64,000 nt of DNA, taken from positions 18,476,001 to 18,540,000 of the forward strand of contig OX485803.1 in assembly GCA_950295325.1 (NCBI GenBank). Direction: 5' to 3'. Position numbers and translations under genes: made by a program. The notes under the pieces are model-generated. The model ran no database searches. It had not been told where the DNA came from and saw only the letters and a list, made by a program, of their open reading frames with translations. Shown piece after piece: positions 1 to 64,000 of this stretch. The stretch's first letter is position 1. Every line of letters starts with the position of its first letter. Origin of the DNA: Polytrichum commune (taxonomy: Eukaryota > Streptophyta > Polytrichopsida > Polytrichales > Polytrichaceae).

Positions 1-190
1 TAAATGGATGAATGCCAAGGATAGTCAAGTGGCAAGCTCTCATTGGTTGACATCTCATTGCTGCCTATCTTTGGACACGCAGCCTTCTTCCATTTACCAA
101 GATTTAATCGAAGACGTACTTCCCAAATGAAATTATTCTTAGGTTATCCAGATTACCTTAGAATTATTCCATTTGCATTGGATCGGTTTC
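1..190. repeat. dispersed repeat R1, copy 1
   Basis: This stretch is clearly related to 1448-1700 and to 53178-53410. All three share the block around CAAGTGGCAAGCTCTCAT, then a CACCTCAT-like block, then CATCTACCAAGATTCAAT, in the same order and orientation. Divergence is substantial with small indels, so the copies are old. No coding potential or terminal repeats are seen. It appears to lie in an intron of the carrier gene or just beyond its last visible exon. Confidence 0.7.
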
Positions 191-430
191 AGTATAACAC
201 TGAGCTAGAATTCAAACCAGGGTCATCTACGTCTTCACTTGAAAATGGATACCAATCTAAGGCCAGTGTGAGGCCTTCCACCAATACATCAAATACTACT
301 GCAATTTCTTCAGACTCAAATTCCCAGCAAAGCACTTCCTTTGGCATGAGGACTACCACAGGCACAAATGCATTTCTGCAAACTTTGTCGTGCAACAAGG
401 GGGCTTCCAGAGATCCTTGAGAAATAGTAC

Positions 431-3278
431 CTGGGTTTAGGCTCCATTTTAAAAGCCTTCAATTCCAGCAGAAGCTCATAGAGGAACTGCCAACTTCCAA
501 AGAACACACCTGCATATGTAGCATCACGAAACATTCCAGGTCGCACACCTCGCCAAAGCGTACTCAAACCTTCCACATCAGTCACGCGCTTCAAACCAGA
601 AACATCTCTCACAAGTGGAGGATGCCCTGAACCATTTTGCAGCCACAGATATCTTCTTAAAGAGCTGACAATATTGGAATTTGAGTGAGGTAGACCAATA
701 AAACACCGATGGACTCGGTTCCATTGTGCTTCACTGTATGATTTGCTTACAGTAGCACCATTCAAAGGTAGACTACAAGCTGTGAGCTGGGCACGCAATT
801 TGAGGATGTCAAATGGAGTTCCCACAAATGACTCTACAGAACCCGCAAAAAGGCCTGCTAAAAAGGCTTCAGAGATGGTAACCTGGTGTGAAGTTCGCCC
901 ATCTGCCACAGCACTCAAGCAAGCATCCCATCACCTTTCTACCTTGGATTTCATTGAAATCAGTGCACAGTTCTAACTGTATACCCAATCCAACAAATCC
1001 TTGCAATTTATGTCATTCCCTTAGAATATCTGTAACCTTTCTTGTAAGTTCTTATTCATCATGCTAAACAGTGCTAAACAAAATAAGAAAACAGTTGTGT
1101 TTATGATGTTGCAGCATCTCTGATATACTGGAAAAATCCCCTTTACATAGCACTCTAGACACTGAGTGATAACCTATTCATAACTTAACTTGCACATATA
1201 GTGACACCACATATTCTGAAGCCAGCTATGTTGCAAGGGACTCAAGCACCTGTGATAAAGGCACAGCTGAGTTCATACACCCCAAAGCGTGCACCTAATG
1301 TTGACAGCCTGCCTAGAAGCTGCCAACCAACCCCTCCATAGAACCCTGCAGAACAAAATCCAGAGCTTCAGTGAAACAAGGATAAGTAGATAGAGCAGGA
1401 AGAAACAAAACCAAACATTAGAAAAATTTGGCATCCCTATCTACATGGTATTGTTAAGCATGTGTAAGGACGTTCTCTTTCTATTCAAGCTTCAAGAATA
1501 TATTTTCAAGCACCAATGTCTTTTGAGTACATGCATGAATGACAAAGTGGCAAGCTCTCATCACTCGACACCTCATCATGGCCTCTTTTTATCTTTGGAC
1601 ACAAAATCTCCTTCCATCTACCAAGATTCAATTGATGAGGTGCGTCCCAGATAAAATCATTCTTGTGTTATCTGGAAACTCTAGAATTATGTCTTACATA
1701 GCATTACTTAAGAATGTTATGTAAGACTCATTCTACATGCTCTCCAAAACCTGCTATGCGAAGTCTTTCAAATCAAAGCCTGGCGCATGATGGCAAAATT
1801 CACAGGCATTCAATCCAAACACTTCAATGAATACAGTTTCTGACCTGATACCCCAAATGCCGACCTAATCTCAGACGCCAATATACTCACATCCACCCTT
1901 GTTCCAGTGTTGACTGCTGCTTGTATACCAGTGCTCTTGCCTGCATTAGCAGACACCTGCCCCGTGTTTTTCACTAAGTCAAACAAAACAATCAGATGAC
2001 TGCCACTGCTCGACAGTCCTCATGCCCTGAAAATGAGAGATCAGTCTAGCTCAGAAAGAGGCTAAGCCACAGTACAGAATGTGTAAGGTAAGCGGCCCAT
2101 TAACGAACATTTATAGCTCTGAACCAACTTCTCGTAGAATATGAAACATGTAATTAGTGCAAGATGATTAGCAAATCCAAATTGTGTGCATAGCCATTTT
2201 TCTCAAATTTTTTGGAGCTCATTTGAAAATTGTATTCACTGTCAAAGTGAAGGTTCTCTTATCTAAGACCATATAGGTCCCCCCGTGCCCCACATAGTTC
2301 AATCTCTTTTAAAAACATCATGTCTTCTGGTGTCTGATCTAAGATGCACACCTAACCACGCACCACTCAATATAGGTGTCCATTTGAGATAAATATCCAA
2401 TTAGGCTCGCTTCCTCAATAAGGTAAGTGGGCCTTAATTAGACACTTTTCTCTCTGCACCTACTTCACGTATGATATGAAACACAATTAGTGCAAGATGA
2501 TTTACAAATCCAAATTGTAAATGTAGCCATTTCCTCATAATCTGTGTGGCTTGTATGACTATCTTATTCAGTATCAAAGTGAAGATTCTCGTACTCTTTA
2601 AATGGTCATATAGGTCCCTCCAATTATGTCAACTTCTGAACCTAGAATGGTTGACAAATGTTTAGCACGTACTCAAATCGCTTTTAAACAAATGCCTTTG
2701 ATTGTTCGTTCTTACATCCACACCTAATCACATACTACTCAAATATAGGTGTCCACATTATTGATTGATATCTGTTTACCTTAATTCGAGATAAAACAGA
2801 GGATGCTCACTTCCAACACTGAAATTTCCTCCCGATCCACTGTGGATCAATCTTCACATGCAGATTTGTGCTCAATAAATTTCTAAGAAGTGCAATCCTA
2901 TAAAGAGACTCGAATCGGATTTCCTTCAAACCCTAAAACTAGCTAACCTTCACTAGCGCACTATATGCAATACATCGCACGAATTTAATCCTCAGCCAGC
3001 CAGGTAGACTCTGAAGGAGGCAAATCGCTGCACAACACATACCGAAGACAGACTCAAAAAAGAAAAGAAAGGATAAAACATCAAATCAAATTAAATTTCA
3101 TGTGCATTTGGATGGGAAACGTAGAGATGAGAGACACCTGCAGGAGAGTCTTCAATGTGTCAAGCGGGTACGTGAGAGCCGCTTCGGTGGCCACACCAGC
3201 AACTGCTGCCAGACCATGCCTGACCACTACCGTTTTCCTGTAATCCTCCTGCCTGTATGATCCTCTCAGCGTTGCCAT
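431..3278 (-). CDS. mitochondrial carrier family protein, partial (four exons)
   Basis: The protein is a solute carrier of the inner mitochondrial membrane family (SLC25); the substrate cannot be told. Four exons join in phase on the minus strand: 3278-3138 (ATG start, 47 codons, donor CAG/GTGTCT), 1956-1845, 1345-1250 and 902-431 (donor CAG/GTACTA). Exon 1 holds the first carrier signature YPLDTLKT. Exon 3 encodes FYGGVGWQLLGRL, typical of the loop helix. Exon 4 holds the second signature TPFDILKLRAQL and later TLWRGVRPGMFRDATYAGVF. The family has three such repeats; the third is missing, so the gene should continue to the left of the window. A GTG at 3302 lies in frame upstream, but the ATG at 3278 is preferred. 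Intron 1 is repeat-rich. Confidence 0.85.
1448..1700. repeat. dispersed repeat R1, copy 2 (carrier intron)
   Basis: This second copy of the R1 repeat lies in the intron between carrier exons 2 and 3. It includes the 5' block TTAAGCATGT...TTCTATTC also seen at 53178-53220, followed by the CAAGCTCTCAT and CTACCAAGATTCAATTGA blocks. It has no recognisable ORF. Confidence 0.65.
2070..2830. repeat. tandem duplication of a ~385-bp unit in carrier intron 1
   Basis: Two diverged copies (about 2070-2440 and 2440-2830) share the same order of blocks: CATTTATAG-like start, ATGAAACA(TG)TAATTAGTGCAAG, AAATCCAAATTG, TCAAAGTGAAG, CATATAGGTCC and TATAGGTGTCCA. A third fragment is at 3838-3935 outside the gene and a weaker one at 52365-52560. 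This suggests a dispersed family rather than a purely local duplication. Confidence 0.6.
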
Positions 3279-4483
3279 TGCCAAGAGTTTGGTTGCAATC
3301 ACCGGGGCTCTTTGGATTGTCTGACCATGCTATCCATGTAGCATATGGTTTAGCAAATTTTCCATGCAACTCGACAATCGATCATCGTGTTGAATTCCTT
3401 CCATACCGATGGCTCTGTGCATCCTTAACTTTGTAGGTTTAGGGTTTTAGCACCTTGTCAAGGCTCTGAAATGATGGTCCCATCCGTTTCCAAAATCTAG
3501 AAGAGAATGACATGTCACGCTCCATTACCCTTTCTTTCAATTGGACCATAAGTTGATATTAGCCTCTATCTCACGGAGGCTACTGCATCTCCACCACACT
3601 AGGGAATCAGTTGGTTTGACACCACCTTGATGTGGTTTCAGTCCCATAAGTCTATTGGCTTCCTGGACTTTCTGATTATTTTCATTAGAACAATCACAAT
3701 GATCACTGCAAATGATTCTCTCTACATCTAATTAGTTTTTAAAGGTTTTTAGGCAAATGCCACCTACTCATCTCCCTCCCACATAAAATCCATATAAAGT
3801 AGATGGGTCTTAAATGGTTGCTTATTCTAATCATCCTACTTCTCCTAGGATATGAAACATGCAATTAGTACAAGATCATTAGGAAAATCCATAAGCCATA
3901 ACTAGGTACTTTCCTCGTAATATTTGGAGCTCAATAAGCAATGGGCAACAATGATAATGAGAATGTGAGCTTTAATGGGTGGAATGAGCATGTACCCTTG
4001 TCCACTCCCCCCCCCCCCCCCCCCAAAAAAAAAAGAAGCAAAAAACAAAAAGAACTAGAAAGCCAAATATTGAGAGTGTCATTTTCTAGTGACCATAGGA
4101 GTTGCTCTTAAGTGCAATTATAACAATGTCAACTTACTCTATTTTGTGGCATGAGTCTAGCTGTGTATCACAAAATATAATGTGATACATATCATTTGAT
4201 GAGACTTTGAAGATATTAAGTTGATAATACTTCTCTTTTCAAATGGTCCTTTATGAAGCATATATATATATACAAGCCTTGCTGCAAAGAATTTAGTGAG
4301 TATTTGAATTTGCTATTGTATGATTACTTGCCATTGTAGGGAGTACAATAGTGGTTTTATACTAACATGTAATATGTGGTTGGTTCCATCTGCAAGAGTT
4401 ATTAGTTTTCAGAGTCCCCATGAAAATCTACAAATCTAATAACTACAATTTAGAAGAGCAAGAGGGCAATGAGGGGTATGGAA
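3279..4483. other. intergenic spacer
   Basis: I see no gene here. The stretch holds the promoter side of the carrier gene, a fragment of the repeat seen at 2070-2830 (3838-3935), a poly-C/poly-A tract at about 4008-4034, a short TA run near 4260, and the left flank of the hAT element. Confidence 0.6.
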
Positions 4484-6032
4484 CAGTGTTGAACGGGTAT
4501 GTTGTAAAGTGCATACAGGGGAGGCCTGGTTTTTGAAAATTTCTTGGAAATGTAGAACATCGAGGTATTGATATTACAAAGGTTTTGTATTTTCAAGGTA
4601 GGGTATGTGTATGTGGTCTTGTAAAATTTCTTGAATTTTAGGGTACGTGTTATGGTGTGATTTTTTTTCATATACCAGGGTGCCCAATGCAAGGGTATGG
4701 TATGTCATTTTAAGGTTTTTAAGAGAGAATTTAATTACTTAATAATTTAATTTAAAATAAAATAAAAAAATCCAAAACAGATGAAGCATGAACTTGAGCA
4801 AACTGATCAAATTGAATCATGATTTGAATTTATCAAATTGTCATGCTTGACTAAGTATTGAATCGGATCAACATGGACTACTTCGACCAACATCAGTTTA
4901 ATCAAACAAAGTTGAATTGATAAAAAAACAATCAAACAATGCCCTCAAGCTAAATCTCACTCTAGCTCACCCGCTGCAATCAACTCCTCTTCATGAATTT
5001 CGAGCAACTCTGCTTCATCATTGAAGAATTGAGTGATGTTACTCTCACTAAGTGTATCTGTGCGGGCATCAAAAGGCCAATTCTTTTGAATCATGACAAG
5101 GGCATTGAGATTCTCCATACCAAGTCTACAACGGCGAAGGGATGTGAGAATGCCGGCAATGGAAAAGATCCGCTCACACTCAATTTGACTACCTGGTATG
5201 CCTAGAAACTGTCGAGCAACAAAAACAACAGTTGGGAAACGCGATTCATGTTCCTTCCACCACAATAACGGACAAGCAACATTAATTGGTTCAACAACAA
5301 GACGCCGGAAGAGGCTGAGCTCGCCAAGTAGCAGCCCCTTGCTTGCTTCAGCTGTAGAAGCTGGTGCACCGAACAAAGAAGTTTAGGAGACATGCGGGAC
5401 GATTAGAGCGGCTGGTTGTGCAACAACAGTGGGAGACAAAATTACAACCACTTTGACCAACATGGGTACCAAGACTTTGGTGTCGTACTCATCCACCACC
5501 TTCTTCACCACTTCACGGCCAACATAATCTTGTAGTAACTCCAATCCCTTGAAACGTGGATCGAGCATGAGAGCAAGCATGTTCTGAGTTTGCCCTTCAT
5601 CGTACTTGCGGGAAAAAGCAAGAAAAGGCCTCAACACCGCTGCTACATGTCCTGCCATCCGTCCATAGAGAATTTCGAGCTCTGAGTCAAACTCGCTACA
5701 CTCCAAGGGCGGTTCAATTGAATTGTGTGCAAGCTGTTGCACCTCCATTTGCACCATCAACTTCAACGCCCCTGCTAGAGCATCACTGAGCAACCAGAAC
5801 CCGCGAGTTTGGTTTAGAACGCACTTTGATACCACAGGGGTCAATGTCTCTGTCACAGCTCGAGCAATTGCCCATGTGAGACCTATTGGCACACGAGCTT
5901 GCAATGATGCAGACTGCCGCCTGTAGCAAATATTTATTGCATCTGCATACCTGCACACACACCATTGAATTCAGCTTGCATATACCGGAAAGCAACAATG
6001 TTGGAGCATGTTCCACCACAACATGCAAACAA

Positions 6033-6140
6033 TTTAAATGTTGAGTTACCATTTTAAATGTTACCAATAGCTCTAATTGTTGAGTTACCAACAGAAAATT
6101 TAAATGTTGAGTTACCAACAGCTCTATTTGTTGCTATAAC
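6033..6140. repeat. short tandem repeats in the hAT intron
   Basis: The motif AATGTTGAGTTACCA(ACAG) recurs at least three times over about 100 bp, with a CTCTAATTGTT spacer. It lies in the transposase intron and probably arose by slippage. Confidence 0.6.
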
Positions 6141-6906
6141 TCAAAAGTAATTGGGATGAAACATGAAACCTGTCACATATCAGCAGCAGGAGCTCGAGCA
6201 GTCACAGTAACTACACACCACAATAACTTAATGTTGAGGGTTAGTTTAATGAACACCTAATCTTCAAACTTTGCAGCTTATATACTGGAAAGCGTGGATG
6301 TCTGTAACAATAAATAGATTGTTTGCAATCAACAGGAGACGTTTGGCTCTACTACAGGTGACATACTGGAATCAAATGCATATGTCAATTGACATTTTTG
6401 TTTCGTTTTTGAGAATGTCATGTAACACTTTGGAATTGAAGTTGACCGTCAGATGAAATTTATCAAACATATACACTGATGTTCTTCAGTGAGTCTACCT
6501 AGAAAAAGTAAAGCAGACCAGTATAGTGCCACTACTGTTAAGCACCTGTACAAAACTAGGCCTCAATTTTTACCTAATTATCATGTTGATATTTTATGAC
6601 CCCTATCTTTGCATCAAATTCACCCTAACATCTCTCACAAACAATTTACTGTGTGTTGTTCACAAACAATCTCACCCTATGCGTTGTTGTGAATCTTTGC
6701 AATTGTGCCCTGAATTTTAACCCCAGCGGAGACTTTCATTTCAAGCATTCAAGAGGCTCACTTTCTAGAGAACTAATTCTTTGAGCATGACAGATTTTCT
6801 AGAAATAAGTGATATATGGTACCTAAATGGGATGCAATTTTACTTGTGCTAACATAACAGATTCTTATTCCCACTACGAAGATGCTCATCCCAATTCCCA
6901 AGACAT

Positions 6907-6907
6907 C

Positions 6908-6957
<50 letters not shown>

Positions 6958-6958
6958 C
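6907..6958. repeat. (AAC)n microsatellite
   Basis: About 17 perfect CAA units read as poly-Asn on the plus strand or poly-Val/Leu on the minus strand. It lies just inside the donor site of the hAT transposase intron. Confidence 0.97.
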
Positions 6959-9295
6959 TTCATAGGCATGCATACCTTAGGGTTTCTTGGAAGAGCACCA
7001 CTTTTGACGCAAACCTGGTTTTCACAGGTGTCTTTAGCCGCCTTATTGGCAATCCAGCCTCGATGCATGCAGCATCCCATTCATGCTTTCTTTTGGTGGA
7101 CTTTTTAGTCCACGTGATGGTCTTTTGCAAAGCTGCTTGAGCATCTTTAAGGCTCACCTCCTTCATCTTCATGCACACTTTGTCTTCAGTGGTTGCATAT
7201 TGAGCAGCTTTGCTCATTACATGTCCAAAACACACACTTGCATATGGATCCTGTAACCCAAGTACATCACATGAAATGTTGGCAGACAAGGCTCTTTCCA
7301 AAGTCTTCAGATTAGAGCCTTCATCTTTGACATATGCAATTACCTTAGTCTGCAACTTGAACTGCTCCAGTAATGGCTTCACAATTTCGGCCAAGGCTAT
7401 GCCTCAGGTCGTAGGAGCATCAAAAAGGCCCATGGTCACATGTTGCGGCACCCATGATTTGTCCACAAAATTCACAACAGCTATAAAAGTATCGTAACCA
7501 GCCCTGGACATCCAAAGGTCGAAAGTTACAGTTACAGTGTCACAGTTGTTGATGACTGGGTACACCTAGCGCTCCATTGTTGTTGCTAACAACTGGGGAA
7601 TGTGCTCCTTTGATAGCTGGTTGCGAGTAGGAAACACCACTCGTGCATCACATCGCAGCACCAGACGCCGAAGCCATGGGTTCTCGACCATCGACAATGG
7701 AACGTTCCCTTTCGCAATCAACAAAACTAAATCCTCAATGAAACGGATCTGCATGGTGTCATACTTCTTGTATGGCCGAGCGGAAGAAAAAAATTATGTT
7801 ATTGACGAGGGTGGCAGAGACTTACGTTTCTTGCCCTTCTGCCGCTCATCACGGGCTGCATCTTCAATCTCCTTCGCATGTTTTGAGTACCGCACAAACT
7901 CTTGCTGGTGGTCTCGCTCCACATGCTTCTTCATTGAAGAGAGTCCATGCTCCGCAGTGTACTTCAGAATTCCCACACGGTTCCGAGTATTCTTCGACGG
8001 AGGCGCTGTGTGACTTGTGCTGCTCGCGGCATGACTTGGGTGACACACCACGCATCGCAACATCTGCGGCTTGCTTGTGTCAAGGTTCTGCACTATACCG
8101 TCTTTGAGCAGGTAAAACGCCCACACCGATGAGTTTCGATGGTGCGGCATCCACAATTTCTGGTTCGCAGAAAGTTTCTCTCGCAAGACTGGAAATAAAA
8201 ACCAGATCAGAAACTCTTGTGTATCTGTTCTTAGATCAACATCTAATCATGAAAGTATTTAAACATATAAGTGTCTGAATAAGAAAAGTAACCGAATAAG
8301 GCCCGCCCAATATCGCCTTCATCTCCAGCCTAGTGCAGCAGAGGAAGAATTATTTACTTCGGATACATCCTAGCTTAACTTAATTCATGCATGCATCATC
8401 ACTTTCAAACCATACATCAAACAAGTCGAGCCTACCCTAAGCGTATCACTTTTCACTCAGATCGGCTGAGATTTGCTTTCCAATCTCGACGAGCTTCCTC
8501 TCTCTCTCTCTCTCATATTCACGAGAAATGTGACTCAACCCCAACGAAAGAGGTGCACAAAAGACGACATTGAAGTCTTCAGAGTGACTGACTGACCTTG
8601 CCAAGCAACTTCTTCCTCTGCAGCAACTGCCTCTCCGATGAGAGCATTGGTTTCCACAAAGCGCTGAACAGTTGAACCTGTTGCTTCAGTGTGCGTCTGT
8701 CCCTCGGTACCTCCGCAAGAGTGACTCATGTTGCCAATCGCAACTGTCTCTTCATAAGCACAAACACCCTAATCGTCAGACAAAAGTTGAATCGTTACTA
8801 CAGACTCCATGGCGACAAATCTCACTCCCCTAAACACCCTAAGCAATCTCCTAAATCCTAACCCATAATCACTAAACTTGTTTAGCAAACACAAACCCTA
8901 GTTGTTATATGAAGTTGGTGCTTCAAGCAAAGACAAAACGGAATTACCTCTTCTTGAAGGTGCAACACCCTCTCTCCCACATTAATCAACGTTGCTAGCT
9001 TAACCCCACCAACAAAGCTCCACTACATGTAGTACGTTGTGCACACAACAAACCAGTACATCGCCGGAAGCAGGCATAATGAACAAAGACGTGCATGTTT
9101 AAGGGTTTCCAAGCTCATTGTTGAGCAAGGTACGGGTTAGTGACCAGGTTTAGGGTTGGCAGTGAGTCCAGGGCCCGGGTATGAACCTGGTATTTGCACA
9201 CTGCTTGGTAGTTCAAGCTGGTATCACAAACCAAGGTACATACCCTTTTACAGACCCGTGTGCGGGACAGATACCCGTTCAACACTGGTATGGAA

Positions 9296-10677
9296 CCTAG
9301 AAATTCAGGTCCAAGAATTTTGGTAATGACTTATAATTCATGTGCAAATTCCTTGCACAATCAAGGCCATCAATGTAGTGTATATATAATGTAACTACAA
9401 TGATTATCCCAATTAGTGAGGGTGGTATTAATTCCTGAAGCACACACAATTTAGCCAAATACCAAATTTTATGAGGGTTGAAATTCTTACTAAGTGATTA
9501 AATTCATGAATACATGCTCATTGACCATAGATTTCAAGAAAAGTAATGTGTGCTCTAAGGCATTTGTAGAGTGATAAAACTTCATATGAAAACATAGCTA
9601 ATACTGCACTGAATAGTGCCAAGTGCATGTATTTTTAATGAATAGTGTTGCTCTAATTGGTATTTTGAGTGAAATATGTTGGGATGAAGAATGTGTCCTA
9701 AATCTTTTGGTGGCACTAATTTCATAGCATAAAGAAATTCATTATTACCTTCACTAATTTCCCACACTCACCAATTGGGATAATTGATGTAGTGGTTGCA
9801 ACTATTAAATACATTTTCTCTGAATATTTATAAGGTCTTTGTTAAGGGGGTTCATTGAAGCAAAGGTAACTTCAAGTTGATACACTCCTTTGGTAAGATG
9901 ACTTAACATAAGTGCAAACTCAATTTCATGAAGGTTCCAAGCCACATGAAGGTCACTGATTCTAATTGTAAATTTCAGGAAATAATAACATACAAAAAAT
10001 CTCTGGTGGGCTTATTTGAGTGAAACTTGGAATATGGGAATGAGAGTGAAGGGCAGTGAGGGCAAAAATATAGAAGAATGATAAATCAAAAAGATCGCCT
10101 AACATAATTAACTGGGGACCTTCTGAAGAGTTTGACAATCTTGCACAAATAAGCACATAATTTTTCTATGAACTCTTGCTGAAATTACAACTCCACAGGA
10201 GACAAAAGGTCAAGAATTGAAGGTTATTTAGCTATAGGTGACTTCGTCTACAATTACCATGGCAGGAAATCCTAGAACTATATTGAAGATGACATCTTGT
10301 TTTGAGATGCAAGAGTTGAAGTCCAATGTAATAAGGTCACATTCATTCAACAATATCAGATTGTTAATGAACATGGTTCATATGAAGGAGAATGACTTCA
10401 AGTCAAGATGAAACATAACTTAATGCCTTCCCTTTCCCAGGTTATCTTCATCATTGGTATCAGGTTTGAGAGTATTTTCTTATCTATCAAATAAAGATAC
10501 TCTTTACATTGATCTAATCTATTCAAGACATTCTGCACATGATGCTTTGGCGGAATGCATCACCAATAGATTGAATAGTGTCATCCGCAAAAACTGGACA
10601 ACTTAACTTCAATCTATTAAGAATTAGGAACCCTATCTTACACCAATTTCAACCCCTCTATACCTTTGTAAAATTGT
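9296..10677. other. intergenic spacer between hAT and the sorting nexin gene
   Basis: This AT-rich DNA has no ORF with recognisable similarity and no obvious repeat structure. The part next to 10678 should hold the 3' UTR of the sorting nexin gene, which is transcribed towards the left. Confidence 0.5.
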
Positions 10678-13600
10678 TCAAGTGTATGCATCAGTGTTTT
10701 CTTTCATTGAAGGAGAGCTGAGTGAAGGAAGAAGAACACCCCAAGCATCCGCAGTTGCATTCGCTAGTTGGGCTTGTGCACGTGCAAATTCCTGAAGAAC
10801 TAGGCCTAGATCAGCTGTTTTGCTTTCTTGGAATCGCGCCATGTCTTGCTCCATCAAAGTGACAATTTTATGGTACCGTGATTGAGCATCATCGCTTTGA
10901 TTTTTCGCCTATTGAATACACAGCCCTCCAATGAAATCAGACAAGTGCTTGCTACAAATCTGCTATTAAGGTAAATGCTTCATACATGGCATTAACTAAT
11001 GCATCACCTCGTGGGGGAGTTCATCATCAGCATGGATCTTCTGAAAGTAATTGAGAAAGAAACAAGGCAAATTAGCTACTTCGCACTTACCACTACCAAA
11101 TCCGACTCCATATCACCAGCTTTATCTGGACGCAGTAATTTGAGTTTCTCTCTGCATCATAACCCATATTACAGTTTACATCAGAAAAGATAAAAAAAGT
11201 CTGCACAGGATATATCTTGACATCAGCTAAATGCAACTAACATCAACTGCACCTAAATTATGATGGCCTCAACTTTGACCTCAGACGATTTCAATTTCTT
11301 TCCTGAAAGAGCACATCCACAATGGTCAACTGTGAACACAAGTTCACAGTCCAACTTCCCTCAATAACTTGTCCGAGGTCCAATATTTCTTCAGGCGCAT
11401 TTGATGCAAGGATAATTCACATACTCTAAGGGACTGGAATGTTCAACTCACAAACTGAGCTTTTTCAATTTGTATGCCTCCAAAAGTTCTTGATGTTCTC
11501 GATATGCTTGTGCTCTGTCTGCCATCACAACCTGAAGCCACTTCAAAGCTTCAGAAAGAGCTCTCTAAAAGCACATGATTTTCAAAGAGTAAATGAAGAC
11601 CAAATTTCGTGGAAGTTTTATAAAAGGTAAGATCCAAAATCACCTTAATATATTGAACAGTGCCAACATATTCCTTCAGAGGCTCTTCAAAGTTCAGGAG
11701 GAGCTCTAGTCCCTGTTAGAACATGAACACGATATGTGACTTTACTATCAAATGTGTAAGAGCTAATACAACAAGAAAATCAGGCACTTGCTTGTTCAAG
11801 AACCACAAACCTTGTGGAGGTGACAACCAACTGGCTTCCACTGTCAGAATATTCCTTTTACATCTGTAGCAGCAGCAAGATTATGGAACTCACCAATGGT
11901 TACAAATGATTTTGTGTTTGTTTATTGAGACACCATAACAAGTAGATCTGTAGTACACTACCATAATTTATTCTGCTACGCAATTCCACAATTTTCATTC
12001 TAACTATGCACCTGTTTTTGTTGTTTTGCAGAGAGCTCATCTGCACGGTCTCCAACATCAGCAAGAGCTTTCTTAAGAGCTCCAGATTCACATTCACTAA
12101 GAAGTTTTACTGCTTTCCCAAAATCAGCCAGAACCTTCCCTGACTCTGCAGCCGACATCAAATGTTTGGTGAGGTCTTGGATCTTTGGAAGCCCATGAAT
12201 TTGGATGCCAACAAGTGCAAAAGGGAAGCCATGAAAAGAATGAGACTTTTAAATACCTCTTTGCCTTTTTACTAGCCTCATAGCATGGCGTTGTGCCTCT
12301 GCCAGGTGGTCCTCAAGCTCCCCTATGTAATTCTTCAAATTCTCATACTCAGGATCTGTTTCTTCCACTGTCTTTTCCTTGCGTAAGACTGCATCACTCA
12401 CTTTTGAATGGACATCCTGGTCCAAAGGCCACATGTTAGAAGACTTTATGCAGTAAAATCAAATGCAGGGGATCATGCATAGAAAGAACTCAGTGAAGTA
12501 TTGTGTTCACATCAAGCAACAGATTTGAAAAAATACAGTATTTCCAAGAAACGTAGTTCAAAAGAGACTCCCTCCCCCCACTCTAATCAGAAGCTTGCCA
12601 CACAAGTTTCAAGGATATCACCAAACTGGGACTATGAAAAGTTGACAAAAACTCTAGAATGTGGCCTTAATTTGATGTGAATAAACACATATGCATTGAT
12701 TACATGTTCTGGACAGTACATTACAAACTACAGATGGAAAAGATGATCACCTTGAGCATCTGCATGAAGTCGCTAGGCTTCTTTTTGAACACGCTTGATT
12801 CCATAAACCTTGCTCTCTCCATTGCCTACAGTGTCAATGAACAGAAAGTGCAACTTAGAAGCCAAATATGAATGCACGCCACAGTTTCAAAGATTGAATT
12901 TTCGAAAACAGCAGTATTAACTCCCTTGCATTTTTCCACCATCTGCACAGTTTTAGCTAATGTGATTTTACAGCAAAATGAGAATATGTGGCTTCAGACT
13001 ACCTACCCAAATCTCTTCATCAGCCTGCAGGAAATTCTTCAAGTCTTCACTCATACGCAGCTGAGGATGGGCAGCAATCCGGTTCAGGAAAACATCCAAA
13101 GCCCGTCTCCGAACCTCAACAAACTCTGCACTGAACCGAAACTTCTCTGCGTTCCAAAGCAATAGAGAAATTTGTCACAATACATAAAATAAGAATAATG
13201 TCACAAAATTCTTATATCCTTTGCAACCAAAATGAGGTGCAAGGATGGTGGAAGTCTTACCAACAGCACTTTTGCCAGGAAGAGCAGCAATTATTACACC
13301 CTTGTAGCATTCCGTTAACCTCATATGAAGCCACACAAAGTCACTGAACCTCCGAATTACAACCTTCTCTGCTTCCCGATAATCTTGCATATTCGTCTGC
13401 TCACATAACCATCCACCAAATGACACCACAGTAACATCCAAAAAAATCATCTGTCTTTCCCACACATCTATGAGAAGCAGTGTGGATATCATATAGAAAT
13501 GTATTTGTGTGTAGTACTTAACCTGAATTAAACAGAGTAGGACCTAATTGATGCTGGGATGAGGTTACTTAACCTCTCAGACTACATTTAGAACCCTCTA

Positions 13601-14328
13601 CAAGTGCCACCACATGGGGAAAAGTCACCAACCACATGATTTACCAACAGGTGAAGAAGCTAGAGCGCATGAAATTTTGCCAATAGGAAAGAATATGAAC
13701 AGTGAATGCTTCCCAAGGGCCTTAAACCCTACCTCATTAAAGGTCAAGAAGGGAAAATTTATGCATAACTTTCGATCCTATGACATGAATTAGAAACTTC
13801 CAGTAGGAGTAGAAGCTCACAGTGTTCAATGCATGACAACTAAACACGCCTGTGACACCGGGAATTACAATACTCCACAAATATCTGAATAACACTAAAA
13901 TCATGTGAAACAAACTGCTGTATGCATCGCCCTAGCCCTAATCCCATAACATTAGATAATAATAAAAACCTGCCCCGCTCTCTCCAAATTTTGCGTAAGT
14001 TCAAATCCTCCACGCAAAGGCAGGTTAAAAGAGCAGGAGATTCTTGTACCGGGTTAAGTTTGTATCAAAAAAAAATTTGAAAAACATCGAATTTTAATCT
14101 CCTTCACCAGCCAGAGAGAGGTAGAGCTTAACCATGATGTACTCTGCTGCTGCGAAACCGACCTAGGTTACCGAGACGACCAATTCTTGAGTGAGCAAGC
14201 CAGGAGTGTGAGCCACGTACTTTTGTGCTGACGCGATATGAAATGTACGCTTGCATCCCCACGCCGAGCTTCACAGGGTCCGTCACGGAGACGGACAAAA
14301 AGGGTGCGTCGGAACCCGCCCCCGCCAT
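10678..14328 (-). CDS. SNX1: sorting nexin 1-like protein (PX-BAR, retromer-associated)
   Basis: Plant SNX1 binds PI3P on endosomes and works in endosomal sorting with retromer. Exons: 14328-14221 (ATG in the context [26 protein letters not shown]); 13396-13261 (PX core: [24 protein letters not shown]); 13146-13007 ([27 protein letters not shown]); 12825-12751; 12416-12257 (VSDAVL...EEAE-type helix, MRLVKRQR); 12145-12012 ([11 protein letters not shown]); 11712-11644 ([17 protein letters not shown]); about 11531-11451; about 11155-11094; about 11042-11009; and about 10910-10678 ([10 protein letters not shown], then stop TGA). The first seven exons have verified compatible phases. Helices from 12825 leftwards form the BAR coiled coil. 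A possible extra mini-exon near 11830 is unresolved. No frameshift is seen. Confidence 0.9.
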
Positions 14329-14607
14329 GGTGGAAAAAAAATACAAAACAAAACGTCCAGAGATTAGTCCCGTCCGTCAGTCAGATTGCCAGTTTGCACA
14401 TCAATGATGTGCATGGGCTGATCGCGTGTGCAATTCTTAGCTCCCAAGAAGATCGAATCAGGTGAGCGATGATTGAGGAAGAAGCGGCTAGAGTGGGAAG
14501 GAGAGTACGTGTACAAGGGTCTCGAGAAGGAGAGACGGGGAGGGAGGGAGGGAAGGGGGTCTTGTTGGCGAAGTCGTGTTTCAGAGACTTGGCTTACGGG
14601 ATTCCAC
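14329..14607. promoter_or_regulatory. upstream region of the sorting nexin gene with a G-quadruplex motif
   Basis: This is the 5' side of the minus-strand SNX1-like gene. At 14533-14559 the plus strand carries four to five G-runs separated by single A residues (GGGGAGGGAGGGAGGG), a classic intramolecular G-quadruplex pattern. It sits about 200 bp upstream of the start codon, so it may lie in the promoter or 5' UTR. No TATA box was assigned. Confidence 0.4.
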
Positions 14608-14753
14608 AGACTTCGGCGAAGGGCTACTCCACCGACACACTCTAAGGTAGTGGACTCCACACGCTAAGCAATAAACGAAAAATCCCGGGGCCCATTTCTA
14701 TTTGAAATAGAGACTTCAACGAAGGGCTTCTCCACCGACACACTCTAAGTTAG

Positions 14754-15163
14754 GGTGAGTTTCCATGTAGGTTGCTTGCTCATTAGATTCTAGATAATAG
14801 TGGGTCGGAAGTTGAGCACAAGCCGCCATCCAACCACATTGTGGCGGTCTGCTAGAATATGAAGGGCTATGGACACGGGCCTCTAGATTTTCATGCGCGC
14901 ACCAAAGAATATTTAATTCATAAGTGTTGGTCACCGAAGGATTAAGACTGGTTGTAGACTCCAAATAATCAATGTTGGTTTAAAACTCCATCCTTAGTAA
15001 CCAGGAGGAGGAGGTTAGTAGGTGGGCCCAGATTTGAGAAGATGAAAAGTAGCTAGTTGGCATGTATGAACACTACCCCAGCAAATTCCCTTTATATTAA
15101 GTAGGTTTGTCCTTATTCACACTAGAACTTGGTGGGCAAGTGGCGTACATGGAAACTCACCTG
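14754..15163. mobile_element. MITE-like element with 16-bp perfect TIRs
   Basis: GGTGAGTTTCCATGTA at the left end is matched exactly by its complement TACATGGAAACTCACC at the right end. Similarity continues imperfectly for about 25 bp more (GCTTGCTCA against ACTTGCCCA). The 410-bp element has no ORF. It interrupts the local repeat between CTCTAAG and GTAGTGG, as shown by the uninterrupted copy at 14636-14660. The target duplication is unclear, so the superfamily is not assigned. Confidence 0.7.
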
Positions 15164-15285
15164 TAGTGGACTCTACACACTAAACAATCAAAATAAAAAT
15201 AAATAAAAAACCAGGGCCAATTTCTATTTGAAATAGAGACTTCAACGAAGGGCTCCACCACTGACACATTCTAAGTATATAACAT

Positions 15286-15424
15286 TATTCATATCCATAG
15301 CAGTGTTCCGTGGGATTCAAAGTATTCTATAGAATATTCTTCACATTCATACTGAATGTGAGGAATATTCTACATAATAATGTCAGTCCCACAGATTATT
15401 GTTATGGATTTGTATAATGTTATG
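15286..15424. repeat. foldback (hairpin) element, ~140 bp
   Basis: Two arms of about 69 bp are inverted copies of each other: ATAACATTATTCATATCCATA at the left end and its approximate complement at the right. They meet at TTCACATTCA/TGAATGTGAG around a three-base centre. The structure is a near-complete palindrome typical of foldback MITEs. It interrupts another copy of the local repeat at the equivalent CTAAG/GTAGTGG position. Confidence 0.75.
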
Positions 15425-15480
15425 TAAGTGGAATCCACACCCTAAGAAGTAATTTGAACCCATTTTCTATTTGAAAAATG

Positions 15481-16390
15481 TGAGTCCCTCCACCTAGGAC
15501 ATTCTTGGAAATAAGGCCCTTAAGGCGGGCATTACATTATACAACAGGTAATCGCAATGCGATATTCTCAGCGTTTCAGTCTAAATTTAGGTCTTATGGG
15601 AAGCTAGTTAATTGTTTGTTGCCGATTTCATCCTCAAGTCCACCTCCAATCAATGATTTTTTTTGTTAAAGAATTGGGCATATTCATTGGCTCTTGACCC
15701 AACCATTGCCTATCTTTTGAGGCACTTTACGTGTGGTTGAGGTAGACCTAGCTGGTGATGTGGAATGATTTTTAATATGGCAGGTGCGACAAGAGGTCCT
15801 TATAACATATACATATGTGGTTATGCAAAAAAAATTGTGACACGTGTATGTGGCTATGTTTTCGCAATGTGGAACTAGAATGTGGCCCCCACTGTCTAAG
15901 TTGTTGATGTAAATGTGGCTAACACATTGCAAAGAACATAAAGTTTTTGGCTAAATGTGAGAAATATTATTCTACGGGGGAATTGAACCCCAATCTTATG
16001 ACCCTGCCCTCTACAGCGTGGAATGCCAACAAAACCAAACATTAGCACAACCCATCCGCGACCCTAACAAAATTAATATTTAAGCAACTAACATGGATTG
16101 ACATTGTCATCAAATAGATCCATCCAAATATAACCAATACACCTTACACAAATAGTCATGAAGGACCTCTATCATGCCACACTTGGTTCAAAATTTGACA
16201 CTAGACTCTTGAGGTAGAAATTCATGCCTTCCCTCATCATGTTCTGAAAATTGAGTGCAAGTTCAGTACATTAGGTGCTTATGCTAGAACTAGACTTGCG
16301 CTAGTTCTTCATTTTTCCAAGCCACTAATTAGTTGTTGCTAATAGCTACTTCTAACACATGCATACAACCACTACCACTACATTTAAAAC
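15481..16390. other. intergenic spacer
   Basis: I find no supported gene, RNA or repeat here. Short ORFs on both strands show no family resemblance. The DNA is moderately AT-rich up to the TA target site of the Tigger-like element. Confidence 0.5.
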
Positions 16391-16392
16391 TA

Positions 16393-18839
16393 CAGTCCAC
16401 CCTCTATAAGTGTTAACAATTGGGAGTGGTAATATTGTTAACACTTATAGAGTGTTAACACTTATAGAAATATAGAGTTTAACAAATCAAAACATAACAC
16501 GTATAAATGTAACACAAGTAAAATATTGTTATAATACCAAATGAAGTTCCAAAATACAATTGAGGAGTCTCACTCCTCCATTTCCACTCCTCTAGGATGG
16601 AAGAAGGCATCTATAGAGGTCTGCTGGAGCTGATTCACATGTAGGTGATCAATCTCTTTCTCAAACTTTTCTAATTTCTTGACCAATTGCATAACATCAG
16701 TAGACCTCTGCTCAAGATAATGACGTAAAGTTTGAAGAGAAGACTGCACATCCTTGTAACACACAGGGGCTTTAGGTTCAGATGCAAGAGTTTCAGTGTC
16801 ATCCTCCTCCTCAACAAAGGAATCTGGGTTGAACATCTCCATCAATTCCTCATTGGATGGTTGGTAAGGATTATTCAAGTCAAATTCAGCTTCGTAGTTG
16901 ATGAATTCCTCTACAGTCATATTAAGTGAGATCTCTGAGCTTGCTTGACATACCACACTAAGCCGTTCCAAAAGTGTGGTGATTTCTTGCACTTCTTTTT
17001 TGTGAACCTCCTGTAATGCTTGATTGGTGGTTAGAATAGATAGTACTCCAGTGTAATTCCAACAATTATGAATGGTCTCAGAACTAACCCCATGTCGCCA
17101 AGAATGAAGAAGCATGACTACTGCTTGATACACATCAAACTCTGGATTCTGAGCAGACATCAAACAATTGATCTTGTGCTCAATCATTCGCTTGCGATAT
17201 TGGGCTTTGAATGAGGCTATTATTCCTGCATCCATGGGCTGAAATCTGCTAGTGGTGTTGGGTGGTAGAAACTCCAATTGAGTGATACGCAACCTTGATC
17301 CTATGGTAGGAGTTTGGTGTCTTGAGAAGTTATCAACAAGAAGCAAAACCTTCTGCTTGCCCAATGCAACCATTCTTGCCTCAAAATCTAGCATAAACCT
17401 TTCAAATAATTTTGTTGTCATCCAAGCCTTCTTGTTGGCTGCCCACAAAATGCCAAGGTTCTGAGGATTCACAATATTTCTTTGAGAGAAGGCTCTAGGC
17501 TTCACAAACTTGTTAATAACAAAAGGAGGCAGCTTAATGCTACCATCAGCATTACTGGTGAATGCAATTGTGAGCCTCTTTTTTTGTTTTTTTCTACCAG
17601 ATAGGCGATGTGTGGCTAGTGTACGGTTTGGCTCTAATCGATAGAACAACCCAGTCTCATCCATATTAAAAAATATCAGAGACTTGGTACCTTGAACATA
17701 TGAGTTTGATATGCTCCATGCGTTGTAAGGCCTCTGGAGAGTTGTCTGCTGAACTTGCTTCTCCATGTCGAGTGTAGCCTTTAATCTTGAACCTCCGCTT
17801 GAAACCCTCCAACCACCCATTAGAAAACTGTAGCTCCTTTTGAGATGGATCCTTCTCGCTCATGTTGTAGAATTTCTTTGCAGCTGCTATCAAAAGATCA
17901 TCTGTTATGGTAGCACCATGTTCCTGCATCAGTGTAAACCAAGAGAATGTAGCATTCTCAACCTGAGGGCAGTAAACATTTCTGACTCTCTTAATAGTTG
18001 GAGGTGCTTCAACGTCTAAGTCCAGCAAATCTTTTCTCTTGAGTAACCTGGAAATGGACATTTCAGATGAAGAGGCTTGGAATTTAGCATTTGCCCACAA
18101 TGTTAGAGCTCTGTTGCTAATACGTTGCCCTGACTCAACGTGACTCTTCCGATACAACAAATTTTTTTTCTTCTGAGCCAAATTGAACTCTGAAGCCTTC
18201 CCCATCTCTACTGTCCTAGATTAAATTGAAAGACATATGCAAACTGACTCTAAATCACAAGGACACAAACCCTATCCACAAAAAATAATACAGCACCCTC
18301 AAAATTAAACAGACAAAACTCGCCGCCGCTGCCGCAAGAGACTTGGAAGGCAGATTTCGGCCAACTATAACTCACTTGTTAGAAGTCGAAATTCGACAAA
18401 ACTACTACCATTGGAATCGTTTCCTCAATAGCTTTCTAATGGCATGTGATTCGCCCTACAAGTCTGAAATTTGAAAACAACATTCTTAGAAATTCGAACG
18501 CTGGTAGACTGGCTCAACCTGCTAGGATAAACTGAGTTGACGAGGGAGGGACTTGCAGTCAATATCCTAAACCCTAATAATTTCTAAATGGGGGGTGTGT
18601 TACAGTATGTTACAGTATATTACATGTGCTATGTTACAATATATTGTATTGTATGGTATTATATAGTATAATAATAATTTAACAGATATAGAGGGCAAAA
18701 TTAGAAAGAGGGGAGTAGCCAATCATTTAACACTTCACACTTAACGTTATTGTAGTCTCCCCAAGTAGGGAGTAGAAAAAATGTTAACACTTATGGAATT
18801 TTAACACTTATAGAGGTAACACTTATAGAGGGTGGACTG
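16393..18839 (-). mobile_element. pogo/Tigger-like DNA transposon, full length
   Basis: Terminal inverted repeats of about 24 bp begin CAGTCCACCCTCTATAAGTG at both ends. TA target duplications flank them at 16391-16392 and 18840-18841. The 2447-bp element holds a minus-strand transposase with CENP-B-like DNA-binding and DDE domains. The motif TTAACACTTATAG, taken from the inner part of the TIR, recurs as direct and inverted copies just inside both ends (16437-16480 and 18783-18835). It looks like an array of transposase-binding sites. CAGT ends with TA duplication are typical of the pogo/Tigger branch of Tc1/mariner. Confidence 0.93.
16570..18205 (-). pseudogene. Tigger-like transposase (CENP-B HTH + DDE), one frameshift
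   Basis: The N-terminal frame (18205 to about 17676) encodes two helix-turn-helix modules; ATITDDLLIAAAKKFYNM and FSNGWLEGFKRRFKIKGY are the CENP-B-type second half. The C-terminal frame (about 17820-16570) encodes the DDE nuclease: FNMDETGLFYRL (first Asp), LLLVDNFSRHQTP (second Asp) and RFQPMDAGIIASFKAQYRKRM (third acidic residue). The two frames overlap. They are connected by one surplus T in a run of six at about 17672-17677, immediately before the first catalytic motif. A run of five would keep one frame of about 540 codons. A homopolymer slip or a sequencing error are both possible. Confidence 0.9.
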
Positions 18840-18841
18840 TA

Positions 18842-20078
18842 TTTATAGCAACATACATTACAACGCATCTACTCTTTCCCTCCATGGAGAACCCTCTTAG
18901 CTTTCCAATCTAGTATCGCTACTTCCGGACCACCAAGTCTAGATGGGTTGTAAGCTAGTTTCTTAATATGCTCTTCAAAATCGATAAGGAGGTGAATATT
19001 CTCTCCTCTTCTACACTACCTAAGACTTGGATGTGAGCAATCTTAGGAACTTTTATGAACTCCGAGAGCTATATTGAAGACCAAGTGGTCTTTTTCACAA
19101 TTATAACAAAATAACCAATCTTTCTCAATTACTGTAGATGTGTCATCCGCCAAGGATCTATGAGTTTTGAACTTTTCTAATGGGAAGCGAGTGCTAGATC
19201 AATGTACAATCGTTATAGATCACTTTGACAAATCTATACTACAAAGATTAAATCTACAATATAGCATGTTGGGCATTGTGCAAACTTAATGAAAGAATTC
19301 ATAGGGTGTAGAATAGGCATCAAGCACTGTAGAGTTAGCATATCTTGCCAATCTAGGAGTATAAAAAGGTTTTTCTTTGCTAATTACTCCTTTGGGGTGT
19401 CCACTACCGTCTTTGTCACCAACGGTTTATACTCCTCAAGCATCCTCTTTGTAGGCCAAGCATGGATATCCACCAGGTCTTAACATTCCTAAGGATCTTA
19501 TTATCTTTGGATTCCAAACAAGCTACAAGTTTTTAGAACTTGAGGGTCCATTTAAGGAAAGAGCTGAAGTAAGAATACAGTGCTGCCAAAAGATTACTTC
19601 AATGTATTTACTTCAAAGAGTTTATTCATGTATGTTTTACCAACTGCTACCCCAAAACCTAGTCTCTTGGCAATCTTCCTCCCTTGGTGATTCCACAAAT
19701 TGTCACTTTTGGCCACTAAGAATACCAACTTGCCACAAATCTTAGAACACACCTTGCAAATCACTTTAGGTGCTTCCTTGTCCTTGTAGATAGGCTCTAC
19801 CCAAGAAAAAATAAACAACCAAAAGAGTTGACATTGTCAATTTTTATCATAAATTATTTTTTGGGGGGATATTTTCACCAATAGGGGTTGTTGGTCGCTC
19901 ACCACCCTCAAGATTTGTGGATGGAATAACAATATCAATGGGAGGCATTTGGCTTGTGCTAGCATTGTTCAAATTTGGTTTAGAAAAGAATGGACAAAAT
20001 TTTAACCCCTTACAAAGGGGGGAGGGGACAAAGGCAAAGCCATAGCTACGGGTACATTAATCGCCAAGAGAAGGTACA
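18842..20078. other. intergenic spacer with a BED-finger fragment
   Basis: The spacer is mostly featureless. At 19818-19594 (minus) a 74-codon frame reads WVEPIYKDKEAPKVICKVC...NLWNHQGR, a C2-H pattern resembling the BED finger of plant hAT proteins. It is isolated, without an adjoining transposase, and is probably a relic. Confidence 0.45.
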
Positions 20079-20439
20079 TACAGTTATGAACAAAACTGAG
20101 TATGTTGTAAACAAACTCAACTTCTGCTCTCAGTGTTAGCCAATTCAAATTGAAAAAACAAAGTGATGAATGATCAAAGCAAAAGTCCATGTAATCAATT
20201 GCATATATGTGAAACCAAAAAGTGAAAAGGGTTTAGGGCTTCTAAAATAAGAAAGGTTGAAGTGGTTAGGGTTTTAGTACTCGCTATTGTTTGCAGCCAC
20301 CCTTCCAACATCAACATTTATGTGTGCATTGCGTAGTTAAGAACATCGTTAGATTTTTTGTGCATTGTGTAGCCTGGGTTCCATAGTATGTGAGATGCGA
20401 TTTGTAGAATCGTTTGTAGCCGTATGCCTTCATTGTCTC

Positions 20440-21325
20440 AAGAATAGAAGCACCAAACTTTGGTGCAACTTAGAAGCAATGTTCCTACTCGCAAAGTTGT
20501 CACTTTAGTGGGCATGAGCCAATCTTCTGTAGTATGTACGGGATGAGATTGAGAGACAAAGACGAAGACGTCCAAAGTTTCTTGCAGACGGAGAGGAGGC
20601 GGTGTGTCACTCTTGTTACTCAAGGTCGACTTGGAACTGCATCTGCAACAACAAAACAACTTCAATCTAAAACATGTAAATTGTTGTTTGACATCACTAT
20701 GAGGTGTGTTTTGAGAGAGGTTGGATGGTGTGCACAAGTGCATCAAACGAAGTCGTTTCTGAGTTGTAAACATGTTCTCGCACGCCTGAGGTTTGCTCAA
20801 AGGTATGAGGGTTGTACTATTTTGTAACGAGACAAAGATAAATACATTTAACTCAGATGGTAGGTCATGATGTTAGATTGGAGATGGAGAACGTGTTAGA
20901 CCTCAACATGTTCATGAAACCGTGAAGCATGGTGGTGGGTCGGTGACGATTTGGGGATGCATGACGGCTTTTGGGCCAGAAGCATGTACAAAATTAAAGG
21001 TAAGATGTACAACTTTATTTTAGAAAATTTCTTGTGGTCCACTATACATAATTACAATATGGATCCGAGTAGGTTGGTCATTTAATAGGATAATGATCCC
21101 AAGCACACGAGCAAAATCGTGCCAGAATGGTTGGCATCACAACCATTTCAATACCTTCAATGGCTTGCACAATTTCCGGATTTGAATCCCATTGAACATT
21201 TTTGGGCACTTCTCAAATGACACTTGAACGAATTTAACTCACCTCCAAGAGGTCTCCAAGAATTGTGGGAGCGTGTGTGTGTTCAATGTATCCCAATTTC
21301 AGTGAACATGATTGCATGGTGCTTT
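20440..21325 (+). pseudogene. Tc1-like transposase, main fragment
   Basis: The helix-turn-helix region is visible in frame at 20600-20830 (TQGRLGTASATTKQLQ, VLREVGWCAQV, LARLRFAQRYEG). The DDE domain follows after a frame change: KHGGGSVTIWGCMTAFGP, QDNDPKHTS-like DNDPKHTSKIVPEWL and QFPDLNPIEHFWALLK. The expected first catalytic Asp (SDETK context near 20826) reads Asn. Several in-frame stops (TAA TAG before DNDPKHTS; TGA after FWALLK) and frameshifts make it non-functional. The frame is cut at 21325 by the retroelement. Confidence 0.9.
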
Positions 21326-21660
21326 GTCACGGTATGCGGCGTCAGCGGCCGCACCTTATCCGTTGGGCTTTATCCATTTAGAGTTGGATGGATGAACCTT
21401 AGTTTTGGAAAGTGATGCTCCTAAGTGAGGAGCCTCCTCTTTGACTTGGCATTCTTACCAAGTCAAGTCTTGTGAGTGAGTGTGTGGAGAGAGCTTGTAT
21501 GAGGTATAGATTGCATGTTTTTGCAATAAATATTGAGTTATTCTCCCCTCTCTTGCACTCTTGGATTCTCCCGTGGTGGAGTGAGAGATAGCTTGACTAA
21601 TTGTGTGCATTTGAAGAGAGATTTAGAGCTATTATGAGTGTTCTACTCTCTTCCTTCTCA
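21326..21660 (+). repeat. 5' LTR remnant (segment A1)
   Basis: This matches 31171-31495 from TGTCAC(G/A)GTATGCGGC to CTCTTCCTTCTCA, with small indels. It lacks the first ~106 bp of the full LTR. It contains AATAAA near 21527, a possible polyadenylation signal. It ends in CA and is followed by CTTGGCAAAAATGCC; the TGG two bases in could start a tRNA primer-binding site, but I could not match a specific tRNA. Confidence 0.8.
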
Positions 21661-23514
21661 CTTGGCAAAAATGCCTCATTTTTTATGTTTTTTTCTTCAT
21701 TCTTGATATTTAACGCGCTAGGGAGGGCGTGAAAACAAGAAGCGATGAAGTTCCGGAGTTTTGGAGCGGAGAAAGCCGCAGATTGTTGAAGCAACAAGAA
21801 GAAAGACGTGTATTTGTGAAGTTTAGACATCACTTTGAATTGTGGTGAGAAATCTTGAATTCTCCACGGAATTTAGTGTCATTTGTTCGCTTGCAAGCTT
21901 GAATTCACATTATTGAGCTTATCAACAACACTTTTGATTTTGATTCAAGTGTGATTTCATTCAAAATAATAAACAAAAATAAAAAAGGAAAGAGGAGGCA
22001 GTGGAGCTTCTCTTGGAGCTCTTGGTTTCTCAGCTGCGGTGGCCGTTGGCGGCACGCGGCTCCCCCCTCCTCCTCCAGGTACCTCCCCTCCTGGTACCTT
22101 CCTCTCCCCCCTCACCTTCCTCCCACCTTCCCCCTACGCCTAAGCCCCTTTCCACCTCAGCCTACCCCTCCCCCCCCCACCTAAGCCTACATTTCCCCCC
22201 ACCCCTCTCTGCTGCAGCCTTTTTATTTTTATTTTTTTTGCTCTAAAAATATTTTTAAATTAAACAATAATTAGTTTATTGTGTTTGTTATTGTATTTTT
22301 CAATAAAATAACAATAACAAAAAAAATACAATAAACTAAGGTATCGAGAGGTCAAGAAAAAAGAAAATGACATTCTTGGACTTATGAATAACACACTTCG
22401 GCGCCAAGGTTGAGGGCATCTTTTCGAGTTTCTTGGCGATTCGGTTGTGTATACATTTGATACCAAAATCATTTTGTTGGGAGAGGTGGAACATTGCGGG
22501 AGAGGTTCGCGGGAGCATCCGGCAACACGCGGAGGGCGTGGGAGCACAGCGAATTTGCGGTTAGCTTCATTTTCACCCACAACAACTTGATAGAGGTACT
22601 TGGCATAAGTGGGGATTTTTCATTTCTTGTTGTTTAGAAGTAAAATAAGGGCATTGGAATTTATTTGGGGACGGGTGTAGGATTTATTTTGGGATAGGTT
22701 AATTGGGTTGTTGTTGGGATTTATTTGGGGATATGTTTATTAAATTATTGAGGGAATTGCCGAGGGGTGGGGCAAATTGGCACATGGAATTACCATTCGA
22801 CTTAACAAGATCATTGTTAAGGGCAAATTGTGTTTAGAAACACAAATTCCCGGAACTTCGGGGAGGAGAGGATTTTATGTTGTAGCACTGGATGAACGAT
22901 GTGCCTATGCAATTTTTTTTTTAAGCAACAGGGGCTCTTCATTTTGACCACCAACCGCAGACGGGTGCCGGTTCGTCGCGGTCGCGGTTGCTTTCAATTT
23001 TTGTTTAAGTGTTGTTTTGGGGAAGAGGATCCAGTGCTGTTATTACATTGTTTATTGTATTTTGTTGTGGTACCTTCCCCCGTGGCGGGCTATTGTGTTG
23101 GAGTCTTCCAACATTGCCCCATTTTGTGTTGTCGTAGTTTGTGATAGGATATTGTGAGGGTGAGGTCGGACTAATCACCGACGAGACCCTTGTGTGTCCA
23201 CCAAGTGGGCGGTGCTTGTATTCCCTTATGGTGAGGCTGGATTGATGACCAGCAGACCATAAGATTTGGTGGTGGTTGCAGGTGCAGGTTGCCTTTACCC
23301 TAATACCACATTAGTTTAGGTTCTCGGCTCTAGTGACCAAATCCATTGCGGGTTTATGGTTACAATTCGGAGCCAACATTATCGTTCTCCGTCTCCGGCA
23401 TCATCGCAAGGTCGATCTTCGGACTTTATGGACAGTGAACCCGTGGTAGCACCCGACGAGGTTTTCTAGCCTACTTCGGCGTGGGGGACTGCCACTCGGT
23501 CTCACGTCCTTTGG
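21661..23514 (+). other. retroelement 5' leader
   Basis: About 1.85 kb separates the LTR remnant from gag. The stretch includes a C-rich, repeat-like zone at 22070-22215 and AT-rich zones near 22230-22340. Two matched hairpins lie at 23157-23190 and 23227-23261, and short ORFs show no family resemblance. The hairpins may be RNA packaging or dimerisation signals (inference). Confidence 0.5.
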
Positions 23515-25293
23515 GTGGGATCATTTGACGAGATGGAGGATGGGACACGAGACGGCACCCGGGACCGATTTTCTAGTCGAGCGGGGAGTATTTCCCTGCA
23601 AGATTGGAAAATTTGGTTCAGAACATGGATGAGGAAGAATCGTCAACGCAATACCAACTTCAACGATTGGTATGTGTTCAAGCTTCTGCCACAGCATTTG
23701 GAGCACGAAGCTCTCCATACCTATGAACAATGGAGGGATGCTCATTGGATAGAGTTGCGCCATGTGGATCGGTACTGGGAGACTCGGATTGACTTGGTGT
23801 CCGCATTAAAGGAAGGCCCAACTTCCAGTCTGATGGCCGTTCCTGAGGTTAAGTCAGAGGTACCAGAGGGAGGTTATGTGGTGGATGTGGAGGGAGCTCA
23901 TTCTGGTGAGCCGAGGGCTAAGGATCCTGCTCCCGCCGCGGCGAGTACTTCGAGCCCCATTCTTCCACTGTCACGTTATGCCCAGGCTACCCAGGCGGCA
24001 TTAGCTTCTTTAGGAGCTCCGTCGGATTTTGATCCTCTGCAGGAATTCCAAATCCATTTGGAGGAGGAATATAGAGGCTTCCGCCGCGATCAAATACAAC
24101 ATATCCATGACTTTCGACTGGAAAAAAATGACACACCTCGTACCATGTACCCGAGGTTGGCGAGGTTTTCCAGAGAATCTGGAGGTGTTTTCGTCGAGAG
24201 CGAGTTGGTAAAGGTGTTTTTGTCAAATATTGACAAATGCCTCATTGACTTAGCTTTGCCCAGGATCATCATGGATCATGATGGCCGAGCGACACTTGCG
24301 GAAGCTTTCGCCATTGTTGAGCAGTGTGATCGTGCATTGTGTCAACACAACGCCACTAACTTGGTGTCCATACTAGTGGATTCTAGCAAATTCCGGAAGG
24401 TTCCGGTTGCGGCTGCGGGGTTGGCGGATGCAGAGGTGGAAAATACCTTGCATTGTTGGTTTTGTGGGCAGGCTGGCCATGCTAAAAATGAATGTCCTTT
24501 GAAGCAAAGGAAAGCCCAGACCGTTACTATTTCGAAGCGGAAACCATATGTTCCCGTTAAGGGCTCGGCAAAGGGGGCAGGTAATCAGTTACCCAAATAG
24601 TTGAAGTGTTCCCATTGTGGGCGGAACAATCACGCGGTGGAGAACTGCTTCGCTTTCCATCCAGAAAAATGTTCTTCTTCTGAACGGGAAAAAACGTTGG
24701 AGGCGAAGATTGGTGTCTTAGAGGAGAGGTTCAAAACTTTGGCGTGATCCAACCAAATTTTGGACTCACCCTCTACGTCTGGCACTAAGGCTAGGTCATC
24801 CACATCAGAGTATTTCATGTTCGGAGCTTCAGGACAGGTGGTGAGTTCCGCGGCGGTGACTCGTGCTCAAACTGTGTCATGAGGCACACCTCCGACCACA
24901 GGGGAGTCTGTGGACAACTTACGTGCTCGGGACAATGCTCCCGCGGATCAGATTGGCCAGGTACGTCTGCCATTGCCTTTTGGATTGGCTGATGCTGCCC
25001 AATCTATTAGTGCTCGTCATTCGAGCTTGGAGGCTTCGAATCCAACGACCGATGTGGTGCACACTTTGGCATCCAAAGTGTTGCACACCCCTTTATTCAC
25101 AACGATGGAGTGGTCATCATTTGATGTCCAACCCACTAAGATTTTTCATCTAGCAGGTAGGATTTTGGAGGGCAAGGCATCCCCGCTTCTTTCACTGTGG
25201 CTTGAGCCACTGCGGACCTTCGTACCACGGAAAATTCGGAGGAAGCGGCCAAACGGTGAGCGAGGCTTGCGACTTCATTATAATATCCTCTAA
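23515..25293 (+). pseudogene. retroelement gag with two CCHC zinc knuckles
   Basis: Gag packages the element RNA. An open frame of 361 codons (23515-24600) holds a Ty3/gypsy gag core (LQEFQIHLEEEYRGF, TMYPRLARFSRESGG) and a zinc knuckle CWFCGQAGHAKNEC. The same frame goes on past TAG (24598-24600) to a second knuckle, CSHCGRNNHAVENC, and past TGA at 24745-24747 and 24880-24882 up to 25293. The two TGA stops stand where Arg (CGA) fits and the TAG where Gln (CAG) fits. The true start may be upstream, since the first residues shown begin at a GTG/TTG-type codon. Confidence 0.85.
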
Positions 25294-25558
25294 CCAAAAT
25301 TGAGAAAAATTAATAAAACTTATTTTCCATTGCTTATTTATTCTTAATATAAAAGAAATTAAATTAAAACAGTTAATAACTCAAAGTGTCTCTTTAAAAA
25401 ATGATAGTATCATTTAAAAAGAAAATTTTAAAATATTTTTTTTAAAAAATAAAAAATATCTAATTAAAATGTAAAATTATTTGAAAATTTAAGTCTTTTT
25501 AAAATTGAATAATATAATTTCAAAAATTTGTTAATTATTAACATTTTTTTTATTATAC
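25294..25558. other. AT-rich segment interrupting gag-protease
   Basis: About 265 bp are strikingly AT-rich with long A and T runs, unlike the GC-richer coding sequence on both sides. Both edges resemble ATA(T/C)CCTC, perhaps a small target duplication. It is probably a secondary insertion or an AT-rich intron-like spacer; no ORF is seen. Confidence 0.5.
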
Positions 25559-26404
25559 CTCGGGGTAGATGGAATCTTTCCCGGGGCACCGGGCATCTTT
25601 CCCGGGGTACCATGTTTTACAAAGTATGGCCCTTTTGGCATTCCACACAGCTTATCTTTCAGATGTAGCTGCTCGACCTACTCGCGAGCGTCGAGGCATT
25701 CGATCTAGCATTATACGGATGGTGAATGATTCCGGCATTTTGATGGTCGGTCGGACTGGGTCAACCCTATTCGAGTTGCTCCCAGTGTGTGATGATGGAT
25801 TCAGGAGCACAGCCTGTTATGATCGGCAAAAAGCTTGCGATTGACGGCCGACGATTTGGCTCCTTGCCCATTTACCATCGTCACATCTATTGGCCACGTG
25901 GAGCGGGCCACTGGTTATACTCGGGAGCCATTACAACTTAGCTTCCGAGTGAAGCCTATAGATTCACCCGCACCTCTTCTTCTTAGGTGTGCGGTGACGG
26001 ATGCGACCAACTATGACATTTTAGTTGGTCAGCAAGCATTTTACCCTCTTGGTTTTGGGTTGGACAACTGGACTGAGGAGGCTTGGATCCGCCCAGGTTG
26101 GTCGGCTGGAGACGGTCGTAGGGAACTCCTTCCTGTGGCATTTGCAGCGGCCGCTACCATCGCACCATTATCCATGGTTTTTGGATGCAGTACTATGGTG
26201 GATACATTGCCTCATGGATCCGCATTATTGGAGGAGTCATTAGCATTCATGGGAAGTGCTGAAGATCCACATAGATGGCACCTAGGCATTCCTTGGTGCG
26301 ACATCCCAAGGACCCTCCGTGGCGTGATTCCGCCGGCTTATTCCGAAGGTGTGACGACATTATCCTCTTTTTCTCGGTTATACCACACCATTCATACCGG
26401 ATAG
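25559..26404 (+). pseudogene. retropepsin-like aspartic protease
   Basis: MMDSGAQPVMIGKKLAIDG around 25793-25850 contains the DSGA active-site signature of retroviral-type aspartic proteases. A frame change near 25840 leads into 25835-26404, which reads on through VTDATNYDILVGQQAFYPLG (the conserved I-L-V-G strand) and GFGLDNWTEEAWIRPGW. The frame ends in a TAG at 26402-26404. The methyltransferase frame begins in the next frame a few codons before that point, so protease and methyltransferase were probably one polyprotein separated later by a one-base loss. Confidence 0.8.
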
Positions 26405-27659
26405 TCCATCCACGTTGGCACACCCCATTTTATGGCGCCCTCCAGACACTGGGATTACTTTGGTGGAGTTGTTTGGGGGCATCGGCACAGGATTAACGGC
26501 TGTATTGGAGGTTGGCCATACGGTCAAACAGTATGTCTATGTGGACAACTCTCGAGTATCCACCCGTGTGGCTCGTCACCATTTTCACAAGTTGATGGTG
26601 TTGTATGCACAGCAGTTACACCCGACTGCAATTTGTGGATGTTTTTCACGTCTCCCTCGTGATGTCACACTTATCAGTGAGACCGACTTACGACACTTGG
26701 GTCCGGTGGATATGGTGATTGCGGGATGGCCATGCCAGGGCCATTCACGTTCTGGAGCGGGCCAAGGTCTAGAGGATCCCAGGTCCAGTTTATTTTGGGA
26801 CCTCATCCGCCTAATGCAGTGGTGGTTTTCCCACCAACCTTCCCCTCCAACGTATATTTTCGAGAATGTGCATTTTTTGGGAGACTATCGGGACAAGGTG
26901 TTGGAAGGCGATTATTATGTTCGTCAACACCTTGGAGATCCCATTTTTGTGGATGCCGCGAGCATTGGTTCTTATGCCCACCGGCCTCAGTGGATTTGGA
27001 CCAACCTCACACCGTCATCTACTTTAGCTGCAACATTTTCTGCAGTGCCTCCACCTTTAGATCAAAAGGTGGATGACATCTTGGATCCGAACCGAACTTC
27101 TTTGCCGGATGTTCGAGGTGATTTACCCCCGTTGGCATTAGTCAACAAAGTGCGGGCACCACGGCGGGCTTTTTCCACATTTATGACATTTCCACAATCA
27201 TTTGCTTTCCGCGATCGGGGGCGGGGTATGGTGTGGGATGCTCACATCGAAAACCACATGGAACCATTATCTGACGAGCGGGATCGTGCCATTGGATTCC
27301 GTACTGGCACCACCGCAGCTCCCGCCCTTTCTGAGGGTCTACGATACTTCGTGTTGGGCCAAACCATGGATCTTCATACCATGGTGTGGACTGTTGCTTT
27401 ATGCCTTTCATTGCAAAGGCATCGTGGTGAGCAATGGTTGTCTCTGGGGGCAGAGGACTCTGGTCAGGGGGCACATCGGTCCTCACCCATGGAGGAGGGA
27501 ATTCACGCCATGGTTGGACAAGCTGAACAAATTTTTCAATTTGAGCAGCATGTGATGGAGGAGCTTCGAGCTCAACATTTTTACACTACTTCGGTTTCTT
27601 CGCCTCCGGTGGTGGCTTCATCATCACATATTGGTGGTGATGAAGAAATGCCAGACTAG
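26388..27659 (+). CDS. cytosine-5 DNA methyltransferase domain inside the retroelement polyprotein
   Basis: This domain would transfer methyl from S-adenosylmethionine to C5 of cytosine. The uninterrupted frame of 414 codons from 26415 shows the motifs in canonical order: I, LVELFGGIGTGL (residues 16-27; SAM binding); IV, GWPCQGHSRSG with the catalytic Cys107 of PCQ; VI, FENV with Glu150; VIII-like HRPQWIWTNL (189-198); IX-like RAIGFRTGTT; X, LGQTMDLHTMVW (314-325). The order I to X is not the rearranged order of plant DRM enzymes. No BAH, RFTS or chromodomain is present, so it is not MET1 or CMT. It lies between protease and RT, and no start codon near 26388-26415 stands out, which favours polyprotein expression. 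It is one of the best-preserved frames of the element. Confidence 0.9.
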   Translation, partial: PFIPDSPSTLAHPILWRPPDTGITLVELFGGIGTGLTAVLEVGHTVKQYVYVDNSRVSTRVARHHFHKLMVLYAQQLHPTAICGCFSRLPRDVTLISETDLRHLGPVDMVIAGWPCQGHSRSGAGQGLEDPRSSLFWDLIRLMQWWFSHQPSPPTYIFENVHFLGDYRDKVLEGDYYVRQHLGDPIFVDAASIGSYAHRPQWIWTNLTPSSTLAATFSAVPPPLDQKVDDILDPNRTSLPDVRGDLPPLALVNKVRAPRRAFSTFMTFPQSFAFRDRGRGMVWDAHIENHMEPLSDERDRAIGFRTGTTAAPALSEGLRYFVLGQTMDLHTMVWTVALCLSLQRHRGEQWLSLGAEDSGQGAHRSSPMEEGIHAMVGQAEQIFQFEQHVMEELRAQHFYTTSVSSPPVVASSSHIGGDEEMPD

Positions 27660-29264
27660 CACTGAGACTGGGGCCATGATCAATGCCCCCTCCTCTCATT
27701 AGCAATTAGAGTTTGTGCCAGCATCAGTTGGTTCTCCTTTGGTGGAGAGGGAGACTACATAGTTTGATAATTGGCCACTTGAATTATGCCCTCATATCAA
27801 TGGTGCTGAGGCACGTAAGGTACGAGAATTTATTCGCTCGTACTGTAGATGTTTTGCTTTTAGCCTTCAGGATCTTGAAGGTTATAAAAGAAAACCCATC
27901 CACATTCAGTTGGAGGATGGCCATCCCATTCTTCGGAGACCTAATAGGCTTAGTATTTCCGAGCGGACTGGCGATCAGGCTCGTGGCCGAAAGCTCTTGG
28001 CAGCAGGGCTAATCGAACTTTAATTTCCAACGGGGAGTATGCTTGTGCTACGGTTATGCCATCGAAGAAGGATATCTTTGGCAATTGGACGGAGAAGCGG
28101 ATGTGTGGGGCTTACCGTCCATGCCAGTTAATCAGAAGACCAAGTCGGATCGGTATCCCATGCCGATTCTGGAGGAGTTGTTCGATGCCATCGGATTTTC
28201 TCGGGTCTTTAGCACCTTGGACTTGAGATCCGGATATCACCAACTTCCATTACTTACGGGAGATCGGATGAAGACCGCATTTTGGGAAGTTGATCATGAT
28301 AGGAAGGATCAACTATACCATTGGAAGTTTTTTCCATTTGGCCTCAAGAATGCGCCTGCTGAGTTTCAGAGAGTGATGGACCAAGTTCTCTCTGGCTTGC
28401 CTTTCGCTCGGTGTTACATTGATGACGTGATCATTTTCAGCAAAACACCACAGAAGCATTTAAAGCATCTTCAAGCCGTTTTTGAACGATTACGACGGTG
28501 GAGATTGCGCTTGCACCATGGAAGTGCAAGTTTTTCCATGACTGACTCGCATATCTAGGTCATATGATTATTCCAGGAGGTCTTGGGGTGCAACAAGCTA
28601 AGGTGGACGCCTTGCAGAAGATCCCGGCACCGGTCGATGTGCCGAGACTTCGTGTTTTCTTGGGCTTCGCGAATTACTATCGTCGATTCGTCAAAAACTT
28701 TAGCTTAATCGCCAAATCTCTTACCATTCTCACGAGCAAGGACCAACTTTGGACTTGGATCGTGTGCAACAGCAGGTATTTCAGACATTGAAGTATAAAC
28801 TAGGTGCGGCTCCAGTGCTTCGACGTCCGGATGTCTCCAAATCCTTCTAGTTGCATACGGATTGGAGTTCATTGGGTTTGGGAGCAGTTCTCACTCAGAA
28901 GGATGATTTCGGCTGAGAGTATGCTGTTGCTTACGCTTCACGAAACAATAACACGGCGGAGGCTAATTATTCGTCATACGAAGGAAAAACATTGGCGGCG
29001 GTATGGGCTATTGCCCATTTTCGGCCGTATCTTTATGGTCATCACTTTACTTTAGTGACTGACCATCAGCTGTTATGGTGGCTCATGGAGTCGGATAAGC
29101 TTACTGGCAAGCTTGCCATGTGGGCTTTGTTGCTCCAGGACTATGACTTTGAGGTGGTACACCGTGTTGGAATCACCAACATGGATGCAGATGGATTCTC
29201 ACGCAATCTAAGTCCTTCGGATGAGGACTTGACCGGGGCCAGACCTGTGACATGGAGATTGTGA
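27660..29264 (+). pseudogene. Ty3/gypsy reverse transcriptase and RNase H
   Basis: RT copies element RNA into DNA; RNase H removes the RNA strand. Fragments in shifting frames read in order: REFIRSYCRCFAFSLQDLEG (about 27825), RPVNQKTKSDRYPMPILEEL, FSRVFSTLDLRSGYHQ, KTAFWEVDHD, FPFGLKNAPAEFQRVMDQVL, CYIDDVIIFSKT (YxDD catalytic box near 28415), RVFLGFANYYRRFVKNFS, then RNase H: HTDWSSLGLGAVLTQKDD-like, EGKTLAAVWAIAHFRPYLYG, TDHQLLWWLMESDKL and VHRVGITNMDADGFSRN. Multiple stops and frameshifts disrupt it, for example the stops near 28018 and 28557. Confidence 0.9.
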
Positions 29265-29499
29265 TCGAAAGGCGGTTCCAGGTTGGCACGCGGCTGCTTA
29301 CCTTACTTTATTTTCTGGTGCATCTGTTGAGATTCCGATACAGGGCTCGGATGATGAGACTGATCGGCCTCAAGCTATTGCGGATATATGGGAGGATCTT
29401 TCCGTATTGCATAAGCTTCAACAGGGTACCTTTCCTTTGTCTATTTCGGCAATGGAAAGGGATAGGATTGGACATCGAATAACAAGGTTCCGTTGGGAG

Positions 29500-30780
29500 A
29501 GCAATTTGTTATTTTGATTATGGCCAGATGCGACAAGACGTATTGTTCCTAGGCCGGATCAGAGGGCCTCCTTGGTGCGACAAGTGCACGAGGAACTTGG
29601 CCATTTTGGCATACGCATGACACATTCGATTTTGCGTGGCCAATATTGGTGGACTGGCATGTATCAGCAGGTGGCTGCTTATATCGGGAGGGGTGAAGTT
29701 TGTGACCGGGTTAGGTCTAGCTTTAACAACTTGTCACCTCAGTTACAACCTTTACCTATCATGGGATTGGGCTACCGTTGGTCACTGGACTTTGTAGGGC
29801 CGTTGTTTGTTACATCACGTGGCGCAAAGTACGTGTTAGTGATGGTGGAACATTTTAGCAAGTGGATTGAGCTTGTTGCTCTACCCCAAAACTCTGCAGA
29901 GTTGGCCGCATCCGCCTTTTTGAATCGTGTGTTGGCATGTTTTGGAGCACTAGCTGAGGTGTTGACGGACCAAGGGAAGGAGTTCCTTGGTGCTTTTGAG
30001 GAGTCAGACAACCAAGCGTGGCTTGAGGAAGTATGGATTACTTCAGGGAAGCCACCGGGATTGGGACCTTATGTTACCTTGGATTGTTATGGGCTTTCAA
30101 TTTAGTAGGCAGGCCTCTTTGGCATCCTACAGCTCGTATCAGTTATTATATGGACGTGAGCCTATTCTCCCGAGTTCTATTCGGGAAAAGTTAGCTCCTA
30201 TTGTGGAATTGGATGACCCAAACATTTGGGCAGAATGTTTGTAGAAGCGGGCTTAATTCTTCCAGAGGGCCATGTCTATGGCTATGGAGAATTTGTTCAT
30301 TGCTCAGCACCGTGATACATTGCGTTATGCACGCATTCGCAGTGGTGCTTACCGACCTCAGTTGCGGAAATTCCGGCAAGGGGATTATGTTTATCTCCAA
30401 CGTGAGGTGCCTACGACATTGGATATCAGGGCGGGACGCACTATCCTTCGGGTGAAGGAGGTGTTGCCGAATGTTTTGTTGTTATTGGAAGGCAAGGATG
30501 GCAGAGAATATCGCGAGCATTCCAAAAACTGTACCCCATGTCATCTACCCATTGATAGTACAGTTCTTCCTGAACTGGCCGTCGTGCCAGAGGGTCTTCC
30601 ATGTTTTGTGTGTGGAAAGAAGAAATTACCGGCTACTGTGCTCTTGTGTAATCAGTGTCAATGTGGTTGGCACATGGCATGCTTGAGGCCACCCTTGACT
30701 TCTCTACCATCTGGACAGTGGAGTTGTCCTTGTTGTCGAGGATCTTCGGTACTTGGTGCTCCCACCAATCGTACTTAATG
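29500..30780 (+). pseudogene. Ty3/gypsy integrase with C-terminal PHD finger
   Basis: The integrase N-terminal zinc region (RQVHEELGHFGIRMTHSIL, later CDR) and core (YRWSLDFVGPLF first Asp; LTDQGKEFLGAF second Asp) are visible in 29572-30000. The frame then jumps to KRGLRKYGLLQGSHRDWDLM, so the segment expected to hold the catalytic Glu is missing. After LLYGREPILPSSIREKL and two stops near 30241, 30272-30778 carries the integrase C-terminal fold (RKFRQGDYVYLQREVP). It ends in a PHD finger: CFVC (201-type pair), CNQC, GWHMAC and CPCC, a full C4-H-C3 ligand set. A chromodomain, usual for chromoviruses, is not seen here. Confidence 0.88.
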
Positions 30781-31062
30781 ATCATGTGTGGTTTTCATCA
30801 TCTTGTGCCTAACAAAATTGAAGATGAGGAATTATGGCTTACAAACGCAATCGATATGAGGCGGTAAAATTAATTCTGTGGAATCTGATGGCCAACTATC
30901 AGAGGCGATTAAGGATAGGGCTCACATTGCACCCAACCTACAGTTCTTTGGGATGACGTTCGCTACATTAGTTAGTTGCGGAACAATCCTTCATTATCCA
31001 TACCCTTGGATTGATTTCGTCCTAGCTGCTTAGCGGGACTCCATAGTTAGCTAAGGGGGGCA
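30781..31062 (+). other. retroelement 3' untranslated region and polypurine tract
   Basis: This is non-coding sequence after pol. It ends with the purine run AAGGGGGG at 31053-31060, followed by CA and then the LTR beginning TGTCGAAATG. A polypurine tract directly before the 3' LTR is what plus-strand priming requires. Confidence 0.75.
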
Positions 31063-31495
31063 TGTCGAAATGTGTTGTTCATGTGTGACCTTGCTATGTT
31101 TTAGTGTTGTTTGTTAGTGATGGTTGGTACTTGAGCTGCAGTGACACACGATCGGTATTTACACGACAGTTGTCACAGTATGCGGCATCGGCGGCCGCAC
31201 CTTATCCGTTGGGCTTCATCCATTTAGAGTTGGATGGATGAACCTTAGTTTTGGAAAGTTAAGAGCCTCCTCCTTGGCTTGGCATTCTTACCAAGTCAAG
31301 TCTTGTGAGTGAGTGTGTGGAGAGAGCTTGTGTGAGGTGTAGATTGCATGTTTTCGCAAGAAACCTTGAGTTCTTCTCCCCTCTCTTGTACTTTTGGATT
31401 CTTCCGTGGTGGAGTGAGAGATAGCTTGACTAATTGTGTGCATTTGAAGAGAGAGATTTAGAACTATTATGAGTGTTCTACTCTCTTCCTTCTCA
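31063..31495 (+). repeat. full LTR (B1 + A2), TG...CA
   Basis: The 433-bp LTR starts TGTCGAAATGTG after the polypurine tract and ends CTTCCTTCTCA. Its first 106 bp (B1, to ACGACA at 31168) recur alone at 37027-37131. The remainder (A2, from TGTCAC at 31171) recurs alone at 21326-21660. The B/A join contains GACA-GT-TGTC, a small palindrome. Confidence 0.8.
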
Positions 31496-31496
31496 C

Positions 31497-32265
31497 CTAG
31501 CACCTAAGGCATGCAAGGCCTGCGACATAGCTGCCACTGACACATTAATCTGATTGTAAGATAAAATATGACTATCATTACTGCAGGTTAGAGTCACACC
31601 CAAAGGGACCCTCAACATCTCCACCAACTCAGCCCTAAAGCTATCTCTCTCCTTGCGATCCCTCTCAGCAAACACCTTCACGACAATCGGATCAGATATA
31701 ACATTTAGCCAATCGCTAAACTCGGCTAGATCCCTTATCTTCACTCGATGATTGGCAGGGCGAACCATGATCCCAAATAAATCAAGCAAATCAAGAATTA
31801 GCATGCAAAAACAAGCTGCATCCACATCCATTCGCCTAGGATCATTAAGCTCAGTGTCATGCGACAAAGCCTCAGAGCACCCCACAAGAGGAGCAAATCG
31901 TGGTAAGGTACCTGCCCTAGGCATCGCCAAAGGGGTACGAGGAAAACACGACGGAGACTAGGGTCCTCCTCACTATCTACACCTCTAGGTCTCTCTACAG
32001 GTGGCGGCAAAGGCACGTCTTCTCCCACTAGCATCTCATCCTGTAAAGGGGGCACATGTAACTCCTCCTCCACCTCATCTTCTAGAGGTGGCATAGCCAA
32101 CTCCTCCACCTCCTCTTCTAAAGGAGGCATGGGAGGCTCCTCCTCTAGCAATTCCTCATCAGAGGCGCTCAAATCAATCACCTCAACCTCAAATCGATCC
32201 CCTAACCCTAGGGCATCAAAAGCCCTCCAATGCACATCCGGGATGGGAAATTGAAAATCTATGGA
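31497..32265 (-). pseudogene. unknown acidic/proline-rich protein fragment cut off by the LTR
   Basis: On the minus strand a frame from about 32265 (PIPDVHWRAFDALGLGDRF) to about 31900 contains repeated acidic-proline units of the type PPLEEEVEELAMPPLEDEV. A one-step frame change near 31930 leads to a second frame (FAERDRKERDSFRAELVEML) that runs straight into the LTR and stops there at 31493. I do not recognise the family. The reading frame is older than the join to the LTR, so segment X contains pre-existing sequence rather than element-specific DNA. Confidence 0.5.
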
Positions 32266-32384
32266 AAGTAAATGTCTGAATTATCTCACAAGGCCAACTG
32301 GAATGCTGCAAAACCAATACATAATAATTTAAAACAGTTTTCCAGCTTCCTAAAATACCCAGCCACATTCAACAGCCCATAACT

Positions 32385-34610
32385 TTCTCTGTACAACTCT
32401 GATTGCCAAATGGAAAGATGCATTGGATGCGTCTTTCAAAGGCGCATCCAATGATATAGGACACTCAAACATTGATGAAAATTTGAGGAAGATATTCTAG
32501 AAAGAAGCATTCTAGGTTTAAGCCCAGAATGCTTCTTTCTAGCATAACTTTCTGTCTGTAACTCTGATTGCCAAATAGAAAGATGCATTGGATGCGTCTT
32601 TGAAAGACACATCCAATGATATATGACACTCCAACAATGATAAAGATTGGAGGAAGATATGCTACAAAAAAACATTCTGGGTTCAAGCCCAGAATGCTTC
32701 TTTTTATCATAACTTCTTCTCATCAACTCTGATTAAAGAGAGTCGGCCCATGGCCCATGGCCCAGAGTGTTTCTTTCTATCATGATTATTTATTATAAAC
32801 TCACATTCACAAAACGAAAATGGCATTGGATGCGCATTTGAAATGCGCTTCCAATGCATATATAACTCTCTAACATTGATCGACAATTGACAAAATTATG
32901 ATAAAAAGAAGCATTCTGGGTTTTGGCCCAGAATGCTTCAATCTATCATAACTTTTTGTCATCAACCCTGATTGAAGAGAAACATGATGCATTGAATGCG
33001 CCTTTCAAAGACGCATCCAATGCATATATAGCTTGCGAACATTGCTCAAAAATTGACAAAGTTATGATAGGGAAAAGCAATCTGGGCCATGGGCAGAAAC
33101 CCTCTTTCTATCATAACATTTTACCATCAACTCGGATTGCAAAAAGGAAAATTGCGTTAGATGCGCCTTGTAAAGACGCATCCAATGCTAACCTAGATAA
33201 ACAATTGACCGAGTTATGTTAATAAGAAGCAATCTGGGCCATGGCCAGAACCTCGGATTGCAAAACGGAAAATTCTTTTTATCATAACATATTATCATCA
33301 ACTCGGATTGCAAAACGGAAAATTGGGTTGGATGCGCCTTGCAAAGACCCATCCAAGGTATGTGTGACTTGCTAACATTGATCACAAATTGACCAAGTTA
33401 TGATAGTAAGAAGCAATCTGGGCCATGGCCAGAATGATTCTTTCTATCATAAGATTTTATCATCAATTCGGATTGCAAACCAAAAATTGGGTTGGATGCG
33501 CCTTCAAAAGACGCATCCGATGCATGTATAACTTGCTAACATTCATAAAACATTGACCAAGTTATGATAGGAAAAAGCAATCTGGGCCATGGTCAGATTG
33601 ATTCTTTCTATCATAACATTTTAACATCAACTCGGATTGCAAAAAAAAAATTACGTTGGATGCGCCTTGCAGAGACGCATTCAATGCATGTTTAACTTGC
33701 TAACATTGATCAACAATTGACCAAATTATGATAGGAAGAAGCAATCTAAGCCATGGCCCAGAATGATTCTTTTTCTAACATATCTTTTCGTCATCAATTC
33801 TGATTGAAGAAAGGAAAACTGAATTGGATGCGCTTCAATGCATGTATCACTTGCTAACATTGATAAAGATTTGACAAAGATATGTTAGAAAGAAGCATTC
33901 TGGGTTTTGGCCCAGATTGCTTCTTTCTAGCATATCTTTTTGTCATCAACTCCGATTGAAAAAAAAAATATTGCATTAGATGCGCCTTACAAAGACGCAT
34001 CCAGTAAATATATAACATGCTTACATTGATAAACAATTGATCAAGTTATGCTAGAAATAAGCATTGTGGGTTTTGGCCCAGAATGCTTCTTTCGGTCATG
34101 TCTTTCACATACCAACTTCAAAAAATCAATATAAAATATTAAACGAAGCGCATTGAAAATGCGTTCCTAAAGAGCTATAGATCAAACATAATTGATTGCA
34201 TATGAGAAAGTTATTGAGGTTTGAAGCTTGCTGGGTTTAGACCCAGCAAGCTTCAAACCTCAATTTCTTTCTCATATGACGTATTTACAAAAAAAGTAAA
34301 GATATCCTTAGAAGCGCATAGGAAAGGCGCTCGTAATGAGCCAAATATCATAGCAAATGGAGACAATATGAGAGAGAAAATGCATTTTGAAGCTTGCTGG
34401 GCCGAAACCCAGCAAGTTCAAACCTTAATCACGTTCTGATATTACGTACCCACAAACAATTAAAGATATCCCCAGAAGTGCCTTGAAAAGGTGCTCCCAA
34501 TGAACCAAATACCATAGCAGCTGGATACAATGTGAGAGAGAAAATACATTTTGAAGCTTGCTGGGCCTAAACCCAGCAAGCTTCAAAGCTTATAAGTTTT
34601 TTTTTCCTTA
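32385..34610. repeat. tandem satellite of ~160-bp monomers, each with two hairpins
   Basis: About ten to thirteen diverged monomers follow each other. Each carries one palindrome of the type GGATGCG(Y)CTTT/AAAG(R)CGCATCC and one of the type AAGCATTCTGGG/CCCAGAATGCTT, separated by CTAACATTGAT..ATTGACAAAGTTATGATAG. From about 34090 a second monomer type appears with stems GAAGCGCATT/AATGCGTTC and GCTTGCTGGG/CCCAGCAAGC. There is no credible ORF. It lies in segment X of the insertion. Confidence 0.85.
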
Positions 34611-36972
34611 ATAACAATAGAAATTGTTAAAGTAAGGATTAGAAACTTACCTTAATCACTTGGAAGATTTTGAGAATGAATAACACATTGGACTACTATT
34701 CATTATATACCCGCATTAAAGAGCTTTATAATAAGTTGAGATTGAGGTTAATTCGAGTTATGTAATAGTTAAGATTTCTATTCCTTATCCAAATGACTCA
34801 ACCTTAACTCGAAACATGTAGGAGTTAAAAGCTTACTTTTCTACAAAGACCTTTTGTGCATTCCTCACTCAACCTCAACTAGTGTTAAAACTAAAGATAT
34901 CTTTTGAACTTAGTTCGAAGTAAACCTTCACTCATACTATCTAAGACTTAACACCTTTCTTATTTACAAAGACTTCTTATCTATACATTAGCCTAATTAG
35001 CAAGCTAATGGTAGTTTTAGATAAGTAATGCTATCGTGTTGGAATTGGTAGCAGCGTTAAGAGCCTAACCCATAGTGCAACCTAATACTATTATTTAACC
35101 CTTAATCACATAATAAACATCTTAATTTATGTGTTATTATCCTAATTCTGATATATTTAAATTAATTATAGCGTTTTTAAACAAATTCTACGCATAAGTT
35201 GTATCATATGCTTAAATACAACTTAAATAATTAATCTTAATCTTAAGCACATAATTAGCACCTTCATTGTTGCCTTATTAGTCTAATTTATAATATTCAA
35301 ACTAATTATTGCATTATTAACTAACCCCTAGCCAACCACATACCATAACAACATTAATGACTTAAAATATTAATTTTAATCTTAAGCGCATGATTAGCAC
35401 CTTCATGGTTGCCTTATTAGCCTAATTTATAAAATGTAAACTAACTATTGCATTATAAATCCTTGCCTAACACATATCATAACTACATTAAAACCTTAAA
35501 TGATTACTTTTAATTTTAAAGGCATACTGAATCATTTAATTCTGAATTATTACACTAATGTTATTAATTTAGTTAAATTGTTTTTCTATGCTTAACCTTA
35601 AACTTAAACCATAGGAATCTCGATTAATAACTTAAATGTTTCTTTTTTAATTTAAGTCATATATTGAATACCCTTAATGTTGGGTTATTCACTTAATGAT
35701 ATTCAAGTTTAGCTCATTAATGCGTAATTAGTCTTACTTATTATAGGCTAAGTTGTATTCTAGGTTTAGTTAACAGTTCAAAGGATTAATTTTTATCCTA
35801 GGTTAAATTTAATCCTTTATTAATAAGGTAAACTAGCTTAAATCTACCATATTAAGTATATTAAATTATCCCTATATTATCATCTAATTTTGGATTAAAT
35901 TAATTAAAAGTATACATATTAATATATTATGCATATAACGGATTTAAAAATATAACTATAATAATTATTAGAATATTTAAGATAATAAATGTTATTCTTA
36001 TTATTATCATCATCATCTAGGTAATAATCATTAATGATAATAATAATCATTATTAAGCTAATAATCAATATCATAATAGTTATTTAAATAATAGTTATAA
36101 TTAAATATTTCATATTCAGCTTATTATTATTATGTTCGGCATAATAGAGACATGTTATTATTATTATTATTATTATCTAGCTAATAATTAATATTCTAAT
36201 TATTACTATAATACTAGGCATAATATTTTAATATTTTAATATTATCAGCTTAGTTTTCATACTCGAATGCAGTACAAAAACAAAAAGTCAACTCCAAAAG
36301 TCAACCTTATAGTCAACGCAATAGTCAAACTATAAAAGTAGTGAACTTCTTCTTAATTTCCAATAACCAGTTAAAAACAGATGAAAAAATGTCGTTTTTC
36401 ATCCATTCATAATGTTTTCCCACAAGGTCCTATGAGCAAGTCCCATACCATTCCGGAATGCCCTAACCTTGTTGTACAACGTGGTATGGGCCTAATTTCC
36501 AAAAAAATCATTATCCAAAAAATCAACTCTAAGAGCCCCAAAAGTCAACACCCCCTATATCTCACAAATGGCGATAGCCATTAATGAGGTTTTTACTCCA
36601 TTGCGTTCACAACCCTTGAAAATGGGAGGGTACGTACCCTCGGATCCCCAAAATACCTTCACCTCGCAAAAGTAGCCCTCAAAATTTGTCTTTTTAAAAG
36701 GCCATAACTTCTACATTTTAGCTTCGTTCAAAAAACCGAAGGCATCATTGGCTTTGTAATATCCGCAAATAAGGGGTACGTCTTCACCGATTTCCGAGAC
36801 GCCTAAAAATAACTAAAGTAAACTCGTCCAGTAAAAGTCAACCATGTCATATGTAGCAAATGGTGATACTTATTAGAATGGTTTCTTCACTATTGGGTGG
36901 GCCATGACCTATAAAGAGGTCCTAGCCAAAAAAATCCAAAAAAGTATGGCCAAAATTTGGGAACACCCATGT
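34611..36972. other. AT-rich part of segment X
   Basis: 34620-36280 is very AT-rich with many TTAAT, ATTATTATT and TAAGCTTAA-like runs. It shows diffuse internal duplication, e.g. CTTAATCTTAAGCACATAATTAGCACCTTCAT at 35230 and 35370. 36280-36970 has several AGTCAAC motifs. I see no gene. Confidence 0.5.
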
Positions 36973-37026
36973 AACCCTAAAACCCTAAAACCCTAACCCT
37001 AACCCTAAACCCCTAAACCCTAACCC
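36973..37026. repeat. telomere-like repeats at the LTR junction
   Basis: About seven to eight units of the plant-type telomere motif (CCCTAAA with CCCTAA variants) run without a gap up to 37026. They directly abut the LTR fragment that starts GTCGAGATG at 37027. Confidence 0.85.
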
Positions 37027-37131
37027 GTCGAGATGTGTTGTTCATGTGTGACCTTGCTATGTTTTAGTGTTGTTTGTTAGTGGTGGTTGGTACTCGAGCT
37101 GCAGTGACACACGATCGGTATTTACACGACA
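37027..37131 (+). repeat. LTR 5' fragment (B2), right end of the insertion
   Basis: This matches 31065-31168 nearly base for base (GTCGARATGTGTTGTTC to TTTACACGACA) but lacks the first TG. It ends exactly where Tc1-like sequence resumes. Confidence 0.88.
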
Positions 37132-37132
37132 A

Positions 37133-37200
37133 CTTTATGAGAGCATGCCATGAAGAATTGACGTTGTGTTGAAGAGTAGGGGTTACTAGACCATTTACTA
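37133..37200 (+). pseudogene. Tc1-like transposase, C-terminal fragment
   Basis: Immediately after the retroelement the plus strand reads LYESMP, a TGA, then RIDVVLKSRG. This is the C-terminal end expected of Tc1-like transposases (LxxSMPRR...KxxGG). It completes the protein that is cut at 21325. The TGA stands where Arg is expected. Confidence 0.8.
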
Positions 37201-37334
37201 AAGATTTTATATGCAACAAGTTTGTGCAATATCATATCCAATTTTCAAATATGAAAAAAAGCATGTGAATTGTACGTGGTTGTATGTTGAAGATGAGTAA
37301 GTTCAAAGCGTACTCAATTTTGTTCATAATTGTA

Positions 37335-40300
37335 TAAACACTTAAGGTTCACAAAAACACCTAATGGTCACAAACACACCTAATATACCCAGAAAACCAC
37401 GAGCAAGGGGGTGGAGCTCAAAAATGATTGCCCATGAGGACGCACAATTGCACTTGGATGAAACAACAAATGCTCCCACAACCAAAACAACACACAAACA
37501 AGGGTTTTCAGAACATGCAAGTCTCGCCAGCAAGTGGATAGGCACTCAAGCCAAACAAGAATGGCTACTACCTATAGACATGTGATTCTCCACATGAAAT
37601 ACAACTCTAGGTCTCCAAGAACATGACCAACAACCTTTACAATCTAAATGAATGAAATGCTTGGCACCAAGCATACACTATTGCCACCACCAACAAGGAA
37701 GAAGGGAAAACATTCAAAATTTGAAAGTTCACAACCAAACGAAATAAATGATAAAACAAATTAAAACAAATTAAAAATAAAACGCAACAATTACAACAAC
37801 AAAAAAATGAGAAAGGGGGAATACCAGGAATGGGGAGAGATATGAACTTGGCTATGGAATTCAAAAATCTACATTGTGCCAACAAAGGATTTCAACATAT
37901 TGCCTCCAAAATGCTAATGGTACAAGGATAACAAATTGGAGTAGAAGATATGGCAAATAAATCAGGGCAACCATGTAGGCAGGAGCAAGGGGAGGTGATG
38001 CAAGGAAGGAGGGCAAATAAAGTGAACATAGCAACAAAGGCAACGACAAGCACGACAAACGGGAGGGCGAACATGGCGATGGCCGCCAGGGCAAACATGG
38101 TAATAAAGACCATGGCAACCACGATATACATGAGGGTGATGAAAACCATGGCAAGCATCATGGTGAACAAGAGTGTGAAGAGGGCTATGAAGACCATGAT
38201 AAATAGGGTGAACATGAACGCGAAGAGGGTGATGAAAAACACATCAAACATGAGGGCGACAAAGGCGATAGGGACCAGGACAACCATGGCAAATAGGAAA
38301 GCGGTGAAGGCGATGGGGACCAAGATAGCCACAACAAACATGAAGGCGACACAAAAGGGAGAAGGATGGAGGTGGCAATGGGAGGAGGAATTAGAGGATA
38401 TAGTTGCCACCAAGGGAGGAGGAGGTGGCAAAGGGAAAACCAGAAGTGGAAGGCAAATGTGAGTTGGAGGTGGCTAGGGCCATGGAACCCGTGGTGTCGC
38501 GCACCACTCCATGAGGAGTGCCCAAAACCCCATGGGCACAACGGGGATCCCGGAGTGACACCCGCGACTTGTGCCGCCATTGGTGGGAGGCTCAAGTGAT
38601 CTTAGTGTGGGTGGGGGCCCCGGAAGTCAAGAATGCCTCCCACCCACAAAGACCAAGAGTCATGAGGGTAAGGTCATGAGCTATGAGTAGCTTATGGCGT
38701 CTGGATTCTAGAATGCGTAAGAACACTTCAATCGGAGGTGTGAGCTAGGAGATATGGCAATTTGAATGAGAGCTGCCTAAGGACAACGCCCTGGGACAAC
38801 AATGACCTAGGAGTGGCGCCCAGAACTACCGAGGTTTAAATAACCATAACTTCTTCAATACTTTCTCAAATGTAATAAGTGAGGAATGCATCGGCATCTA
38901 CACAAAGAGTAGATGCCAATAGAGTGATTACTTGATATCAAGAATCATAGGAAGAGGTTATGGTGGTCTGAAGCTATTGGGGGGTTCTAGTCCCAATGGC
39001 TAAGGGAAAATGTCTACTTGGCCCCAACTCTTAGGAGAGAGACAAAAGGTTTTTTGACGGTGGGGTAGGGGCCTTGCCCAAAGTCCTAGAGGCTTGTATG
39101 GGTGAGGTGGCGTGGCCGGCCGAACCCCCCTGAGGCCGAAAGGCATGGTTCCCAGGGGTGTATGCGCAACGTGGGGACATAGTTGCCTAGTATGGTTCAG
39201 GTTGTTATAGTGTTGTTCTGGCAATGTGATGGTCAATTAAAGATTGGACTTCCATGAATGAAAGTCCACATGTACCCATTGGTTATTTACTAAGGGGAGA
39301 GTCCCGAATGCAAATATAGGAGGGTTGGTCACCCACCCATGAGCTAAGAGATTTGCGGTATGAGGAGCTAACCATTCGCATGGGTGGAATGTGAAGGGTG
39401 AGCACTCATAATCCTTGCTAGAATTGAGAATTGGTTAAGATAGTTAAAGGGCGCTAGCAAGGGTTGCGACACGTGGAGAATACCACTGGCTATCTCATCG
39501 CGACCAGAAGAGAAGGTACGGCCATCTCTAAGGTTATGGGAGGTGGGATGGGCTGCATAACCCCAAACCTAGAATCCAATTGAAGCTATATCAATGGTGG
39601 GAAAACCTCCACTTTCCGGTCGCCACATGTCAGCTAGGGGCTAAATTGCAAACGAAAATGTGATTTCATGCCGCTTACCCATTAAAATCATAAATGAACT
39701 CCCTTTATTAATTTAGATTGGGGGTTCCTTCGTGCATACCAAAGAACCTTTGCATAGCCGGGGAAAAAAACGATGCCTCCAATGTGATGTAATTTCTTCA
39801 TTAATTATCCTTGTAGAGGAATGTCATTCATCTTTTGGTTGTTCATTTGTTGAATCTCACATCTATCAATATGATGATGTCGTGGGTGCAATCACTACTA
39901 CGGTGTTGCAAAACTAACAAATTTGAACACCTTTGTTTAGAAGGTTGACAATATTGTTGCACTAATAAATTTGGAGAAAAAAAACAAAAAAAAACATGCT
40001 TGTTGACTAATGTTATGGGAGCATAAGGGGATTTTAATACCAATAATGCATTGGGGCGGGGAACTTGCTGCATGTAAATATGTGAAGATTTTTTTTTCCA
40101 TGAAAATTTTGGCTTTGTGTAATGCCCCCTGAAAAACTTGGCAAACAATTATGAAAAGTGACAATCCTTGCGAATACAATGAAGAACATCATAAATCTTT
40201 GTGTACTAGTAGGGTATCTCACACCACAAGGTCGTTCTTTGGCTTCCCTAAAGTGCACTACATATTAGGTTTTGGTATGTTGCAGCCCGTTATAGTCTTA

Positions 40301-41520
40301 GGACTTGGGGCCCCAACTTAAGGCCAAGGGCCGAGCTTGTTGTGGGCCTATGTTTTGAGATAATTACTTGCATAAAGAAACATATTATTTGACATAACCT
40401 ATTTTCGCATCACTTGTTGGATCATCGAGCTTGACTACTAGATTGATTTGGAAGGTCTAATATAATATGTAGGGTTAATTTGGACCATAGGATAATCTTC
40501 TTTGATTTGGACACTTGCATGTGGAGGTGGGTTTTGTGGTCTCTCATTTCACATTCTAGGAATCCATATCATCTAGAAGAGCAGAATATGAATTTATGTT
40601 GTGTGGTGGGCTTTTTGTGTATGTTGTACTACACAGATGTGGTATATTGGTCTATTTGTTGTTGGTTATTTGTGGATCAACATAATGGGAAAGAAAAAAA
40701 TTAACATCACTTCACAAGCAGTGGATTCTACATAGACAATCTGCAGGAGATTCAAATGTCGTGGTCATGGTCGTAGTCATTCATCAACATCGAGAGATGA
40801 AATTGTTGATTTAATTCATGCATGTCAACTTATTTGAGCAATGTTGCTAGCCAACTACCAAATTGCACAAAGAGATATATTTTGTAGTGTTTTTGTACTA
40901 ATGACAACTTCAATTATGCACGACTCTAAATTTGTTGCCACACAATTGCAAAAGTCATTAATCGTGTACAAGTTGGTTCTATGTGACATTGGAGAACATC
41001 CTGGCAAGAGAATTGTGAGCATTGCAAAACTTGCACTTCAGGAGGTTTTTGGTGAGGAAATTGTACAAATCACACATTTAGGTTATTCACCCCACTCTAT
41101 ATATTGATCCATCTTAAATTGAATGTGATTATGTATCCTCTTGCAAACTATTGTGCTTCATGTTACTGAGTTTATGGAATTTGATGTTGATGACTTTGAT
41201 AAACAATTGCATAGTGGTGAAGCATGTGGGGATACTATAAAGTCATATAGACGATGTAGAGGTCGTTCTGATGCTTCAAGATTGTTTGGTGGATAAATAA
41301 CACTATTTTGAATAAGTAAATTCCTTTGTAAGAGTTAACATCTTGCTTTAGCAAATTTTGTTTTATTCAAAGAAAGAAAGACAAGACCCCTTAGCATATA
41401 TTATCGCTCAAAACTTCTTAGAGAGAGAGAGAGAGAGAGAGATGCTTCACCTTAATCATTATCATGAGCTCATATGTGAACCCAACATGCTCTTTCAACA
41501 CTAGCTAGCAATCTTGCTAC
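37335..41520. other. intergenic spacer with low-complexity tract
   Basis: I see no supported gene. 37950-38440 is a degenerate purine-rich array of ATGGCAA/GGCGA/AACATGA motifs with a weak 15-30 bp rhythm; it stays open in several frames and is probably non-coding. 38460-39700 is GC-richer and unremarkable. 40480-41110 has two short ORFs (for example 40841-41107, with FGEEIVQITHLGYSPHS) of no family that I recognise. A (GA)n run lies at about 41409-41432. Confidence 0.5.
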
Positions 41521-42057
41521 TAAGGGCCGGTTTACACTACGATGGAGAAGGCCTCCGGTCGGTCAAGAATGCTTGGCCAAGACATGGTTATATGAGGCAA
41601 ATGGTGGATGTGCCGGAGAAGAATTAAAGGCAATAAAATATTTCTTAAGGAGTCTTGACCGGTTGAAGTCTAAACACCTAGAGGAGAAGTCCCCCGGAGA
41701 AGTCCACCGGAGAAGTCCACCGGTGAAGAGAAGTTCACCAAATGGTGAAGATTTTTTGTGATAAAAAACCATAATTCTCTACATTCACATTGTATCAAAA
41801 GATTTCAACAAGAATTGTGTTCATAAGAATTGTGTAATATAATTTTCAATTTTATTCAAAAGATAATGAAAATTGCCAAATTACCAATTGTCAAGTTTGG
41901 CCCATGTAGGAAATAAATGTCTCCTTGGGTGTTTAAGAATGAAGAGGGGAAAACCCATACACATTGGACAAAGCACTACTCTTTGGTATTATTTAAGACA
42001 TGCTCTCCTCTTAATCATCCTCATCAATTTCTCTTTTCTTATCTTTGATCTTCAATC

Positions 42058-42467
42058 ATGGATAATCGAAGAAGAGAGATTTTGTGCTCTCTTATGATCT
42101 TTATGGTTTTGAAGTATTTTATCGTTTCAACTATGGCGATATAAAAAACCATCATGTATCACCATAATGCTTCAATTATGATATGATGGCATATTTTTTT
42201 GTTTGGGAGCAAGGAGAGGGTGGTGTGGAAATTTGACCAGCCAAGTGGATATGTGTCACAATTTCTTCTTGGATCATATAATGCAAAAATGTTCAAAGAT
42301 CGTGTACGGGTGAGTAAGCCTATCTTTTTTTATTTATGTCATTTGCTTGGACCCATGTTAAGCAAGAAAGATACAAAATTAAGACTTTGTATTCCAATAG
42401 AGTGTAGAATTTCTTTGACATTGCATCGATTGGCACTTCCTGGAAATTACCTTGAGGGCTCAAAATA
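42058..42467 (+). pseudogene. PIF/Harbinger transposase, N-terminal fragment
   Basis: From an ATG at 42058 (MDNRRREILCSLM) the frame passes stops near 42148 and 42182. It then reads MFKDRVRVSKPIFFYLCHLL and KKDTKLRLCIPIECRISLTL, the N-terminal part of plant Harbinger transposases that precedes the DDE nuclease. The nuclease itself is absent, so the element would depend on a partner. Confidence 0.8.
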
Positions 42468-42535
42468 ATTCTCACTACCAATGAGGTCATCCTCATCTTG
42501 GCTACTACCAAACTGAAATTGTGAGTAACCAGCCA
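42455..42535 (-). pseudogene. possible Harbinger ORF1 (Myb-like) N-terminal relic
   Basis: On the minus strand MAGYSQFQFGSSQDEDDLIG starts at about 42535 and stays open to about 42455. A second, oppositely oriented ORF is usual in PIF/Harbinger elements (the Myb-like DNA-binding partner). Only the first residues survive, so this is an inference from position and orientation. Confidence 0.35.
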
Positions 42536-42583
42536 TTGCGAAAAAAAATTGCACAAAAAAAAATCACTAAGGAGCTACTACAG

Positions 42584-42584
42584 T

Positions 42585-42614
<30 letters not shown>
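42584..42614. repeat. (GA)n microsatellite
   Basis: About 14 uninterrupted GA units lie within the Harbinger-type element. Confidence 0.95.
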
Positions 42615-42617
<3 letters not shown>

Positions 42618-42703
42618 CTTGCCAACACCTTAGGTTTTGAAAAAAACAATATCTAAAATCTACGGTCCAGATCTGTTTTTGAAAATTAATTTTTTATTGA
42701 GTT

Positions 42704-42785
42704 GGGCTTCTCTGGAGGAGGAGTTTCTTGTCCGGCCTCTTGAGGCCAGACAAGAAACTTCTCTCTGGAGAAGCCCAACTCCAAA
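42704..42785. repeat. 82-bp near-perfect hairpin in the Harbinger-type element
   Basis: The left arm GAGTTGGGCTTCTCTGG..GAGTTTCTTGTC and the right arm GACAAGAAACTTC..CCAGAGAAGCCCAACTC are inverted copies. They fold around CGGCCTCTTGAGGCCA, which is itself palindromic. Confidence 0.85.
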
Positions 42786-42969
42786 AAGTGCCGCCATGTA
42801 GGCGGCCATGTCATTTTATCATCCATGAGAAAAGTTTACCACCATTGTTTTCTTCACCTAGTGTAAACACCCACCGGTCAAGAGTTGCATTTTCGACCAA
42901 TCACAATTGAGAAACACCCTTTTTTTCATGACCGGTGGACTTCTCCACCGTAGTGTAAACCGTCCCTAA

Positions 42970-44761
42970 TATGCCTAGCCAATAGCCTCCAAGGTGAAGG
43001 ATAAGTCCATTTCACACTACTTTTTTTTAAATGAAAAAGTTGAACCTTCAAAAAAAAATAAAAAAATGATATCATCATTGCCCCAAGTTTAAACTTTAAA
43101 GGTTTTGCTTTACTACGTCCAATCTTGGTTCAAAGCTCGTAATTGGGACATTTTTAGTTGCTTGAGCGCTCAAACTCGGATTTAAGCATATTTAGATTTA
43201 TGCATGAATTTGGAATAATTTCAACCATCAATATGACATACACTAGATCACAAACTACATATATATGGTGGTTGATGAACATGGATTATAAACATTCAAA
43301 GTTGTGGTTGTTGTGTTCTTGTTTGATATATTTGTCCTCACAAGTGCACATCCCCTAAATTTTGTGGACAAGTGATTTGTCCAAATATACTTAAATGTCA
43401 GTTATGAGGGGTTAACTATACTTGAGGGTCTTAGAATTATGAAATGTATGCGTGCATTAGTCTCGTCCTAAGTATAAAAAACTAAAAAAACCATGTGATA
43501 GGTCATAGGTATGAAGCTCAATGTGGTTAGTGGTGTCTTTAATAGGACAAGTTATGATTCACTTTAGAATCAAAAGCGACAAAACAAACACCAACTTTTC
43601 ATAGTCATGTCCATACAACATCCAGTTGATTGAGAAAATCTATCATACTTCAAGTCCAAAGCTCCGCCAAGCAATTGTGTAAAACATTACACCAATTTTT
43701 ACATGGATAGGACATCTATACACTTAGAGGTAATAATGTACATAACCGGTCGCTTGTCAAGTGCAGTGCAGTTGGGCAGTTGATTCCTTGTGTTGTTATC
43801 TCCACATAGAGAATATTCCACCCCATACTATCTCCATGTTTTGTGCATAAGTAAATCGGTTGTATTTCATAAGCAACTCAAGTAGTTGGACGTCTCAATG
43901 CTACCAAATATCCTCTAAATCTTTACAATATTTTGAGTCGGCAGGGTCCTCCTTGTTGCCCCGCAGTTGGATCCAACCACCCCCAGATGTGACAAATTGC
44001 AGTAACAACTCCTCCTCCACATCCCCATGATCCTTGCCAAGAGATTTCACCACTCCCACTAACATGGTCTCCCCACCAACACAATTAGTGTGAGGCTAGA
44101 ACCACAACCTACCCTCGAGCAATCACCTCGAGGCTTGAGGCACCTTGAAAGCACATCCCCCTCCTGCTACGGCACAATGAACAAACTTGTGGGAACCCCA
44201 ACGCCACCACTTATTGGAGATACTTCACTCCTCAGACAACCACGCAATATCTGCCCCCCCCCCCTCCTGCACGGGACCATGTTCTTATAAAACCTTGATT
44301 CCCTCGCACCACCCAATTGGAACACACATCCAATCTAATGCACCCCTACCTAGGTCTTAGAATAACACCACACCCACAACACCTCCACGCGCGCCTCACC
44401 CCACCCCACCCACAAGTTAATTTACCATTCTTAAGAAACTTAGTTCCTTTGCCCCCCCCCCCCCCCAAATAATGTAGTAGCACATGTCCCACCCAGAGCC
44501 TAACAAACGACCATGAACAATTGGTTTGGTTTCCTAACACCTACCTACCAACAGAGTGATAGTTAAAACTAACCCCCTGTCAGTTGGCTGTTGATTCATC
44601 CCAATTTAAGCTCACTAGACTAGTTCAGGATCTCCCACCCCAACCTAGAGATCAAATATTGCTGAACAAGTTGTACAACAATACCCATCAGTCTCACCGT
44701 CCCCTCCCCTCCCCTCCCCCTCGGTAGGTGGTGTTGTGAACATTATTCACTCACCCATCAT
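42970..44761. other. intergenic spacer, 3' side of the polygalacturonase gene
   Basis: There is no supported gene. Poly-C tracts are at about 44251-44262 and 44452-44466, and a CCCCTCCCCT run at 44700-44720. The segment next to 44761 should contain the polygalacturonase 3' UTR. Confidence 0.5.
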
Positions 44762-47700
44762 TTAACAATACTCAAGAGATTGCTCGATTATGTAGGGCGA
44801 GTCGATGAGGCAAACGGGTGGGTGACATGAGAAGGGGTCGGCCAGCCCATACGAGTTCGCACAATACGCGAGGGGGGGATCCGTGTACTCCTCGTCGGAG
44901 GGCACGAGCTCCACGTTCTCGACGAGGATGTTGCGGCAGGGGACGGTGTCGCTGCACGCGAAGTAGATGGCGGCCTTCGAGCGCTCGGGGTCGTACGTGC
45001 CTTGGATGTCTCGGAAGGAGACGTCGCTCACGAGCACCGCCGCCGACCAGTTGCCGCACCGCACGGCGTCGCAGTAGAACTGGTTGATGACGATCGGGTT
45101 GCGCACGTTGCGCACTGTGATGTTGCTGAATTCGACATGTTGCACTGCCCCAGAGCCTCCCTGGACAAATTCCACATCTCAGGATTGCAAGTGACCAAGG
45201 CGTTCGATGTTACGTCAACATTGATACGTACATTTGCGGTGTAATATGCTTCCAGCTCTAACTCATCCTTGTCAAGCTCAAGAGGCAATTCACAAGCATG
45301 GTTCAACCACATGCACGTTGCTCAGTGTGAAGTTGCTGAGTACGCTATGTTGCACTGCCCCAGAGCCTCCCTGGACAAGTTCCACATCTCAGGATTGCAA
45401 GTGGTGACCAAGGCGTTCGATGTTGTGTCAACATTGATATGTACGTTTGCGGTATAATATGTTTCCAGCTCTAACTCATCCTTGTCAAGCTCAAGAGGCA
45501 ATTCACAAGCATGGTTCCAGCACATGCACGTTGCTCAACGTGAAGTCGCTGAATACGCTATGTTGCACTGCCCAGAGCCTCACTGGACAAATACATCTCA
45601 AGATTGCAAGTGACCATGAATGATTGGGGAGAATTGGCCACTGGTTACAGATGAACCAGGTGAGTTTGAGAAAAATCCGGTTAAAGTTGAAGACTTCAGG
45701 AAAATCACCCATCGTTTTAGAGAAATCTATGAAAATTAAATAAGAGAAACCGATTTGACTTGAAGCACTAGGATTTTGACCGATTATGCCCAAAAATGTA
45801 CAAGAATGTACCTGGACACAGATTGCAAGTGACCATCATTTGATGTTAAGTCAACATTGATACAATTTGCTATATTTTAGCAAGCTCCAACTCATCAATG
45901 TCAACGTCAAGACTCAATTCACGAGCACGATTCAACCAGTGTTGGTCTGGCATATAGGTGAATACATGATATTCATAATCAACATCAAAATAGGTTTCAA
46001 GATACCTACCCACGAGAATCAAAATTGTCATACCAATGAAATATGCATATTTGGTGGGTATGTCAAGATTAGAAAATCTTTGCATACCCAACTTATTATT
46101 TGGGTCAATACCATTCTGAACCATATTTGATACTTTGACTAGGTATAAAGGTTCTTGCATGGTATATAATCCCATATGGTATTGAAAATGAAAAAAATAG
46201 AAGCAAATACCCATGCCCTACTGGTATGAAAAAAATTGTGAAATCCTCAATATAGACACCTGAATGGTATCCAAAAAGTCATACTATTCCAACACTAGAT
46301 TCAACTCGTACTTCAACCTTTTAGGTCGTGCAACTGTAGACTATAGGAACAAGAATAAAAGTTTCCGACCTATGTTTTATAGCTATCGATTTAACATTCA
46401 TGTTTGATGCGATTGAAGCGATGCAAACGTGTCACATGCAACGGTTGGTATCTAAATCAAGAGGTTTTTTGTTTTTATTTTGAGACAGAAGGCCAACACA
46501 GCCAACGCCAATGAATAAACCAAAAGAATTAAGAGATTTGTGATGAACCACAAAACAGTCAAAGAATGCAGCCTATCTGGGTGGTGTTGGCTCATAAAGG
46601 AATGGGTGGCATCCAAGATTAGGGTTTCATGAGTACCTTATTTAAGCAATGGACGATTTCATTGAGGTTGCAGATGGACAGCTATGGATCACACAGACTG
46701 ACAATGGAGAGTTACTTGCGGAGCTGACTCATATGCAACTGGAGGGTTCCATTGTTGTATACGAGTGTACCTCTCATGCATCCAAGGTAAAACTTGATCT
46801 CCTATAGATTTGAGGCTGATTCATCTCAAATCACTTGGACAGACTAATATCGGTATTAAGTCAACTAGTAAAAAAATTTACCTCCGAAATGCATCCTACT
46901 TCAGCACGCCTATGTTGGATGAATGAGGGGTAAGATAATTCCCTCTTGCCCTTCAATACCCACTGAGAAGAAATCGTTTACGTTGAAAAGACAAATTTAA
47001 AGCATTTGTGTCACTGACCTGCCATGTTTTGATGCGAACACCATTTTCGGTGTCTTGAAGCAGGACGTCTTGCACAGTCACATTTGTCACACAAGCTTGA
47101 CTTTTGCCCTGACCCAGCCCACCTATGCTGTACGCAAGAGTTGCAGAGTATGTAAAAAACATATACTTGGCTCTATATACCCAAGCATGAAGATTATGCA
47201 ATGCGTCTAAACCTTTGCTCCTTATAGAGATACTTGAACAAATTAAATTGCAGACATTAGTAAGATTGATGTTCATCATGACGGATCACCTGATTCCATG
47301 TCCAGGACCACACACAACATTGCGAATCATCACATCCGTGGTCCCAGTTTGCAGTGAGATGCAATCGTCGCCTGCCCAAGAATAAATTTATATCACAATT
47401 TAGTGCAACTTAACATTAAATGAACCTCATGCCTAGATTGAAAGACTAACAAAAGAACCTCATCAACTCACCTGATGTTGGTGCACTATATATATCCTTG
47501 CAGGAGTACTACACTGTTTATGGTATTTAGGGTCACTTACTATAAGTTAGATTTCTGGAAAAACAACCACAAACATGTACATTGACTATGGTAAGTACCG
47601 TTGCCACAACATTGAGCTTATTTTCACATTCAAAACAACGGGATTAAATTATGTGTACAAATTATTCACCAACCCACAATATATGACAAAAAAGTTACAA

Positions 47701-50700
47701 TATTTTTATTGGATCAAAGATGTTGTGCATTTGAAAGATTTCCCACCTAGGAGAAGGAAATTGAGTACATCGTGCAGGATTGTCACAAGTGTAACGAGGG
47801 CGGCCACGGCGCAATATTTCCTTGTGTAAATGTGTATATTGTGAGCGACGCTTTCTAAGGCAGCCCAAGGTGAGTCACAGCAAACATTTCCTCACTCTGA
47901 TCTATACCAGAATAAGTGTTTTTTTAGAAATAATAACTGTTAAAAACTTACATCCTTAAATAATAGAGGTTAACTTCCGAATACGTAGTGAATGATACTA
48001 ATTACCATTAACAATGTACTAGAGTAAAGTAACCAGATACGTACCTGCTCCAATGACAAGGTTTTCAAGGAGGGCATAGCCCGTGTTTTGGAGATGGATG
48101 CCATCAGTATTTGGACTCCAGGCAGGGGAGCAAATGGTCATGTTGAGCACCTGGATTTGCTGGCAGTTGTCGAACTTAAGGTGCATTTGAGGGCTATTTT
48201 GTATGGTAATGTCTCGGACAATCACGTTCATGCATCCATAAAACTTCACCGCCTGCAATTAATGATTGGTTCACCAACTCAGTTAATGACATCATCCATA
48301 CAAATGACATGATCTCCAGACAGGGAAATTAATCAAGATCATCGACTCTACCAGGGGTAATCTTAGGGCTCATTCACGTGGGGTCCCAAGTCCCACTCAT
48401 ATTGACAAGAACCAACATGGAGGCCAGTGTCCGGGGAGATTTTTGGGCATAATCGATCAACATCCTAGTGTTTTCAAGTCTAACCGGTTACATGTTGTGA
48501 TCTTTCAGTATTTCCTTATTAACTGGAGGTATATTCCATAGATTCTTCTAAAATGATCAAACTTTATTCTGAAGTTTTGATTTTTAGCCGGTTATTTCCC
48601 AAACTCAACCAGTTCATCTATAATTAGCAGTTAGTTCTCTCTGCTCATTGTTGGAAGCAAACTCCCAACTTTTGAGCCTGAAGAGCCCATTAAAGTGACG
48701 TTCTCATGGGATCTTCAATTTACAATGCAAAAACATTCTCCCAACTTGTGATGCGAGTTGGGTCTAGCTTTTTGCACTACCCAACTCTCAACACAAGGCT
48801 CGAGCCTCACCTCCAAAAAGTGTTGCCGTGTAGGCATCCATGTCATACTTAGAGACCCTTGTGTGAAATGATGAGTCCTAACTTCCATGCTCTCAATGGC
48901 TAAGATTACATGGATTGACCTCAAGTGAACTATGACTTAGGACTTGGGACCCGTGTAAACCGGACCTTCATTATGTTTACATAAAGTAGACATATTGAAC
49001 CACATATAACATATCATGTTTTGCGGACATTAGAATGATTATTGATGCAGGTAATTTTGTTTGAGCCAAGGTGAAGATATGATATACTCACAGTGGGACT
49101 CGAGCAGCGCCTTGTCCCGCGAGAAAAAAGCTGCAAACAAATATGACAAATCCATCATGTTAGTTAGCTCTATGTTCCCAAAGTAGACATGAAGATATCT
49201 TGAGCACATGATTCAGTTGAATGATTAGCACTAGTTAGTTTCTAAGTGCTGCTTCAGATGACTAAGGGTATCCATTTATAACAACGCACTTTGCAAGGTT
49301 GCGTCCACCAAACATCGCCATTGCCATCAATGATCCCGGAGCCTTGGAGAGTCATATCCACTTGTTTGTAAAATCCAATCCATTGCACCTTGTTTGGAAG
49401 CGCCGCCCATGCGAACAGGTTACTGGGAGGTATAATCGTCCCATCAACCTGCTAGTGGCATTCAGTATGGATCAAGTTAATTATGGATACAATCAAGCAA
49501 CGAAGTTATGATGCTTAAGTATACAGTAACCTCCCGCTTAAGTACGCAACTTGAACATGCGCAGTTTGTGCGTACTTAGCTGGTAGGTGCTTACTTTAGG
49601 GTTTCCCAAATTGCTTGTGTTTCGCTATAGCCGGTAGGTGTGTACTTTAGGGTTTAAGGTTTCCCAAATCGCTTGTGTTTCTCTACAATGTCGAAGAAAC
49701 CAAACAGAAAGCGTCTCAATGCGCAACAACGTTGCGAAATCATCTTGAAGCTTAGCAGAACGAATACTCCGAGTAAAAAGGCTCTAGCCCGAGAGTACAT
49801 CGTTAGTGAAGGCGATGTTAACACTCATGAATTGAATGTCGGTTTAGAAAACAGAGTTATATTCTAGGGTTTTGACTCTCTTTATAAGCAGGTTCTTGAC
49901 ATCGAGGATTAGCTGCTCTGCCTTGAAGTTCAAGCAGAACCAGAGGAAACATTTGATGGCCTTGAGAAATCGTTTGAATCATTTGAGAGCAAGATCCAAG
50001 CGGTCGGCCTCAGAGCCAAACGCAAAAACTTCAAAACTTATGCCAAATGACGATTCACGACATGTTCAACTAAGCAATCTTGAACCCTAAATTTTTTGTC
50101 AAAAAATGCGTACTTAACCGGGATGCGTACTTAAACGGGTGTACTTAAGCGGGAGGTTACTGTACATGTAAATAGAAATGCACTTAGTCAATGCATACTA
50201 AAGCGTTTTGACTGTCTTAATGTCAACTTATTGAGCACAATATAATGTCCCAAATATGACACTTTCTTTCAGTGGAAACTAAGAATGTCACAAAGTTGAC
50301 TAACGAATATGACCATAATCCACTGGATTCCAGTAGCAGCAGTTTTCAACACAAACGAAACGTGGTAACGAGGTTACGTATATGCATTGTGATAGAGCAA
50401 CCCTGTGACATGCATTAATTTATAGAAATTCTAACTGTCTATGCTCAAGCAGTATATGTGTATATTCTCATCTGCATATCCCTCTTTAAGGTCAGCTGAC
50501 CTGAATTGCTAAGATATGTGGATACTGAATAAATTTGGGTAGTGAACCTGGAAAATGAGGTTGGAGCAGCAAGGTCCTTTGAAGGTGATTTGCCCCACCA
50601 CGAAGACGTACTCCGCGGGCACCACAATCACAGCTGATTTCACCTGGCACGCCGCATTCCATGTGGCTTGAAATGCCTACTCCACACATAACATAATTCC

Positions 50701-51567
50701 ATCAGATATGAGTTCACTAGGTTATGGTCTAAATTGGTATATATCCGCGGGATGCATATATAGTCCAAGAAACGATCAGTTGACAATTGATACGGATACA
50801 TCCATTAATACATGTCAGGGTAATCGAACGAGCTTTCTGAAGGTGCTCATGCACGCAATTGATCGATGCCAGGATTAGCCGAAGGAATTACAGACCAAAC
50901 AAGAAGGCAATCATGTATCAAGAAACTTCGTCCTGCCCTCTCAGTTCACATCGTAGAGAGAGATCAGGCATTTCCAGAAAGAAATAGGCTCTCGGGATAA
51001 CAATTGATCAACTCAGTTCAGTGTCCTAATTATCAAAAGCAGCAACTCTGCAGATAAGAATCAAAAAATTAAGATATATACTCATAACGCGATAGACCTG
51101 GAATATTTTGAGATATTTGGCTGCGTAATTTTTCGGATGCGAACTTGTGAAGAATTATTGATCAATCTCGTCATGACGATGAAATGGATAAATAACCACA
51201 AAGTTCGGTCGGTGTGGTATACTACCTTGGTGTCATCAGTGACTCCATCGCCAGCTGCATTGTAGAGTAGAACATTGAAAATATCGGGCGCAGCAGCAGC
51301 AGGAGGCTCAAAATTCACATCCGTCGACTCATTCCACTTGGGAATGTATGGATCCACATTCACCATCCAGGGGTTCGGTTCCTGTGGTTTCACCGCCGGC
51401 GACGTATAAGCCATGATGGATGAACCATGACCTGATTGGCCTTTTCGGCTTTCTTCTTGTTGTTGATCCCATGGTCTTGCACTGCAGCAGATTATTAGCA
51501 GCACAGACACCAATCCCACTCTAAGACCTGATTTGTGCACCAACTCCAGGATTCCCCAGGCCATCAT
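44762..51567 (-). CDS. secreted polygalacturonase (GH28), 8 exons
   Basis: The enzyme hydrolyses alpha-1,4-galacturonan in cell-wall pectin. Exons are 51567-51226, 50676-50548, 49448-49290, 49130-49092, 48252-48045, 47371-47290, 47127-47019 and 45160-44762. All have GT/AG borders and compatible phases; together they give 488 codons plus stop. The N-terminus has a hydrophobic signal segment ([12 protein letters not shown]). All four GH28 motifs are present: SPNTDG, GDDC, CGPGHGIS and RIKTW. The catalytic Asp residues of NTD and GDD and the His of GHG are intact. N-terminal [11 protein letters not shown] and [13 protein letters not shown] fit plant family members. The start is the first of two adjacent ATG codons. 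Introns carry three transposon-derived insertions. Confidence 0.95.
45111..45620. repeat. ~207-bp tandem repeat spanning the last splice acceptor
   Basis: The unit covering the first ~40 bp of the last exon, its acceptor and ~165 bp of intron is repeated: 45111-45317, 45318-45533, partly 45534-45620, with a more diverged fragment at 45800-45960. Each copy keeps GTTGCACTGCCC(C)AGAGCCTC(C/A)CTGGACAA, i.e. a complete potential acceptor on the minus strand. Confidence 0.85.
45600..45795 (-). repeat. intronic dispersed repeat R2, inverted copy
   Basis: Read on the minus strand this shares blocks TTTTTGGGCATAATCG, CATCCTAGTG-like, TTCAAGTC, AACCGG and CCAGTTCATCT-like with 48430-48650 on the plus strand. 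Two opposite-oriented copies thus lie in introns of one gene. Confidence 0.6.
48367..48967. mobile_element. Harbinger-related MITE in a polygalacturonase intron
   Basis: The ends are imperfect inverted repeats. GGGCTCATTCACGTGGGGTC at the left pairs with the complement of GACCCGTGTAAACCGGACC at the right, followed on both sides by CCAAGTCC. The right end shares GGxCCGGTTTACAC with the element at 41524. A TTA precedes the left end and TTC follows the right, perhaps a mutated three-base duplication. It contains R2 sequence (48430-48650) and no ORF. Confidence 0.6.
49524..50162. mobile_element. small pogo/Tigger-like element in polygalacturonase intron 2
   Basis: Inverted repeats CAGTAACCTCCCGCTTAAGT lie at both ends with TA duplications (49522-49523, 50163-50164). 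The inner TIR motif GCGTACTTA recurs several times inside each end, the same design as the element at 16393. At 49688-49820 the plus strand reads [19 protein letters not shown] and [15 protein letters not shown]. This is the first CENP-B/pogo helix-turn-helix domain, so the element is a deletion derivative that kept the start of its transposase. Confidence 0.9.
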
Positions 51568-54500
51568 TCTAGATTGCAGATTGCTCAAGAGTATCTTAAT
51601 ATGATAACACTCGTTCAAGCTCACTAACATGACAGCATGAATGATTCCAACCCAATTTCTTAAACTTATGTGCTCCGACAAGCATTAGTACTACATGAAT
51701 CACGTACACAGCTCATGATGCTTACATTGACAATTTGCAGACTCCTCTAGTTCTAGATCGGTCATATGAGCATCGATCGACAGGTAGCCATCATCTTGTA
51801 AGGACAATAGGTGCTGATGATGGCCGTATATCTACTTGATGTTCTTGTGGGATTTGTACTATAAATTACCATTAGGATCATCATCACAGTAATATCTTTT
51901 AGTACATTTCCAATTATGCACCGTCCTTCATTGTTCATGGATCCCTGTGAGGTTCGGACCCACTTGGCTTGCGTCGATGCTTGCAATGTGTGACTCAAGC
52001 ATACATGAGCATCCAGATAGGCAGCTTGATGGATATATGTATCCACTAGCTGCCAGCTATGGTTGATTTGGTCCAACGAGATAGTTTTATATAATCTCAG
52101 AATTGAAATCACATAAGAATCTAAAACATTCAGATAAATGATTGTTACTGGTCAAGTTCCAGTCAGGACTACGATTTTGAATATCCATGATGCTGGTCTC
52201 TAAAAGATTCTTGGTGTTGAAATAAGGTATATGATGGCCCTATTCTGTGCACTTCCAGCTCTAAAGACAATTTTGACTGTTGGATTGAACCAGGAATGAA
52301 ATGGCTCAGCCAGTTGGCAATCGGTAAACACACAAGATTCGGAGGTGAAATGAAACAGATAGGGGACGTCAAAGTGAAGGTTCTCTGTCTCTTTAAGTGA
52401 TGATTATATAGGCTCTCCGTCTCAATTATTTGACCCTAGAATAATTTATCCATTTAAATCGCATAGTAGTTTTGTTGTGTTGGTGACAATTCTTAACTAG
52501 AAATCTTGCCATATACTACTCAATATAGTTCAATAAGAAAAAATGACCATATAAGGTCCAAATATGTTATTGGATGTGATTTTCGAATTCAAAATTAACT
52601 ATTATTGCTTGCAGTGAAGGTTTTTTATATCTGATTCAGACTGTTCTGTAACCAGGTAATGGATTTTGCAAATTGTTTGAGTGGAAAGAATTAAATGTAC
52701 TCCTCATGTGGTGAAGATTACAGTGCACTTTCTAAACAGTTCTGAACACATCAAATCTTCTGTTGGCGGCTGTTTAAACTAGATATTTACTTAACAGTGG
52801 TTTTCCCTGTGAAAATTCTGTGTGACGACTAGGTATTAGCCAACAACATGGCACTATCAATTGGTCACAAATTCGTTGACCATTATTGCAGACAGCATGC
52901 AAGTAGGGTAAGTAGGTCATGACTTCCATGACTTGCCCTTTTCTTTTGCAGTTGGCACAGACGATGACTAGGACACAGGAGCCTGGTTGTTTTCAGATGT
53001 CACACTAATATGTAATCACTCTTGCACAAACGATTTCCAACAATCTGTACCATCAATCCATCTGGATTTTTGCCTTCTGGCAGTTTTTAAATGAGTGAGA
53101 GCTACCTTTATTTTACCAGTCGTTTGAGTGTGTCTGAAAATTTTTCAAATCCATCTCTCTTGGCTTGATTTATAGCATTCTTAAGCATGTATCAAAACAC
53201 TCTGTTTCTATTCTAGCTTCTTGAATCAAGGTATGGATACCGACTCCCAAGCATAGTCAAGTGGCAAGCTCTCATTAGTCAACACCTCATTGTTGCCTTC
53301 TTTCATCTACCAAGATTCAATTGAAGAAGTGTCCCCAACGGTTTCATACTTACAATGCCTTTAAATATTCCTTTTGCGTTGGAACTAAATAGGCTAGTTA
53401 AGAATGCGATAAGAAATGTCATGTCTTTTGTTTTCCTCAAAAGCAGACCTCAAGTGATGACATAGTGGAAAGAAGGTTAATATAATATGGGTATTTTCTG
53501 TTTCTGCATGGAAGGATTATACGACCACCCAATACAGATATGACAGTTATCACAGCTATCCATCACTTCATTTGCTCGTCCACCACAAAAGGATACCAGT
53601 TTCTACCAACAAGCAGTACCATAGGCCATACACGAGACCATCACTTTTCGGGTGCACGAGCAAGGCATTTCAAGCCATTGTCCTTTATCCTACTACCTTC
53701 CTAACCTGTGGGGAGGAGCTTGCAAAAGTCTCTTTCCTCCGCTAACTTACCATAAAATCCAAAATGGCTCTACAAGGACAACATTACTTTGTGGGAGTAA
53801 GAGGACAGCAAGCAGGCATCATCTGTACAGGACTGATCACATTAGGGTCCACACTCTGAGTAGGTAGTTGAAGGCTTCTCCTGCTGGTTCTCCTGCAGTG
53901 GTACAATTTAAAGTCATAGGAAATGTGGGAAGTGTACAGATAATATGTGTAAAACCGCCCAAATAGCAACGCCCTGCTTTGGAAATACCTTTACTTTAAT
54001 CACAACCTTTTACAGGTTATGTCTAATCCAAATATTTTATGCATTTGATCAGAAGCTAATATATTTGCATTCCCAAGGTTTATAAATGCTCTAATCTATT
54101 AGTGCAACTTTCTGAAGACCTCCAAATCCATGCCTGCAAGTAACAGTTGTACTCATTTCACAAGATCAAAAAAAAGGCCCTTCTTAAAATTAGAAACAAT
54201 TTCAATGTCCTTGATAAACACTTACTTTTAGTTAACCAAGAAATACAACAAAGGGAAAGACAAATGTGAGACACTGATGATATTCCAGAAACCCATGGAT
54301 GGAAATTATGCTTAAAGCACAGATCAAAACATCATCTCCAATTGCTCAAGGTTCCAAACCATTCACCTTCCACAGCTATATTTGATCCACATCAAGTAAT
54401 AATCTACATTATTAGCGGCTGTTCATATGAATGGAATTTGAAGTTGTGCCCATTATAAGGCTCTGCGAGGTCCACGAATACATGGGTACATCACAGTTTA

Positions 54501-54785
54501 ATGCAATGATCCTTGCCCACATGTTGAGATAGATTACCACTGAAATACCATTGGTTGAAACACGATTTTAATCAGCAGAGACAGACCACCTAGAGATACA
54601 AATAAATAAATAGATTTCAAGATATAAAAAATAATTTGTAGCCAGAACGAGGATGCCTAACCTTAGCCAGAAATCTAATCCAGTGAAATTGCAAAGTTCA
54701 TAGAGCTGGGAGTTACATGCAACACAGACAAGCAGGGATACAAATGCGAGTGACTTTATAAATTATCAAGCAAATACTTGAAAGG
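51568..54785. other. intergenic region, polygalacturonase promoter side
   Basis: There is no supported gene. 51568-52100 should hold the promoter and 5' UTR of the polygalacturonase. 52365-52560 resembles the repeat at 2070-2830 (TCAAAGTGAAGGTTCTC, TATAGG). 53178-53410 is repeat R1 copy 3. The end near 54785 is the 3' flank of SEC3. Confidence 0.5.
53178..53410. repeat. dispersed repeat R1, copy 3
   Basis: Shares with copies 1 and 2 the blocks TTAAGCATGT, CAAGTGGCAAGCTCTCAT, CATCTACCAAGATTCAATTGA and ATTCCTTTTGCGTTGGA. Confidence 0.7.
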
Positions 54786-57700
54786 CTAGGACTGAAAGTT
54801 CTTAAAGATCTCCTTCATCTCTGCTGATGAAGGGTTCAGTCCTTCATTCGGATAGCACTTTGCTAGCAGTGCTTCTAAAGATTCATATTTGTCCAGGAAA
54901 TCATCCTGCATCATACCCAAAACAGAGCCACATGAGAGATAGTAAGATACAAGAAAATTTAGGGAGACGAAACCTTCCAAACATGAATGTTTCTACACCT
55001 TTCCAAAAAGCTTATCTACATTTTTTTTAAAAGCAGCTTAATATTAATGATCATATTCTTAAAAATGAACCTCTACTAAGTGATGTAAATGCTTTTAAAA
55101 ATGAATTAGAAGAACAATGGAATGTTTAATGAATCAGATAAAATCTAAGGTATAATGGAAACAGGTACAAGGGGGAATGCACTTGTGCATTGATTGCTTT
55201 TGATGTGTCACTCGAATTAGGTATGAATTGAGAATTTATCTCTGGGTGCTATTGTCAAATTGGACTATTCATGAAGGTGAGCTCAGTTTGTGATGTAAAC
55301 TGGGTCGTAAAATTTCGTAAGAGGTCCCTTGTGTGAGTTTTTTAAGTCTACAGTAGGTTGCTTATTTGAGTTGACTACATCTGAACCCTGAGACGTTTCT
55401 ACAGGAATAGGTGTTTCCACTCAACGTTCTGCATAGCAAGAACATGTCTTGACCTTGAAGACATGGCAGTGCAGCAACATCAGCCATTAATGATTGAACC
55501 ATGGATACCCTTGACGAATTGGATATCAAGGGAATGCTAATTATCTGATGATACAGGCTAGGGGTTGCCCTTCTGCTAGTGGACGAAACATTATCATGTT
55601 GTAGTGTATGTAATTGACTCAACAAATTGTGTATGTAATAGAGTTATCCTCTAACTCAACATCACTTTTGGTAAGTGAAAAGAGCTACTGATATCATATG
55701 CATGACAACCAACGGGGAATTATAAGGGCCCAACGAAAAGCCCCATTCAGTCCAAGGATGACTCTATTAGCCACAATTCCTCCTAGCTAGGATTAAAAGT
55801 GGGTGAAACATAGGGAAGAGTTCCAGTGCATCAAACCTTGAACTTTTCCCACAAAGATGGAAGTAGCTCCTCTGAGGTAAGATTCTTCTGCATACGCTTG
55901 TACATGGCCTGTAATGACTTTTCAACCTGCTCCAGTCCATGCACTCACATAAGCAGGATGGTATCCAATACCATTATTTATAGCAAAGCTCTAAAACATA
56001 AACCTCAAGGTACCAGCTCAGGGAACAGCAGACTTTGAATCTTAGGTCCATTGTATTCACCATTGTCAAAAGGGTGACGGATGATGAGAAAATGTCTATA
56101 AACTTCCAAATAACAACACAGATATTGATTTATGATATGATATAATACAGATTGCAGTTATTTTAAAATAAAAAGGCCCGGAAAATACAAGAAACTTACC
56201 CCAGACAAACTAGCCTTTAAGGTCTTCCGCAGGTCCATTTTTGAATATCCAAGCTGAAATGGCACCTCCTCAGGTTGGATGGTGTACAGCAAGTTTTCCA
56301 CTTTTTGAGCATATTGAAAGAGACGTTCAAATTGCTGTTCATACAAACAAATTCAAGGTCAACAATCTGACCCCTCAATATTCATTAAGATCATTTGATG
56401 TATTCCAAATGTTTTATATAATTAAAGCATAGCTTCATCTTCTAGAATCAAAATTTCCAATTGAAGATCATATCAGAACCCTGATAACATGAGCATCTTA
56501 AATTCCACTCCTCAATGAGCTATTAACCCTTAAGCCTCTAAAAGGCCCATACTGGGCTTCTGAAAGCACAAAAACATATATGTAAACTACATACTTTTGC
56601 CCTATATACAATAAACTTATTCTTCAAAGTGCATTATTTGAATCAGTTTAACACCTTCATGTTATTCAAGATTTAACTTCAAATACACTGCCTGGGTGCC
56701 CTTGGATGCAAATACAAACATTGTATTTTGATAATCAATGTCTTAGAGGAGTATATTTTTATTTTATCCTTGACATAAGACAATGTATATTTAAAATTGA
56801 AACCCATAAACATATAAGATATATGAACATAAACATAAACATAAACATAAACATATGACTCCTGAACTTGATAAAGCCCAAATAAATTGTATACATGGCC
56901 AGATATTGAGACCCTGCATTTTTTAAGGGTTAGGGTCCAGTCATTCTAACTTTCCAGCATGGACATAGACCAGCATTCACAGCTAAAATTTATACTAAAA
57001 TGAGTCAAGTTATACATACATAGTTGATGATCAAGTTGATGTATCGGGTGCATGCTTGCTCATACGCCTCACTCGCTTGTTGATAGTAGCGGGCCAAAGT
57101 GGGAACAACATTTGCTAGATCAAACATACTGTTTGCAAGAGAACCAAAGTTAGTTAAAACCAGCTAAGTCAATAAGTATACCAACTGACTGAAAATACAG
57201 TAAGAAAAGAGCTAAAGCCCTGGACCATTAAATGGATCTCCCTTTCAGGAATATCTAGCAGATTCAAGCACTTCCCAAACCTCAATGAAAGAGAGACATA
57301 CCTATTCTGAAATGCTGCATAGTTTTCAAGCAGAAGAACATCCTGGTACTTAGAATCGACTTGTGCAATCTTTTCAAGTACATTAAACATGGTACCCACC
57401 TGTTACCCCATCCCCATCATAACAAAATCAGTGCAAGTCACAAACCCTTGTGATGAATGCCACCAGAACTCACCAAAAGGCACATTAGAAGCATATTACA
57501 CTTGCAAAAGCTCATAGAAATTCATTTGTGTCTTTCCATACAATGCAGAATGATCTTTGAGCCTAGATACATCACTTGACCCCTTGAAAGTGTGAAAGTA
57601 ACCACTACTTACTAAGTTTATTGTAATCCAGGTTGTGAGAAAATTCACTCACCAGCTTCATATAGGCTTGGTCAACAACATCCCTGGAGTTTCCCTGGAT

Positions 57701-60700
57701 AAGGTTTTCCATACGACCAGCAAGTGCTGCAAACCTATTCCCATTGTTTTGTTCTATCAGTAAACATAGAGATACACTACACTGGAGTAAATTTAGTGTG
57801 ATAATCAAGTGTGAAGAAATGCTCTCCACATTAAATAGTAAACAATGATAAATAGAAAGCTATCATTGAAATAGGAAATATGAGTTTCATAGACATGGCT
57901 AAAGACCCAGAAAGTTTTACCTGGGAATGTAAGACAGCACACCCATTTGTTTTACATTGCGGTCATGCTTCTCAATCTGAAGGTTTGCTTCATCCACAAA
58001 CTGTGACAGCCAAACATGAACACATGACTACAGCAGCTTGGGACATCCTCATCACAGCAGACTTGAGAACAATCTCCAACTTCACATTGGGTGCTAATTT
58101 GTTACATGGTGTTAGAGGACTCAAGGTGCATTTACAAACAACCATGGTATCAGTGATTGATGGTTGTAGTTTACTTTCTTTGCTTCTATTTTTGAGGGAT
58201 AAGGAGGGATAAGGTGCACTCATGACAATGACAACCACAACCACAACTACTCTACCATGCCCAACTACAATACAGGGTTTAGATGGGAGTATTTGCGATG
58301 GTTGTAGTTTACTTTCTTCAGTTCTATTTTGTTTGTAGTCACTATGCGGCACCGGGAGAGAACTTCAAGGCCCAAGCATGGGACAACATTTGTAGGAGGC
58401 AATTACTCTTGGACAAACTTTCCACTAGAATTCATTTATTGTTTGTCTCCAGATTACACGGACTGGACCAATAGGACGGAAAATCATGAAGGCCAAATCC
58501 ACTCTCCAACTACAAGGGCAGTTGCGTGTAGAACAAAAAAACTTGTAATAGTTGTGGTTGAAAGTGGGCCCAAACAACCACCATAACCAAATGAGTAGAT
58601 CTGTGTAAACACAGCTTCAAAAGAATGTCAGATAAACACATTGCACACATACCCGATTAAATTGAAGACTGATCCGGGACTGAAGGTCAGCAAGCAATCG
58701 CCTCACAAAGCCAGCCGCATCAGCTTTCTGCCCAGAAAGATAACGTTCCGTGACGCCTTGCATAGAGATGCATCGAAGTGGATCAATTTTATAAGCCCAA
58801 TCCACCACTGCATAGAAATCTTCCTGGATACCATCCAATAGCTCTTGAAGAGACTGGTTTAAGGATTCCAATTCTGCAGGATTCTGCTCATCTGCATGAA
58901 TAAGAACATGACTTAGACATTACTGCACTAACATCTAAGACAAATATACATCTAAATGTACACAGAGATAATTGCAAGTAACAAGAGCTTACTTGTCTTC
59001 ACGTCAGTACCATCCATGTCCATGGCACTTATGTCATCATCTTCGTCCTTTTCATCGTCATCACCAGCTCCATGAGGATTCAGTGGTAGCACCTCAAAAC
59101 ACATGAAGGAAGCAAAGAAAGAACTCTGCCAAAATATAGAATAACCCACTATCCCTGAGTTGAGCAATCCATTGACTGCAACGTATTCAACTAAAGTAAT
59201 ATTTTGCACATGATAAATGTGGGGCCAACCAAACTTTGCAACAGAGGAAACACACGATGCAGAACCATCCATATATCTCGTTACAAAGAGTAATCATATC
59301 ATGGCAAGTGTATGCTCTGTGAAGAATACTAAATAAGCTGGAGAGAAATTGCAACAAAAGGCAAACCTCCTCAGAAAACCTAGAAAGCTCTTGGGAAGGT
59401 AGCTGAGTGATAGTGTGATAATGCACCTCATCCACAAGAAGAGGAATAAATATGCGAAGCATCTTAGCATAGGCATCAGATACAGTTGAAGTGTCCGCTC
59501 CTCCTGCACCTTGTGCTGCTCCACCTTGAGTACTGTCCAACCATGCCCCTGTGCTTCTTGATACTTTGGTGCTTGCTCTAAGCTCATTTGCAAATTCCCG
59601 CGCCTGGTGAGCACCAGAAGGTTCCACATTGATTAGCTTTTGAGGAACTCAAGACATTTCAAAACTACTTGTGCAAGGGATAGAGACATAAAGACCTAAT
59701 AACAGGCAACAACCTGAATGCAGGACTGCAAACAATAGACATTATATCTCCACAAGCAAGGCAAAGCTGTAAAAAACACTGAAAGACCCACCTCGCGTCG
59801 CAGCAGAAGGTTGAGGGAATGACAATAGGCCTTCCGCAAGGGCCCAAGGGAGCTTTTATCTAGCGTCTGGGTACACACATAGTAAAAAAGTAAGCAGAAA
59901 GAGCTTTCAATCGTCATTAGAACCTCAGGTTCTCAAAGTCCAGAAAGTTTATTAGGACACAGTGTCCAACTACAAAAAAGATAGGAATAAAATTCATGAA
60001 ACCAAATACAACTGTGGGTCAAGGTTAGGAGCACAATGATTTATGTCATTGAAGAACAGTGGTACCTTCAGATGTTGCAACATCCGTGCATAGGTTCGAC
60101 ATTTGTACCTCAGATCAGCATGATCTGGTCGTTTTAGTTGTCCCCTCTGCAATGCTCACATATGGTCCACTGTCAGTAACACCAAAGGGTGTGTTCCCTA
60201 CAAGAGCTCGCACTACTAGCATAGAAAGGAATTTGCATTTTTGTTCCAATTCATAAACAAGTCTTCATAAGTATGGGAATGAAATCAAAGTACATACCTG
60301 TGAGAAGTAAGTCTTGTCACTGATCATAAAATCTACCAAACTTGAGAAATACTTCCTCAGGAAGTCAGATGCTCGACGTACAAAAGTGGCTTTCAGTTTT
60401 TCAAGCTCTAAGCGCTTGTCCTTGACCTACATAGCATAACAGATTCATTAGTTACAATAAGACTCCCTTATGCCAGCGTCAACAGCTGTACTCTTGATGT
60501 TGTTGCAAGCCCTAAATTAGTGGGGTGCACCATTCCATTTGATAGACGTCTAGAAAGCTCCTAGGTTTATTTGAGGTCTAGGAAATCCAGGAGTTTTTTT
60601 TTTAAATTAGGTTATTTAAACCCAATAACAGATTAAGAATCAGCTCGAAAGAATAGAAGCTTACTGCTCGCATGTTTGCATAGTTGGCATCCAAAAAAGG

Positions 60701-63700
60701 GGCATCAAGACTACGTAGTGCAGACGCCAGCCAATCACAAGCTTCTATATTTTGAGGCATACGGGCCTCCTCAAAAGTTCCACCTTGCAAAACCGCAGCA
60801 TACTGCCACAACATCCATGCAGGGAGATGAGTGTCTGGAATCTTAAGACTTCTTCAGCATAGGCTTAAGTGACTGTATCCTCAAAATGGAGGGGCAAGTG
60901 GTAGCATTCACATGACAATGAAAGTGATAACACCAGGGCAGACTAGAGTATACAAACATACATACTGAACACAGGAAATATATCTTATTGATTGGTATGA
61001 GGTCTTTACCAAGCACACAGTCCCGTAAACAAAAACACAAGTTCAAGAAAAAGTCTATGCACACCTCAGGGGGGATACGTAATCTCTCCAACAGTGTATT
61101 GAGTTCCTCCACTAAAGCTGCATTATTCTGGGCCTGCATTTCCAGCTTGTTGTTTCGTGCTTCTATCTGCCATGTTTAGACACCCAGCACAAAATCACAA
61201 AATCACAAAATGTTCATACAACATGAGGTAGCAGACCAGAATGACTGGTGAAATTCAGCATCCAAGTACAACAGTATTTCCAGAAATGCTTTTGTCAATA
61301 GCCATACCGACTCAATATCCTCTCGCATGTGACGCAATTTCACATTGAAAATGCCCAGCCACTCATCCATGTCCTCAACACTTCCTTGGGCAGCGTCTAG
61401 CTGTTGTAAAACCTGCACTCACATCTTTAAGATCATTTTCACAGATCTTGTAGAACCTTTGACCACTCTCAAAAATCCCACCCCAAGAATGGCTACCAAA
61501 TGTTTGATTGTAGATCCCAGACATACTACAAGACAGAGAACTGTAGCTCTTAACAACCATATTTGGAAGACATAAAAGCACAAATATTTTCACACAAAAC
61601 AGCAGAACACACCAAACCAAGTCAGCAAGTCACACACATGAACCTCTAACACTAAACCATGAAGCTACTGAGCATATAGGACATGCACTGAACAAACCTC
61701 CTCCACCAAAGGCTCGCTCTCTAAAATAGCATGCACGTTTGCAGCTTCTAATGCAGTGAGTTCTCGTTTCAACCGCTCTGAGAAAGCTTCTGCTTCATCT
61801 ATGCCAAGAACATATCTGTAGAGAAAATGCAGCAGATATAAACTCAAATCAGAGATGTTGAGCAGAATGGTTGACATATTCACTTAAGAAAACATGTCAC
61901 ATTGTAAACAGAAGAGGACACTTATGATATTAATAAGAAGCCATAAACTTCAAAACAATATAACATGGAAGGTATATGTTGCAACATAGCAAGTGTACTC
62001 ATAGTTGTTTTTTAGGAAAATTGCTATGTTGCACACAAAACTTCTGCCAGAGTCATGGATAACAATTTTGCTATATGCTAAAGAGGAGCCAATGAAGCAT
62101 ACGAGCCAAGTAGTGCCTCCATATCCTCTTCTTCAGCTTTTGAAACTAGCTCTCTTTCCACACTGACTTTTTCATCTTTTTCCACTCCAGCATCAACAGA
62201 ATCCCGTTGAACTGGTCCTCCAATTGGGAGAGATTTAGCATGTGCCTGTCAATCCATCAGCCCATATACACATCACAAACTAACATATACTATCATGTCC
62301 TTGGAAGTATTGGGCAAACACCAAAGATTGAAAACTTAACTTGAATGATATCTGCATAGGATTACAATATTAAATACCTGAGCCCAGAGCGCCATTTCCA
62401 CCACATCCATGCCAATGATCTTTGGCAAACGGCCCAGGTTCTCTTTGCAAAGTTTCAATATACAGGTCAAGAGCCGGTTTCTGCAGCCCCACAATTTTCC
62501 ACAAGCTGACAGTCAATGAGGTTGAGGGCCTATACAAAATCACATGTTTGTAAGGTGTTTAAATTTTTGCAAATTGAAAATGTTCTGCCACTAAGCTAAT
62601 GACAAACAGAAATGGTCCACTTGGATAATTCCAAAAGCCCACAGCATCAAGAACTGGTGGAAATAGAAAGAAATTGTCACACAAAAGCAACTTACAAATG
62701 CCTGTACAACAAGCTATGGCAACCTTTACTGCAATTCTACTAAATGCTGAATATTTGCATGACTTTTAGGAAGTTTTGGTTTACTGCAAACTGCAATTTA
62801 AGTATAGCTAAGGATCATTTTATTAGGATCAACACCAAAGAAATCTCAAAATCAAGCCATCCTCTCAGTTAGAAGCGGGAGATTGGACCCAAGGAAAGTA
62901 CATTGGCATCCAAGTACAAAGTGCTTCAAAATGAAGTGGCACTTATGTGGCACCATTTTCTTAATGTGTATGTCGGTCCCAACTCAAGAAATGAGTTTGG
63001 TTTCCATGGTTGGGTCCAAAGGTAGTGTTCATTTCAGAGATTTTTAAGACGCGGAATTGGTTGGTCTTCCACAATGATGATACCACCCTAAGCCACATTC
63101 ACAGTATTCACATTTAGGACACCACAGGAGGAAATGGAATGAAAACCAAACGAGCTTGCCTGTCATCAAGAGTGCGCAAAGTCCACTGAGGAGGAGCAAC
63201 CCGTTGATTCTTCAAGTTATCAAAGCCCTGCAGCAAAAGCAAAATCTAAGTTTCTCGCAACCACTAAATCATTGTGTGTACTGTATGTTTACCATTCAAG
63301 AAACTTCCAGATCTCTCTTGACATTTGTCAACCAACAAGTAAAAGTTCCAAAATTAGAACTTTGAAAACTACATGACAAAAATCATGATCTATCTGCCAC
63401 TTGACCAACCCCTAAGCTGTCCAGTATACATCTCCCTAAATGACATATCCACAACATTGGCCACATATCACTAGGTCCACTGTATCAGACATTGCGGTAA
63501 ACTGTGCTGAGATGTGCACATGAGGGCTTGAACTGTGGAATCTGTGGCCAATAAGTGCCTGTAATGCCTAGTCCTAGATAAACAGAATTTGGGGGTTTTC
63601 AACAGCGGCACACCAATTTGGTTTGTAGAACTCTGTTACCTAGCTGAAATTTAAGTCTCAAATAACATGTCTTCAAATTCCTCATTATCTCCTTATGAGG

Positions 63701-64000
63701 GCCAAAATTTGGATTGTGGCACGGTTCAACCAGTTAAATCTTTTGGTAAGGAAGTGCTCATATTCTCTCAGATTGTTCACCATGGTCCCCTTCATTGAGC
63801 ATTTGGATAAATCGATACAGTCTAGATATGATAGACACCCAAAATGATAGTGACCTGAATTGATGTCCCATTGACTTATTGGAAACATTTCATTGTTAGA
63901 GACTTGCAAACGCTTAGAAGCTTATAGGATCGTATGAAAACAGCAACAGTATAGATGTGAAATAAATATCAGTATCAACAGGTCCACTTCACAAAATTGC
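54786..64000 (-). CDS. SEC3: exocyst complex subunit SEC3, partial (N-terminus outside)
   Basis: SEC3 helps the exocyst tether secretory vesicles at the plasma membrane. About 20 small exons are visible from right to left: near 63229-63163 ([18 protein letters not shown]), 62482-62379, 62247-62105, 61818-61697, 61410-61310, 61169-61063 ([17 protein letters not shown]), 60803-60663, 60430-60298, 60149-60064, 59869-59790, 59610-59367, 59095-58993 (acidic), 58890-58655 ([20 protein letters not shown]), 58000-57925, 57737-57656, 57399-57302 ([13 protein letters not shown]), 57130-57020, 56336-56200 ([19 protein letters not shown]), 55908-55837 and 54905-54786 ([17 protein letters not shown]; stop at 54786). 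The coiled-coil and C-terminal helical-bundle regions match plant SEC3. The lipid-binding N-terminal domain is not in the window. Exon edges are approximate; no frameshift was seen. Confidence 0.93.
58159..58332. repeat. direct repeat in a SEC3 intron
   Basis: GATGGTTGTAGTTTACTTTC followed by TT..TTCTATTTT occurs at 58159-58193 and again at 58297-58331, 138 bp apart, with CAACCACAAC-type complementary sequence between. It is intronic, perhaps a relic of a small transposon. Confidence 0.5.

Follow-up and report, generated by a model that had tools for sequence, protein, structure and literature searches.

Retroelements with a DNA methyltransferase (DNMT) of their own are already known, and they include a gypsy-type element with DIRS-like repeats. 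DNMTs are described in LINE and DIRS elements of Symbiodinium and in a gypsy element of Klebsormidium (PMC5890265), in line with the sequence-only reading of the DNA analysed here, which had named dinoflagellates and charophyte algae as sources of such elements. According to the same description, the Symbiodinium DIRS enzymes gave CG methylation in yeast, and the methyltransferase (MT) of the Klebsormidium element gave none, DNMT3B having failed there too. The latter element, KnitGypsy-Dnmt3 of Klebsormidium nitens, is the closest known system to the family reported here, likened to it by description and not by sequence. The two have in common gypsy domains and an intronless, unpermuted Dnmt3-type MT, as well as the purifying selection and the DIRS-like repeats that PMC5890265 describes for KnitGypsy-Dnmt3. 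Our family accordingly falls within the group of gypsy elements with a Dnmt3 domain and DIRS-like repeats, a group known by description. The MT of KnitGypsy-Dnmt3 is described inside the Pol ORF, whereas in our family it ends a Gag-protease-MT ORF in front of a leaky UAG. Relative to that description, our family adds target-site duplications, a palindromic repeat junction, solo repeats, a shorter repeat form and a PHD finger. SymbioDIRS-Dnmt3 of Symbiodinium likewise has a Dnmt3, repeats in the order A-coding-B-A-B and two coexisting domain orders, but is described with a tyrosine recombinase (PMC5890265), where our family has a DDE integrase and 4-bp duplications. Another acquired nucleic-acid-modifying domain, in this case of a different enzyme, an m6A demethylase, is described in orchid Ty3/gypsy elements (PMC9289625).

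A 2025 paper mentions DNMT3 in streptophyte retrotransposons (PMC12344493); that mention aside, the open-access literature searched names no DNMT-bearing gypsy element in land plants. As far as our searches go, it is new to find such a family in many copies, some of them very recent, in a streptophyte that has DRM and is likely a bryophyte; new too are where the leaky UAG stands, the presence of a PHD finger, and element ends with target-site duplications and a palindrome. Retrotransposons rank among the chief targets of DNA methylation in plants, and an element supplying its own de novo MT inverts the usual conflict. Such an element may label its DNA itself, with the mark by which plants keep retroelements silent. 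From K. nitens it was uncertain whether elements of this kind are rare and what their DIRS-like repeats mean. Here there are many copies in two subfamilies, relatives in bryophytes and Volvox, a repeat geometry that points to circles and a host with its own DRM. Both what element-borne DNMTs do and whether integration passes through circles can now be tested directly in a plant.

The methyltransferase and its element

Coordinates refer to the window, the whole stretch of 64,000 nucleotides that was analysed; features of the element lie on its + strand. The C5 cytosine MT is encoded by an ORF at 26355..27659, with the catalytic domain at about 26454-27422. It is an unpermuted, DNMT3-type cytosine-5 methyltransferase inside an old, frame-broken Ty3/gypsy element. 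In the structure comparison, residues 19-344 match DNMT3B 571-849 collinearly, and DNMT3 is the nearest relative by both sequence and fold. Structural neighbours among the 50 matches listed are DNMT3 chains, M.HhaI, 4dkj and EhMeth; none of the 48 chains matched at E 0.001 carries the name DNMT2, and a further search gave none either. DRM methyltransferases have a rearranged motif order, with motifs VI-X before I-IV, and this order is absent from the window MT, which is collinear with DNMT3B. A search for the ADD domain, meant to recognise a DNMT3 host gene, gave no match, and neither did its control; among the viral contigs searched, no relative was found. The complete-looking C5 methyltransferase that the sequence-only reading had placed in a retroelement is confirmed, and its proposal that the enzyme belongs to the element, as a former part of the polyprotein with the protease, is borne out by open copies that read Gag-PR-MT (PR, protease) in one frame. 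That reading had not noted the split repeats, the leaky UAG or the PHD finger.

The left end of the element is repeat A1 (21325..21667), which starts with TGTCAC and is preceded by the target-site duplication GCTT (21321..21324), identical at 3/4 positions to its partner ACTT (37132..37135). The A repeat proper ends in CTTCTC at 21659 and is followed by a sequence resembling a primer-binding site (PBS), ACTTGGCA. The gag ORF (23470..24600) contains a CCHC zinc knuckle (zf-CCHC E 0.0039, below the Pfam cut-off), and its DNA is 80-89% identical in other copies. Between gag and protease lies an AT-rich stretch of ~250 bases, as judged by eye. The aspartic protease (25798..26404; DSGA motif at about 25798-25809) has a broken frame in the window copy; the Pfam search of this fragment gave no match, and the protease of relative P0041 matched Asp_protease_2 with E 5.5e-4, also below the cut-off. 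Downstream of the MT come the ORF1 stop TAG CAA TTA (27700..27708) in a UAG-CARYYA leaky context, the reverse transcriptase (RT; 27763..28558), again with a broken frame, the RNase H region (RH; 28559..29264; RT_RNaseH 1.9e-23 in 28917-29261), and the integrase (IN; 29518..30105) with an H2C2 zinc domain and a DDE core. About 80 nt of the core region are missing from the window integrase, to which other copies match in two stretches ~80 nt apart. C-terminal to the integrase is a PHD finger (30602..30736; PF00628 1.9e-7), present in many relatives. A polypurine-tract-like AAGGGGGG (31053..31060) precedes repeat B1 (31063..31168), which a spacer (31169..31170; the junction reads GACAGTTGTC) separates from repeat A2 (31171..31502, A proper to 31494). 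Repeat B2 (37027..37131) ends with ACACGACA and forms the right end of the element, followed by the target-site duplication at 37132..37135.

Judged by its sequence, the window copy is an old, inactivated member of a multicopy gypsy-type family with a DNMT3-type MT. Its protease and MT frames are shifted against each other, the tail of the MT is shifted relative to that of relatives, and RT, RH and IN are spread over several frames. The two A repeats differ at 17/322 sites and the two B repeats at 4/106, 18 of these 21 differences being transitions.

A 5.5-kb insert, X (31503..37026, no strand assigned), lies between A2 and B2 and consists of a 165-bp satellite and subtelomere-like DNA ending in CCCTAA repeats. 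We rejected it as an integral part of the element since A2 and B2 are adjacent in the 12 other copies of the same architecture. Within X, positions 32369-34600 hold a degenerate satellite, repeated in tandem every 165 bases or so. The subtelomere-like DNA at 36276-37026, which ends in CCCTAA-type repeats and abuts B2 inside the A2/B2 junction, matches sequences near the ends of contigs C1, C3 and C7, at the starts of C2 and C6, and at a few contig-internal places. Directly after A2, positions 31495-31502 read ACCTAGCA, which resembles the PBS-side sequence after A1 and not B2; it may have been left by reverse transcription that ran past the primer site.

Copy number, reading frames and selection

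A search of the genome (407.8 Mb, 64 contigs) with the MT gave 99 scored matches, window included, among 631 candidates, the other 98 being 67-86% identical to the window MT. The Pfam DNA_methylase profile scored 123 places among 353 candidates, 70 of them absent from the MT-match list. Of the 70, one proved to be an exon of a host DRM (DRM2 E 1.9e-34), leaving up to 69 further MT places; among five other new loci inspected, four carry a second MT subfamily and one (L039) did not match the motif used, and of a sixth (L050/51) the flanks were read. The genome thus holds two MT subfamilies. The sequence-only reading had asked whether further copies carry the domain, and they do not lack it; taken over the copies, the MT is evidently a conserved domain of the element family. 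The land-plant case that it had envisaged is likely in view of the host DRM exon, given that DRM is described as restricted to streptophytes (PMC12344493). A bryophyte host is suggested by the relatives found and by the seven large contigs of the assembly.

Five copies chosen for their long open frames, and 10 sampled systematically, were read in detail. Two copies, L011/12 and L015/16, show 0 differences between their two A repeats and between their two B repeats (333-334 + 106 bases), which indicates very recent insertion, and the repeats of L035/36 differ by a single gap. The five open copies (L009-L016, L035-L036) have a dS of 0.15-0.18 in gag and MT, 0.05 in RT/RH and 0.02 in IN. The higher dS of gag and MT than of RT and IN in the same copies suggests that these copies are mosaic, perhaps through template switching.

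In open relatives, Gag-PR-MT is read in one frame and is followed by UAG-CAA-UUA and then by RT-RH-IN-PHD. ORF1 (Gag-PR-MT) measures 1360-1372 codons from stop to stop in four open copies and in the fifth, L035, is open up to the edge of its stretch; the MT is intronless and in frame with PR in all five. A single stop separates ORF1 from RT-RH-IN-PHD, which continues in the frame of ORF1 in L009, L011 and L015; L013 has an indel just before the stop. ORF2 has 1048 codons in L036 and crosses the border of two stretches in the other open copies. TAG-CAA-TTA was found in 10/10 systematic copies and also in L015, L041 and the window (27700), and it lies in frame between MT and RT in L009, L011, L015 and L041. 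The stop context is CAT-TAG-CAA-TTA, with CAA-TAG-CAA-TTA in L034. UAG_CAR_YYA is described as a consensus for efficient readthrough (PMC3542737), and the ORF1 stop fits the UAG-CARYYA definition of a tobamovirus-type leaky stop by its sequence. In database relatives (e.g. P0007, P0009-P0013) the MT protein ends at the corresponding place, which supports conservation of a stop after the MT. We infer readthrough at the ORF1 UAG, where ribosomes would mostly stop and so would make Gag-PR-MT in excess over the RT-IN products. Such an excess would not be universal, because in another clade the MT lies between RNase H and integrase.

Selection on the MT was estimated from 20 copies, leaving out L001 (the window), L004 (= L019) and, because their lengths differed, L023 and L029. 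The pairwise dN/dS of the MT is 0.295 over these 20 copies and 0.291 over the 12 copies without stops, 8/20 copies having stops in the MT. Catalytic residues are kept almost throughout (PCQ Pro 20/20, PCQ Cys 19/20, ENV Glu 19/20). In the five open copies, dN/dS is 0.20 for MT, 0.14 for gag, 0.05 for RT, 0.08 for RH and 0.23 for IN, with higher values for PR (0.61), the MT tail (0.87) and the PHD finger (1.2, on very few changes). Since the differences include neutral decay after insertion, the active lineage would have ratios no higher than these. The pattern is that of an MT under purifying selection.

Split repeats and relatives

Besides the window, 12 copies have split direct repeats in the order A-ORFs-B-A-B with A2 next to B2, namely 5/5 of the picked and 7/10 of the systematic copies. 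A further 2/10 systematic copies and one copy of the second subfamily read A-ORFs-B, and 1/10 has no detectable A or B. Some repeats are shortened: B2 is truncated in L019, A2 is shortened in L023 and A1 in L033. Exact A/B junctions occur 57 times in the genome, against 0 for the reversed control, and 28/57 sit 2.5-15 kb downstream of a listed MT. Six sites were fetched from the 29 far from any listed MT; five are solo A-B copies, the expected product of recombination between A1 and A2, and the remaining site belongs to the end of a full copy. Of 20 copies with both ends, all start with TGTC and 19 end with GACA (AACA in L057). Target duplications of 4 bp are exact in 14/20, comprising 9/12 full copies (window included; 9/11 without it), 3/3 A-ORFs-B copies, L027/28 and L031/32 among them, and 2/5 solo A-B copies; the remaining 6/20, among them the window, match at 3/4 bases. 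The B/A junction is a perfect 10-base palindrome, GACAGCTGTC, in 11/12 copies besides the window, and L033/34 shares the junction sequence of the window. A purine tract precedes B1, B starts with TG, and the PBS-like sequence follows A1.

DIRS retrotransposons have a tyrosine recombinase and are not known to make a target duplication. The family has the A-coding-B-A-B repeats typical of DIRS elements, but with a DDE integrase and 4-bp duplications. Gag, aspartic protease, RT, RNase H and DDE integrase stand in gypsy order, and identical LTRs at both outer ends, as in Ty3/gypsy elements, are replaced by A-ORFs-B-A-B in 12 copies besides the window and by A-ORFs-B in three. The family is gypsy-like by its enzymes, not by its repeats. 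B1/B2 and the other copies speak against reading the repeats at 21324 and 31170 as LTRs.

A profile search found 125 proteins. Among the 120 listed are those of Sphagnum troendelagicum (37%) and Calypogeia fissa (42%), in each of which a protease motif can be seen by eye ahead of the MT. The integrase-PHD search gave 191 matches, the 120 listed among which show 44-90% identity in a homologous RT-RH-IN-PHD and come from green-lineage gypsy elements of Volvox reticuliferus, Marchantia polymorpha and unnamed contigs. Some of these carry a DNMT domain in the same protein, and the Marchantia polymorpha relative is a remnant with MT, IN and PHD. The order RT-RH-MT-IN-PHD was seen in 11/15 examined relatives having both RT and MT; MT-RT-RH-IN-PHD is found in the window family, with the MT in a separate ORF, and in the other four, of which two showed no PHD. 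Trees built from 18 sequences for MT and for IN share three well-supported groups of the RT-RH-MT-IN-PHD order. The split of the two orders has support of 99/97 in the MT tree and 66/47 in the IN tree; in the MT tree two sequences sit on long branches, and relations within the MT-RT-RH-IN-PHD order are without resolution. This points to long joint inheritance of MT and IN with one rearrangement, and stops short of proving a single capture. In P0169 of Volvox reticuliferus, an MT-like stretch (phmmer 8e-13) without PCQ by eye lies upstream of the integrase-PHD and looks like a decayed or repurposed green-algal methyltransferase.

A possible circular route and the role of the methyltransferase

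We think it rather probable that this multicopy gypsy family with its DNMT3-type MT integrates from circular cDNA; the MT may methylate its cDNA before integration. Reverse transcription from the PBS and the polypurine tract would give linear cDNA with B+A as the LTR; its predicted end is inexact, because A2 stops three bases short of the TGG of the putative PBS. Joining of the linear ends (A to B, the sequence found at A2/B2) would make 2-LTR circles, and 1-LTR circles could form as an alternative. The integrase would assemble on the palindrome GACA-GC-TGTC at B/A, cut after CA on both strands and insert the linear product, so that 2-LTR circles would yield A-ORFs-B-A-B and 1-LTR circles A-ORFs-B; the latter copies may also come from B1-B2 recombination after insertion. 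Circularised cDNA with an LTR of B+A, opened at the palindrome, is the simplest reading of the repeats, and from it we infer that the integrase opens circular cDNA at B/A. HIV-1 and foamy-virus integrases are described as cutting the palindromic junction of 2-LTR circles (PMC1905944, PMC1180852); our proposal likewise has a DDE integrase cut internally at a palindrome. The retroviral palindrome is formed by joined LTR ends, whereas that of the window family is internal to the B+A unit and, in the copies assessed, corresponds to the outer ends. That the whole repeat structure was a conventional gypsy LTR element with its B+A LTR rearranged in the window alone would suit the polypurine-like tract before B1 and the TG at the start of B; it is very improbable, already disfavoured by the 12 other copies with A1 left and B-A-B right, the exact outside duplications and the five solo copies.

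For the MT, methylation of cDNA before integration is tentatively the most likely function. It would suit an MT that is produced together with Gag, and cDNA that passes through a circular form. Delivered with Gag, the MT would methylate double-stranded linear or circular cDNA de novo, which might shield or disguise extrachromosomal DNA, or hold the expression of new copies low and so make them tolerable to the host; at the target, histone H3 is presumably recognised by the PHD finger. Observed/expected CpG is 0.72-0.78 in the element, 0.44 in the rest of the window and 0.48-0.75 in the left flanks of five other copies. The element therefore has no sign of heavy CG-methylation decay, and this absence of strong depletion counts against cDNA methylation. 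The PHD finger, found behind the integrase in most of 120 listed relatives, and the adjacency of MT and integrase in the second domain order would also fit an enzyme acting on host chromatin, methylating target or neighbouring DNA through integrase and PHD finger and thereby steering or silencing insertions; with the MT of the window family encoded with Gag-PR before the UAG, apart from the integrase, we regard this as unlikely. Less likely still is methylation of RNA (genomic RNA or primer tRNA) instead of DNA, given a sequence and fold nearest to DNMT3 and the lack of DNMT2-named chains noted above, even though DNMT2/DNMT6-type enzymes are described as associated with RNA (PMC12344493) and the K. 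nitens MT as giving no DNA methylation in yeast (PMC5890265). A passenger, captured once and kept through polyprotein fusion alone, is about as improbable: the stops in 8/20 copies would agree with it, but an MT dN/dS of 0.20-0.30, the kept catalytic residues and the groups shared by MT and integrase trees across two domain orders, which suggest long co-inheritance, oppose it. That a host methyltransferase gene was inserted recently into the element is rejected: we found no point in its favour, and it is practically refuted by the 99 matches, the intronless MT in frame with PR and a host DRM exon of a different, rearranged type.

Returning to methylation of cDNA, we offer a wider and more speculative proposal. 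A long-lived green-plant gypsy lineage may have given up the linear LTR route, with a DDE integrase that opens circles at a built-in palindrome and a Gag-carried MT that marks the exposed circular DNA; this might be why DNMTs recur in split-repeat elements (SymbioDIRS, KnitGypsy and the window family) despite unrelated integration enzymes.

Elsewhere in the window, on the - strand, positions 16570-17859 encode a DDE_1 transposase (Pfam E 8.1e-40), which we take to be of pogo/Tigger type. The C-terminal part of a hAT transposase lies at 4957-5382 (-; Dimer_Tnp_hAT E 6.4e-15), and further open frames up to 8246 look, by eye, to be related. A mitochondrial carrier exon (E 8.2e-14) was found at 316-930 (-).
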